From Fragilaria crotonensis (lineage: Eukaryota > Bacillariophyta > Fragilariophyceae > Fragilariales > Fragilariaceae): a DNA stretch of 64,000 bases. The stretch lies in NCBI GenBank assembly GCA_022925895.1, contig JAKSYS010000148.1, forward strand, positions 41,665-105,664, written 5' to 3'. The stretch's first letter is position 1. Each line of letters opens with the position of its first letter. Shown here piece by piece: positions 1-64,000 of this stretch. The notes beneath the pieces were generated by a model. It was not told where the DNA came from. It ran no database searches and saw only the letters and a list, made by a program, of their open reading frames with translations. A program made the translations under genes and the position numbers.

Positions 1-2
1 CC

Positions 3-66
3 GCGTTGTACAAGCGTCGACATTACTGGTAGAAAAAAATACACTAATGTCGCTGCGTTGTACGAG
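3..66. repeat. Nested direct and inverted repeat at the window edge
   Basis: A 12-bp sequence GCGTTGTAC(A/G)AG occurs directly repeated at 3-14 and 55-66. Between the copies, CGACATTA (18-25) and TAATGTCG (45-52) form perfect 8-bp inverted arms. It lies just downstream of the transposase stop codon, so it could be part of a transposon end, but the rest of that end is outside the window. That link is inference. Confidence 0.4.
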
Positions 67-74
67 TTACCAAT

Positions 75-2239
75 TCAAATCATTCGGTTGTTAGATGCAT
101 AGTTCTCGCACTCCCGAATAGCAAATTTCAACATGAATTCTGCTGGGAGAGTAATGTCGTTCACAGTCAGGGAGGTACTCCATGTTGCTCTTCCAAGCAA
201 CGCGGTAGCTAGATGACGACGATAGAGGTCGAACTTGTTACAATCCATATCCAGCTGAATTTTGGCCGATTTGTCAATTGCATGCTGTGGAAGTACACGG
301 AAGGACCAGATTTGATGGCGTGATTGGTCCCTTCATGACCAGAGTTCGTGGTGGTCTCAAAGTGCCTAATGCCCTTCCGCAAGTAGAAACAATAACTTTG
401 CTCATGTGGGATGATACAACCACGGATGAAGTCCAACAGTTTCTCTCCACCATCATCGCTGAAAATGGCCTTCACAACATCTGACTTCAAATAAGTAATT
501 AATAGGGCCTTACTTCTGTAGTCACAGTGATCATGTTAGGTACAGTCAACGACATACATGTGGAGACCAAAATAGTGTGACTTACACTTCATATTGTTCT
601 TCTTTCGAGTCTACCCCGCGGCGCATCCAGCTATATAGCCAGTTTTGAATTACTCTCACCTGACTTCTTGCAGAATCTCTCTTGCCCTTGCGAAAGCCTA
701 AACCTCTGCATTCTTGTCTCCAGCCTTGATGAACAAGATGCCATCCACAGCGACTACGAACTGCGTTGACAAAATATGTCGCAATTGCGTAGTCGACCTG
801 CGCCATTTCTTGGGAGTCGCCATCTGTCATGACAAGCTTAACCAACCGCAATTTTTGAGTACCTAAGAGCACAGGAAGTGCTTCTTGGAATAACCAACGG
901 AACAACCAAGATCTTTCATTTGGGGCAAAGCATCTGACCACTACCATCACATTTCTGTCCGAATCCTTGACCAAAAGTGTAAGCAAGGGTCTGCTTTCAT
1001 TGTTTGTCTCATGTGTCCCATCAATGCAAACGACTTCTGGAAAGGCTTGAAAGAGACGTCTACCATCTGGCAACACCCAGCAACATGCAATAAGAATGTC
1101 CTGGTCGTCCCTTGCTCCAACTGGGTGCCTACTTCTCTGGGCATATTCCTTGAAATCGGCTGTCTCTGTGACCTCCAGAGGTACAGACTTATGGGTTGGG
1201 GCGCTTTCCATTGTGGTCACCATGGAAAGGCTGGTTAGATTAACCCCATCATCAACAGGATTGCCTTCAGTTCGTGCCGCCTTGCGATTTTGACCACGAA
1301 TTTCTTTCGTATTCCCGTTATGATACAGACAGACAAATGATGCGCCAATTTTTTGGAGATAATTCAGCATACTGTCTGACGGTGACATGTCAGAGGGTAA
1401 GGCAGCACCCTGAGGTGAATAATCCATTAAATCTTGTGCCATTCGGGAAAAACCTTGAACATAAGCCATCTGTCCACGGGTAAATAGCTCACCAGTACTG
1501 CTTCGGGTGAACAATGCAGCTTGTGAGGGCAGGATATTGGCAGCAGCCATTGCAGCAGCTGCATTTTCCAGGGTAGGAGCGTCCAGAAAACGTTTGCAAT
1601 TGGTTATCTCATTGGAAGGCATGGGTGGGTGACCCCTATGCTGGTTGTCTCTGACCCCACAAACTACGTGGAAGCTGTACTGGTCTAGTCGAATGACAAT
1701 TTTTGCAGAACAAGTACACCTTGTATCGCGTTGGGTGCAATTACGTCGTCGCAATGCCTTTCCTGAGTTATTGGAACCACGAGAGTTCCTTTTGTCTCCA
1801 ATATAGGTGGTCACACGATAAGCATCGGCTTGCGCAACATCCAAACGATGATGATACTTACGGCCATTACTGCACAGCAAAACGCGTTGGTCCTTGCAGG
1901 CTTTAGCACTACTTCCATTGGATATCAGGGCACAGTTACCAAGGGATCTGGCGGCTTGGCATAAATCAGTGATAAGTTTTTGGCCTCCAGAATCCTTGCC
2001 GAATCCTCCAACAGTAGGGTACAGCAATGGACTGAAGCGCACAATAAACTTCATGGGGCCTTTGTATAGGGAACTAGTAGTGTACTCGAACAGGTTGTGC
2101 TTCGTTTCCGATGAAGCACAGAAATCTTCGGAAGGTAAGCAAAGGTGTCCATTGAATGGGAGGGACCCAATCCACGTCGCAGTCTTGAAAGCGGTTAAAA
2201 AAGCATCCACAGGCTTTGTAGGAGAAACTACTAACTCTT
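75..2239 (-). CDS. Mutator-like (MULE) transposase, spliced, with one apparent frame break
   Basis: Cut-and-paste DNA transposase of the MULE superfamily. Seen: a Cys/His segment (CTCSAKI ... HRGHPP) like the WRKY/GCM1-type finger of these proteins, then a DDE core with VCIDGTHETN (first Asp), VMTDGDSQE (second Asp), RCGWHLVHQGW, and NSGHEGTNHAIK carrying the likely third acidic residue. The Glu lies in a second exon (about 484 downward); the frame fits a roughly 100 bp intron at about 587-485. Near 277 the frame must shift once to reach a conserved-looking C-terminus ending at 75. The 5' end is uncertain: the frame opens after a TTTAG acceptor-like site at 2240, so an upstream exon with the ATG is likely. 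No terminal inverted repeats were identified. The DDE match is strong, the exon structure moderate. Confidence 0.7.
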
Positions 2240-4140
2240 CTGGATCCTAAAGGCAGGACAACGAATGGAGAGAGCATAATGTGAGCATGAAAGAGGATTT
2301 TGGCAAAGCAACAGGGGTTGAAGCAACCAAAACAAACGAACCATGGTGTGGACCATAAAGGTTAAAACTGTGGTAAATTGTGGCGGAAGTTGTGGGTATT
2401 CAATGTTATAATCACATTAACACACGAAGATTTTTATTACTGTTCAAACAAATGTCGGGCAGATTTATCTTCCTTATCCATGACGAAGTTTTGACTAAGG
2501 TTGCTTGGAAAATGGCTCCTGTTGACGCAATAAAACGAGGATTCCGAAAAGTCAGATTCTGCGACAAAAATGTTGACGTCATTTCCTTGCATTCTAATAG
2601 TATGCTCCTCCATCACCTCTCATCTGTCATTGTGTCATTGTTCATCGTCATCAGATTCTTTGTTCATCATCATCATAAAAAAACCACAAGAAGTGCTTGC
2701 ATTGGAAACTACTCCGTACATATTTGCCGAAAGTTTATTTGAATCGAACGGTTCACACAGGAATCGAACTGTTCGAGCACTGTAATCCAATGAATCCAAC
2801 AGGATGTTTTGCTCTGGATCAGATTGTGTTGTATTCATCAACTGAAAGAGGTTAGATCCAGTTTCGAGCTCGAGGACAAGATGATAAATGTGTCAACGAG
2901 GAATGGCAAGAGGTTACAGACGTAACTGGCGCGGCTATTAGAGTCCTCATATGGTACATGTGAATGGGTTCGTTGAACTTCGTCTACTCTACGATGCTTC
3001 TAGTGCTGAGGGGAGAAAATCATGGAGGTCTGATCCGCGAAATCCTCCAGCTCAATATTATGGTGGCTGTAAAGGACGATGAAGTTTATCAATTTTACCA
3101 GAGCATCGCTTTACTGATCTTTTGCGGCATTCGATTACAAATCACAAAGCCTGACTTTGAAATGCGAAGAGAAAATGTGCTGCCTTCATACTGATATCAA
3201 TATACCTCAAGTGCCTCACGAAAAGCAATACAACAATAAGCCGGGCTTTGCAAAGGTTCGTCGAGCTCTATTTCTAAAGAGGAGGAATTCCTACATCAAA
3301 GAACTGACGCAGGTGGAAATTCCACAATATCTGAATTGGGCGCTGCATCTATTGCGATCAACTAACGCCCGGAAGTCAGCCGATGGTTCAATTCAATTTT
3401 CATTGAAATCCGTGGAACTGCTTCGGCAGCAGGCGGAGAGCCTGCAATTTTTCTAAAGCTACTTTGGAGACCAGACGCTGGTGAAATTTGTTTTACTGAC
3501 ACAACAGGCAAATCCATCACGGCTACTTCCATTTGAAATATGTCTCTTCGTCACGGGACACAGGTTTGGTTTCCTAATAATGCATTGATGATGCGCAAGC
3601 GGGGTTTCTACATAGCTTTCCTCTAGCGCAACCGATTTGAGCCGTTACAACCCGCCTCCCCACAACGTCGTCATCGGCGCGATAAATCTACCTGTTGCTA
3701 AAATGCCGGTATAGTTGTCCTGAGAAAATCTCGAAGTGGACGTGAAACGACGATGAAATTCACCAATTGAGTCGGAACAACCGCGTTATGAAACGTGAAC
3801 CAAAATCCAGCGTTCAGAGTGACGCAACTGCCAGCCACAAATGTCTCGTTAAACGAAATGCGACCAAAGTGGGAGACATGCTCAGACTTCTTTTAACGGA
3901 GCTCTATTTCTGCAGCGATGGAATCACTACGTCAGAACAAAGACCCGAGGACGCACCACACTTTTGGTGGCATCAAATGTCATTGTGTTCGTCAGAACGA
4001 AAAACTTGATGGTTGTACCATTCTACTTGGTAACTTTAGACCAGGAATCATCGGAAAGTGTAAAACGGCTGAAATGCTAATCATGCATAGCTAAAACCAT
4101 TATGGCTCTGTCTGTTGAACACGGGATGTGCAACGCTGCT
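2240..4140. other. Intergenic, no gene recognised
   Basis: Only short, unsupported frames are present. The segment around 3750-4130 resembles, in patches, the region 7570-7600 and 8470-8660: both hold a stretch reading GATGAAATTCACCAATTGA, a GCACCAC...GGTGGC block and a GGCTCTGTCTGTT block. These are probably duplicated 3' flanks of the metalloprotease genes A and B. Confidence 0.5.
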
Positions 4141-4162
4141 TCAACAATTTCGAATCACAAGA

Positions 4163-6594
4163 CTAGACAAGTTTGTTTCCTGGTTTCTTTGTTGGTGCAC
4201 GAGTTGTGGGTCTCTTCGTAGGTGCTCGAGTCGTCGGAGCACGAGTCGTCGGAGCACGAGTCGTTGGACTCGATGTAGGGACACGAGTGGGGCTCCAGTC
4301 GGCGCTCGTGTGGGAGACAGGGTGGGTGCTCCAGTCGGAGGTCGTGGGGGAAATGTGGGTGCTCCAGTCGGAGGTCGTGGGAGGAAATGTGGGTGCTCCG
4401 GTCGGCGCCTGTGTGGGAGGTAGCGTGGGTTCTCCGGTCGGCGCTTGTGTTGGAGGTAGCGTGGGAGATTCGGTCGGCGCTTCGGTGGGAGGAAGGGTGG
4501 GTGGTTCGGTCGGCGCTTCTGTTGGTGATCCGTCGGTGTTTGAGTTGGAGCATCGGTTGGTGGGGCAGGTGTCGGAGCATCGGTTGGGGCAGCAGGTGTT
4601 GGGGCATCAGTTGGAGGAGCAGGCGTCGGAACACCCGTTGGCGCAAGAGTCGGCAGATCAGTGGGGGATAGCGTTGGAGCTTGAGTAGGTGATTGCGTTG
4701 GCACCGGTGTGGGCGATAGGGTGGGTGCCCTGGTTGGTGCATTCGTAGGCGCATTGGTCGGGGCCGCTGTTTGAGCAACAAGATCAATTGTAACAGTTGC
4801 TCTGGCTGGGGTTGTGCTAGTCACTATCGAATTCACGGTGATGCGCAATGTGTTTGTGGAACCGTTGAAATTTGGTACAGTGTAGATTCCACTGGCACTC
4901 AGCTTCGCTACCAAATTCGACAAGGCATAACCAGTTCCGGGCGCCCGAGTGACAACTAAAACTTGATCGGCACCCTCCTGAGTTCCAGAGTTAATCCCAA
5001 TCCTGCGATTGAAACTGACATACGTATCCGTAGAGCTGCTCTGAATCCGGATAATCATCTTATCAGTAACGGCTGCGTTGGCCCTTTGCGCGAAGCCAAC
5101 CAAATTGCCAGACCAGCTGATCCCGGTTGCAGTCGAAAGGTCAACGTGATATTCACTGAACCAACCAAGTTGCCATGTTTTAGGGCCATTGAAGCACATG
5201 ATTGGACCATCGTCGTTTCCATAAGAATATCCCTGGATAAGTCAAGCATCTGTGAGATCACAATCGGCCACGACGCGTTGCACAGGTGGGCAACGTCCTT
5301 TCAAAAGAGGGTTTGTACGAAAGGCTGTGCAGACGCAGCACTTACCATCAGTCCGGACTGATCACCGTACTCAGTCGATCCCTCAGAGGAGTGTGCAAGG
5401 TTCAAGTTGTGGCCTGATATTGCAAATTGATGTTAGTCGCGACGAAGTTCAGCAGGCGAAACTGCACCTGTAATTACAAAACAATACAAGACTCACCCAA
5501 CTCATGTAGAAGTCCTGACGGGTATCCGCACCATTGGTTGTTGAAGACAGACAGCCAATGGTTGATGTAGGCATACGCAATCCATCCACCGCTCGTTCCT
5601 GGAGGCATGCATACCATCACATGGTCCGCGAAATTGGTGAGAGTACCAAGTTCTGCCGTGGCTTTGTCAACTGCTGCCCAGGCAATTGGATTATCCGCCG
5701 CACCCGTAATGATAGTGGTTGGAAGAGTGACGGTATACACTCCATCGGTACCAACCAAGGCGTTGGATGTGGTCGGCTCAAACTGCAACTGACCGTAAGA
5801 GCACTGGTTGAATTGTGATTTCAGGTTAAGGACATCCCCAGCGGCTCCAAAAACGTCGTCTGCAAGCTGCGTCTCACTTGCGGTGGTTGACGCGTCAGCT
5901 GCTTGGATGCGAAGGACCAAGACCTTCTTCACGACAGTAGCGAGGTTTCGATTCCAAATCAAGTCAGCTGGATCCAAACTGCCAGCTCCAGTTGCCTTGG
6001 AACTGCCTCCACTGCTCTTGTTGCGACGTCCAAGCTGTGATTTGAGAGAAGGATCGGGGTGAGATGACATGGTTCAGTTTGCAATCGTGGCCATGTATTT
6101 AATGTCCGGAAGTACTTACTTCGATCGTTTCTCCAGTTGGAATGATGAGCTCGTCCGTATCGTCATCAATCACTGAGTTCGAAGCAAAGAGTGGTCACAC
6201 CACTTTCGATTCCGTTCTTTTGGCCCATCCGGTTGTCTTTCCTTTCACTTTCACCACACTGATTCCGTTGGCCTTCACGACATCGGTGGATTGAAGTTCA
6301 CATTCCAGAGGCTGGTCCTCGACGTGATGGTCAAGATATTCCTTATCAGAGAGGATAACTACACATGGGTTTTTGCTTGCACGGCGGTTCTTATTGGACT
6401 GAGCGCGACGAAGCAGCTGAGAACTCGTCTGCAGATACGTTGTGTAAACACGGCGTTAGTGCATTTGTCGTTTGCTGGTTTTTGATTCATAGTGTGAGGC
6501 ATCTTTTTTGAAGTTGGCTTACCCCATCTACCTGAGCGGCAACATCGCCAAAGGTCAGGAGGAGCGAAGAAACGGCGAAGCTGAAGGTCTTCAT
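4163..6594 (-). pseudogene. Gametolysin-type (M11) metalloprotease, paralogue A, frame-broken
   Basis: Secreted zinc metalloprotease, five exons by homology to B and D. Exon 1 (6594-6523) encodes a 24-residue signal peptide starting MKTFSFAVS; exon 2 (6428-6120) the propeptide; exon 3 (6034-5497) and exon 4 (5413-5346) the catalytic domain; exon 5 (5232-4163) a C-terminal domain plus a Pro-Thr tail. Zinc site HELGHNLNLAH spans the exon 3/4 junction; a likely Met-turn (GLM) follows, then CFNGPKTWQLGW. Metzincins normally have Gly at the position that is Asn here. Breaks: the propeptide exon is 3 bp shorter than in C, through a -1 near 6215 and a -2 near 6190 that leave a TGA between them. The repeat tail changes frame near 4530, 4380 and 4291; the original end ...GNKLV-stop is at 4163. 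Pseudogene or consensus error cannot be told apart here. Confidence 0.7.
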
Positions 6595-6659
6595 CGTGCA
6601 ACTCGAATACAAAAAGTTTTATTGTGTGATCCAGTCTCAATGATTTTATGGCAACGTTT

Positions 6660-6676
6660 TGCGTCTCAAAATTCGA
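6660..6676 (-). promoter_or_regulatory. Upstream block conserved among M11 paralogues
   Basis: On the minus strand it reads TCGAATTTTGAGACGCA, about 65 bp before the start codon of paralogue A. Paralogue B has TCGAATGTTGAGACGCA (11297-11281) and D a close form TCGAATTGTGAGAAACGCA (24288-24306). All lie 50-85 bp upstream of their ATG. It may be a shared core-promoter or factor site, or simply duplicated DNA. Confidence 0.4.
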
Positions 6677-6698
6677 GATGACCGGTTGACCGGTCATC
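6677..6698. repeat. Perfect palindrome, 10-bp arms
   Basis: GATGACCGGT and ACCGGTCATC flank a 2-bp spacer directly upstream of the conserved block of paralogue A. B retains only a half-like GATGACCCGA. It could be a dimeric factor site. Function is unknown. Confidence 0.5.
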
Positions 6699-7001
6699 GA
6701 TTTTCCTTTCGATATGTCTCCATCATCATTCGAACCACGATTGCAATCGTGGTTTGTTTATGACTGTGTCCACGGTGAATGAGTTTATCCGACGACTTGA
6801 TGACTAATACATGGAAACAAGAATAAACATCCGAAAATGCACGTATATCATGTCCCGATGACTCAAGTGTACATTCAGTTCGGATTGGTTTCGAAGAGAT
6901 TGGCATTCCGGCTAAATAATGCGGTGTTAGGAACACCACCAAAGAATCATGGGAGTAGCAAATGTAATCCGAACAGCTGGGCGTGGACATGGTAGTGCAG
7001 G

Positions 7002-7012
7002 TACCTGGTACA
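7002..7012. promoter_or_regulatory. GTACCWGGTAC palindrome, copy 1
   Basis: Sequence GTACCTGGTAC, about 410 bp upstream of the start of paralogue A. It is one of six exact matches to GTACC-W-GGTAC in the window, all intergenic (see findings). Confidence 0.4.
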
Positions 7013-7532
7013 ATACGGTACTCTGTTCGGATGCCCACCCTTGATTGTTCTTCCCGCATCAAGGACTCCATGTAAGTACTGGTATCATAGCACACAACGG
7101 GCATTGAGAGCGGAAAAACCCCAACCCATGAACATGTGCATCATGAATAAATCTGCGGATGACCATGAAATGCACAAATGCACTATGCCTCTTGTATTGT
7201 CATGACCGCGGAGGAACTATGGCATCATTAGTCCACACTAAACATGTTGGCCAGTACGTTTTCCGAGTCTGCATGCTCTCGTGGACTGACAACGACAGCT
7301 GGAAAGAACGATAACAGCCTTTCGAAATGACCGGTGGTGGAGGCGAAGGAAGAACGCGCGATAATACCTACCTGAATACTAATGGTATACCATTGCATCC
7401 TGGACCAGAACCGAGGCATCCTTGAGCTCTCTTCCGTTGCTCTATAGTGCGTTCCTCGGAATGAGCTGAGTTTGTGATTTTTCTCTGGTTCACTCGAACC
7501 GATCCCAGCCATCTACCGCCATCCGACGTCTT

Positions 7533-7880
7533 TTATCTCAAAAACATGCTGTTGCTAGATAAGCAAAGGCCGATGAAATTCACCAATTGAATCAGAACAA
7601 TCGATTTGCGACAGAAAATGTCGGGAGGAAAGCTTGGCGAGACTAAATCACACGACCTGGCATGGAACGACCAAGAGCTCCCGTCGGTGCTCGTATGGGC
7701 GATGGAGTGGTAGCTACGGTCGGCACTTGAGAGGGTATTCCGATGGGCGTCTGGAATGAGTCGCTGTCGCAATCGATTGGTGCATTGTTGATCGTTATTC
7801 ATAGCCGGAATTAACATTGATCTACTGTCAATGACGACAAGGTTGGTTACTCGTTGCCACAAATTATGATATGTGTTGTA
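7533..7880 (-). pseudogene. Remnant of an M11-type Pro-Thr repeat gene end
   Basis: Minus-strand translation of 7680-7790 gives IPSQVPTVATTPSPIRAPTG, the Pro-Thr signature of the neighbouring metalloprotease tails. No catalytic exon accompanies it. The DNA at 7230-7380 also resembles 12215-12300 beyond the 3' end of paralogue C (shared GACAGCTGGAAAGAA and GTGGAGGCGAA-type stretches). This fits a tandemly duplicated unit that has lost most of its gene. Confidence 0.5.
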
Positions 7881-8660
7881 CTACGAATTACGTAATTGCA
7901 TCAACAAATTTGAAGTCCAGACGACAAGTGAGAGCTTGCAAGGGTACAAATGATCGATGGATGCGATCGGGTCCCATGAGAACCCATTTGAGATTTGGAA
8001 AACCCATGAGATTGTGAAAGTCGACATCAACAAAGAGTCAACGATGCTTTGAGAAGATACCATCATCATTTGCCAGATACTCACCAGCATGACGAACCGA
8101 TTCTCCGATATATTGGTAGATACTAACATAAAGTCAATCATTCGGTCAGTACCATACTTCTTGGTGGTGGAAGGTGGAGAAACAGGACTCAGACGATCAA
8201 GGTCAGAGCGCCAACCCCCCAACATAAGATGGGCAATGCCGTACTTTTGGTCTCGTCCAAGTGTTTCATTTGAATTGAGGGACATGTCACAAATTGTTGA
8301 TGAATTGACAAATGTCATCAATACAAATTAAAGACGAACATTTTGCGCTCTGAACACCTTTCGTCAGCAGTGAGGGAGTGGTGTCGGGTGATGCGGTATG
8401 CTGTAAGAATGCCCAGTCGCTTACAGTGTTCGCCAAGTGAGGAGAGTCCAGACCATCTCTGCCCAACAAATATCAAAGAATGCACCACCAAAGTTTGGTG
8501 GCTTCAACTACGATTGTCGTGGAAACACGTTAAAGAGAGCAGCCAACGGAGAACCGAAACTTTTAACTGTTACCACGCTACTTGAGCCCAGACATCAGTG
8601 AGAAATGTGGTACGTGGCTGAAATGCAAATCTTTCATGGCTATATCCATAGTAAGGCTCT
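7881..8660. other. Intergenic, no gene recognised
   Basis: No frame here has recognisable content. The last 200 bp resemble the 3' flank of paralogue A (see 2240-4140). Confidence 0.4.
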
Positions 8661-8666
8661 GTCTGT

Positions 8667-11230
8667 TCATCTCGAAAAAAAGTTATTTCGGTTGTTGTTC
8701 CTTCGTGTTGGTCTCCTAGTGGGGCGTCTCCTTGTCGGTGCACGAGTTGTAGGAGCACGAGTTGTAGGAGCACGAGATGTTGGTTTCGATGTAGGTGCAC
8801 GAGTAGGAGCTCCAGTCGGCGCTCGTGTGGGAGACCGGGTGGGTGCTTCGGTCGGCGCTTCTGTGGGGAACCGGGTGGGTGCTTCGGTAGGCGTTTCTGT
8901 GGGAGCTGGAGTGGATGCTTCCGTTGGTCCCTGTGTGGGAGATAGTGTTGGTGATTCGGTTGGCGCTTCTGTGGGAGAAAGGGTGGGAGATCCTGTTGGA
9001 GCATCTGTGGGGGATTCGGTCGGTGCTCCTGTCGGTGCTTCTGTGGGGGATTCGGTCGGTGCTTGAGTTGGAGCATCGGTTGGGGGAGCAGGCGTCGGGG
9101 CGTCAGTTGGGAGAGGTGGCGTCGGCGCATCAGTTGGGGGAGCTGGTGTCGGCGCACCAGTTGGTGATTGAGTCGGCACTTGAGTGGGTGATTGCGTTGG
9201 CGCTTGAGTTGGCACTTGAGTGGGTGATTGCGTTGGCGCTTGAGTTGGCGCTTGCGTGGGTGATTGCGTTGGAGCTTGAGTCGGCACTCGCGTTGGTGAC
9301 AACGTTGGAGCTTGAGTTGGCGATCGAGTTGGCACTTGTGTGGGCGATCGGGTGGGTAGCCGTGTTGGTGCCCTTGTAGGTGCATTGGTCGTTTGAGGAA
9401 TAAGATCAATGGAAATGTTTGCTCTGCCTGGGGTTGTGCTTGTCACAATCGAGTTCACCGTGATGCGCAATGTGCTGGTGGAACCGTTGAAGTTTGGTAC
9501 AGTGTAGATTCCACTGGCACTCAGCTTCGCTACCAAATTCGACAAGGCATAACCAGTTCCGGGCGCCCGAGTGACAACTAAAACTTGATCGGCACCCTCC
9601 TGAGTTCCAGAGTTAATCCCAATCCTGCGATTGAAACTGACATACGTATCCGTAGAGCTGCTCTGAATTCGGATGATCATCTTATCAGTACCGGCTGCGT
9701 TGGCCCTTTGCGCGAAGCCAATCAAATTGCCAGACCAGCTGATCCCGGTTGCAGTCGAAAGGTCAACGTGATATTCACTGAACCAACCAAGCTGCCATGT
9801 TTTAGGGCCATTGAAGCACATGATTGGACCATCGTCGTTTCCATAAGAATATCCCTGGATAAGTCAAGCATCTGTGAGATCACAATCGGCCACGACGCGT
9901 TGCACAGGTGGGCAACGTCCTTTCAAAAGAGGGTTTGTACGAAAGGCTGTGCAGACGCAGCACTTACCATCAGTCCGGACTGATCACCGTACTCAGTCGA
10001 TCCCTCAGAGGAGTGTGCAAGGTTCAAGTTGTGGCCTGATATTGCAAATTGATGTTAGTCGCGACGAACCTCAGCAGGCGAAACTGCACCTGTAAATAGA
10101 AAACGATACAAGACTCACCCAACTCATGTAGCAGTCCTGACGGGTATCCGCACCATGCATTGTTGTAGACAGACAACCAATGATTGATGTAGGCATACGC
10201 AATCCAACCACCGCTCGTTCCTGGAGGCATGCATACCATCACATGATCCGCGAAACTGGTGAGAGTACCAAGTTCTGCCGTGGCTTTGTCAACTGCTGCC
10301 CAGGCAATGGGATTATCCGCCGCACCCGTAATGATAGTGCTCGGAAGACTGACGGTGTACACACCATCGGTACCAACCAAGGCGTTGGATGTTGTCGGCT
10401 CAAACTGTAGCTGTCCATAAGAGCACTGGTTGAATTGTGATTTGAGGTTGAGGGCATCTCCAGCGGCTCCAAAGACGTCGTCTGCAAGCTGCGTCTCGCT
10501 TGCGGTGGTTGACGCGTCAGCTGCTTGGATTCGAAGGACCAAGACTTTCTTCACGACAGTGGCGAGGTTTCGATCCCAAAAATCAGATGGATCCATGCTT
10601 GCCAAAATACTGCTACCACTGCTCCTATTGAGACGTCCAAGCTGCGTGGTGAAAGAGAAGCACCAAGGTTAGACCATTGTCACATTGTTTATTTCGGTCA
10701 ACATGACGTTCGCATGCCAGAGCAATACTTATTCATGTGCAGCGCAACTTACTTTGATAGTTTCACCAGTTGGAATGATGAGTTCGTCCGTACTGTCATC
10801 AATCACCGAATTCGAAGCAAAGAGAGTAGTCACACCACTCTTGACAGCGTTCTTTCTAGCCCATTTCGTGGTCATGCCTTTCACTTTGACGACATTGTAC
10901 TTCGTGACGTTCATAATGTCGGTGGATTGAAGTTCACATTCCACAGGCTGTTCCTCGACGTGATGGTCAAGATACTCTTTGTCAGAGAAGATAACAACGC
11001 ATGGATTTTGCTTGCACGACGACGCCCATTGGTCTGGGCGCGACGAAGCAGCTGAGAACTCGTCTGGAGATGCGTCGTATACATTGCGTTACAGTTAGTG
11101 CATTTGTCGTTTGCAGTTATTTGTTGAATGTGAAGCATATTTTCCGAAGTTTGCTTACCTCATCTAGCTGAGCGGCAACATTAGCATAGGTCAGAAGGAA
11201 TACGGACAAGGCGAAGCAGAAGGTCTTCAT
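8667..11230 (-). CDS. Gametolysin-type (M11) metalloprotease, paralogue B
   Basis: Secreted zinc metalloprotease of the same five-exon plan: exon 1 11230-11159 (signal peptide MKTFCFALS...), exon 2 11063-10753 (propeptide with VKGMTTKWARKNAV and IIPTGETIK), exon 3 10641-10119, exon 4 10035-9968, exon 5 9854-8667. Introns are GTAAGC/GTAAGT/GTGAGT...CAG. The zinc motif HELGHNLNLAH spans exons 3/4; the Met-turn candidate is DQSGLM. Exon 5 is fully open and has about 160 residues of globular sequence, then about 200 residues of (A)PTxSPTxAPT repeats ending in a basic RRPTRRPTRR...FFSR tail. This is the cleanest copy downstream of exon 2. One base appears to be missing in exon 2 near 11012 (AGCAAAATCC against AGCAAACATCC in D), so the propeptide frame is broken there. 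The tail is probably O-glycosylated and extracellular (inference). Confidence 0.75.
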
Positions 11231-11280
11231 CGTGCGACAGTTCGAATTTTGTGTGATCCGAATTGAATTTTGCGAGCGGT

Positions 11281-11297
11281 GCGTCTCAACATTCGAG
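11281..11297 (-). promoter_or_regulatory. Upstream block conserved among M11 paralogues (B)
   Basis: Minus-strand TCGAATGTTGAGACGCA lies about 50 bp before the ATG of paralogue B. It matches the block at 6660-6676 at 16 of 17 positions. Confidence 0.4.
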
Positions 11298-11536
11298 CCG
11301 TCGGGTCATCGATTGTGATGTTAATGTCTCACTGGTTCCTCGTTTCGATGACTGATAAATCGAGACAAGACTGGAATCCTGCCCATTTACGATACTGGAT
11401 CCTTCACTGGATCACTCATCAAGCAAAACAAGATTCGAACATCAGAAGAAATGCACCGATGGATAATGTCCCATTGACATTGGGCTAAGTAAGGATGTGT
11501 GCTTTTTGTGTAAATTCCCAACCTAATTGTCGTACT

Positions 11537-12092
11537 AATGTAGTACGAGTCATAATTGTTAAGAATGGACATATGGTACTCCTAGGAGTATTATGACTCT
11601 CTATGATGATACCGCTATATCCCTCGATCATTCTGACATGCGTTCGCATCATCGAGATCGAAAACGAACCGATGTTATGAGAATGAGCATCTCGAATAAT
11701 CCTGGAAAATGACTATCCACAATGTAGTACGAGTCATAATTGTTAAGAATGGACATATGGTATTCCTAGGAGTATTATGACTCTCTATGATGATACCGCT
11801 ATATCCCTCGATCATTCTGACATGCGTTCGCATCATCGAGATCGAAAACGAACCGATGTTATGAGAATGAGCATCTCGAATAATCCTGGAAAATGACTAT
11901 CCACAATGTAGTACGAGTCATAATTGTTAAGAATGGACATATGGTATTCCTAGGAGTATTATGACTCTCTATGATGATACCGCTATATCCCTCGATCATT
12001 CTGACATGCGTTCGCATCATCGAGATCGAAAACGAACCGATGTTATGAGAATGAGCATCTCGAATAATCCTGGAAAATGACTATCCACAATG
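11537..12092. repeat. Three near-perfect 184-bp tandem repeats
   Basis: Units 11537-11720, 11721-11904 and 11905-12088 differ, as far as I can read, at one base (GGTACTCC in the first, GGTATTCC in the others). Each unit contains GAGTCATAAT and, about 30 bp later, ATTATGACTC, perfect 10-bp inverted arms around TGGACATATGG; a weaker CGAGAT/ATCTCG pair follows. It lies between the start of B and the end of C. The near-identity implies recent amplification or gene-conversion-like homogenisation. No coding frame crosses it. Confidence 0.9.
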
Positions 12093-12298
12093 CCTCTTGG
12101 TTTTGGCACGACCTTGGAAGAAGGATGTAACAAGGAAGACCTGGAGTTCATAACTGTGTATGATACCAGGTACACAGCATAATAGTATGTCGTATATATT
12201 TTAGGTTCGAGTCGTCATCATCTTGGGGAGCGGCAATGACAGCTGGAAAGAAGATGAACAACAACAACATTTCCAACTCAGCGGTGATGGAGGCGAAA

Positions 12299-14372
12299 TT
12301 AGTCACGATAACGACCATACTTTAAGTAATGAGTCTCACAGGTTGCTTTTACCGACAAGCTATTCACTACTATACATGACTTATTTCGTGTTTTCTGTTT
12401 GAATGTAGGTGCTCGAGTTGTGGGTCTCTTCGTTGGTGCTCGAGTGGTGGGTCCCTTTGTTCGAGCCCGAGTTGGTTTCGACGAAGGTTTGATTGCTGAT
12501 ACCGATATTGGAGACAAGATTGGCATTAATGCGGGACGTTGAGTCGGTGCTGCTGTTGGTGTGACTAGATCAATGGAAACACTGGCTCTGGATGGGATTG
12601 TGCTGGTCGCAATCGAGTTCACAGTGATTCGTAAAGTGCTCGAGGTACCGCTGAACTTTGGAATCGTATAGGTTCCCCTTGGCACTCAGCTTCAATGTGA
12701 ATTCGCATAATCTGTTCCATTCGGGCGAGTGGCAACAAGGACTTGGTTGATACCTTCCTGAGTTCCAGAGTTTATCCCAATTGCTCGATTGAAGCTGACA
12801 TAGACATCGTTAGCACCCTGAATCCGGATGATCATCTTGTCAGTTAGCGCTGAGTTGGCCTTTTGCACGAAGCCAACCAAATTGCCAGTCCAGCTGATCC
12901 CGGTGGCAATCGAAAGGTCAACATGATGGTCACTGAACCAACCGAGTTGCCATGTTTTAGGGCCATTGAAGCACATGACCGGACCGTCGTTCGTCTCCGA
13001 AAGAGTATACTTGTACCTGGAAAATGTACAAACATTGGTGAGATCAACATCGACCAAGACACGCTAGGCAGGTGGATAACATCTTATCCCACAAACTGAT
13101 CTGATACGTACCATCAACCCAGATTTTATCATCATACTCACTCGATCCCTCGGAGGAGTGTGCCAAACCGAAATTGTGACCTGATATTGAAAATTGAGGT
13201 AAGTCACGATGAAGGTCAGCGGGTTCGATTGCAATACCGCATTTAATGCAATACTCACCTAACTCATGCATCGTTGCTGATGGGTAACCACACCAGGAGT
13301 CGTTGAAGACAGACAGCCAATGGTTGATGTAGGCATAAGCAAGCCAACCACCGCTCGTTCCCGGAGGCATACATCTCATGACATGGTCAGCAATACTGGT
13401 GAGATCACCAAGCTCCGCCGTGGCTTTGTCGACTGCTGCCCAGGCAATGGGATTATCCGCTGCACCTGTCACGGTCGTGCTCGGAAGACTGACGGTATAC
13501 ACTCCATCAGTACCAACAAGGGCGTTAGATGTGGTCGGCTCAAAATGCGGCTGACCGTAAGAACACTGGTTGAATTGTGATTTGAGGTTGAGTGCATCTC
13601 CAGCGGCTCCAAAGACGTCGTCTGCAAGCTGCGATTCGCTTGCTGTGGTTGCCGCATCAGCTGCTTTGATTTGAATGACTAGGTCCTTTCTCACCACAAC
13701 AGAAGCGAGGTTTCGATTCCAAATCATGTCAGTGGGATCCAAGCTGCCCGATCCTCTGGTAGTGGTACTGCCTCTTTTGTCTTTGTTGCGACGTCCAAGC
13801 TGCACGGTATAAAAAAAGCACAAGAGTCAGTCCTTGGTGTTGCTGCTGTGTGTTTCAGCGATCTGGATGTGCAAATGTCAGAGCATCCGTCCTAATTCCC
13901 TGTTCTGGAGATCAACTTACTTTGATAGTTTCGCCAGTTGGAATGATGAGCTCGTCCGTGCTATCGTCAATCACTGAGTTCGAAGCAAAGAGAGTTGTCA
14001 CGCCACTCTTGACAGCGTTCTTTCTAGCCCATTTGGTTGTCATGCCTTTCACTTTAACGACCTTGTGTTTTGTGACATTCATGATATCGGTGGCTTGAAG
14101 TTCACATTCTAGAGGCTGGTCCTCGACATGATGGTCAATGTATTGTTTATCAGAGATGATAACTATGCATGGATGTTTGCTTGCACGACGGTGCTTCTTT
14201 GTCTGAGTTCGACGAAGCTGGTGGGTACTCGTCTGGTGATACATAGCGTTAGTGTACGGATGAAGCATAGAGTGAAGCATTTTCCTAGACGTTTGCTTAC
14301 CCCATCATGCTGAGCGTCGACATCGCCAAGTACCAGGAGAAAGGTGGAGACGACAAAGCAGAATGTCTTCAT
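12299..14372 (-). pseudogene. Gametolysin-type (M11) metalloprotease, paralogue C, divergent and frame-broken
   Basis: Same gene plan: exon 1 from 14372 (signal peptide MKTFCFVVSTFLLVL), exon 2 14232-13921 (312 bp, the only intact propeptide exon of the four copies), exon 3 13799-13259, exon 4 13180-13112, exon 5 from 13016. The zinc site is HELGHNFGLAH, the canonical metzincin HExxHxxGxxH, unlike A, B and D, which have Asn for Gly. In the Met-turn segment the Met is missing: DKIWVDG replaces DQSG(L/M)M. The exon 4 to 5 join is out of frame with the sites I can see, and the C-terminal domain changes frame twice at 12680-12715. The Pro-Thr tail is very short (KPTRARTKGPTTRAPTKRP) and the last residues are unlike A and B. 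It is probably a decaying copy. Confidence 0.65.
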
Positions 14373-14379
14373 CGTTTGA

Positions 14380-16110
14380 CAGGAATTCGAATGCTTGTGT
14401 GATTAATGGTGTTATAGAATGTGAGAAATTCAAAATGTGCGTATGGGTCATCGATCTTCAATCATCTGATAAAAAGTTAATGACTGGCTTCTTGTCAGCA
14501 ATGACTATGCCTGTCAATAGTTACTCCGAGCACACGATTAGACTCTTTTTGACAAACCCCATACATTGGCGTGTATGCAGTGACGTGTCGGATTTAATTC
14601 AATCACATTTTAGCATTTTATCTCTTGTCAGCGTTGTCTCTGCTATGACCTGACATTCTTCTTCATATATGTGATAAGCTAATTCCTTCGGATATATGTT
14701 CTTTCCTGGATGGTACTGTGGTCGTGCCTAAAATTCTTAAAACTTATGTTACAACTCTGTAGGGGGATACTAATATTGCTGTAGGAAACCCTCCGTGCTC
14801 TCACCACGTGAAGTTAGTCCTCTAAGGCTCTGAGCTCCAAGTACAAATATTACAGTGCACAGTACAGTAGCATGTAGCATGAGACAATCACAAACGACTT
14901 CATTCTGTGTATTCCAAGGTTTGGATTCATAGTACCATTTGTTGATCCCTTTTCAATCCGTCTGATGATGTCGCTCACACTAGTTTGCCCACCAGCATAC
15001 ACTGGCTGCATAGATTCTATCTATGCCCAAATCAGCTGTGTGGCCTTGTCGGACAGGCTACTACCGGTAGCTACTTTTCAAGTCCCACACATTTTCCTTG
15101 CAATCATTCGTTCGTTTGTTTGTTCGTTCGTCGTTCACTTCTTGTCATCATTTGCTCATTTGTTTGTTCGTTCGTTCTTGCTATAGCCCTTTGTTTGTTC
15201 GAGCGTTGCTTGCTATCGTCGTTTGTTTGTCAGTTTGTTTGGGCAGGTTGCTTGTCGTTTGTTCGTTCATCCGCTTGTAGCTATCGCCGTCCGTCCGTTT
15301 GTCACTATCGTCGTTCTTTCGCTCATTCGTTAAATGCTACCGTTGCTTTTTTTTCATTTCGTTTGGGGCTTGTTATCATCGTTTGCTTACTTGTGCAGCA
15401 TCAGTTTGTAGCTATCGCCGTTCGTTTGTTCCTTCATTCGTTTGTTCGTCCGTTCGTCGCTATCGTCGTTCTGTTGCTCGATCCTTCGCTCGTTGTTGCA
15501 ATCGCCGTTCGTATGTTTGCTCCTTCATTCATGCGTTGCTTGCAATTGTTGTTTGTTCGTTCGCTCGTTCGCTCGTTCGCTCGTTTGTCTTAATGCCGCT
15601 ACACGTGAATTAGATTTCAAGTTTTTTTGTTCGAGAAGTTCTCCGTAATAAAGCCTTACTTTCACATCAATTTTGATTGTAAACACTCTCAGATGTGATC
15701 ACAGCACTCAAATGAGAATTGTGTGTTCATATAAACTTCCGGTTCATTTTCCCATTAGAGTCCATCTACCGGTAGAACCACTCCCTGCTCCATCATGAGC
15801 CATACATCAACTTGTGTTTTGGCCCTTCCACAACCAGCATAACTTGTGCAAGGCAAGGAACCAAAGGATTGCGCATGCATTGGTTGGTGGTCAAAAGTGC
15901 TCTGCTAGGAGCACCCATCTCGCACATAGAATCTTTCACAGCTGCTTCTGACAACAAATGTGATGCACCAGGTCAAGACTTTTGTCAGTTCCACCATTGC
16001 ATAGAATTAGAGCAAGACTAGTACGTTCCTGCTTTTTCCCTTTTGGCAAGAAAGGAGAGATTGGCAGGTGGTGTTTGGTACTGCAGTTAACACACTAGTG
16101 GGAGGTGCTA
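14380..16110. other. Intergenic with TTCG/TTTG low-complexity tract
   Basis: No gene is recognised. From about 15100 to 15600 the plus strand is an imperfect run of TTCG, TTTG and TCGTTCGTTTG words. It keeps long frames open with a Ser/Leu/Val/Arg-rich translation, an artefact of the repeat. The remainder is AT-richer unique DNA. Confidence 0.7.
15100..15600. repeat. Imperfect (TTCG/TTTG)n simple repeat
   Basis: Dozens of TCGTTCG, TTTGTTCG and CGTTTGTT words follow one another with CTATCG interruptions recurring roughly every 40-60 bp (CTATCGTCGTT or CTATCGCCGTT). This suggests a higher-order unit on top of the tetranucleotide. Confidence 0.75.
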
Positions 16111-16113
16111 CTG

Positions 16114-16124
16114 GTACCTGGTAC
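16114..16124. promoter_or_regulatory. GTACCWGGTAC palindrome, copy 2
   Basis: GTACCTGGTAC, about 150 bp upstream of the fucosyltransferase-like start codon, within a GGTACTG-rich stretch (16075-16235). Confidence 0.45.
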
Positions 16125-16270
16125 TGGTGGAGCAGGACTATAACAGTAGCTATAGCAGCTACGGTCGTGCATAGAGTACGGTACTGTGATTGGCACAGTA
16201 GCACCGTAGCTCTCGAAGTGCCAGTACATGTAGACCTATCCCATAACACCCCCCCCACCAGCATGTGGAG

Positions 16271-18475
16271 ATGACCAAAATTCGAACCATGGACCATGGC
16301 ACGCGCTCTTCACGACGATATCGAGATCGATCTCATGCCTCCTTGGCGTCAACAAAGAAGTCAAGTCGGGCGCGTTCAAAGAAGAATTCATTACGCGATC
16401 TTGAGCCAATATCATTGGATACTGACTATACTTCAGAGCTTTGTTATTCGGCTCAACATGATGGACTCGCGACAACAGCAGTGGGAGCAGCAACTGGAAC
16501 AAACAGGATGTTGTTGTCATCATCATCGCGAAGACGAAGATGGAAATCAAAACGTTGCTCTTCGGCTCAATTGTTCGTTTTTCTCGTACTACTATGTTGT
16601 TTTGTGTTTTGGAAACAGAGTCATCATGTAATATCAGTACTCATGAACCAAAACTATCAGAACATGGCACAACAACAACACGAGCAAAGTCAAATACAAA
16701 TGCTAGCAAACTTTGTGATGAGCGCCACCAGTAAAGATTACAATTCCAGAACAGCCTCGTCAAACTTGTTCAATGTAACAACAGGATTATCCTTGAATCT
16801 ACAACAACAAAACGGTGGGGCTGATGCTGCGACTATCAACGACACCCCGAAAGAAATGTTTATGAAACCCAACAATCCAAGCCAACAGCTCGAAAAGCTG
16901 CTTCAAGGAGAATATTTGTACAAGGAGAATTCCAAACAAGAAACCAACAAATTATCCGAAAACCCAAGGTCACTTTTTGGGACAGCGAAAAAGGACGCGA
17001 TTCCATTGTCTCCAAACATGCAACAGTGTGCTTCCATATTGACGAAGCCAAATTCAGTCCAAGAACTTATTTACTGGAAACATCCTCCTACTCAAGAACA
17101 ACAACCAAAATTATTCTCCCAAAATGGCATGACCAATGTCGATAACATCAACAATAGTCGCAACAGTCGCTATTTCTTGACATTTGAACCCGACACGGGT
17201 GGCTTTGCCTCTCAACGCATGGTATTGGAACACATGATTGTCATGGCATACGCACTCGAAAGGACGTTGGTATTACCCTCCCGTCAGGGAATGAGAGATG
17301 GGACGCTCCTCAGTTATCAAGATTTCTTTGAGGGACTCGAACCAGAACAACCAGGTGGACCGAGTAGTACTACTTTGCAGAAACTGTACAAGGGATTGAG
17401 AATCATCACCATGCAAGAGTTTTTACAGTTCGTGGCACTGCCGGGACATTTGAAACAAGTTCCTCCCTGGAAACGCACCAATTGGGATTCCGCAGTTGAC
17501 ATTGGTGTGCTGTATAAATATTTGCGAACCGTCGGGACGGTTCCGTATGATTGGGATCCACAAACTTGTATTCTGAGCCACAAACCAAATCAATTGAAGA
17601 AAAATTTGGATCGCATTTTAAAACGAAAGGATGGTCGACCTCCTCCGGTGCCGCTGGACTTTCAGGGCAAACCGACGAGTGTCAAGGCACCCGAAATTGA
17701 GCGATTGCGCGAATTTCTGGCCGAACGACGACAGGTTTGCCAACTCCACGCGGATGCTCGTGTATTGCACATTCCAACAACATCTGAGGGTCGGTCTCTC
17801 CTGTACGCACCCTTTTATTCCTTCTTCTTCTTTCACGATTATCATCAAGAATTGTTTGTGAAGCGCATGATTCGAGATCACATTCGCTACAACGACGTGA
17901 TTGTTTGTGCGGCGGCTCGTATTCTGGACTGGCTGCGAGCTCATTGTGATGGAGGTGTCTACGATGCAATCCATATTCGTGGACCATCCTATGAGGATGT
18001 ACATTCGGATGTAAATACCAATCCTGCATGGATCATTCGTGATATTGCCAAGTACATCCCAAAAGGCGCCACATTGTACGTTTCCACGGACCATGCAGAC
18101 CCGTCGTGGTTTGATCCACTCCGTCAAGACTACCGTCTCTACTTTGCTTCTGACTTTAAGGATGTGTTTGGTTCTCTCATGCCTTGGTACATGGAAATGG
18201 TGGAACAATTGATTTGTGCTCGATCACGAACATTTGTGGGGACCTACTATTCCACGTATTCTGCCTATACCAATCGTCTCCGAGGTTACTACCAAGAACG
18301 CGATCGTGACTCCCAAGCTGGGGATGAGGTCGGTGCTATTGCGTCATACTATGCATCACCTGTTGCAATCAAAAAGGATATGAAGGTGTATCGTGCCCTG
18401 CGAACGCCCTTGTGGATGCGAGAGTTTCCAACTGCATGGTTGGACATTGATCAGGATGTAGCTGCGACCAAATAA
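16271..18475 (+). CDS. O-fucosyltransferase-like type II membrane protein (734 aa)
   Basis: Likely Golgi GDP-fucose-dependent glycosyltransferase of the O-FucT (PF10250-like) group. The start is the ATG at 16271; the frame opens two codons earlier with GTG. Residues 1-98 form a basic cytosolic tail, about 100-116 one membrane segment (LFVFLVLLCCFVFW), then a Gln/Asn-rich stem to about residue 290. The catalytic part opens with DTGGFASQRMVLEH (compare the GGLNNQR region of O-FucTs), then ERTLVLPSRQGMRDG. It continues with YDAIHIRGPSYEDVH, the likely GDP-fucose Arg region, STDHADPSWFDPL, and ends with VGTYYSTYSAYTNRLRGYY, close to the family's terminal STFS-x-RLRG motif. No introns or frame breaks. 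Acceptor substrate unknown; a related role in another fucosyl transfer remains possible. It may draw on GDP-fucose made by the enzyme at 40986. Confidence 0.75.
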   Translation: MTKIRTMDHGTRSSRRYRDRSHASLASTKKSSRARSKKNSLRDLEPISLDTDYTSELCYSAQHDGLATTAVGAATGTNRMLLSSSSRRRRWKSKRCSSAQLFVFLVLLCCFVFWKQSHHVISVLMNQNYQNMAQQQHEQSQIQMLANFVMSATSKDYNSRTASSNLFNVTTGLSLNLQQQNGGADAATINDTPKEMFMKPNNPSQQLEKLLQGEYLYKENSKQETNKLSENPRSLFGTAKKDAIPLSPNMQQCASILTKPNSVQELIYWKHPPTQEQQPKLFSQNGMTNVDNINNSRNSRYFLTFEPDTGGFASQRMVLEHMIVMAYALERTLVLPSRQGMRDGTLLSYQDFFEGLEPEQPGGPSSTTLQKLYKGLRIITMQEFLQFVALPGHLKQVPPWKRTNWDSAVDIGVLYKYLRTVGTVPYDWDPQTCILSHKPNQLKKNLDRILKRKDGRPPPVPLDFQGKPTSVKAPEIERLREFLAERRQVCQLHADARVLHIPTTSEGRSLLYAPFYSFFFFHDYHQELFVKRMIRDHIRYNDVIVCAAARILDWLRAHCDGGVYDAIHIRGPSYEDVHSDVNTNPAWIIRDIAKYIPKGATLYVSTDHADPSWFDPLRQDYRLYFASDFKDVFGSLMPWYMEMVEQLICARSRTFVGTYYSTYSAYTNRLRGYYQERDRDSQAGDEVGAIASYYASPVAIKKDMKVYRALRTPLWMREFPTAWLDIDQDVAATK

Positions 18476-18720
18476 CTCCAGCACTGGAGGTATGCGTCCG
18501 CTTTGCTGTAGACTATCTATTGGCAGGGTGGCCATTAATTGGCAAACGAATCCAGTTCTCAGCTCCTTTCCTTCATGTTTATCATCAAACTGTAGTTAAC
18601 TGTATTGCCTATTCTAACGATCATGTACCCTAGTTTTCATCCGGAATGCATCCTGGCTGTCACTTCGAATTTCCTACAGCATCACAGAGGTACACACATA
18701 TCATGTTCCAACCTATTCCT

Positions 18721-19865
18721 CTACTCATCAGCGGTTTCTTCCTCTTCGACAGCCGGCGCTTCTTCCACAGTCTCATTCTCCACAACGGGTCCCAAACTCA
18801 CCACGGCTTGTGCCAATCTCAAAACGTTCCCGGCCAACTCCATTCCCATACTGACAGGTCGAATGATTCTGCCCTTGGGAATGTCAGCACTGTATTCTTC
18901 TTCAATCGTGGCCACCTTTTGTGGATTGACGGGTTCTCCGACGGCAACACCATATTCTTCTACACCCATTTCCTTGAATGCTGATGACATGGTACCGTAC
19001 AGTCCAGAATACTTCTTTCCAAACTCGACATCACCAATATCGTCTTGAATGTGACGAAGTTCATCCATGACGGGAAGGAAATTTTGAATAATGGCAGCCT
19101 TGGAGGCATCCTTGTTGCTCGATTGCATGGACTGTGTATGTGTTTGTGATGTGATGTGATATGTACATAGTATGTAGTATGATTATACAATGTCATCGTG
19201 AGAGTAAAATAGAGTCAATCCAATTTGTAGAAAGAGGGGGGAGGGACAGCAGTTAGAAACACGATGCCTGTGGACCCAACCATGGCAACAATTACAAAAC
19301 ATTTTGCAAACAAAACCCCAAACATGTTTTCTCCGTATGTATTACGTACCAATCGAATACGCCTCATATCTTCCATTTGTGCCACGCGTCGAGCATATCC
19401 CACCTTGGTATACTTTTCAACATCTTCTTCAATGCGAGACAGAGTAGCTTTCTTGGCCTTGAGTTCCGATTCGGCATTGTGAATTGCTTCCTTGAGGGAT
19501 GTCATTAATTGATCTTCTTCACTAGGTTGGTTCTCCTCAACATCATCAGCAGCGTCATCAGCTTCTTGCACAATATCATCGACATCAACAGCAGTTTCGT
19601 CATCACCATCATCATCGGCAGGAGCAGTATCACCGTTCTGAACATCCTTGGCAAATCCCTTGCTCTTCTTACTTCCAAACAACATGCCGAGTGGAGGAGC
19701 AGTTTTGAAATGATTGGTGGGTACAAGAACTTGTCGCGATGAGTGATGACTGGACTTGGCAATGGTAAACGCAGAGACCGAAGTGATACTGCTGCTACTA
19801 ATAGCCAGCAACATCACCGTGGAAAGGATAACTAGCTTCGTCGTCGTCGTTGATGGAATCATCAT
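18721..19865 (-). CDS. grpE: Plastid GrpE-type nucleotide exchange factor (308 aa)
   Basis: Co-chaperone that releases ADP from Hsp70 (DnaK). Two exons, 19865-19350 and 19131-18721, join in frame through a GTACGT...ACACAG intron of 218 bp. The N-terminus has a hydrophobic signal segment and then SITSVSAFTIAK, an ASAF-like junction of diatom bipartite plastid presequences, so the stroma is the likely site. An acidic linker (about residues 75-120) precedes a coiled coil (LKEAIHNAESELKAKKATL). The GrpE core spans the splice: ARRVAQMEDMRRIRL then AAIIQNFLPVMDELRHIQDD, FKEMGVEEYGVAVGEPVNP and a beta-domain with GRIIRPVSMGMELAGNVLRLAQAVVS. Retained intron sequence downstream of exon 1 could code a hydrophobic stretch, but splicing restores the family pattern. 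It converges on the gene at 16271 with a 245 bp gap. Confidence 0.85.
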
Positions 19866-20565
19866 CCTACTATATGGATTGATTGAGTGATTGTCTGGTT
19901 TGCAATAGATTGATATACCTTGGAGTCGTGGTACTACGTACTGGAGTATGTAGTATGACTTGATGGAGTTGTGATGAGATTTAAGTGTGTGATGATGATG
20001 TGTTGGATTTCTCTCGAGAAATCTTCAAAAAATACACATTTTCATGTCAACAAGCGTTCAAGTTTCAAGGATCAGCTGCAGACCACTAATAAAATCATGG
20101 ACCACGCTATCGCATCGGACAGAAAGACGGGTGCAGCTTGGTCTGCTACTAGTAGGAGCACGAGTGCGTCACAGATCATACGAGTAAGCGAAGCGTAGCT
20201 ACCTTCACTTACAGTACCACAAGTAGGGAGAGAAATGGCGTTGCGAGACACTTCCCCGTGGCACATCATGGGATGTTTAGTTCCAAAGGGATAAAGGGTT
20301 CGAGCTATTCCAATGTTCGGAAATAGACCTCATATCCCAATCCTTTGATAACCAACCATTTCGTCATCGGGTTTATCGCCCTCTACAGTGGAACACGTAC
20401 CAGGTACTGTTAACAAACTGCAAAACAGCGGCCCAAGGAATGACAGAACCACGTCTTCCCTTCCGCTTCGGCATTATTACGAACACCATTTCCCATTATC
20501 ATCGGCAGAACTTGAACAAGTCCCAACAACAAACAGCAACATACAACATAACACACAACAAAATC
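19866..20565. other. Divergent promoter region between GrpE and G-patch genes
   Basis: 700 bp without a credible gene. It contains GTAC-rich words (19930-19955) and the GTACCAGGTAC palindrome at 20397. Confidence 0.5.
20397..20407. promoter_or_regulatory. GTACCWGGTAC palindrome, copy 3
   Basis: GTACCAGGTAC, about 160 bp upstream of the G-patch gene ATG at 20566. Confidence 0.45.
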
Positions 20566-21327
20566 ATGACAATCGTTGCTTCCGAAGATTCTCGCAATCT
20601 CCATTGGAGTAAGAATAGTATTGGTTCGAAGTTATTATTGAAAATGGGTTGGACCGAGGGGACGGGATTGGGACGAGACCGTCAGGGTACCGCAGTGGCA
20701 CTCCGTGCTGTGCGGAAACACGACAGTGATGCCGGCATTGGTGCGACGCACGATGGTGCCGATGTGACTGGGAATCACAAATGGAATCAAACGACAGATA
20801 CCTTTGCGAATGTGTTGAAAACGTTGAAATCCCAACACTCGTCCATGAGTGTGAATGATAATGACAATAGTGACGATGGAGGAAATGATGATGGTAGTAC
20901 CAAACAGAAGAAATTGAAAAAGAAGAAGAAGAAAAAGTTGGTTCTAGCCCAGAATAAAGTCAATGCTGGTCATTCGAGAAAAATGAGAGAGGCCAAGGAC
21001 TTGCGAAACAAATCGGATGCGGATATGGCTGCAATTTTTGGGGGAGTACCCAACAACCGAACGACCAAGACCAAGAAACGTTCCCGATCGGAACCGATTG
21101 TGGATTCGTCTCCCATGATTAGTGTTGCGGAAATCGGTTCAAAATTAGAAGAGGAATCCAAGACGGAAGAGGTTGAGACCTCGGGTCAGAAATTGAAAAA
21201 GGACAAGAAACGTTCAAAACGAAAGGAGTCGAAGAGTAAGTCATCCAGCAACGATGTTGAAGTAGACAATGATGAGAAGAAACCGAAGAAGAAAAAGCGA
21301 CGCAAGGAGACCAAGGAAGAAGTGTAA
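20566..21327 (+). CDS. PINX1/Pxr1-like G-patch protein (253 aa)
   Basis: Nucleolar G-patch protein; in the PINX1/Pxr1 family these stimulate a DEAH helicase in pre-rRNA processing and, in animals and yeast, bind telomerase. The start was chosen at 20566 (MTIVASEDSRN) because the family core begins just after it; an in-frame ATG at 20440 would add 42 residues of no family character. Seen: HWSKNSIGSKLLLKMGW followed by TEGTGLGRDRQG, the G-patch with its glycines, then GIGATHDG and a W..TTDTFANVLKTL segment, the typical order of PINX1. The C-terminal half is a Lys-rich nucleolar-type region (KKLKKKKKKKL, KKDKKRSKRKE, KKPKKKKRRKE). No introns. Confidence 0.85.
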   Translation: MTIVASEDSRNLHWSKNSIGSKLLLKMGWTEGTGLGRDRQGTAVALRAVRKHDSDAGIGATHDGADVTGNHKWNQTTDTFANVLKTLKSQHSSMSVNDNDNSDDGGNDDGSTKQKKLKKKKKKKLVLAQNKVNAGHSRKMREAKDLRNKSDADMAAIFGGVPNNRTTKTKKRSRSEPIVDSSPMISVAEIGSKLEEESKTEEVETSGQKLKKDKKRSKRKESKSKSSSNDVEVDNDEKKPKKKKRRKETKEEV

Positions 21328-21442
21328 TTCTGTTTTCAACCGAGTGTTGTCCGAGTGTTCACTTTTTGCATAGATGCCCGAATACAGTAACAAGTAGTTT
21401 CGCAGCACAGTAAGATAACCTCAAAAATTGGTCACAGTGAGA

Positions 21443-21467
21443 TCCGATTAGGTGAAACCTAATCGGA
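21443..21467. repeat. Perfect hairpin, 11-bp arms and 3-bp loop
   Basis: TCCGATTAGGT, GAA, ACCTAATCGGA. It lies in the 222 bp between the G-patch gene stop (21327) and the methyltransferase ATG (21550), about 83 bp before the latter. It could be a 5'-UTR or 3'-UTR RNA stem, or a dimeric binding site. No U-run follows, so it is not a bacterial-style terminator. Confidence 0.6.
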
Positions 21468-21549
21468 CCCGTGCAACGATAGTTTGATCTTTCATTCGTA
21501 GCCACCGAACATCAGCGGCACATCACACAAAATACACAACGAAAACGTC

Positions 21550-22467
21550 ATGACGACGGAACAGGTTACAGATAATGCGACAGCATTACCGGCGCCTTCA
21601 ATGCAACAGCATCCACAAATACCAATGAATCAAAAAGACGATGATGACAAAGAGGTCGACAAGAAGGAAAGCGAGGATGGCGTCGTCGATGACTACGAGT
21701 ACGATGATCCCAATGATCCATATCTTCAAATGATTAATTTCAAATCGATACGAACAAGTGATGGCTTGGAGGTTGCCATTCAAGTTCAATGGTTGAACGA
21801 TGAAACGACAAGATTAGAATTATCCACTCTTTTAGAAGAGGGTGACATGGCACCTCTCTTTTCGGGTGCTCAATGGGCCGGAACACGGGTTTGGCATGCT
21901 GCCATTGCCATGGTCCACTATTTAACACAGAATTATTCCCACGAGTTACCAACCGCAACACTATTGGAACTTGGTTGTGGTTTGGGTGTTCCGGGGATGC
22001 TGTGTCATTCTCTGTACGGATGTGATACCTACCTGTCGGATCAAGAGTCGATTGTTTCACAACTGATACACAATGTACAGCACAATTTTGGTTCTTCCAA
22101 CGATGATAACGACAAGAACAAGAATGCTACTTCTACTATCCGTGCTCTCCCATTGACATGGTCACGGAACGACAATCTCCTACACGAGATTGATTTTTCC
22201 ATTGTCATTAATTGCGATTGTATTTATGAACCACTCTATGGTGATAGTTGGAAATTGTTGGCACAAGTATTGGAAACCATTCTGCAACGCAATCCGAATG
22301 CCTTGGTCTTGACCTCGGTCGAGCGGCGTAACACGGATGGAGTGGACACGTTTTTACAGTGTATGGAGGAATCACCATGGGTGTCGAATTGTACCAAAGT
22401 ATGGAGTGATGTTGATTTCAATATTGAAATCTACCAAACACATGGTGTCGTCGTGGTGGTATCGTGA
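21550..22467 (+). CDS. METTL21/METTL23-type protein methyltransferase (305 aa)
   Basis: SAM-dependent class I methyltransferase of the Methyltransf_16 group, whose members mostly methylate lysines or arginines of chaperones, elongation factors and histones. Residues 1-55 are acidic and low in complexity. The core has GAQWAGTRVWHAAIAMVHYL (family G-x-x-WxAA segment), motif I LLELGCGLGVPG, an acidic motif II in YLSDQES, post-I INCDCIYEPLYGDS (family D-x-IY) and SVERRNTDG near the end. A short insertion of Asn/Asp (SSNDDNDKNKN) separates the strands before LPLTW. No introns, no frame breaks. The substrate cannot be told from sequence. Confidence 0.8.
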   Translation: MTTEQVTDNATALPAPSMQQHPQIPMNQKDDDDKEVDKKESEDGVVDDYEYDDPNDPYLQMINFKSIRTSDGLEVAIQVQWLNDETTRLELSTLLEEGDMAPLFSGAQWAGTRVWHAAIAMVHYLTQNYSHELPTATLLELGCGLGVPGMLCHSLYGCDTYLSDQESIVSQLIHNVQHNFGSSNDDNDKNKNATSTIRALPLTWSRNDNLLHEIDFSIVINCDCIYEPLYGDSWKLLAQVLETILQRNPNALVLTSVERRNTDGVDTFLQCMEESPWVSNCTKVWSDVDFNIEIYQTHGVVVVVS

Positions 22468-23649
22468 GCTTGTGATACGTCACTTCTGTATGAATACAAG
22501 ACATCAAGTCACGATACTATGAGTCGGCACTTTTTTCGCATGTTACTAGTATCCGACCAGGACTATACCGATAGGGCCCGACATTTTGGGCGTCAAAAAT
22601 CTTCCAAATCGGCCGCTGCAGATTAGGAATGTGAACCAATGTTTTTAGTAACCTCGTTCTGATATGATAGCTAATAATGGCATGGAGGAGCGAGCCGCCC
22701 CTTGACATGAGGAGATGATTCCAGATGTCTTGAAAAGAAGAGAATCATAACGAGATACCACGGACATGTACTGTAGTACCGTCGTACCGTTATTAAAGAG
22801 GAAATGATTCATAGGGATGCAGAGTTGCATCTCTATTTTGGTTTTGGGGCATGTGCATTAATCATTAATGCAGTGGTAAACTGTAAGGATTTTGACACTG
22901 TGTTTCCTGGTGCAAATGAACACCTCAAGTCACCTCAAGTCAACAAAAATTCTGACAGAATCATGATCGGTTGTGTTGGATATTCTGAGTTGACACGTGA
23001 TTCCAATGGTCACAAAACTTGAGAAGGAGCCTTTAGTCGGTACTAGATTTACGACAAGGCGTTTGCTCCTTATGGGTCAATCACCCAGCAACAACATCAT
23101 CAGTAGGCACATCCTCATAGTTAGTACTTCACTGGCATGTCCGCTGTTGAGACATCAGAGGAGGCACCAACGGATCCCATGTCCATGTTTGCAGGCATTG
23201 TCTCGGCTGTGGGATACGGCCACAAAGGCCCAACACTTCGAGATCATCTGAATCCGCAGAAACGGACATGATGAACACCTTTTCTTCCCAATCACGGTCA
23301 CCATTGATGCAGCCATCGGTGCCTGACATGAGTAGGAGCACCTTGAGGAAGTTGCAATCAAGCGATTATGATGTTCTTGTTTTTGTTCGCACTTTGCAGT
23401 TCACCAATTTCTTGCTTGTACAGGGGTGTACGACACTTCTTGCAGTACGTAAAACCTACAGAGTATGCAGCACTTGACTTCTAGTAAAAGGATTGGGTGC
23501 ACAACTGGGCTCTGCATGCCTTCTAGGGCCAACAAGCGATCTTCAATTGTTGCGATTGACAAGGATCGCTGAATTTTTTTGTCGCACAAATATTGAGGCT
23601 GGCTTTTTCATAGGACAAACATTTTGGGGTTTCCCAAAACTCGGAAGGA

Positions 23650-23676
23650 TTTTTGTCGCACGCCATGCGACAAAAA
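23650..23676. repeat. Perfect hairpin, 11-bp arms and 5-bp loop
   Basis: TTTTTGTCGCA, CGCCA, TGCGACAAAAA. A second TTTTTGTCGCA copy stands at about 23577, 70 bp upstream. It may be a scar or end of a small inverted-repeat element. No target duplication was identified. Confidence 0.5.
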
Positions 23677-24287
23677 ATACTGGGGTCTTCCACTTGCACT
23701 GGCGACATAGAAACGCGTATTGCCCTGGAAATATTTTGAATTGAAAGATACGTAGAAACGTCGGAAGCGTACGATAGTGCAGGACGAAAACCTTTCTGGA
23801 CACAAACAATGACCCAATCCATATTATATGTATCAATGGTCTGGCGAAGGGCAAGGCGCTTTGCCAGGTCAGCTGCCGTGTATCTTTTTGGAATCGACAA
23901 CTTTCTAATTCATTCGGCACGTGCAAATTTCCATACGTGGGACATATCTATACTCTGCACTCTGCACACACTACGTCCAGCACCAATTGGTAGAGTACCG
24001 TGAAGGAATGAGGATGTTCCGATTTTGAACAGCAAGATGGATAGGAAAAGGGGGGTCATAAATGCCACCTTACGTTGAAAGAATGCCTTCCGAGTCGAGA
24101 CTTTTCGCCTTGTACGCCGAGTGTTGTGTTTGTAGCGCAACTAGAGCAAATGTCTCGTTTCGAGTTCCATTGGTCATCCAGCGCTGGGTCCGCCGTCGAT
24201 TTGAATCTTGTCTCCGTCGATTGGTCATCCAAACGAGGCACCCACCAATATATGGAACAACCACACGTGGTCGATCACCCGTCACGT

Positions 24288-24306
24288 CGAATTGTGAGAA
24301 ACGCAC
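24288..24306 (+). promoter_or_regulatory. Upstream block conserved among M11 paralogues (D)
   Basis: TCGAATTGTGAGAAACGCA, about 50 bp before the ATG; a 2-bp-longer relative of the blocks upstream of A and B. Confidence 0.35.
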
Positions 24307-24356
24307 AGCACACAAAATTGGGATAGGATCAACAATAATCGAATTCCTGTTACAAG

Positions 24357-27300
24357 ATGAAGACAGTCTGCGTCGCCTTGTCCTTGTTCCTTCTGAACAT
24401 TGCGCATGTTGCCGCTCAGCTTGACGTGGTAAGCAGAATTCAGGAAAGGTTTCTGTGCCACTTAGTAAAGGAACCGCCGTAACGAATGCACTAACACAAT
24501 GTACAATCCAGACGAGTTCTCAGCTGCTTCGTCGCGCTCAGACCAAGAGGAACCGTCGTGCAAGCAAACATCCGTGCGTTGTTATCTTCTCTGACAAAGT
24601 ATCTTGACCATCGCGTCGAAGATCAGCCTGTGGAATGTGAACTTCAAGCCACCGACATTATGAATGTCACAAAACAGAGTGGTGAAAGTCAAAGGCATGA
24701 CAACCAAATGGGCTAGAAAGAACGCAGTCGAGAGTGGTGTGACGACTCTCTTTGCTACGAATTCTGTTATTGATGACAGCACTGACGAACTCATCATACC
24801 TACTGGCGAAACTATCAAAGTACGTGAACCAAACTTAACAATGGCGTTCTGCTAACCACACAACGGATCCTTGAAACTAACGACAGCTCGATGGTCAAAC
24901 ACTAATGCTTTTCTTACACTACGCAGCTCGGACGTCGCGAAAGAAACGGTGTCGGCAGTTCATCGGGCAGTTTGGATACTACTGACTTGATCTGGAATCG
25001 CAAACTCGCTTCTGTCGTGAAGAAGGTCTTGGTCCTTCGAATCCAAGCAGCTGACGCGTCAACCACCGCAAGTGAAACGCAGCTTGCCGACGACGTCTTT
25101 GGAGCCGCTGGAGATGTCTTCAACCTCAAATCTCAGTACAACCAGTGCTCCTATGGGCAACTTCAGTTTGAGCCAACAACATCCAACGCCCTGGTCGGTA
25201 CAGATGGCGTGTATACCGTCACTCTTCCAACCACTATCATTACGGGCGCGGCAGATAATCCAATTGCCTGGGCAGCAGTTGACAAAGCCACGGCAGAACT
25301 TGGTACTCTCACCAATTTTGCTGACCATGTCATGGTATGCATGCCACCAGGAACGAGCGGTGGTTGGATTGCCTATGCCTATATCAACCATTGGCTGTCT
25401 GTCTACAACAATGCATGGTGCGGATACCCATCAGGCCTACTGCACGAGTTTGGTGAGTATTGTTTTGTGTAAAATCAACATTCCGGTCTCTTACGCGACT
25501 AACCTCAATTTCCAATATCAGGTCACAACTTGAACCTGGCACACTCCTCAGAGGGAACGGACGCGTACGGTGATCAGTCTGGAATGATGGTGAGTACCAG
25601 ATCTGCGAAATTTGGATGAAATGTCGTTGTTGGATCCAATGCCATCGACCGGCCCATTGCATTTGACCAATATCATCGCACTGATAGTTGATTTTTTCAG
25701 GGATACTCTTACTCAAGCGACGACGGTCCCGTCATGTGCTTCAACGGCCCAAAAACATGGCAACTCGGCTGGTTCAGCGACTATCACGTTGACCTTTCTA
25801 TTGCCACGGGGATCAGCTGGACTGGCAATTTGGTTGGGTTTGCGCAAAAGGCCGATGCAGCCTTAACTGACAAGATGATTATCCGGATTCGGAGCAGTGC
25901 CACAGATACGTATGTGAGTTTCAACCGCAAGATTGGTATTAATTCTGGAACTAGGGAGGGTGGCGATCAAGTCCTCGTCGCCACTCGCGCGCCTGGAACA
26001 GGTTATGCATTGTCGTATCTTCAAGCAAAGCTGAGTGCCAGTGGAATCTACACTGTACCAAATTTCAACGGTTCCACAAACATGCTGCGTATCATTGTGA
26101 ACTCGATAGTGACAAGCACAACCCCAGCCAGAGCAAACGTTTCCATTGATCTTATTCCACCGGCGGCCCCGACCAATGCGCCTACGAATGCACCAACCCG
26201 GGCACCCACCCGGGCACCCACCCAATCTCCCACACGGGTGCCGACGCGATCACCTACTCAAGCTCCAACGCTTTCACCTACTCGAGCTCCAACGCTTTCA
26301 CCTACTCGAGCTCCTACGCGATCACCTACTCAAGCTCCAACGGTTTCACCTACTCGAGCTCCAACGCCTTCGCCCACTCGAGCTCCTACGCTTTCACCTA
26401 CTCAAGCTCCTACGCTTTCACCTACTCGAGCTCCAACGCTTTCGCCTACTCGAGCTCCTACGCTTTCACCTACTCAAGCTCCAACGCTTTCACCTACTCG
26501 AGCTCCAACGCTTTCGCCTACTCAAGCTCCATCGCTTTCACCTACTCGAGCTCCAACGCTTTCGCCTACTCAAGCTCCAACGATTTCGCCTACTCGAGCT
26601 CCTACGCTTTCACCTACTGAAGCTCCTACGCTTTCACCTACTCGAGCTCCAACGCTTTCGCCTACTCGAGCTCCTACGCTTTCCCCTACTCAAGCTCCTA
26701 CGCTTTCACCTACTCGAGCTCCTACGCTTTCACCTACTCAAGCTCCTACGCTTTCACCTACTCGAGCTCCAACGCTTTCGCCTACTCAAGCTCCAACGCT
26801 TTCACCTACTCGAGCTCCAACGCTTTCGCCTACTCAAGCTCCTACGCTTTCACTCGAGCTCCTACGCTTTCACCTACTCAAGCTCCAACGCTTTCGTACT
26901 CGAGCTCCTACGCTTTGGCCTCGAGCTCCAACGCTTTCGCCTACTCAAGCTCCTACGCTTTCACCTACTCGAGCTCAACGCTTTCGCCTACTGAGCTCCA
27001 ACGCTTTCACCTACTCAAGCTCCTACGCTTCACCTACGAGCTCCAACGCTTTCGCCTACTCGAGCTCCTACGCTTTCACCAACTCGAGCTCAACGCTTTC
27101 GCCTACTCGAGCGCCGACTCAACCACCAACTAATGCGCCGACGCCTGATCTTCCAACTGATGCTCCGACGCCTGCTCCCAGACTGAGGCTCCCACAGAAT
27201 CTCCAACAGAAGCACCGACTCCACTACCCACAGAAAAGCCTACCCTATCTCCTACAGAAGCCGACATCTGCTCCTACACCTGACGCTCCAACGGAAGCAC

Positions 27301-27788
27301 CGACTGGAGCACCCACTCTATTGCCCACACAACCTCCGACCGAATCTCCCAGTCGTGCACCTACATCGAATCCAACTACTCGTGCACCAACGACAAAGGC
27401 ACCCACGAGTCCTCCTACATCGAAGGCACCCACGAGTCCTCCGACGTCCAAGGCACCCACAAGTCCTCCGACGTCCAAGGCACCCACAAGTCCTCCGACG
27501 TCCAAGGCACCCACGAGTCCTCCGACGTCCAAGGCACCCACAAGTCCTCCGACGTCAAAGGCACCCACTAGTCCTCCTACATCGAAGGCACCCACTAGTC
27601 CTCCTACATCGAAGGCACCCACTAGTCCTCCGACGTCCAAGGCACCCACAAGTCCTCCTACATCGAAGGCACCCACGAGTCCTCCTACCACTCGCACGCC
27701 TACTTCGACTCCCACCACTCGCGCGCCGACATCGACACCCACCACTCGCACGCCTACTTCGACTCCCACCACTCTTGCACCCTCTTAG
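24357..27788 (+). CDS. Gametolysin-type (M11) metalloprotease, paralogue D, with expanded Pro-Thr tail
   Basis: Secreted zinc metalloprotease in opposite orientation to A-C. Exon 1 24357-24428 (signal peptide MKTVCVALSLFLLNIAHVAA), exon 2 24512-24819 (propeptide), exon 3 24927-25452, exon 4 25522-25589, exon 5 25701-27788. The zinc motif HEFGHNLNLAH is joined across intron 3 with Asn in place of the metzincin Gly; the Met-turn candidate is DQSGMM, then GYSYSSDDGP and CFNGPKTWQLGW. Exon 2 is 308 bp instead of the 312 of C: AG is missing near 24600 (GACAAAGTATC) and two bases near 24675, so the propeptide frame is broken as written. The tail has about 35 units of a 24-bp repeat (PTRAPTLS) and about 11 of a 27-bp repeat (SKAPTSPPT). 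Indels between 26850 and 27250 switch frames repeatedly, yet the frame stays open to 27788 because no frame of the repeat holds a stop. Confidence 0.75.
26261..27115 (+). repeat. 24-bp coding minisatellite (PTRAPTLS)n
   Basis: The unit is close to CCTACTCGAGCTCCAACGCT plus TTCA, about 35 copies with third-position variation (CGAGCT/CAAGCT, CCAACG/CCTACG). Frame 1 reads PTRAPTLS, frame 2 LLELQRFH, frame 3 YSSSNAFT; none has a stop. After about 26850 units carry 1-4 bp deletions, changing the phase. Confidence 0.9.
27395..27690 (+). repeat. 27-bp coding minisatellite (SKAPTSPPT)n
   Basis: About 11 units of AAGGCACCCACGAGTCCTCC plus TACATCG or GACGTCC, all in one frame, coding KAPTSPPTS. Units differ mainly at synonymous sites (ACGAGT, ACAAGT, ACTAGT), so the protein repeat is better conserved than its DNA. 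Confidence 0.9.
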
Positions 27789-30420
27789 AAATCAGGAAGC
27801 CAACCAGTGTTGTTTTGTGCCATCGAAACTAGTTTAGCATTCATGGAATTAGCCATGATAACTTTGCCTTTTTGTCTCAGTAAAACAGATTTCACGACTG
27901 GTGTCTGGTCTCAAGTCAGAAGTAGCTTGGTAGAACGTTGCAGTTTTCGTTCGTGACAACCGGCTGCAAACGCAGGTACACGGAACTTCCATAATCGAAT
28001 TTGAAGCACCGAGAAGTTTACTCTTTCGTTTCGCCAGGATTCGTAGATGACATATGAAATTCGTAGAGACAGAATCCAACATGCAAGATTAACTCGCATG
28101 AATGAAACAAAGGAATCAACGGTGATGCTACAGTATAAATGTAACCATTCACGTAGATATATATATAGCCGATAGATATATAGATATTAGTTATCATTCT
28201 TTCAAGAGCAGCAAGATCAATTTGCAAAGACCAGGAAGCTTCTTTGAACTACATTGTCGATAGAAATTTGGATTCGGTGCCACCTTGTGCTGTATCTCTT
28301 TCTTGTGATGAAACCAAGCATTCCACAATCAAATTGCGTAATGACATTCAACACTACAGTTGCCCTCCATGTTATCTACTACCCAAACACAACAGTCACC
28401 TTGTAATTGTACCTAAGCATTTTAACCACCCAGCACGAGACTTTTTAGTGAGGCTGGTGATAGACAGGATAAATGACAAAAGAGTTTACACAAATGCTGC
28501 TGTCATGATGGGTCATGCTGATGAAATACAGACAACCTCACTTGACAAGCTATTGGCTTTATGTGGTGACAAAAACATGGGTAAAGAAAGCAGCCTTTAG
28601 AAGACTGCTGACCACATCGATGTGGCATCTGTCTCCAGCATTGATGTTCACAATTTTTAACACGGCAATGTTGAATGCCAGCTCTACATTGGCATGGTTA
28701 TGTCAAGGTTTGATAGCTTGAGTCAGAGTGGCCTGTCCCAAGAAATCAGCTATCAGTAACTATTCCAAATTGCGGCATCTAGTTCGATCAGCAAGAAAAG
28801 CAGCCAAGACCCACTCCGTGATGTCCGTTGAGGAACAGCTTGAATTACTGTCTACCAATCAACTGGTAGCCAACCTTCTGTGAACTGACATACCAGCCAG
28901 CATCAATTAATACCATTCCTTCTACTCTCTTCCAGCATAAAATGCATCAGCCTACTAACTCTTCCAAACTCTTTCTGTAGCTACTTTCCTCATATCAGCC
29001 ACCCACCCCACCATCATCTATGGTCAATCTGCTGTAGGTGGAATGCCCAAACCTAGTAGGCACCGTGTGTTCCAATTTGTTTGACACTAGCTACTGTTTC
29101 AGTGGTACCAAACCATGTGGGTCAACTGCACCTCATTGCAGGCAAGAATGGAGCAGCTCATAAGTATATCTGTAGTATTTACGAAGGTGCAAAAAGAAAA
29201 ATCTTTAATTCAAAGTCCCTTGATTTCATTGTCACTGCAATCAAGACTGTAGGCTACTCCTCCTGTTGACCATTCATTGCTTCATTCTCTTGTTTGCTTT
29301 GTCCATGAATCAGGTAATCTCTTTCTTGTTACAACAGACGCCTTGGAGATCAGGCAGAAACATTCAGCATCCAGGCATTCACATGTGAGTACAACTTCAT
29401 CAACAATGTCTTCATGCTCCCGCCCTTACCCAAAGCTAAGGACTCGCAGCACTGTATTGATGTTCAAGGTGGAACCTGATAATGACAGCAGTCAAAATAC
29501 TTACATGGTTTACAATGCCCTGGGCCCAAGGATTTATCTGGTGTATGTGCAACAAGAACAACAACCCGACCCAATCCACTCCTGTGGTGTTCCAAGACAA
29601 ACTTCTTGTTTTTTCCTGAGCTTTGTACAACCCACCACTATGCCATTGTGCTGTTCTCTCGAGTAAGCCAATTTTGGTGTCTTCGTTTTCAAACCCGTAC
29701 TAGTCTGAACACAGCGGCAGCACGTAAATTAGGGTTGGGTCTTTTTACCCACTTCTGTCGTCATTTACATTCAGTGATGATTCGAAAGTTGACTCAATGG
29801 GTCGAACAGGTCAAAACACCACGCTATTCCTATTCACTCTATTTTCATTTTTTACCTCAGATAGAACATGGCAAGTCCGAAATGTCCGAAGGCCCAACCG
29901 GCTGGATTATTTTGGACATTTTCGTCAGTGTATTGGACCATTTTCGTACGATAGCGTAATGGGTGGAAAGCTCTTACACTCCTAACATCACTAATCACTA
30001 CTGGTCAAGGCTGGCAAAACCACTTTTCCAAAATCTTGGAGAAGTGGTTTTGTCTTTGACTAAAAAACCCCAAACCACCACTGGTTTTGCTCTACACGAG
30101 GAATGTAGTACTCCAGTAATACGGAAATACAGTACTACTGAGGACTGAGCACTGAATAACTGAACACACAACTTTATGGCACAGTTATGACACACACAAT
30201 GCAGCTGCTACACAACAATGAATGTCATCCATAATCCGTAATCCACACTCCTTACAACTATCATCCACCTTTAGCGTGGCAGCCACCCAAAGGTTAAACA
30301 CTGTTGGCGGTAGGGTATCCATTGGTGCAGCATACGATGTGGCTCATGCCTGGTGATAGTGGAGTATTAAGCTTTTCAGGTGCGTACTTTGTACGGAGAT
30401 TGCTCTGGTACACGCTTAAT
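27789..30420. other. Long stretch without a recognised gene
   Basis: Frames at 28244-28600 and 29277-29666 have no motif I can name and lie among many stops. There is an AT repeat at 28157-28190 (ATATATATATAG...ATATATAG). The sequence may be decayed transposon DNA continuing into the broken gene downstream, but I see no direct proof. Confidence 0.4.
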
Positions 30421-30512
30421 GTTGGCCAATCATATCGACGAAAGCTTAATACTATTGACCAATCATATCATCGTAAAGCTTAATGCCTAATAATTTGACC
30501 AAGAATCATATC
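30421..30512 (+). promoter_or_regulatory. Threefold CCAATCATATCATCG repeat, possible promoter
   Basis: GGCCAATCATATCGACG, GACCAATCATATCATCG and GACCAAGAATCATATCATCG follow at about 35-40 bp spacing, the first two each followed by AAAGCTTAAT. Two copies contain CCAAT. They end about 55 bp before the first frame of the broken DDE/exonuclease gene, so a promoter or transposon end is plausible. Confidence 0.45.
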
Positions 30513-30566
30513 ATCGTATCTTCGTTGGATTTTTAAGAACAAGAAATCAAGAACCACAAAAATTGC

Positions 30567-33500
30567 ATGTTGCTACAACAAGTCACACTGCTTTCGCATT
30601 ATCTTTGTGCTGTTGTTTGGCACAACGAACTTCATCAGCAAGAGTGCAAGAATGGGAGGGCGTACACAAGGATCAAAGGACACAAAGCCTCGCAAGAGAG
30701 CAAGAAATCAGATTCACAGAAGAAGGATGCTGAAACACGAGCGAAGAAGAAAGCTCATCACGACACCATCGAATGTGCGAGAAATTTAGCCACTTTCAAG
30801 CATCACTGCATGGTGCTGGAAGAAGCAGCAAGCAATCGTCCTACAGCACTTCCCTTCGGTGGTAATGAACAACAGCTACACACAGAACAAGACATGTTGG
30901 TGGATGCTGTTGAGCTCAAGGCATTCCACACTGGACCGAGCAGTTCAATCCCGGAGAAATCACAGCACAACTGGATGGAAGAGATGATGCGGATCAAAAT
31001 GGTGACCAACAACAAGACGAAGACACAGATGTTGTTGATGTATTGGATTTTCCACTAATAGTGTCATGAACACTTACCTGCAAGCTATTCAAAACAGGCT
31101 CAAGTATGAAGTAAAGGAGACAATGCCTGCCGGTGAAAAATGGCTGCAACAACATCTCGATGCGAACAATTGGTGGATTTTGAATGTTAAAGCCAAATGG
31201 CTTTGTAATAAGCTTGCTGTTGTATTTGATGAGCCTGCATATTATCGTGATATCTACATTTGGCTCCCGGAACAGCGCTGGGGTAATGTTGCGTGGCCAC
31301 CTTGTCCTTCTTGTTCACAACAGGATGTTGCAGCTCATGGCTTTCAGAGCAACCACTATGGCCGAAGAGTCGTTTCCATGACAGGCCAGGCAACTACTTT
31401 ATCATGTCGAGAAGGTACATTTGTCGAAGAAGTTGTTGTCGGGTTGTATCAACTGGTGGTGTATCATCCAGAACCCCCGCAAAGGACCTTTATGGGATAT
31501 CATCCGACGTCAAGAACCCGACTTCCTCATGGACTTGGAAGGTTGTTCCCGGCCTTTTTTACATTCGGTAATTGATATGATGCGAGCACTCTTTGACAAA
31601 GGAGTCAGACCAGAATCCTTTGCAGAAACCATTCTTGAATGACATTCGAAGAAATACCTTGAGGCCTACTTGCTAAGAGAGCAAGAGATTGAGCGCACTG
31701 GGGCTTTCATTGCTACAAAGCCAGCCATGTTTTCGGAATTTGCTGACAAGGCAAACTATGCCGGTCTCGTACCGACAGGCAAGTACCTTGCCCAGGTTTA
31801 TAATGAGTAGAATGCAACAATACGAAACCATTTGGAGAAGGAGATCAAAAAGCAGCCATCTTCGCGTTTCCATATCGATGCATCCTATAAGGAGGCTAAG
31901 CATCTGGCTCAGTACCATGGCAACCCTTTGTTTAAATCACTGGTTACTGTCACAAGTGAGTTTGGTGCCATTAGATTACAGTTTCATACAGTGACTGACG
32001 GACACGATCAGATGATCCAAGCAGTTTCTGCATTTGTCAATACTTCACAAGAGTATGGTCAACCACTACCAGAAGTGGCTGCCACCGATAATCCTTCAAG
32101 AGATCGGAATTGGCTTTATGATTTGATTCCCTCACTCAAAGTTGCTCAACAACGACTGGATGCAGTCTCCCATGGTGTCCGAGTCCCAGAAGTTGCTGAT
32201 TGTGGCATGCACGTCAAATCCAAAGTGCTGTTGCCTGCTGCTCTCGACAATATGCAGAGAGTAAGAGTTGCATTGACTGTGGAAGAGATCAACATGACAG
32301 TTCTTGCGGTAAGACAAATTGTGGCATCCAAACCTCTCAGTGAGCGTACTATTTCACTGGATGCTGAATGGGACACTAAAACCAACCGCCTGGGGCAAGT
32401 GATTGCATCATTCAAGACAGCACTGATTCAACTTGGTTATTGGGATTCCGATGGCCAAATATCAGCATTACTTTTGCAAGTGTTTCGGCATCAATCCTTA
32501 CCCCGAGCCCTTCTTGCACTGTTTGGTGAATCTCTTAAATTGTTTGTGGGTGTGTGCGTGTCCGGGGATTTAAAGCGCATTGGCAAAGACTTCAAGTGCA
32601 CTCAGTGCATAGAAAATGCTAACTTTATAAACCTCGGAAGTCATGCAAGAAAGCGAGATGTTGTGCACAATGGTACAGCATCACGACTCGAGAAACTTGT
32701 CCAGCTAACCTTGGGAGAAAAACTGGATAAAGCACCATCGGTGAGGCTATCACGATGGTCATGCTCGGAATTGTGTGATGCTCAAAAACAATATGCTGCC
32801 CTGGATGCTTTGAAGTCATTGGAAGTTTACGACCAGGTGCAACATTTGCCAGATCTGACGCAGCGACTATTAGGTGAGGCGGCAACACCGAATCTCCACG
32901 TTGATATTGTTCCTGCCCATGGAAATGTTGCAAGCATGGCAACACGGGCAGCAGTTGGCACGCTCTTGGATGTATCATCCTGTGAGTCTCCACATGGTGT
33001 TACACCTCGCCGTGTCAAACCAAATCAAAACTCCCGAGTTGTCAAAATCACATCAGTGGACTCGCCTTCCTTGGTAGTGCCTGGTTTGAAAAAAGTGTTG
33101 AATAAAGAAGGAGTTTGTCTGAGAGACTTTGGCGTGCCGCCATTTCTGATTATCCTCCCGTTGAAGATGCTTAAGCACCATGTCGATTCTCATTTGGTAA
33201 GAATATTCACCGACGCAGAGCTTGGTTCGGCAGCGGGAGAGAATTCTGATATGTATGTTGCAACAAACACGGCTCCGACACGTGCTGCACAACCACAACC
33301 TGCTATCAAACACTCCCAGCAATGCGATGCCCTTTATTTTTCAGAAACGGATGACAGATTCAACCACGACACCCATGGTGCTACTAACAATATTGGTGAC
33401 AGCGATGGCGATGAATGAACCTCCACCAGGTATGTGTCTCACTTCTGAGGCTCTCGACCTCGTGGCTTTAGCAAGAGTTGTTGGTGATCAGGCTGGTGAG

Positions 33501-34290
33501 TGCGACGTACAACCAGGGAGAGGTACCATGATTTTACAGTGTGAACATCTTGACGAGCCTCCAAGTACCTTTACCGACTCGTTCTCAGCTTGCCTTTGAG
33601 ATGCTTACCATGCTATGAGTCGACCAAAAGTGCCCATTAAACATGAGTAAAAAAAACCATACTTTGTCGCACTTCAGCAAGCATTCTTTGCATGGCGACC
33701 AGATTTATTAGCTGACGTGAAACAGGTCTTGGCGGATAATGGCCTTTCAACAAGACAGAATATTGAGGCAAAGATGTACTATGATGTAGACTTCTTTCGT
33801 CAGCGCGTGGACCGACGAGTTCTACCACCTCGTCAGTTGTATTGGAGGGTTCGGGCTGTTTTTTATTCTTTTCGGTGCCAAGGTGGACTCGAAATCAAAT
33901 ACTCCACTTTTTAATAAGCGAGCATGGAGCAAGGCCAATAACGTTTTGAAGGAAGTATTGAATGGATTTTATTCCGACCCTCCGGGAATCTCATTTTACA
34001 CAAATCGCCTCAATAAACAAGGAGAACCAATGGTCGACCAATATGGACTATCGTCGCTGCTTGACTGCAATCGGGGGGACAAATGATGTTGAGGCCATTC
34101 ACAAGCAACTAGTAGCTCTCTACGGAAGTTGGAAAACTGGGGTCCAAATGTCTGATGCTCTCTTATCGGAACGCCGGCATCGTTACAACCACAAAGTCAA
34201 TGAACGTAAACGGCTCGGCTTTCCAAAATTCGGTCACTTTGACACTTGGCTCGTTGATACAATACAGTTACTGGTGGAAAAAACCACAAT
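30567..34290 (+). pseudogene. Decayed mobile-element-type gene: DUF6729-like zinc ribbon + RNase H/DDE-like + DEDDy 3'-5' exonuclease
   Basis: Order of parts: Lys-rich coil (30640-30780), acidic linker, then WLPEQRWGNVAWPPCPSC...GRRVVSM and, after a frame change, YFIMSRRYICR, resembling the Cys-rich DUF6729 pattern. One frame from 31421 to 33418 follows, cut only by TGA (31640) and TAG (31808), both where Trp is plausible. It holds FHIDASYKEAKHLAQYHG and TDNPSRDRNW (Asp-containing, DDE/RNase H-like). A clear exonuclease follows: SLDAEWDT (DxE), GVCVSGDLKRIGKDF (Asp), YAALDALKSLEVYDQ (Y...D). Downstream frames carry further stops at 33597 and 33648 and reach GTNDVEAIHKQLVALYG and RHRYNHKVNERKRLGFPK before the LTR element at 34302. 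It looks non-functional. The exonuclease is certain; the transposase-like part is inferred. Confidence 0.6.
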
Positions 34291-34301
34291 GCTCTTCTTT
34301 A

Positions 34302-34489
34302 TGTTGATACAGCATGCATACAATATGATGCATGCATAGTACTGGAAGACTACAGTACTGGAGGACGACAGTACGGACTACAGACTACAGAGAGAAGGCT
34401 TATATTTTCGTTGATCGACTAGATTTAATGCATAGATGACCTTGACATGCTTTATCATTGAATCGATGCTGATCACGTAGAGTTATGAG
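34302..34489 (+). repeat. 5' LTR (188 bp)
   Basis: Matches 40627-40814 base for base at a constant offset of 6325. It holds a perfect hairpin GCATGCAT / ATGCATGC (34312-34335, 8-bp spacer) and a run of CAGTAC-type words (TAGTACTGG, CAGTACTGG, CAGTACGG). Promoter and polyadenylation functions are expected but not visible as clear motifs. Confidence 0.9.
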
Positions 34490-34919
34490 TTTATCAGACC
34501 CAACGGCTCAATGATATGAATGGTACCATCCGGTCGACGCAGAAGGAGAGAATCGACCGATCGTTTCATCATGGTCAAGGAGACCAAATTCATGTGATGG
34601 ATACGATGTTGAGCAGACTCGTCGGGACTCGAGTCATTCGAATCACAAATATTCGATGAATACAGAATAGGGCATAACGGCATGAGCCGAAAATTATGCT
34701 ATTTAGATGGGATAATTGCAGAACGTCCGTTGAACGAACTGCGACACCCTATATGTCATCCCCAACGAACTGGGATAGACGAATCTCCTAAATACAAATA
34801 GGCAAGTCACAACGGTAACTTGAGATGTGCCGTACAGTTCTTGTGAACTTTACATCCCAAACCACTCACTTCATGCTTGAGCTACATACATCAGAAAAAA
34901 GCACAACAACACCTCAACC
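34490..34919 (+). other. Copia 5' leader between LTR and gag
   Basis: 430 bp without a gene. The primer-binding site should begin just after the LTR (TTATCAGACCCAACGGCTCA); I could not match it to a specific tRNA by eye. Confidence 0.5.
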
Positions 34920-36287
34920 ATGAACCAAGCCCTCCAACGATGCGGTTTTAACCCCGCAACTGTCAACTACTTGATTGACCAAGGCTTTGCGTCGCCATCC
35001 GACTTGATGCTTGCCTCTGAGTCCGACCTCGACTCGATTGCGAGGACCGTCGGAATGAATCAAGCTCGCGGTGCGGCTGCCAATGTGACGATGCCGTTCA
35101 TAGCTCTTAAGAACTTGAAAGGCTTTCGTTTTTGGGCAGACGAGCGCAAGCGTATCGGTTCCAACGCGGACCCAGAGCTTTTTGTTGCCGCGCTGGTACC
35201 TGTGTTCACTGCTAAGTGCCAAGACTACCAGGAACAAAAAGAAGCGGCGAAGGACGAAGATGCATCCAAGCCTGACAGTTTGAAGAAGTTGGTTAATTGG
35301 GCTCTCTGGAATGAATCCTTTCATAACTACCTACGTCAGATTATTAGCGCCGCCAAGATTCCCCTTATCTACCTTGCTAGAGACGAAAGGGAGCCACCAG
35401 CAGCAGTCCTTGATCCTGCGGACTTCGAGAGTCCAACGGAGTACCTTATCGAAGCGACGGTCTTTGAAGGGCGGCATTACGAACTTGATAACCCTCGCTT
35501 TTATCGCGAATTGAAAACGTTCGTGGTAAACGGAGAAGGTTGGTCCTACATCAAGAAATTTGAGAGGTCCCAAGATGGGAGGAAGGCGTACCTGGCTTTG
35601 AAGACGCAGTGTGAGGGTACAGCATCGAAAATCACACGTAAGAATAAGGCTTACGCGTCGGTTTCAAACGCAACCTACAGCGGATCACGTCGCCAGTACA
35701 AATTCCAGGACTATATTAATACCCATCAGACGGCCCATAACGAGATTCTTGATTGTGACCCGACCGAAGCCGTCCCGGAATCGAAGAAAGTCTCGGATTT
35801 CTTGAAGGGAATTACAGACCCCAAACTGGAATCGGCGGTGTCGGTAGTACTGGGTGATCCGAAAATGTTGAGTGATTTTCAGATGTGCCAACAGTATCTC
35901 TCGACAACGGTCGAGAACAGGGCTACCCTTGAGAAGAGTAAGGAACGGAACATCTCTGGTGTAAAAAGCGGCGACAAGTCTGACAACAAAAAGGTAAAAG
36001 GTGGCAAGTTGCCGAAGGGATTTAAACTAGAAAATAAATGGTACCCGCCGAACATCTTCCGTCTCCTGAGCCAAGAGCAGAAAGATCAGCTCAAGGAATG
36101 GAGCGATAAGAAAGGCAAGAGGTCTGTTGCTGCGATGAAGAAGCAAATCAAAGATGAGCTGAAGAATGAGATGAAGACAAAAGGAGGAGACGACAAGGAT
36201 AGCAACGATGAAGAGTCGAGTGCCGATGATGCCGCCGGAAAAGAGTTTGGCCGTGGCGCTCACAAGAAGAAACAGAAGAAGGGCTGA
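34920..36287 (+). CDS. Copia Gag-like protein (455 aa)
   Basis: Structural protein that would form the virus-like particle. It begins MNQALQRCGFNPATVNYLID, a SAM-like helical N-terminus of the type seen in diatom CoDi Gag (recognition from pattern, not from a search). The middle is helical and charged (LKNLKGFRFWADERKR; ELKTFVVNGEGWSYIKKF); the last 100 residues are Lys/Asp-rich and end KEFGRGAHKKKQKKG. No CCHC zinc knuckle; the basic tail may bind RNA instead. The TGA stop at 36285 is followed by CTAG and pol is in the same frame, so this product may be the unextended form of Gag-Pol. Confidence 0.75.
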   Translation: MNQALQRCGFNPATVNYLIDQGFASPSDLMLASESDLDSIARTVGMNQARGAAANVTMPFIALKNLKGFRFWADERKRIGSNADPELFVAALVPVFTAKCQDYQEQKEAAKDEDASKPDSLKKLVNWALWNESFHNYLRQIISAAKIPLIYLARDEREPPAAVLDPADFESPTEYLIEATVFEGRHYELDNPRFYRELKTFVVNGEGWSYIKKFERSQDGRKAYLALKTQCEGTASKITRKNKAYASVSNATYSGSRRQYKFQDYINTHQTAHNEILDCDPTEAVPESKKVSDFLKGITDPKLESAVSVVLGDPKMLSDFQMCQQYLSTTVENRATLEKSKERNISGVKSGDKSDNKKVKGGKLPKGFKLENKWYPPNIFRLLSQEQKDQLKEWSDKKGKRSVAAMKKQIKDELKNEMKTKGGDDKDSNDEESSADDAAGKEFGRGAHKKKQKKG

Positions 36288-36292
36288 CTAGC
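36285..36292 (+). promoter_or_regulatory. Candidate stop-codon readthrough signal UGA-CUA-G
   Basis: The gag stop reads TGA CTA GCA. Both gag (from 34920) and pol (from 36306) lie in the same frame, with no other stop between 36288 and 39978. UGA followed by CUAG is an established leaky-termination context. A readthrough fusion would supply Pol at low level. Seen: frame and motif; inferred: function. Confidence 0.6.
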
Positions 36293-36305
36293 ACACACGG
36301 TCGCT

Positions 36306-39300
36306 ATGGTTTCGCAGGCCGTGTACTCTATAAATTACGATGCAATGCGAGGAGATGGTCATCGCTCGGGTCGCTGTGAAATGGATTCTCACGCCGATAC
36401 CTGCGTAGCCGGAAGCAATTGCGTTCTTTTGGAATACACTGGACGGACGGCAGACGTAGAGGCCTACTCTCCCGACTACCCTTCGAAGAAGATACCGATA
36501 GCGACGGTGGCGACGGCTTACGATTGCCCGACTTCGGGAGCTACGTTTGTGTTAATCATTAACGAAGCTCTTTATTTCGGAGACTCGCTTTCATTTTCGC
36601 TCCTTTCTCCCAACCAATTGAGAGATAACGATGTACACGTTGATGAACGACATCGACAGCATGCACATGATTCACTTTTTGGCATCTACGTTCCCTCCGA
36701 ACCTCTCAAAATACCATTCACTCTCGACGGCGTGGTCGCCGGATTCGACACACGACCCCCTACCCAAGATGAACTTGACGATGTTAACCTCCATGTTGAA
36801 TTGACCTCTGATGTGGAATGGATTCCTAGCACCTTTGCCCTCTCACTCGCGGAGGAGGAAGTTGCAAATCCAGACGACGAACAGAGGATTTCAAACTTGC
36901 GAGCTCGGCGCGTGAAGGTTCTAGCTTCGAAAACAGCAAAACTACGAATCAAGAGTTGTTTACTGACCCTGGCTGCGACCCAGTATCCATTCGAGATCCA
37001 GATAGCTAACGAGGTCAATGCCCAAGATCATTCGGACGATCCAGTCCTGAGAAGGATTGCGGCTCTGACGATAGCGAAAGAGGACTCGGAGGAGACGTCG
37101 ACAGTAGCGGCAATTCGAACAGGCGACGTTACTTCAAGTCTGACCCCGGAGAACGTGGCACGCCACTGGATGGTTGGAATTGAAACTGCGAGAACGTCAT
37201 TGAAAGTGACGACTCAAAGAGGCGTTAGATCAATTCCAAACCCAGCGACGCGACGCTTCAAAACTCAGATGGCGCACCTGCGTTACCCGAGATTAAAGGG
37301 GATGTTTTATGCTGACATCATGGAGCCCAAGATAAAATCAGTCGATTCACAACGATACGCCCACATCATTGGAAACGGTCGCGGCTTTTCGAAGGCATAT
37401 CCAATGGAGCGGAAGAACGAATCGATTTACGCACTAGATGATTTTGTCAAGAAAGTGGGAATCCCTGAAACTTTGTTGTGTGACAACGACGCGACGATGG
37501 AAGGATGGGGAGAATGGAAGAAACGGGTTCGAAAGTACTCGATCGATCCGAAGTATACCGAACCGTACTCACCATTTCAGAACAAGGCGGAGCTGGATAT
37601 AAGAGAGCTCAAGAGAATGATTCGACGATTTCAAGACAAGACGAGATCTCCTCGAAGACTTTGGAACTATTTGGTTAATCTTTGTGCCAATATAAGGTCT
37701 TTTATCGCGGGGACGCATCCAGATCTACACGGACGGAGTGCCTTCGAGCAAGTGCATGGATGGACACCGGACATTTCGCTCTACGTCATGCATGGTTGGT
37801 ACGACGTTGTTGCCTTCCTCGATAATGACAACGAGCGAAAGTTGGCCTGTTGGCTGGGTCCAGCGGAGGACTACGGCGGCGGGGACGCAGTGTTCCTGCT
37901 ACCGAAATCCGCAAGACCGATCGTCCGAAGCACAGTCTGGGCACTGACTCCAACCGAACGTGCTGATCGCAAGGATGAGATCGAAGACTTGTTAAAATCG
38001 ATCGATGGTAAGATAGGTGACGATCGGACGAACGAGGAGGTGGCAGGAGAGCTCGGCAACGAACAGTTTCCGTTAATCGACATATTCGGGGACCTTAATG
38101 ACGCGACGGAGGAGGATTCGGAAGAGAATACACTCAGAAGATCCGACGCTGATGAATATACCCCAGAAGCATTCGATAAATACTTAACTGCCGAAATCGT
38201 TACCGACCGTGGAGGTGATATACTTCGCGGCACCGTGAAGAGCCGGAAAAGAGACAGTGACGGAAAGCCGATTGGATCGTCGAATCCGAATCCATTACTG
38301 GATACTCGTGAATACTTGGTGTGTTTCGAGGACGGAACGGAGGAGACGTATACTGCGAACCTCATCGCTGAGTGCCTATACTCACAAATTGATGACGAGG
38401 GTCGCAGGCTACAGGTGATGAAAGAAATCACCGATCATGAGAAGGGAAGAAATGCGCTCAGGGATGAAGACGCATATTATTCCACCAAGGCTGGACCGAG
38501 GCCCAAGCGGACTACGCGCGGATGGCGCCTCCTCGTCGAGTGGAACGATGGGTCCAGTTCTTGGGTCTCACTTGCAGACTTGAAGGATTCGTATCCAGTC
38601 AAAGTCGCCGACTATGCAGTCGTTAATAATTTGACACAAGAACCAGCCTTCCGATGGTGGGTTCCGTTTGTACTCAAGAAACGAGCAAGGATCTTGAAGA
38701 AGGTCAAATCCAAATATTGGTCAACTTCGCATAAGTACGGATTGGAACTCCCGAAAAGCGTGGCAGAAGCATTGGCGATCGACAAGAGAACGGGGACGGA
38801 CTTTTGGAGAAAGGCAATTGAAAAGGAAATTCGCAACGTGTTCCCTGCCTTCGAATTCATTGAAGACGACGCCGCTCAAGTTCCACCGGGGTATGGATTC
38901 GTTGACACTTACTTCGTTTTTGATATCAAGATGGACCTCACTCGTAAGGCCAGATTGGTGGCAAGGGGTAGTATGACTGAGGCAACGAAGGAGGAAACTT
39001 TTGCATCGGTCGTTAGCAGGGATACCGTGAGACTCTTCTTTCTCTTGGCCGCTCTCAATGACTTAGAACTCTTATCGTGTGACATCCAGAATGCATATCT
39101 TGCCGCGCCGAACAAGGAGAAAGTATGGACGAAGTTCACCGATCAACTCGGTCCTGAGTACAACGGAAAGAGAGCAATAATCGCGAAGGCACTTTATGGT
39201 TTACGTTCAAGCGGAAGATCCTTTCGAGATTATTTAGCTTTGAATTTGAGAGAGATGGGTTTCGTATCGTCCAAGGCCGATCCAGACCTTTGGATGAGAA

Positions 39301-39980
39301 GCGCGCTCAAGCCAGACGGGGACAAGGTTTACGAATACGTTATCTCGTATGTCGACGACCTTATATTCCAAGGGATCAACCCGAAAGAGTTCATGGGCTC
39401 GTTAGGACAGCGTTTTACCTTGAAACCTGGGAGCATCAAAGAACCTGATACGTACCTTGGAGTTGATGTGAAGAAATTCCGAATTCCGAACAGCGACGAC
39501 CCCGACAAGGTGAGATGGTCATTCGAATCAACTTCGTATGTCAAGAAAGCCATCACGGATTTGGAGCAGGAGCTTGGTGAAGCCGATCTCAGGTTGCTAC
39601 CTAGTGCAAAGACACCTTTGTCGAGCGGATACCGACCTGAATTGGATTTATCGCCCGAGCTAGGCAGCAAGCAACTGAATTATTTTCAAGGGTTGATTGG
39701 GGTACTTCGATGGATATGTGAGATAGGGAGGATTGACATCCTGATGCCCGTGTCGTTGATGTCTCGATACTTGGTCTCGGCAAGGCAAGGACACCTGGAA
39801 CAAGTCTTCCACATTTTCGCATATTTGAAGCACCACCCGAGGTCCACAATGGTATTCGATGACACAATTCCGACGTTCCGCGGTGAGCGTTTCGTCAAGT
39901 GCGATTGGTCCGAGTTCTACCCGAGGCAGCCGAAGCGTTACCGGAAAACATGCCAATCCCGAGAGGTAAAGAGGTCGTAA
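36306..39980 (+). CDS. Copia Pol: protease, integrase, reverse transcriptase, RNase H start (1224 aa)
   Basis: Enzymatic polyprotein. Aspartic protease: CEMDSHADTCVAG with DSHADT in place of the usual DSGAT/S. A leader ENVARHWMVGIETARTSLKV precedes the integrase, whose D,D,E residues are in GMFYADIMEP, LLCDNDATMEGW and NKAELDIRELK. Reverse transcriptase: ARLVARGSMTE, SCDIQNAYLAAP, KALYGLRSSGRSFRDYL and the catalytic YVISYVDDLIFQG, then LGVDVKKF. RNase H begins with VKCDWSEFYP, where the frame is lost: one base is missing in the CCC run at 39920-39922. The next stretch, with CFVDADHAG and GSELLAMR, is in another frame (39899-40306), and a second missing T at 40220-40222 precedes CDNSAVVTNARPE and LADILTKLMPG, ending at 40434. 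Confidence 0.9.
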   Translation: MVSQAVYSINYDAMRGDGHRSGRCEMDSHADTCVAGSNCVLLEYTGRTADVEAYSPDYPSKKIPIATVATAYDCPTSGATFVLIINEALYFGDSLSFSLLSPNQLRDNDVHVDERHRQHAHDSLFGIYVPSEPLKIPFTLDGVVAGFDTRPPTQDELDDVNLHVELTSDVEWIPSTFALSLAEEEVANPDDEQRISNLRARRVKVLASKTAKLRIKSCLLTLAATQYPFEIQIANEVNAQDHSDDPVLRRIAALTIAKEDSEETSTVAAIRTGDVTSSLTPENVARHWMVGIETARTSLKVTTQRGVRSIPNPATRRFKTQMAHLRYPRLKGMFYADIMEPKIKSVDSQRYAHIIGNGRGFSKAYPMERKNESIYALDDFVKKVGIPETLLCDNDATMEGWGEWKKRVRKYSIDPKYTEPYSPFQNKAELDIRELKRMIRRFQDKTRSPRRLWNYLVNLCANIRSFIAGTHPDLHGRSAFEQVHGWTPDISLYVMHGWYDVVAFLDNDNERKLACWLGPAEDYGGGDAVFLLPKSARPIVRSTVWALTPTERADRKDEIEDLLKSIDGKIGDDRTNEEVAGELGNEQFPLIDIFGDLNDATEEDSEENTLRRSDADEYTPEAFDKYLTAEIVTDRGGDILRGTVKSRKRDSDGKPIGSSNPNPLLDTREYLVCFEDGTEETYTANLIAECLYSQIDDEGRRLQVMKEITDHEKGRNALRDEDAYYSTKAGPRPKRTTRGWRLLVEWNDGSSSWVSLADLKDSYPVKVADYAVVNNLTQEPAFRWWVPFVLKKRARILKKVKSKYWSTSHKYGLELPKSVAEALAIDKRTGTDFWRKAIEKEIRNVFPAFEFIEDDAAQVPPGYGFVDTYFVFDIKMDLTRKARLVARGSMTEATKEETFASVVSRDTVRLFFLLAALNDLELLSCDIQNAYLAAPNKEKVWTKFTDQLGPEYNGKRAIIAKALYGLRSSGRSFRDYLALNLREMGFVSSKADPDLWMRSALKPDGDKVYEYVISYVDDLIFQGINPKEFMGSLGQRFTLKPGSIKEPDTYLGVDVKKFRIPNSDDPDKVRWSFESTSYVKKAITDLEQELGEADLRLLPSAKTPLSSGYRPELDLSPELGSKQLNYFQGLIGVLRWICEIGRIDILMPVSLMSRYLVSARQGHLEQVFHIFAYLKHHPRSTMVFDDTIPTFRGERFVKCDWSEFYPRQPKRYRKTCQSREVKRS

Positions 39981-40434
39981 TGACCTGTTTCGTGGACGCC
40001 GACCATGCCGGGTGTCGGGAGACGAGACGTTCGCACTCAGGAATATTGATATTTGTCAATCGCGCACCGATATTGTGGTACTCTAAGCGGCAGAATACGG
40101 TGGAAGCATCGACCTATGGATCGGAGTTACTGGCCATGCGTTTATCGATCGAGATGATCGAGGGTTTACGGTATAAACTGCGGATGATGGGAGTGCCATT
40201 GTCCGAAGAGTGTGCAGTCTTTGTGATAACTCAGCGGTTGTTACGAACGCGCGACCGGAATCGACTCTCAAGAAAAAGCATGCGGCCATTAACTTCCATC
40301 GTGTAAGAGAAGCCATTGCTGCGGGGACAATCAAAGTTGCGAAAGAGAATACGCAAACAAACCTGGCTGATATCTTGACTAAGTTGATGCCAGGATCAAA
40401 GATGAAGGAGTTACTCGAGAACATCTTGTGGTAA
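39899..40434 (+). pseudogene. Copia RNase H domain, split over two further frames
   Basis: RNase H acidic residues are all present (CFVDADHAG, GSELLAMR, CDNSAVV), followed by the typical Copia end LADILTK and KELLENILW. The domain is continuous with Pol if one base is restored in each of two homopolymer runs (39920-39922 CCC and 40220-40222 TTT). As written it could not be made with the polymerase. Confidence 0.8.
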
Positions 40435-40626
40435 CTGGGGACGTGACGCCCGGGGACGCGAAACGAAAGAAGGGGACCCAAACGAAACTGTCGAGAAACA
40501 GTAGATCGGTTACCAGGTTTTCAGTTAAGGTAATCAATCGGGGCCTCTGTCGCAGGGAGTCAAGTGTAAGGTCATCAATCGAAGAAACGCCTCTGTCTAA
40601 CGATATTAGTCCAGAGTCGCGGGGAC

Positions 40627-40814
40627 TGTTGATACAGCATGCATACAATATGATGCATGCATAGTACTGGAAGACTACAGTACTGGAGGACGACAGTACG
40701 GACTACAGACTACAGAGAGAAGGCTTATATTTTCGTTGATCGACTAGATTTAATGCATAGATGACCTTGACATGCTTTATCATTGAATCGATGCTGATCA
40801 CGTAGAGTTATGAG
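40627..40814 (+). repeat. 3' LTR (188 bp)
   Basis: Identical to the 5' LTR. It is preceded by a purine-rich AGAGTCGCGGGGAC that could serve as polypurine tract. Confidence 0.9.
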
Positions 40815-40985
40815 GATGTCGGATGAAACAAGCGGTCGCTCAATGGCTCATAGACTCATAGTTCATACTTCTGGAGACCTTGAGTGCATCGATACAACCA
40901 GAATTTTTACACGTTTGATCGTTTTCACTTGTTAACAGCCTTCTCAAGCATTGATCAGCGCGGTTATCATCAGCTGCGATCTGGA

Positions 40986-43900
40986 ATGAACGTCCTAGTC
41001 GTCACTTCTCCGGATTCGACATCTGCGAAAGCTGCTGAACAAGGACCTCTGAAACGATTCCATTCCTCTTCTACATCTTTCTTTGACAAGACTATCTCAA
41101 CGCATGATCCATACAATACTCGGTGCGGCAGTGGAGGAGGGACGTTGGCTGCCTTGATGCTTGCAAATCCTCCCGCTCGTTCTAAAGATTCCTCCATTTC
41201 GGCGACCGCTTGTCCGACTTCCGTCGCTGCTCCAGAACAAGCTCCCACAGTCTTGATTGTTCACGCTGGAGGCGAGTCGTCGCGATGTCCAACCCAAATG
41301 GTGTTGGGCAAATCATGGACTACCTTGCCATGCCGTGAAAATGGCGACGACAATGTATCGTCGATTCAAACACCAACCTTCTGCATCATCCGGCAACTAC
41401 AAGAAACCTTGTTGCGAAATATTCCGCAGGGAGTGTCGTGGTTGCCGCCAGCGATACTCTATTGCGGCTACCATTTGATGATACTACTATTGACTGGAGT
41501 AGAATGCACGTTCATGGTCAAGACCAGCACCAGGACGATGCTCACGTGGTCCTGGGAGTAGCAGTACCTGCGCCTTTGGAGACCGCCAAGAATCATGGTG
41601 TGTACGTCTTGGCAGCACAATCGCAAAACGTACAGACAGATCCTAGCGATTGTTCAGTCCAGAGTTCCGCTAAGACCATTCAGCCGATTCATGATTTTCT
41701 GCAAAAGCCAACGGTCGATGCAATGAATAAATGCGGTGCCGTTTTCCCGCACCCAGTTACAGACGAGCCAAGCGCCTGGATCGATACTGGGATTGTCGTG
41801 TTTCTACCCAAGGCTGCAGCTGCCTTACGAGAACTGGCGCAGCAGGAATTGTCGTGTTGTTGCTGGGATGGATTGCAAGGCATGTGGGAAAGGCATAAAC
41901 TGTCGTCCACAGGAGACGAAAATCCTAGCTCAATAGATGACTTTGCTCATGCACATGCTATGAAAGTTGACTTGTACACTCATATGATGATGGCCTTGGC
42001 GACGCATTCGTCAGAGACCTCGACACTTGAAGAATACCTCAGGCGGCACAATGACTTACCAGAAAACATTTTGACAGGTATTTATCAACGATTGTCACCC
42101 TTTCAACTCCAAACCCTACTCGTCCCCGATGGACAGTTTCTTCACTTGGGCACAAGCAAGGAACTGGTGCAATTCTTGGTGCAGGGAACGAGGGATCTTC
42201 AAGGAGATGGTGTTCCATCGCCAGATGCCTTGCGTACCCGCTTGATTGCCGATGATATGCAATTAGCATCGGAATACCAATCCCTTCTCGTTCCCTCACC
42301 ATATTTGAACCCATCAACGACGAATCATCACATGTGTTGCTATAACTCGCTCATACAAACTACTGGGAAACTTCAAATCGGGCAAGGCTGCGTCCTGGAG
42401 CATGTTCATGTTCAACATGGAACGGTGGACATATGCATTGGTGAAGGGTGTCTAATCAGCGGTTGGAGAGGAGACCTTGGGTCAACGCCATCCAAATCCA
42501 ATATTGTAATCCCCAGCAAGACGTGTCTGCAAGTTATCCCACTTGTTGAGGAACAAAAGTTTGTGATCATGGTGTTTGGATTGGAAGATAACATCAAGGA
42601 TTGGCACAAAGTCCACGGAGTAGATGCTGGGGTATTCCTTCAAATGACGGGAATGGACGACTTATGGGATTCACAAGAAAAACAGATGCTTTGGACAGCA
42701 AAATTGCATCCCGTCGTGACAGAGATTGATTTGCCAGAGCTGTTTGCATGGGTCCAAGAACTGCAGGAGACAGGTGAAATCATCCAATGCACGGCATCAC
42801 TGAACTTTTATAAGTCACACCGCCGGCTTTCTCTTGAACAGATTCGAAGGCTCTCAGATGCACAAAAGAATGGGATTATCGTCATGACTTAGAACACATT
42901 GTCCTTCCAGTGCACATAAACTTGCTGAATCGCAAGCATGTAGAGTGCCGTGGGGAACTGAACGTCAAAACACTCTCGACCCTCTCCGATGTTTGCCAAA
43001 AGGCTGTTATGACTGTGATGTATGATGTCAGTGGGCGAGCCTTCATGGTAGCTAGCGCCATGTTTGCTGATCACCAGTTGCAAGATGCTGTCGTTGAAGA
43101 CATTCCGATTTCGCTGCAACAGATTTTGGACGACCTCCTGAACAGTCCTGACAATCGCATCAACTCTTGCAAGGCACTTTTCGAGGAATGCAAGATCTAC
43201 TGCGATCGCAACTCAGGACTTCAGACGACAACGGCCTCCTTGGCATTGGAGCGTGCGGCCTCGATCATGACTGAGCTGTGTGTCCGTGGAACCCATATGC
43301 CCACCTTTGAACGCACTGCCCCGGCAGTAACAAACGGCTGGATTCTCGCCACTGCTCCAGTTAGAGTAGACTTGTCGGGAGGATGGAGTGACACGCCTCC
43401 GATTTGTTTTGAGTATGGCGGAGCGGTGGCTGGTCTTGCAGTGACGGTGGACGGCATGAAACCTCTATCAAGTCGATGCCGGATTATTCCCGGTGGCTCG
43501 GGCATTTACATTTGTACGGAATCACGAGATGCGATTACTGGGGAGCTTCAGAGTTATGCAAGTTCGAAGCTTTCTATAGTGAGTGATCTGGATGACTGCC
43601 GCAATCCACATGCTGATTGCGCTTTGATCAAATGTGCGCTTGTATACCTCGGACTGCTATCCGATGATGCAGCTCCTTCCCAAGATTTGCAACCGTTTTT
43701 GAGGAGATTTTGTGGCTTGAACCATCAGGTCGGGCTTGAAATCGTGTCGACATCTCTCCTTCCCAGAGGTTCAGGCATGGGAACTTCGTCTATTCTGGCT
43801 GGCTGCGTTCTTGCTTGTCTGGCCCGCTGTGTCGGAATCGACTTGCATGAAAATGACGACTTGCGTCTCGTTTCTGTAGTTCTGGAGCTGGAACAACTTT

Positions 43901-44565
43901 TAACATGTGGCGGCGGTTGGCAGGACCAGATTGGAGGGCTGTTTGGAGGATTCAAACTCGGGACGTCAAAGGCATATGAGTTTCCTGTGATTGCACATGT
44001 CCAGCGTACGCCGTTGAAACAATCAACCATCGCAAAGCTAGATGACCGCTTGATCCTCGTTTTTTCTGGTCAAACTCGCCTTGCAAAAAATATACTACAA
44101 CAGGTACTGCATCGATGGTCACGGCGAACACCAGAGATTGTTGATACGGTCCAAGCGTTGGTTCAAGGCGCGCATCGAGCAAGCCGGGCTCTCGTTGACG
44201 AAGATTTGGATACTGTCGCACAATGCCTCAACAATTATTGGAGACTAAAGAAGACAATGGCTGGAGATGACAGTGGTGTGGAACCAGAAGTTGTTCGGCA
44301 TGTCTTTGCCGAGCTGTTCGAGCGGAACGAGATTGTTGCTGGGTCTCTTTGTGGTGCTGGGGGCGGAGGATTCATGGTGTTGCTCGCTTCGGAGGGGCGA
44401 ACCATGGATGATGTCAAATCTACGTTTGACAAGGAGATACTGCCCTTCCATAAGGACGCTGCGGCCTTTACTTGGCACAAGGGTCAAGTTTCCGAGAAGG
44501 GCCTGGCAACTACGATCCTACCTTTGACGGCGGATGCATTTGACATTGCATGGCACATGTCTTGA
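40986..44565 (+). CDS. FKP: Bifunctional L-fucokinase / GDP-fucose pyrophosphorylase, interrupted by two single-base frame breaks
   Basis: Salvage enzyme: phosphorylates L-fucose and converts fucose-1-phosphate with GTP to GDP-fucose. ATG at 40986. The pyrophosphorylase half has RCGSGGGTLAALM, the nucleotide-binding loop of the family, VLIVHAGGESSR and, after the first break, SVVVAASDTLLRLPF, then beta-helix-like repeats. The GHMP kinase half has APVRVDLSGGWSDTPP, SLLPRGSGMGTSSILAG, the P-loop, and CGGGWQDQIGG and GSLCGAGGGGFMVLL. It needs one extra G in GGG at 41429-41431 and one extra A in AAAA at 42864-42867 to read through; then it is about 1,190 residues, close to the plant enzyme. All catalytic motifs are intact, so recent inactivation or consensus error is likelier than old decay. 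The Copia 3' LTR ends only 171 bp upstream of the ATG. Confidence 0.85.
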
Positions 44566-45259
44566 GGCGAAGTCAGACAATGTCCTTTTTTCCAGACGAG
44601 CAATGGCAACATCTGTTCACAGCTCAGCGCTGGAGCATCTCAAGATTTGGTCTGGACAACGTTGATGGTATAGGTAGTCATATTATCATCAGCGATGGCT
44701 AAGCCAAAGTTCATGTATCAACTTCTGCTACCAATATTAGGAAGAAATCGCACGGTCGTGTGCTCGAAGTTATCGTTTTAGTAATAAACATGCAACGCAT
44801 TTGTGTTGAGCTTCAGGAGTTTGCAAGTCAAGCACGGATATCTTCTTACCTCGGTGAAAGGTCATGGTCGTACGTGTAAGCGACAGTTGTACCATGATGT
44901 CTTCATTGACAGCCAAAGAGACTTACATTCGAATCCATTCTCTCGTAGTACACTCAGTCGGATATCACATGTGCGATGCAAGAAGAGAAGGGGAAAAGGT
45001 TTGTTTGTAATCTAAGGTAGGAGTCAACAACAGCTGTGGTAGACCAACAAGTTACGCAATTGGATAAGCTTGGGAACCAAAAGGAAAATCAGCAATGATG
45101 TCTTGTTAACTATATGAAATGTGTTACCTCAGATAACAGCAAATCATACCGTGGGGTACGACAGTATCGGCCCGACGTCAACACCTCCCCTGTCTTACTA
45201 TGATCTCCATGCTACAAAAGCACGAATTCAAAACTTCACAAGGATATTTCCCCAGGTAA
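44566..45259. other. Convergent intergenic region, nothing recognised
   Basis: About 690 bp between the ends of the fucokinase and HPRT genes. Only short unsupported frames, no repeats noted. Confidence 0.5.
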
Positions 45260-46013
45260 TTAATCCAGGGACGAACGATCGAATTCAATCCCAGCCTTTG
45301 AAATCACCCAGATATCTCTCAAATCTCGATACAATTCATTAAAATCCAGCCCGTAGCCAATAATGAAATGATTCGGAATCGAGAAACAGATGTACTTGGC
45401 ATCCACCTTGGGTGGCTGGTCCAATCGCTTTTCCAACAAGGTACACACCTCCAATGACTTGACTGACACTCGACCACGAATTTCTGGAATTAGGTGTGAC
45501 AGAGTCGTCCCCGTATCAACAATATCTTCAATCAAAATGACATGCTGATTCTCCAACGCCTCATACACCAATCCACCCCTTGTGGTGACGGCTCCAGTAC
45601 TGGAGGTTCCATGATACGACGAGGCACGCAAATATTCTGTACGGTAACCGTGCTTCAATTCTTGTAGAGCCTCCAAAACGTGTTGAAAAAAGGGATTGGC
45701 ACCCTTTAGGACGCAGACGAATACGGGGCGAATTCCAGCGTAGTCCTCGTGGATTTTCTGGGCCACAGCTTGGACGGCAGACAGAATTTCTAGGCGGGAT
45801 ATCATGAGGGAATCAAAATGACCATTGTATTCCTCTGGGTAGATCTGAAGGGAATGCGATATTAGCCATTGATCATTATGTGCTGTAGTGAGACGACTGT
45901 AACAAGCGAAGGCGAAAGCCACCAAACCCTCTTTTCTTGGAACGTACCGCGTCGTCAGGAACCTCCGTTCGAGGTTCGTCTGGGATCACTATTGGAAGTG
46001 ATGAATGTGACAT
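45260..46013 (-). CDS. HPRT: Hypoxanthine-guanine phosphoribosyltransferase (216 aa)
   Basis: Purine salvage enzyme making IMP/GMP from hypoxanthine/guanine and PRPP. Two exons: a 66-bp first exon (46013-45948) coding MSHSSLPIVIPDEPRTEVPD plus DA, then a 103-bp GTACGT...TTCAG intron, and 45844-45260. The IVIPDEP start matches the VVI-x-D(E)P start of the family. The PPi loop is VCVLKGANPFFQHV. The PRPP-binding motif is VILIEDIVDTGTTLSHL; the C-terminus has FIIGYGLDFNELYRDLRDIWVI, the purine-contact segment. Without the tiny first exon the frame appears to start in intron sequence. No unusual residue changes seen. Confidence 0.9.
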
Positions 46014-46774
46014 GCTCAAGAACTGCTTGTGGTGAAGGTTGGACGTACCAAACTGACGCTAATCCTGATATTGGAATGTTTACGGAGTGGGGCCCTTCAG
46101 CGTTGCAGGGTTGCAATACACGAGTAGATTTTTCGTGAAGACTTGAGAAGACTCGTCGGAACGGAATAGCCAGCAAATCAATGGAAAAACCCTCGGAATC
46201 AGGACAATTCAATAGGTTATGAGTTTTGGCATACCGTGGGACTTTGCTGATACTATGATACGCGTTCATTGTTCATTCGCACATGCCATTCCAGTACCAG
46301 TACTTCTTGAGACTCAGTACTCTACTAATCTACGGGATCCAGAATCCTCCTGCATTACGCGCCAACTCGAACACGTACTGGAGTACCAGGTACCGGTTAG
46401 TCGTAGCTCAACCATGCCTGGCACCTGTCACCTCTGTTGATTTCCTGCTGTCAACTACAAGGATGGAGGGGGTATTTGCATTTCTAACCGGCCGGCAGCT
46501 TAACTTGTCGGTTATTGTTATGGTGGGATGGGCTCCAAGTTGATGTCAACGTACCAGTACCATTGTCAAGGAACAACCTGCGCATTCAGATTAATAAGAT
46601 ACGCGCAACAAGTAACTATACTGACGCCTTTACTTTCTCACAAACCTTGGTATCATTCAACAATCACAACCTAACAGCATCCCACTCGTTTCCACGTAAC
46701 TAAAATCTGGCATTTCTGTAAACTAATAACTGCAATCTGCAATTCCCTAGTAGAGATCTCTCCCAACCCAGGTT
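46014..46774. other. HPRT promoter and transporter 3' flank
   Basis: No gene seen. GTAC-rich: CCAGTACCAGTAC at 46294, the palindrome at 46383, and CGTACCAGTACC at 46549. Confidence 0.5.
46383..46393. promoter_or_regulatory. GTACCWGGTAC palindrome, copy 4
   Basis: GTACCAGGTAC, about 370 bp upstream of the HPRT ATG. Confidence 0.45.
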
Positions 46775-48884
46775 TCAAATCTTGACTTGTCCGTCTGTCC
46801 GAGAAGCATCAGCTCCGATCGGCTGAAATCCATAATCAAATGTACCCGCCTGCATTTCATCTTGTTCTTCCTTCATCAATTGTTCCATCGCGCGGCGCCA
46901 TTCTTCGTCAATGGCACCGGTGGCTTCATCGTCCTCATCGTTGGGCTGGTACAGGACTGAGTGGGAGTTCCGTCGAACCATTTCGGCCGCCAATTCCTCT
47001 GGCGTCGTACCCTGCGTTTCTGGTAAAATCACGACAGCATATCCAAAGACAAAGGCCAACACAGTGGCGAAGGGAACAAAGGAATAGGGGCCCAAGTACT
47101 TGTTCATGTACGGGAAGACCAAACCAACAACAAAGTTGCAGGCCCAATTAACTTGACTGCAGGTCGACATGGCAGTGGCGACGTATTTGGCATCAAACAT
47201 TTCAGCAACAATCAACCACGGAACTGGTCCCAAGCCGAGCTCGAAGAAGATGACATAGACATTCACAGCCAAGAGCGCCACCATGTTGTTGAGGACACCG
47301 ACCAGAGCCAGAACGATGAATATGCAAGACAAAAACATCCCTCCTGCCGACCACAGAATAAGCGTTTTGCGACCACACCGGTCCATCAACAACAGTGCTG
47401 CGTAGGTGGCAACGACGTTGACGGCGCCGACAATAGTAGTTCCTACCAAGGGATTGTCGATGACACCCTCAAAGAATGATGTCGAATAGTAGAAGACCGC
47501 ATTGATGCCGCTAAATTGTTGCGCCATTTGCAATACCAAGGCGCTGATGAGCAACAGCCTGATCTTATTGTGCGAAATCATTTCCTGCAAAATGTCGCTT
47601 TGCGAGGTCTTTTCCGTGCGCTGGGCGGCCCCGCCCATGACGAACAAGGCCACTTCCGTTTCTACTTCGTGATCGTACCGAAGTCCACGGAGTTGTTTGA
47701 TGATGAAGCGCGCCTTGAGAGAGTTTGGGTCTCGTCCCAACAACCATCGCGGGCTTTCCAACAGGAAAGGCGCCAGGATCAATTGTACCACGCAGGCCAA
47801 GGGGGTCAAGGCGAAGAGCGCGCGCCAGAGAGACTCGGTTGCGAATGAGAATGCCAACAAATCTGATACCAGAATGCCAATGACCAAGGCAAATTGTGTG
47901 AGTGTCCCCAACATCCCACGCAGGGTGGGTGGGGCCAGTTCTCCAAGATAAATGGGAACCAGAACAGACGAAAATCCACTGGCAAATCCAATGATAAATC
48001 TTGCCACAATGATCGAGAACATATCGACTGCGAAAGTTTGAATCAATCCTCCCAACAGAAACATCCATGTATCCATCAAGAGTGCTCCACGGCGTCCGCG
48101 TGAGTCCGCCAAGCGTCCGCCGACGGTAGCGCCAAAGGGTCCGCCTACGGCAAAGGCAGCGACGGCCAAGGACCAGGTCCCGGTGGAATGTCCTGGGAAA
48201 ACGACACCTGATGGTGCATTCATGACGCCGGTATTGTATCCGACCAAAAATTGACTCGTGACGGCCACGAGGATGGCAAATACGAGGGGCGTCGTAACGA
48301 GGACGGCATCAAACTCGAGTTCGTCCAAAATGATCATGCTGGTGCGGGATCGCCTCGATTCCATGTCCCGTTGGGATAGGTTTGAGTGTGAGGCAGCGTC
48401 GACGTCGGCTGCATACGATGCGAAGGCTCTGGAAAGACTGCGTTCCTTCTTCTGCAATCCAAAAACGGCAGTGAAAGGGATTTGCTCGTAGAGTTCCTGA
48501 CGACCCAACTGTGTGGGGGTAAGACCCATGGGCGACGAGCCGTCGAGGCTGATGGAATAGGATTTGGGAATACCTAGGACGTTGGGACGATCAGAGAACT
48601 TGAAGGTTCCCAAAGATGCCGAGCCACCCAAGGCGCCGACACTGATGCTACGAGCGTGCTTGGTGGTAGGTTTTTGGAACTCGTGAATGTCGAACGTTCC
48701 TCCTCCGGTCTGTATTTCAATGGTTTGTTGTGAATTGTTAGTTGTTGGTTTGCATTGATAGAACCGCTTGTAATCAGTTATCAGTATACTCGGAGTATAT
48801 TGTCTTGATGTCATCACAACTTACGTTTCCCTTGAGATTCTCCTCATCGCTTTGGCTGAGGAGTTTGGACTGTTCTGATGTCAT
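46775..48884 (-). CDS. SLC2/GLUT-type sugar transporter of the major facilitator superfamily (664 aa)
   Basis: Twelve-helix proton- or facilitative hexose/polyol carrier. Exon 1 (48884-48825) codes [20 protein letters not shown]; a GTAAGT...ATACAG intron of 115 bp follows; exon 2 is 48709-46775. The cytosolic N-terminus of about 150 residues is Ser-rich. Family signatures in order: [12 protein letters not shown] (helix 1), [14 protein letters not shown] (loop 2-3), [33 protein letters not shown] (after helix 6), [13 protein letters not shown] (helix 7), DRCGRKTLI, and [12 protein letters not shown] (helix 10), closing with [18 protein letters not shown] favours a GLUT/hexose-like substrate, which is not proven. 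The PVPW form stands for the usual PIPW. It shares its upstream region with the SGNH hydrolase. Confidence 0.9.
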
Positions 48885-49175
48885 GTTCAGTTCGCTCGTT
48901 TCTGTTCACTGCCACACCCTTGCTATTGCAAACGCTTTCACTGCCTGTCTTTGTTTGTTAACTTGTATGTGAGGTACAAGGAGTACACTCTTGAAGCGCA
49001 CCGCGACTGTCGAAGTACAAAAGTGATGAGCACAAAGCTTTGGATTCGGGAAATTGTGGTCCTTCGGCACCAGCCAAACGCAAAACGCAGATATGATACA
49101 TTGCCATACTACCTGCAGCCTACTACTACTACATGTACGGAACCAGGTACTAGTACTCGTACTGATACTCCGAGA

Positions 49176-49186
49176 GTACCAGGTAC
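49176..49186. promoter_or_regulatory. GTACCWGGTAC palindrome, copy 5
   Basis: GTACCAGGTAC, about 290 bp upstream of the transporter ATG and 490 bp upstream of the hydrolase ATG. Confidence 0.45.
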
Positions 49187-49365
49187 TGTACTCGTACTCT
49201 CCGTGGATCCTGAAATTGTGTGAACTCGTGTCCGCAAGGCACTGTACCGGTACTAAGATGAAGTACCTGTATACGTACAACGAAATACTCCGGTACTGTA
49301 TCAGCAGTGTGCTACAGTCTACAGTAGGTTGTTATTAGTCCTCTTCTGCTCGGATTCGGATACTG

Positions 49366-49376
49366 GTACCTGGTAC
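49366..49376. promoter_or_regulatory. GTACCWGGTAC palindrome, copy 6
   Basis: GTACCTGGTAC, about 300 bp upstream of the hydrolase ATG. Confidence 0.45.
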
Positions 49377-49667
49377 CCAGCGCTTGCTATGATATGCTGT
49401 ACGACGTTGACTACTGTACTGTCTGATTGGAATGATAAGAGGAATCTGAATGGCATCCTTGTGTATCATACTGGTTACTGGACCTACACACTTAGTACTG
49501 CGGCGTACTGCGTACTGTCGTGTTGGCATGTCGTAACGTCGTAACCGAATGTCACGCATCTTATGTCGCTTTGTGACCGACGAAAACAAATTATTCATAC
49601 ACCTCATAACCCTCCCAAGTGTAAGATTCGCCAAGACACCACAACTATCATCGCCACCATCTTTTGA

Positions 49668-50480
49668 ATGAAAGAGCGAACATTTTATCTCATATTTCTC
49701 TGTGGTGCTTCCGTGTTGATGATCATTTGCGATCGCATTGGAGCCCAAGCCAAACAAAAAACACCCAGTACTATCGTCGCGGCCCTTGCCATGAACGGCG
49801 GCAGCCGCACGGGAATTATGACCTCCAACCCGGTGATTCGTGTCTTCTGTTATGGGGATTCCCTTACCAGTGGAACGTCACCGCCGGAATATCAAGAATA
49901 CCCTTATGCGCCGCACTTGGAACGTGCCCTTCGCTCATCACTATCGGCTACTCCTACTCAGACATCACCAGAAATTATGGTTCGTCATTATGGATTGCCT
50001 GGTTGGACAACTCAACAAATGGTCCAAGAACTGCACGGCGCCCATGGACTTGCAAATCTCCTGCAACAACATGCACCTATTCATATTGTCATTATCTTAG
50101 CCGGCACTAATGACTTGGCATATTCTGCTTCCAACGACGACATTATCCGCAACCTCATGACACTCCATGAAATATGTTGGAATGATGCCATACAACCGCA
50201 ACAACGCCATGTGCTGGCCATTGGCATTCCACCTTCTGCATATCAGGCACAATATCCCGACGTTGCGGCACGAGTCGTTGCCTTGAATCAGGAATTGTCA
50301 GAAGCCAGTGCTCGTCAACCGGAACGACTCACTTACGTGCCGTTTCCAATTCCGTCGTGGAATCGAAATGATGATCAGTGGTCACCAGATGGGCTGCACT
50401 TCTCACCAAAGGGATATCAAGTGCTTGGAGAGAGTTTGGCGCCGATTGTAAGAGATGTACTAATCAAGTTCGTACAATAG
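49668..50480 (+). CDS. SGNH/GDSL-type hydrolase, secreted or membrane-anchored (270 aa)
   Basis: Serine esterase/lipase fold. The N-terminus MKERTFYLIFLCGASVLMII is a signal peptide or anchor. Block I is VFCYGDSLTSGTSP (nucleophile Ser in GDSL), block II Gly is probably in HYGLPGWTTQQM, block III is LAGTNDLAY (Asn), and block V is SPDGLHFSPKGYQ with the Asp-x-x-His pair. All four catalytic blocks are present, so activity is expected. Substrate (acyl ester, acetylated sugar) cannot be told. Single exon, no frame breaks. Confidence 0.85.
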   Translation: MKERTFYLIFLCGASVLMIICDRIGAQAKQKTPSTIVAALAMNGGSRTGIMTSNPVIRVFCYGDSLTSGTSPPEYQEYPYAPHLERALRSSLSATPTQTSPEIMVRHYGLPGWTTQQMVQELHGAHGLANLLQQHAPIHIVIILAGTNDLAYSASNDDIIRNLMTLHEICWNDAIQPQQRHVLAIGIPPSAYQAQYPDVAARVVALNQELSEASARQPERLTYVPFPIPSWNRNDDQWSPDGLHFSPKGYQVLGESLAPIVRDVLIKFVQ

Positions 50481-50701
50481 TAGCCAAAAGGATTTCGGAA
50501 CTACGGCAGTGTATAGTTCTCATTCGTGCGTGCTAGCTGTGCTGTATGGATTTGAACTCCTTGACTTGAGAAGTGAATATATGCATAGAACTGCCTTCGA
50601 CTCTTAAAAAAGGCTTTAAATCCTCTGCATGATGTGAACACCGCAACTGTGGCCGATGTGAGGAGGAAATCTGAGGTGGAGGATCAGAAGTCGAAATGCT
50701 A

Positions 50702-50812
50702 AAAAAAGTTTGCTTCTCTTCGATTTTGCGTGTCATTCTTGCTCAGAGACCATGCTAATCTTCTCTGTATATTTAAGCGTTTGTTTAATGCCCGACCACG
50801 AGGGTCGGGCCA
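50702..50812 (-). ncRNA. U6: U6 spliceosomal snRNA
   Basis: On the minus strand, ATACAGAGAAGATTAGCATG matches the near-invariant U6 core (ACAGAGA box and AGC of the U2/U6 helix), followed by GCAAGAATGACACGCAAA, the internal stem-loop and 3' segment. The 5' end forms a perfect stem-loop, GCCCGACC CTCGT GGTCGGGC (50811-50791). The 3' end is a T7 run (50708-50702), an RNA polymerase III terminator. The length to the T-run is about 104 nt, as expected for U6. The 5' end at about 50812 is estimated from the stem. Confidence 0.93.
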
Positions 50813-50833
50813 ATGTTGAAGGTGTTCTGTTGG

Positions 50834-50841
50834 TATATTAA
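50834..50841 (-). promoter_or_regulatory. TATA-like box of the U6 gene
   Basis: Minus-strand TAATATAC stands 22-29 bp upstream of the estimated U6 start, the spacing of type 3 Pol III promoters. An upstream PSE was not identified. The same 184 bp separates U6 from the divergent ClpR start. Confidence 0.6.
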
Positions 50842-50996
50842 CATTAAGAAAATATACTGGTATATGACAACTCCTCTGACTGTACGCAATTTATACTGTA
50901 TGACAAAATGTTCGTTCCGAAGAATTACAATTTCCTCCAGCTGGCGTGGAAAAAGGCTCGTGAACAGAGGTTACGCACAAAACATCGAAAACAACC

Positions 50997-52047
50997 ATGA
51001 AGGTACTGTTCCTTCTCTCATCACTTTTAGTGTCGACCAATGGCTGGTCTTACCAGAGCCTGCAACGCCAGGCAAATATCATGGCGCAAACGAGGCGAGA
51101 TCCCATTCAAATGCCAACCCAAACGCCCATGGTTCCATACAAGGTGAGTGATCGTCGCACTGGACCTATGACACTACAGTATGCAACATGGGCCACTACC
51201 ACTTTAGTGAGAGCAACAGCATTGACTACGCTGCAACCTATACAACAACTGACATCCATTGAATCGGAACATGCAACAACTCACCAGTCTGCTCTCTCTC
51301 TTTTCTTTCAATTAGCCCCCGGGTTCCGATTACGCTCAATTCGTGGATATCAACACTCGCATGCTACGCGATCGCACCATGATGATTGGTCGTTTCATTG
51401 ATGAGAATGCCGCCAATGAAATCATTTCCATGCTCCTTTGGTTGCGCAAGGAAAGTATGACTACCCCTATTGACTTGTACCTTAATGTTCCCGGCGCCCT
51501 TCTCCGACCAGGACTGGCTGTTTTCGATTTAATCGTCCAGACCAAGGATCAGGGGTGCGAAATTCGGACTGTCAATTTGGGATTGTGCAGTGGTATTGGT
51601 GCGCTCTTGGTCGGGGCGGGAACCAAAGGACACCGTAGCGCCATGCCGAATTCGAGGTTTTTGTTGCAACATACGGGAATAGATAAGGGATTTCGAGGAC
51701 AAGCCAGTGATATTGGTTTGGAGGTCAAGTCGGTGGTCAAATCCAACGAACGATTGGATTTGGAGTTGCACAGAATGACAGGTCAGCCGATTCCAAAGAT
51801 TAAGAAAGATATGCAACGTGATTTTTACTTGGCTGCAGATGAAGCCGTGCAATATGGACTTATTGATCAAGTCTTGTTGCCAACATTCAACAAGCGAGCA
51901 GCAACCGGCGGGGTCGTTGGTCTAGGATCGTTTGAAGGGGAAGCACAGCGCTATCAGCAAGGCGGTGGTGATGGATTTGGAAGTCAACGAGCTGTTGAGA
52001 GACAGAAGGAGGATGATTACGACGGTCCAGAAGTCGTCAAGGGATAA
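50997..52047 (+). CDS. clpR: Plastid ClpR-like (catalytically inactive ClpP family) subunit (292 aa)
   Basis: Non-proteolytic ring subunit of the Clp protease. Exon 1 (50997-51143) codes MKVLFLLSSLLVSTNGWSYQ..., a signal peptide with an aromatic residue at the presumed cleavage site, consistent with a diatom plastid presequence. A 172-bp GTGAGT...TTAG intron follows, then exon 2 from 51316. The join MVPYK-PPGSDYAQFVDINTRML matches the conserved ClpP/R start. Aligned to ClpP, GQAASMGAF becomes GLCSGIGAL, so the nucleophilic Ser is Gly, and the catalytic His position (MIHQP) reads LLQHT, so His is Gln with His shifted by one. KDMQRDFYLAADEAVQYGLID keeps the Asp region. Loss of Ser and His supports ClpR. 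The C-terminus after residue 250 is Gly/Gln-rich. Confidence 0.85.
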
Positions 52048-52179
52048 CGTCTCTTGGATCAGCCAAGTTCTAGTAAAATCAATGAAGATACAGCAGTTGT
52101 CACCTACTATACCCTAGTACTGAATATGCTACCCACTACCCACTCAACTCTGGAGCACCAGGTAACCATCAATCATTTT

Positions 52180-52920
52180 CTATCCTTTCTTCGAAGTCGC
52201 TTGCAAGAACACGGTGGCTTGTGAGTTGTCTTCGTTCGGCTTGATGGCACCTGGCAAAGCGAAATCGCTCACTGACGCTTTCAAGCGCTCCACCATGGTA
52301 TTAATACAATTGGGATCATTGCGCCGTGCCATGCCGTTGGCCCTAATTAACACTTGACAATTGTGTCCCTTTTGCAGGTACTTGACTATCGAGTCCGCCT
52401 TGCGGGCAAAATCATTCGCAGCAATGCAGGCTCTGAATTGGAATTCCTTCGTGGGTTTGGAACCTGACTTGCTGGTTGCTCGCTTTTCCGCTTGATAAAC
52501 AAGCTTGTCAATGTTCTGCGCTTTAATGACGGGTGGAGATTGCTCAATGTTGACTCCCACCAGATCGACACCGAGATCGGTACAGATCTTAATAGCATTC
52601 ATGAGGGACACGAGAGATGTCGTTGTTCCTCCTTTCTTTGAGCTGACAACGAGTCGTACATCCACATCATCGGCAGAGATTGCGTTTTGTTTCTGAATCA
52701 AATGTGTTATTAAGTGCTCATTGGCGAGCGGACCCTTGACTTTGGGCGTCTTTGTGGAGTTCGTTTGAGACGAGAAATACCGACTTTGAGAGGTTCTGTC
52801 AAAGGCCTCCGATAACGATGAGGACTTGTTGCCGGTACGTTCACAAGCATTCGCTGTCAGATCTAACCGTGTAGCAATAAGCCTCGCGGTTGAAGATGGT
52901 CGTGCCGCTAATCTCAGCAT
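52180..52920 (-). CDS. Mitochondrial translation initiation factor IF-3 (246 aa)
   Basis: Binds the small ribosomal subunit and controls start-codon selection. The ATG at 52920 was preferred (MLRLAARPSSTARLIATRL), because it begins an Arg-rich, acid-free mitochondrial presequence ending near RYFSSQ; the frame continues upstream without family character. N-domain: NEHLITHLIQKQNAISADDVDVRLVV, DLGVDLVGVNIEQSPPVIKAQ (family DLVEI...PPV), linker DKLVYQAEKRA, C-domain KEFQFRACIAANDFARKADSIVKYLQKGHNCQVLIR. The C-domain ends at ATVFLQATSKKG without a long extension. No introns seen. It converges on ClpR with a 132-bp gap. Confidence 0.85.
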   Translation of the reverse strand: MLRLAARPSSTARLIATRLDLTANACERTGNKSSSLSEAFDRTSQSRYFSSQTNSTKTPKVKGPLANEHLITHLIQKQNAISADDVDVRLVVSSKKGGTTTSLVSLMNAIKICTDLGVDLVGVNIEQSPPVIKAQNIDKLVYQAEKRATSKSGSKPTKEFQFRACIAANDFARKADSIVKYLQKGHNCQVLIRANGMARRNDPNCINTMVERLKASVSDFALPGAIKPNEDNSQATVFLQATSKKG

Positions 52921-53701
52921 TGTTCCCGTCGTTTTTGTGATGAGATCGACCGGTTTCGTTGGTATCTGTCCTTTGCTAACAAGGTAACACGAGCACAAAA
53001 GTATTCCAGATCCGTCATTTACAGCGTGTACCAATCATGCGCCAGTATCCCGCCGGAGCGACGGTTGGTGGCTCTGACGAATCGAAATAATCGCGAGGAA
53101 AAAATGGGTGACCGAATCTTCATTCCATGACGTCAGCACATTACGGTGGCGGCGAAGACGGCAGGCGGTCAGGCGGATCTCCGACGGCTGGATTTGATAG
53201 ATAGATGGTAGATGATAGCTATCGTATATGCATAATATTGCGTATTAAAGATGAAAGACAACATACTCACATAATCCGGTATTGTACTACCGGCACTAGG
53301 TGAACGCTCCAGCTACTGAACAATAATTGGAAATGATTATCGATTTCCCATACCATGTACACTTAACTCTTACCTGCACATATAGACTCTAAATTGGTGT
53401 GGTACAGGTGAGAGGAACGAGTATTCTCTCTCCACTCTACCGTACTAGTTGAGCGCTGGATAACTCAAAGCCATGACATACAACAAAAACACGACCTTGA
53501 TACTTCATTCCATTTGCACGACGAACGCAGACTAGGCTGGGCGTTTCTCAGAGGATTCCTCTGCGTCAGCATTTAGATGTTGTTACTATGATGTTCACCT
53601 TGCTGGATTCTGGCTAAATTGATGGAGAATTTCTGAGGAAGCCTACCAGTACGAGGGCATTGCTGTTTATCCGTAGTCAAGACGTCCTTGGTGCTGCAAG
53701 C
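52921..53701. other. Intergenic, nothing recognised
   Basis: About 780 bp between the IF-3 start and the end of the DNMT5-like gene. No frame, RNA motif or repeat that I can support. Confidence 0.5.
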
Positions 53702-56700
53702 TTATTCCCCTGAATTGATGGCCATTGATTTCGTCTCTTCGTCAGTGTTACGTCGAATCAACATGCCATCAAGACATTCTTCTCCTTCTGGACCTTGAAC
53801 TTCAATTCGATACAAGTGGACTAGAGGATGTGTCTGGCCTGGACGGTAAACACGACCAATGGCCTGCAGCTCGGTGCTCGCGTCAGCCACCGGATCCCCA
53901 CTCGCGCCGCCTTCTCCAACATACAAAGGAGTGAATAGAACTAGGTTGTAACACTCCGTTTGCAGATTCAGCCCAGCGGCGTGGGCAAAATGAAGCACAA
54001 GGACGCGCGGCCGTTCGCTGTCTTCTCGAGTAGCATCGCTTGATTGATACCACGCGATTTTCTTGTTCTTCATCTGTACCGAGTCGTTGGCATCCAGCCA
54101 TGTGCAGCCAAGACCACTTTCGACCAAGAAATCGCGAGCCGCAATGCCGGCGCCAATACGCCCGTCCGCAAAGACGACAATCTTGGTGGTTGGGTCACCT
54201 TTCAGAATTCGTTTGCAGATGGATACGAGCTCCTTTCCCCTGCACGGAAGGTTCGCATTCTGGCGCAGGAACTTGCTTATATCGTGTCCAGCTGTTGGAT
54301 CAAAGTCCTCTGGCTTGATCGACAAGCTCTTGTTTGCGGCTGAGATACCGGATTGACTATCCAAATAGGCGCGCTTCTCATCTTCAGACATCCTGACAAC
54401 ACTGCGATGGTCTTCTAGTTCAATTCCCTCCATCTCCTCGTCAGCCTTGTTTCGAGTACACGCAGTGTCAAGGAAGGCTTGACATTTGATGTTAATGTTC
54501 TTTCTCACCTCGCGGCTCTGTCTCGGTTCAAGGTAGTTGTGCAGGAAAATGTCTCTGCAACTCTCCCTTTCAAGCTTTCTCCAGTGAGAAGACAACCCAA
54601 TTACATAGGTACCTCCCATGAGGTTTGCAAGCTCAATAACGCGACTACTGCTATCCAGAAGTGGTGTACCCGTTAATCCAAAGATCGCCCTGCGACACAC
54701 TAACGGGCGCTTCTTGATATCTTTCTGAGTGATTCCTAACAATTCTCTGGCGGCACGACGATTCTTTTTCCTTGTAGAAAGATCCACTTTCCTTCTCCGC
54801 CGTCTCCTTTTCTGATTTTAATTCATTCCTGGTGGTACAAAGCGATTCATGGACTTCGTCGACTATGATACGATGGAACTCAAAGAACTCCAACGGAATT
54901 CCTCTTTCCGACCCCTTGAAAGTCTGCTGCCGCAGGGCTTGGACGCCTCTGTTGTACTGAGTTGTGTAAAATGCAGTGTGATTCCGACGTTTTTGGTTAT
55001 TCGGGTTGTTCGCACCTCCGTAAGGGTCGTTCGAGGAGCTAGGAATCCACACGCCTCTGGCTTGTGTCTGCTCGATTTGGCCTGCATACTGCGGAAGGCC
55101 TGGAAGATTTTTTCACTTCATGACCAAGGTCAGCCTTCCTCAAAAGGTTCTCGAGGTACCCATCTGCTTGCAAAATGTCGACATTGACAATAACCACATC
55201 AGCGCCCACCATTTTCTCAACGCTGACCTTCAGCATCGAATGGTAGTCATACACTTTGACAACATCGAGCTTGTCTGAGAATTTCTTGATCTCGGAATGC
55301 CACTGATCAATGAGACCCGGTGGTACAGCGACCAATGTCGCGCTGCTCTTATTGGGCAGTCCACGCTCTTGACGAGCGCTGTTGATGTCGCTTAGAATTA
55401 ATGCAATCGAAATCACAGTTTTGCCTGCACCAATGGCATCAGCGATGACGCCACCGCACAGAGTTGTGTTACGCGTTGCCTTCGCAGCCAAACTAAGCCC
55501 GGTCGATCCAGGCATTTCGAATTCGCTCATTTCAAGTTCCTCAAAAGTAGTCTTTCTTTCCTCAATCGCCAGCATCTTCGTTACAACTTTCTGTTGGCGT
55601 TCGTAGAGTTGGTATGGGGTCTGAGCTCAACGGCCGTGGCCTCAAAGGAGTCGCAGTTCCGCACTTTGAAAGTTGTTGTGACAGGGTCACTTTGTTGTGA
55701 AACATCGCTGAGACGAAAGTGTACGTTCACTTCCTTTCAATATCGATACCACCACGACCACAAATCAGTTGGCCTGCAGCATTGTGTGCAACGACTTCAG
55801 GGTAGAACTTCACTTCCATCTTTTTGGCATCCGTATCGAGCCAAATCTCGAATGGCTTTGGTGCTGCTTGGACGCAGGTAATACGCTCGTGATGCACCCG
55901 CCTCGCTGCTCCTCTCCACGCCTTCCTTTCCTCGTTGAAGAACCATGTTTCAGTTGGTCGATCAGGCACAGTGGATTTGCAAGTGCCAAAGGGAACCGAT
56001 GCATTTGAAGGAAAAATGCGCTCCCACTTTGCGTTCGGACTTGCATCTAGTTTCAGTCCTTCGCTTGCCGCATGCTTCAGAATTGGAGCAACACAAACAG
56101 CATTAAACACCCTCACCGTTTGCTGGGCCTGAGTCCCGTTAGACATGTTGAGTTTCATCCTTCCGGTAGAGTCAGTTCCTCGTCGGAACATTTGAACCTC
56201 AGTTTCGCTGAAACCATTTATTGCGATGAGAATATCCTTTCTTTCCCCCTTCGATGTGACTTTCAAATTCGAGGTTGGAATTAAGCACTTGAGGCGCGAA
56301 AGGGGCACGTAACGTCTGAATGTGAGCTCTTGAATGCATTTCTTTGGATCCAGCGCGTCGCACGGTTCCCAGCTGATCGGAAATTCGGCAATCACCGCAG
56401 TCGTGTCGTCGTGATTGCTCGACGAGGAAATGATCGCAGAATCAGGGCCAGTACGGAGGACGTTTGGGCGAAGCAAGATGAACAACGATTGAGAAGAATC
56501 CGTCGCGCTTCTAACCCACAGAGCACCTTGGTTAACAGTTCTTCGGCAACGAGACCTGACGTATGTCCCTTAACACTCACAATGCTCCCATCTTCAGGAA
56601 CGTCGTCAATGGTGATCCTTTCGGGCCACACCTTCCAATTTTTGGCATAGATCCACCTTCGCTCTTCGCCGCGGTGCTTCGCAGAGTCGAAGTCCTTCTT

Positions 56701-59700
56701 AATCCGTGCCTTGGATGCATGTTCTTTGAGGGCCAACGCTGCGTCGTCCGTTAGCCCGACATCCACTCGATTCGAGTCTGACGATCCAGCTCCGACGACG
56801 CTTACTACTGCACCAAATTCCTTGGATCGTCCTACCCAAGAACCCCGAGCATGTCCTTCATCTGAAGGCAACGCAAACATCGCGCATGCATCGATCAACC
56901 CGAAGAGCAGAGGCTCGCTTCTGGCGGGCATGAAGGATTTCAGCTCAGCGGTAACACCCAACGAGGCTGCGCCTTTTTCTTTCCTTCCCATTTCGCCTAC
57001 AGATATTTTGAACTCAGCCATGTTTTCGCCGACACCGTTGTTATCGCGAGCGTAGTAAATGAGATCCCATTTCTTCCTACCTCGCTTCAGTCGGTGTAGT
57101 TGAAAACAAGAGTGTCAAGACCGTTAACTCTCATATCGCCGTCGTAGAGCAGCAACTTCAAGAATTCCCTCCCTGTTGAACAGTAGTGTCGACGGTGCAA
57201 TGTTTCGGAGCTTCAGTTGTATCTCACTACTATTGTGAACTTTATCAGAGAGCTCCACCTCGGCCATTTCGTGCCCACTCAAGTTGTAACCAGCTGTGGT
57301 ACCAGTGCAGTTTCGACAGCACGAAATACGGCATGTAGCGCATTCTAGAAACGACGTGGCAGTGGACATGCTCCCGACGTTTCACATGTGCACCAAACCG
57401 AGGACTCTACAGCTTCCTTCGCTAGAGCAGCGAGGTCCTGGAAGAAATTGCTGTCACCGTCTGGACAAGAGATGTCGACAGGTTGGCTGGTCGCAGAAAT
57501 TTTTCCGCTCCATTTGCAAGACTTTGTATAGCTTTCGAGAACGCATTTTTTGTCAAGGTACTGTACGATTGCAGATGGCGTCTTGGCGTGCTGGGTCTCT
57601 TCTCGAAGCTGGCGACAAGTCAGTGCAGCCATCATGGTTGCGCAGACGACAGTCAAACTCATTGCATTCCCAGCAAGATCCCCAAGTTGCACTTCAGTTT
57701 CGTTTCCGAGGGCGAGGCGGAAGTACGGGATTCCTTGAAGGAGGAGCTTTTCGCATCCCAGCAGTGGTCGGCCTTCAGAAGGTACAAAGAAGTCACCTCC
57801 AGGGGTAACGCAGCCGGCGATCCCTGGCGTCGCAGTTCTGTGCTTCTCCTTTGAGGCGTTCTGGGAGATGTTCCAGTAGAAAGAAGCAAAATACGAATCG
57901 TGCGTTTCAGCATCCCTTGCGGCCGATGCATGCAGGATGTCAATGAGGTCCAAAATGCGCTGGTTGTTGCAGTTCATGTACTCCAGCCAAAAATGAGGTG
58001 GGACCTGCTTCTTCCCGTGTGCTCCCCAACATGTAGTGAAGCGAGCCATATCCTTAAGGCCAAGTTTCGCTCGAGCATTGACATTATGCGGCAGGTTTGC
58101 GCTGGCTGACGTCCTGGAATAGGAGAAGACCCGGCTTGTCAGTCACTTTGATTTTGACTTCACAACACGACATCAGAAAACTTACCAAAAGTCTGGCTCA
58201 AGGAAGTTCGCCTGCTTCGTTTGACGGCCAGCAGGTCCATTCAGACCTTCGCGGAAAGTTCTGATTATTTCATGATCGACATTCAGAACAAACGAGGGCA
58301 GACTGTGGCGTACAGGTGACTTGAGGTATTCAACTATCGTTTTCCAATACACTCCCAAATCGTCCGAAACATTGCCATCTTCGGGTTGCCACACAAACAT
58401 ATACACCCGATTTCTCGTTTGTGGAAGACCATAATCCTTCGTGTCCATTTTGCATGTTTGAGTGCAGTAAGTAACGTCGGTTTTGAACACGAGCGTGTCT
58501 TTGGCCTTCGAAATATTGTTCTTTCGCATAAGCTCTTCCAAAGAAACGGATTTCTTGTTGCTTGATGGCCACTCGACCTCGCGCAGTTTGGTTGACGTTC
58601 CTTCGAGGAAGCCATCAACTACTGCCCCACATCGAATACCATAAACAGCTGGCACGTAATCCACGACAATTTCGCCACCAGGTTCTCTCACAAAATTGAG
58701 ACCCTTGTTCTTATCCTTGATATTTTTGATGGCCTTATTCTTGTCGCACTCAGAAAGCTTCACTCTCCCAGTGATGTACTCTGACATCTTTTCCCAAGGC
58801 GCTCCTTCCACGTTCTCGAAAATAGCCATTTTGGGCATTTCCTTAAACAATAGCTCTGTCGCGGCCATAAAAGTTTCACCTGAGCATCCCCGATCTTCAA
58901 TGTCTAGGCGCTTATTCGATCGTAACATCGAAAAGTTTTTGCAGGACGTCCCTGCAACGAAGAGATTGAATGGCGGGATTGGTTTCTCTTGACCGTACAC
59001 GTCACGAGGAGGGTCATCGGTCAACTTAGAAATATCGGGGTACAAGATGGAATCAAAGTTCCTTGCCAAGTAAGCTGAGTGGGAAACAATTGAGTGAGCA
59101 AAACCTGGCTCAGTCGCCCGAATGATGCTAATACTCTGCACATACCTTGCTTGAATGGATCAACTTCGCAAGAGAACTCATGCGTGAAGTTGAGTGGCAG
59201 CATTTTGCGAAGTTCCATTTGCTCCTTCACAAGTCCAAGAGCCAGAGCGGGGGCATCGGTTCCACTGCATGCCGTCCCCAACTGGAGGGCTGTGTCAATG
59301 GATCCAAAATCATGTTGAATTGCGCGTTGTAACAGGCCACCAATCTTGTCAACCTGCTCGCCTACGAGACGATCAATGATACCATCAGTCGCTTCCATAC
59401 CGCATGGATCCAAAAATCCCTTCTGTTCCTTAATTTGTTGCAACGACAACTTTTGGTAGTCGGGGTAGTTCTTTGCTTCGAAGGACTCCGACATCTTTTT
59501 CTTCTCAGGGCCCCTTCCTTCACAGCACGCGCAGGTTTAGTAGCCGGTTTCTTGCCAGGGGTTGACTTTCTGGGCTTTGCTCTTGGATTCACTTTGGGCG
59601 CTTGGATTTCGTCGTCATCGCTGGCAGCATCTAGAAGTTCGTCATCGGAATCCTCGTCGTCCATTCCCTCAAAATCCGAGCTATCATCGTTCGCCTTCGA

Positions 59701-60440
59701 TTTCGCTGTCGTCTTTGCTGCTTTCGGTTTGCGCGGTGCTGGCGACTTTGGCTTCTCTTTGGCTTTGGTGTCGACTCCTCCTCGGACTCACTGAGCATGT
59801 CATCATCGTCTTCATCTGTATCATCAATGACGTACTTGATTTTCTTTGAGCAAGCCCGTTGTTGACGGCGTGACGGCGACGAGCCAGGGACAACAAAGCT
59901 CTCATCGCTATCGTCGGAAATATCTGTCTCTGTTTTGGGAGTCGCAGGTTTGGCGCGCTTTCGGGATGGACTTGCCTTCCTCTGGACCTTGCGCTTTTTT
60001 GCCACGAGAACTTTCTTGCGGACTGGTGTAGATTTCGAGGCAGAGTTGTTCGACAAATACTGAACGACTTCCTCGTGCTCCATATCCTCCACATCGCCAT
60101 CAGCGTAAACCACCCTGTACCACTTTATCTCGTCGTCGTGGAAACGATTTTCCCATCGTACAACTCTCCATCAGGTGGAAATGGCTTTCGGATGATCGTA
60201 CCAACTGGAAAAGTCACGAACTTGTCGTTAATGTCGGATTTCACCAGCACTTCCTCCGACGACACGGTCTTAGGTGGTGCAGGGCGAAAGAACTTGTCAA
60301 AGAAGGTTGCTTCATCCCTTCCGTCTGACCAAAGGTGTCGGATGATTGCTGTTGGAGGTCTTGGCAATGCAACGATTTGTCTTTATGGCGCGTTTTCCTG
60401 TGTATCCTATGGTCACCTCTCGTAGCGCACAGCTATGCAT
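53702..60440 (-). CDS. DNMT5: DNMT5-like protein: Tudor-like + C5 DNA methyltransferase + Cys cluster + SNF2 ATPase
   Basis: Putative ATP-dependent CpG methyltransferase (maintenance type in fungi). N-terminal Tudor-like segment near 60130-60070 (IKWYRVVYADGDVEDMEHEE), then a basic/acidic linker. Methyltransferase: motif I LGTACSGTDAPALAL (about 59270), CEVDPFKQ-AYLARNF across a 71-bp intron (59145-59075), motif IV VAGTSCKNFSML (SC for the usual PC), motif VI FENVEG, motif VIII YGLPQTRNRVYMF, and after a 72-bp intron (58185-58114) motif X GDLAGNAMSLTVV. A Cys cluster (WCTCE ... LECATCRISCCRNC) follows at 57310-57400. SNF2: ADAIGAGKTVISIAL, LVAVPPGLIDQWHSEI, IIVDEVHES, FGLTGTPL, AHAAGLNL, QAIGRVYRPGQ. 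As written, 11 one-base indels in mononucleotide runs break the frame, but no motif is lost and both introns keep good splice sites. The start is uncertain; a candidate ATG is at 60440. Confidence 0.85.
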
Positions 60441-61044
60441 GGAGTTTGAGCGTAGCATAATATATCGAGTACGTAGTACGTAGGATTTGCTTTACTCTAT
60501 GAGACTATGAGAGTTGAATTTGGCGGGAAAACTGTCGTAGACAAGCCCGACACAGCATTCTACGCATATGCTGTAAGATTTGAATTTTTGATTCCCACAT
60601 CAGCATCATGAAGTATCAAAGTGTATGCATATGACGGTACCTATGACATATGATACCAGCGTCCTACACTTTCTCCAATACTCAAGGCGATCCATAGAAC
60701 GAAATTCAAGTATCTGGTAGTTCACAATTGTACTATCATATGTCCTACTGTACGTCATACGGACAACAGAAATCATGAATGTGGTATGACACAGTAAAAG
60801 AAATTACGGTAGACGTGTATTTTGTATGATACAGGCCAGCAGTCCATTAATATAATGCTATAATGCTATAATGTATGGATAGACTACCCGGTAGTACTAC
60901 CAGGTATGCAACATCGCGAAATCGCAGAGTACAGTACAAGTACCGGTACCTGTACTGTACCCATATTGTACAGCCCCATTTCATTGCTCATGTTTTTCCT
61001 TCGTCAAATATGAGGCTGTCAGATACATCGAATCCCAATTGCCC
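60441..61044. other. Divergent promoter region
   Basis: No gene. Near the right end CAGTACAAGTACCGGTACCTG (60924-60950 area) repeats GTAC words resembling, but not matching, the GTACCWGGTAC palindrome. Confidence 0.45.
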
Positions 61045-61533
61045 ATGTGGAGTCGCCGTCCATCTCTCCTCGTTACGGCCATGTTTGCCGTCGCGACTAG
61101 AGGCGGTGCATTTGTTCTAGTGGCGAGATCGCCAGTTACTGCTGCTACACGATTCTTTGCCAGTAGTGTGTCTGGAACAATTTACAGTTCTGCATCAGAA
61201 CAAGATCCAACTATTCGTCTCTTCACCAAGGAGGGGTGCACATTATGCGATACTGTCAAGGAAACACTTCAATCCCTCCGTGATGAGCTACCGCATTCAC
61301 TGGAGGCCGTGGATGTCACGGATGCACAACATGAGAATTGGTACGAAAGGTACAAGTACGACATTCCGGTCCTGCACGTGGGAAATTCGTACTGGATCAA
61401 ACATCGGCTCACTCCGGACGAGGCCCGCGAAGGATTGATCGAGGCTCGAATGGGACGCTTCGCCGCTAGACAGGGCGAGCCAAACGCTGGCGAAATGGAG
61501 CGCCGTCAAGCTGAGCGGAGGAGACAGACGTAG
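61045..61533 (+). CDS. Glutaredoxin-like (DUF836-type) thioredoxin-fold protein, organelle-targeted (162 aa)
   Basis: Small redox protein of the glutaredoxin-like group (PF05768-like). ATG at 61045 (MWSRRPSLLVTAMFAVATRG). The N-terminus is hydrophobic with GGAF followed by basic residues, then ATRFFASSV, so plastid or mitochondrial targeting; the GGAF junction favours the plastid. The core has IRLFTKEGCTLCDTVKETL, a CxxC active site of the GCTLC type, then EAVDVTDAQHENWYERYKYD and IPVLHVGNSYWIKHRL with the cis-Pro (IPV). The C-terminus is charged (EMERRQAERRRQT). Single exon. Substrate unknown. Confidence 0.8.
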   Translation: MWSRRPSLLVTAMFAVATRGGAFVLVARSPVTAATRFFASSVSGTIYSSASEQDPTIRLFTKEGCTLCDTVKETLQSLRDELPHSLEAVDVTDAQHENWYERYKYDIPVLHVGNSYWIKHRLTPDEAREGLIEARMGRFAARQGEPNAGEMERRQAERRRQT

Positions 61534-61770
61534 CTACTCCTACAGGAGGCCAGAAACTAGGAACGGAATCAAAGCAACGAGATACAGTAGAAAGAGACTT
61601 GCAATGTTATGCATGTGGAATTTAGACACAAATATTAATCATCCCCTCACACCTTACATTGGTAAGCTGCACTATTTCAGTAGCCCAGACTGCGTTCTTG
61701 AAAACACTCCGTATTGTTTGTCGTTTATTCTCCTCCTTCTCCCTTCGCTCTCCACCTGAGACGAGCTTGT

Positions 61771-64000
61771 TTACACTTTGCCCTCACCAGTTGATACTTC
61801 AGGCGCCGCACGCTTAATGTTAGTCGAGCTACCAAAAAGCGGTAAGGCGGCAGAATTGGTTGCCGCCCCTCCTCCGAAAGGATTGCTACCCCCAAACGCA
61901 CCAAAAGGGGATGCAACGGACGGAGGTGCCGCAATGCTAGGAGTTGGTAACGTAATGGATGTCGATCCAAAGTGAACGGAGCAGCTGTCGACGATGGCGG
62001 CTTCATATCCAAAAACACGGATGAGGTCGTCGAGGAAGTGTCCTTCGTGGTAGAAGAGCCGAACCCCAAAATGGATGGAGAGGTGCCAAAGACCAATCCG
62101 CCACCCACAGGAGGTTTCCCAAAACTACTAGAGCCGAAGGTTGGCAGTTGCCGCTGAATGTGGGATTGCCAAACGGAGAGGTGCCGAATGAAAGAGTTTT
62201 CGGAGTCAGTTTCCTTCTTTTCAGTGGCAGGTGCTGAAACTTCGGTCTTCTGATCAACTACAGCCTTGGCTGCATGTGCGATTGACTTGAATATCGCCTT
62301 GACTTCAGCGGTGGCTTCAATGGCAGGTTTCTCAGCCTCCTTGCTTTCGGGTTCTGGCTCGAGCTCCCTCTAACACAACCGGCGCAGCAGTGGCTTCCTC
62401 TGGTGGCACTTGAATGGGCACAGGAGTTGCCTTTGTATCCGGCAATTGCTCCTCTTCTCGTCGGAGATAGCTGAGCATTTGCTTAGCAGTAGCTTCTTCG
62501 AGTTTCTTCTTCCGCTGAACAAGGGCCTCTCGCTTTCGCATAAGTTGGTCTTTCAAAATCTGAGCAGCCTTGGCTTTTCATCAGCTTTGGCTTTTTCGTC
62601 TGCCTTGGATTTTTCTTCAGCCTTGATTTTTCTTCAGCCTTTGCTTTTCGTCAGACTTAGCTTTTCCATCAGCCTCGCACTGTCGTCAGCCTTTGCGTCC
62701 CCCTGCTTGACCAGAGACTCTACTTTTCCGTTTCTGCATAATCCTTGACATTCTCCTGTGCCTTATCCACGACCTTAGGTCTCTTAGAGGGTGGAGCGCT
62801 GGAACTTGACTTGTCCGCTGGAACGACCACCGCGGATGCTGCCCTCTTCTGAGTCTCTTCCTTCTTTGCAGGAGCTGACGTGGAACTTGGACCGAACTTG
62901 AACCCACCAGCCGGCGTACTCGGAAGACTTTCCTTCGCCACTTCCACAACAGCTGGCACTTCATTTTCCACTTTGTCGCACTCTCCTTTGCGTCAACCTT
63001 TGCTCTTCTTTGGTCTCGCTAGCCGACGTTGACTCAGCAGTGACGACAGGCAAAGCTGTCTTCTGAGGAGAAATTGACGGTTGCAAGGAATTCGACGGTG
63101 CCTTGACTTCGGAACAGTGACCGGGGCTGCAGCCGCAGACTCCAAGTCGCTGATCTTCTTGCGCTGCCCCGATTGTCTTCTGAAACTGGCGCATGCGTTG
63201 CTTCAACATCTCGATTCTGTCACTTGCCCTTTGAGCTCTGTCTGGTTTGACTTAGATTCAGCATCCATCTTCTGGAGCTTTTCCTTCAGCATCGCATTCT
63301 CCTTGGTTATATCACTGGTCGCCGACGAGGATACAGTTGCTGATTCTTTGTCCGATTGCATCTTCTTCAACAGGCTCTGCTGCTTCTGAACGAGTGCTTT
63401 CTGCTGAGCGAGCTCTTTGTTCAGCTTCGAAACTATGGCCTTGGCGTTCGTCCCTCTTTCTCGGTGACTTCCTTCTGAGCCTTGAGTTCGTTTATCTCTC
63501 TTCTAGAGTCTCTGTCTCGCTTCAGGACCCTGTTGTGCTCTTCAGGGTCAATTTGGTTGAACTTCGACACAAGACTCTGAACGCGTTGCTTCCACGATTC
63601 CAGCTCGCGCTGCAGACTACACTTCTCTGCAACGAGTGCGGCTTTTCAACAGAGAGCACATTATGCTCTTCTGAGGGGGCGACCAATCGTCGCTGTTCAT
63701 CAAGCTGAACCAATGCCGCATCCAGACTTTCCTGCAACTTCTTGCCCTCGCTGCGCAAAAGTCGGTTACTCTCCTGTAAGAGTGCAAGTTGTTCCTCCTC
63801 TTTCTTGAGGCTGCCTTCCGCATCACTGTCCGTGCGGGTTGCAGTGGCGGAGGACATCTGCTCCTGCAGAATTCTAATTTCAGCCCGTGCCTCATCCAAG
63901 CTGCGCATTGTGACAGCCGCCACAGCCTTTTCTGCTCGGCAGTTCGCCTTGCCGTCAATCTTCGCCTCGTTCATTTCGCGCTCGGAACGCATAAACTTTA
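61771..64000 (-). CDS. TPR/Mlp-like nuclear-basket nucleoporin, C-terminal part, frame-broken
   Basis: Coiled-coil nucleoporin; the N-terminal part lies beyond the window. From 63992 down: long coiled coil (LDEARAEIRILQEQM, LLQESNRLLRSEGKKLQESL), then LQRELESWKQRVQSLVSKFN plus QIDPEEHNRV, which resembles the W-x-R...DPEE segment of TPR/Mlp/NUA proteins. A Lys/Glu/Ala-rich region follows, then FG/GxFG motifs near 62260-61850 (TFGSSSFGKPP, LVFGTSP, SPFGAFGGSNPFGGG, LPLFGSS) and the end KRAAPEVSTGEGKV, stop at 61771. The reading frame changes at least six times between 63500 and 61900, so it cannot be translated in one piece as written. The FG tail is consistent with the pore basket. The identity is moderately sure, exact exons are not. 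Confidence 0.65.

Follow-up and report, generated by a model that had tools for sequence, protein, structure and literature searches.

The DNA analysed here (the window) is the whole stretch of 64,000 bases at positions 41,665-105,664 of contig C57 of the Fragilaria crotonensis assembly; C57 ends at 105,664, so the window reaches the contig end. Near that end lies a gene of the DNMT5 type whose reading frame appears to be broken many times. The question raised by this locus is whether those breaks exist in the organism, in a gene that has very recently lost its function, or only in the assembled record.

A DNMT5-type gene at a contig end

The gene occupies the window minus strand from 53,702 to 60,315 and comprises approximately 2,150 codons in three exons, as judged from Pfam matches, homologue alignment and start and stop codons. 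The start codon was set at 60,315, following gene model P0124. Its main features are as follows.

53702-60315, minus strand: DNMT5-type gene (N-terminal Tudor, C5 cytosine methyltransferase, SNF2 ATPase), with 14 apparent frame breaks
59075-59145, minus strand: intron 1, GT-AG, 71 bases, frame continuing across the junction
58186-59074, minus strand: methyltransferase exon, open in the window without a break; nine deletion events in the copy on contig C878, one of them at the last base of the exon
58114-58185, minus strand: intron 2, GT-AG, 72 bases, frame continuing across the junction

A first-pass annotation, made from the letters of the sequence, had proposed a DNMT5-like gene on this strand with two GT-AG introns. 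Both proposals were borne out: the introns lie at 59,145-59,075 and 58,185-58,114, and Pfam identifies the Tudor (PF21743), C5 methyltransferase (PF00145) and SNF2 (PF00176) domains in the window frames. The PF00145 match has an E value of 7.4e-09 and covers part of the profile. In homologues, e.g. P0003, the methyltransferase and the SNF2 ATPase are contained in a single predicted protein. The Tudor domain is nearly whole in P0121, a protein of a close relative (profile positions 4-46 of 48), and a frame break leaves only half of it in the window (21-46 of 48). A Cys-rich stretch is visible, and Pfam names no RING finger there; in the accessible part of PMC9998398, the helicase part of DNMT5 is described as being complemented by a RING finger or not.

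Homologues numbered 185 at E ≤ 0.001. Among the best 120 of these, the named predicted proteins have lengths of approximately 2,140-2,340 residues, and their sources include Cylindrotheca fusiformis, Seminavis robusta, Mayamaea, Nitzschia inconspicua and Fragilariopsis. When the genome was searched with the methyltransferase exon, four matches were obtained, one in the window and three on the C878 copy. The genome scan with PF00145 missed this locus, although its score exceeds the cut-off when computed directly; family scans therefore lose matches, and counts derived from them are lower bounds.

The order of domains, a cytosine methyltransferase followed by a SNF2-type ATPase, is that of the diatom DNMT5 proteins (DNMT5a and DNMT5b) as described in the accessible part of PMC9998398. 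That part reports a Tudor domain for some DNMT5b proteins only, and one is present here at the N-terminus. Judged by domain content, then, the gene looks more like DNMT5b, and no substantive difference from the diatom DNMT5 described in that part of the paper was found. Nothing suggesting an unusual function was seen in the gene.

Fourteen apparent breaks relative to intact proteins

Frames were derived by frameshift-aware alignment to two proteins of a close relative, P0001 (1,450 aa, covering ten sites) and P0121 (451 aa, covering four). Together these guides cover exon 1 and exon 3 except its start, the methyltransferase exon (59,074-58,186) lying outside their reach. Ten events were found relative to P0001 and four relative to P0121, giving 14 in total, of which 10 occur in the window only and 4 are common to the second copy on C878. 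Positions are approximate, since a protein alignment cannot fix the exact place of an event inside a repeat.

60294, minus strand: apparent 1-base deficit, window only, outside a run
60139, minus strand: apparent 1-base deficit in the Tudor domain, common to C878; does not look like a run error
59756, minus strand: apparent 1-base deficit, probably in a run, common to C878
59511, minus strand: apparent 1-base deficit, window only, outside a run
57377, minus strand: apparent 1-base deficit, probably in a run, common to C878
57141, minus strand: apparent break, one base extra relative to P0001 or two short if P0002 is the guide, common to C878; does not look like a run error
57107, minus strand: apparent 1-base deficit in a run, window only
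56571, minus strand: apparent 1-base deficit in a run, window only
55915, minus strand: 1-base deficit in a run, window only
55871, minus strand: 2-base deficit, one unit of a two-base repeat, window only; restores the frame jointly with 55915
55738, minus strand: apparent 1-base deficit in a run, window only
55619, minus strand: apparent 1-base deficit in a run, window only
55113, minus strand: apparent 1-base surplus in a run, window only
54767, minus strand: run with one base more in the window, and one fewer in C878, than P0001 predicts

It is apparent that the frame is broken many times, as had been claimed, and that P0001 and P0121 run uninterrupted through all 14 sites; the proposed comparison with the orthologue of a related diatom thus yields proteins intact across these sites. 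The window encodes the residue found in the relative's proteins at 1432 of 1440 codons aligned to P0001 and at 408 of 417 aligned to P0121. Stops are absent from the aligned codons, also where the residues differ.

The first-pass annotation had listed 11 one-base indels. Each corresponds to an aligned event, but the list was incomplete, the events at approximately 60,294, 55,915 and 55,871 having been missed. Six of its positions lie within 4 bases of the aligned ones; the other five are displaced by 13 to 44 bases (59,498 to approximately 59,511, 57,168 to 57,141, 57,094 to 57,107, 56,527 to 56,571 and 54,789 to 54,767). At 55,110, where a base was to be added, the run in the window is in fact one base too long. 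When the 11 sites were corrected at the positions first given, 18 stops remained in the best frame, which indicates that some of those positions are off, and the frames were re-derived by alignment to relatives for that reason.

All of the indels had also been placed in mononucleotide runs. Run membership was counted on the 10 window-only events, for which C878 shows the other state; the four shared events have no second witness. Changes in the length of runs of at least three bases account for 7 of the 10, the exceptions being the single bases at 60,294 and 59,511 and the two-base repeat at 55,871. Runs of this length make up 15.8% of the bases of the gene, and 7 of 10 exceeds the chance expectation (binomial P approximately 0.0002, or P = 0.003 if counted as 7 of all 14 events). 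Runs of at least two bases cover 45.6% of the gene, so the GG and CC sites by themselves mean little.

P0001 and P0121 are each listed with a contig of 16,106 bases and therefore probably come from one contig. P0121 reads on into sequence resembling intron 1, and so its source looks genomic. At 17 residues, the relative's proteins differ from both C57 and C878, which match each other. P0001 and P0121 therefore derive from another haplotype, probably another strain; their integrity does not, of course, prove that of the gene in strain SAG 28.96.

A second copy of the locus on contig C878

The end of C57 is repeated at the start of another contig.

51496-64000, no strand assigned: contig-end overlap, in which the last 12,505 bases of C57 correspond to the first 12,553 of C878

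The overlap runs end to end and was left unmerged in the assembly. BLAST reports 57 mismatches and 141 gap openings between the copies. In a MAFFT alignment of the whole 12.5 kb there are 97 substitutions and 111 indel events, numbers that are so close because the right part of the overlap looks heterozygous. Nine substitutions are situated in the leftmost kilobase; some occur from 57,690 rightwards, and most from approximately 60.4 kb, with many near 60.4-61.5 kb. The two contigs thus probably carry different haplotypes in the right part of the overlap.

The interval from 52,496 to 57,495 is of another kind: in the same alignment it contains 31 indels, the longest of 4 bases, and no substitution. 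Mutation does not explain 31 indels without a single substitution over 5 kb, and these differences are errors in one copy or the other. Over this interval the copies look like one haplotype read twice. The interval contains eight of the 10 window-only breaks; those at 60,294 and 59,511 fall beyond it.

Between 53,705 and 60,400, C57 and C878 differ by 39 indel events, ten substitutions in codons and two more in an intron. Seven of the codon substitutions are synonymous and three non-synonymous, a small sample. C878 lacks 10 of the 14 breaks of the window and keeps the frame at 9 of those 10; at 54,767 neither contig has the expected run length, the window exceeding it and C878 falling short. 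The breaks at 60,139, 59,756, 57,377 and 57,141 are shared. C878 also has breaks of its own, its alignment to P0001 containing 23 break lines, two of them common to the window.

Coverage by open frames, taken as a measure of error density, was 43% in the unique part of the window, 17% in the window overlap, 43% in the C878 overlap and 23% in the next 28 kb of C878. By this measure the overlap is not consistently worse than its surroundings.

Frameshifts elsewhere in the assembly

A further pair of copies was available on contig C881 (150,396 bases), which we take to be the plastid from its HSP70- and Cpn60-type genes and its size. A stretch of 7,670 bases is present there twice, inverted (within C881:4000-11999 and 130000-138000). 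The copies differ by 11 one-base indels, all 11 in A/T runs of at least four, and by no substitution. One copy of the HSP70 gene is open over profile positions 1-594, and the other is split into four pieces. The Cpn60 match is incomplete in both copies. The pair on C826 and C541, two copies of a DNA methylase gene considered for the same use, shows 115 mismatches and 25 gap openings at 94% identity; these behave like truly diverged copies, unlike the indel-only pairs, and were not used.

Chaperonins are essential, and their genes should not be dispensable. Searches of the genome gave 26 matches to the Cpn60/TCP1 family and 36 to HSP70, both being lower bounds. The TCP1-alpha gene (best match yeast TCP1-alpha, 5.8e-188) is open on C257; relative to that frame, its C485 counterpart differs by three indels and two substitutions. 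In the CCT/Cpn60 and HSP70 genes a fixed rule picked out 21 junctions between neighbouring matches, of which 14 change frame across a DNA gap of less than 40 bases; the other seven, with a larger gap or an unchanged frame, were left out of the count. For 13 of the 14, the step in the DNA equals the step in the profile within 2 bases (the final subtraction was done by hand). These 13 are spread over 5 of 14 and 4 of 18 contig-strand groups, and by this rule the remaining groups have none. The chaperonin junction at C862 34,742-34,757, at first a candidate frameshift, leaves room for an intron of approximately 71 bases and is not among the 13. A chaperonin gene at C238:3209-7018 showed one frameshift without room for an intron and, by eye, two more that cancel each other.

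Within the window, a fucokinase/GDP-fucose pyrophosphorylase fusion gene (40,884-44,565) changes frame at approximately 41.4 kb, inside a Pfam domain and with no room for an intron (positions by hand); a second change was seen by eye at approximately 42.87 kb. The break is probably an error of the same kind, and it lies outside the contig overlap, so the errors are not confined to that overlap. The other frames inspected in the window beyond the overlap are long and uninterrupted, such as those for a sugar transporter (681 residues) and an O-fucosyltransferase (742 residues).

The remainder of the window contains several further frames. A 1,230-aa open frame with a reverse transcriptase domain (RVT_2) is situated just before the fucokinase gene, at 36288-39980, and a 554-aa open frame at 582-2246 has a MULE transposase domain. 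Frames at 4141-5241, 8667-9863 and 25692-27788 match the PT disordered repeat, the first of them below the Pfam cut-off.

Sequencing method and comparison with a known case

Strain SAG 28.96 of F. crotonensis was sequenced with MinION R9.4.1 reads, called with Guppy 4.0.15 and assembled with Canu 2.1 (PMC9476933). Polishing was by Pilon with 65 million paired-end Illumina reads, after which Redundans is named (PMC9476933). The published assembly comprises 879 nuclear contigs and 61.85 Mb, with 81% BUSCO and 26,015 gene models (PMC9476933); the genome analysed here has 881 contigs and 62.1 Mb. The main text of PMC12159174 mentions neither frameshift nor nanopore.

Run-length errors in nanopore-only fungal assemblies shift frames and mislead BUSCO, and were mended by short-read polishing, according to the accessible part of PMC7500977. 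The resemblance to the Drechmeria coniospora assemblies described in that part is close: in both cases small indels, mostly in runs, break the frames of conserved genes, and gene models and completeness scores are misled. Some differences are apparent in the comparison with the same part of that paper. Polishing fixed the run errors in D. coniospora, whereas here errors persist despite the reported Illumina polishing; here, too, the clearest case sits in an unmerged contig-end overlap, and some events fall outside runs.

Interpretation of the breaks

Taken together, these data argue strongly that the DNMT5 gene is an ordinary one that most likely works, and that its apparent breaks are consensus errors left in an R9.4.1 nanopore assembly, a reading that we hold with high confidence. 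The earlier suggestion of an unpolished long-read consensus thus survives in its main part. Consensus error is supported by the difference from C878 at 10 of 14 sites, by the excess of indels over substitutions (31 to none), by the R9.4.1, Guppy and Canu method and by the same pattern elsewhere; since Pilon polishing with Illumina reads is reported, however, the errors are better termed residual than unpolished.

The reading runs as follows. A contig end of 12.5 kb was assembled twice, as the end of C57 and the start of C878, and left unmerged. Taken with the controls, consensus error explains the window-only breaks, the relative siding with C878 at 9 of the 10 sites, and the gene itself most likely works. 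Pilon may have failed in part because reads were ambiguous between two near-identical contig ends; the chaperone frameshifts in genes that the searches found once suggest that ambiguous mapping is not the whole cause. The four shared breaks would stem from systematic nanopore errors that affected both copies in the same way.

Several observations weigh against consensus error: those four breaks common to both contigs, the origin of P0001 and P0121 in another haplotype, open-frame coverage that is not consistently worse in the overlap, and the reported Pilon and Illumina polishing. Polishing of that kind worked in the case described in the accessible part of PMC7500977, so the survival of the errors here calls for a cause. 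One alternative is a true and very recent pseudogene: SAG 28.96 would have lost DNMT5 function, with at least the four shared breaks carried by both haplotypes. The presence of the four in both assembled copies is in keeping with such a loss, as is the fact that the intact proteins belong to a different haplotype. A decaying gene fits poorly, however, with the absence of 10 of the 14 breaks from the other copy, with 31 indels and no substitution over 5 kb, with aligned codons free of stops and with seven synonymous to three non-synonymous differences between the copies, small as these numbers are; chaperone genes of the same assembly are frameshifted too. We regard the pseudogene as very improbable. 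If the four shared breaks were real and fixed in SAG 28.96, the strain would be a natural, very recent DNMT5 knockout in culture, a prospect to which we give only a slim chance; consensus error is by far the likelier explanation for these four.

The contigs might instead be true alleles or paralogues, one haplotype being broken and the other intact through allelic loss or the decay of a paralogue. The substitutions from 57,690 rightwards, by which the overlap is probably partly heterozygous, would suit this explanation. Both copies are broken, mostly at different places, and there is no substitution over 52,496-57,495, so that it appears even less credible than the pseudogene. Bypass of the breaks by programmed frameshifting, RNA editing or tiny introns would account for a protein conserved across them but is exceedingly unlikely, as the two assembled copies do not have the same set of breaks, unrelated genes are frameshifted and the relative encodes the protein without breaks in apparently genomic DNA (P0121 enters intron 1).

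Consequences for use of the assembly

The effect of the errors can already be seen in a submitted gene model. MHU86_7637 (P0124) is a model on C878, and seven pieces of it that were looked for all occur in the C878 copy. Around the two breaks that both contigs share in exon 1 it skips approximately 190 and 75 coding bases, and past a C878 deletion near window position 58,936 it runs to its end out of frame.

The public assembly thus contains frameshift errors in more than one contig, by which conserved genes are split; any gene count based on it, and any claim that a gene is absent or a pseudogene, should be checked against reads. For F. crotonensis itself, the finding is very probably that of an assembly artefact in an ordinary gene, the frame breaks being in the record and not in the organism.
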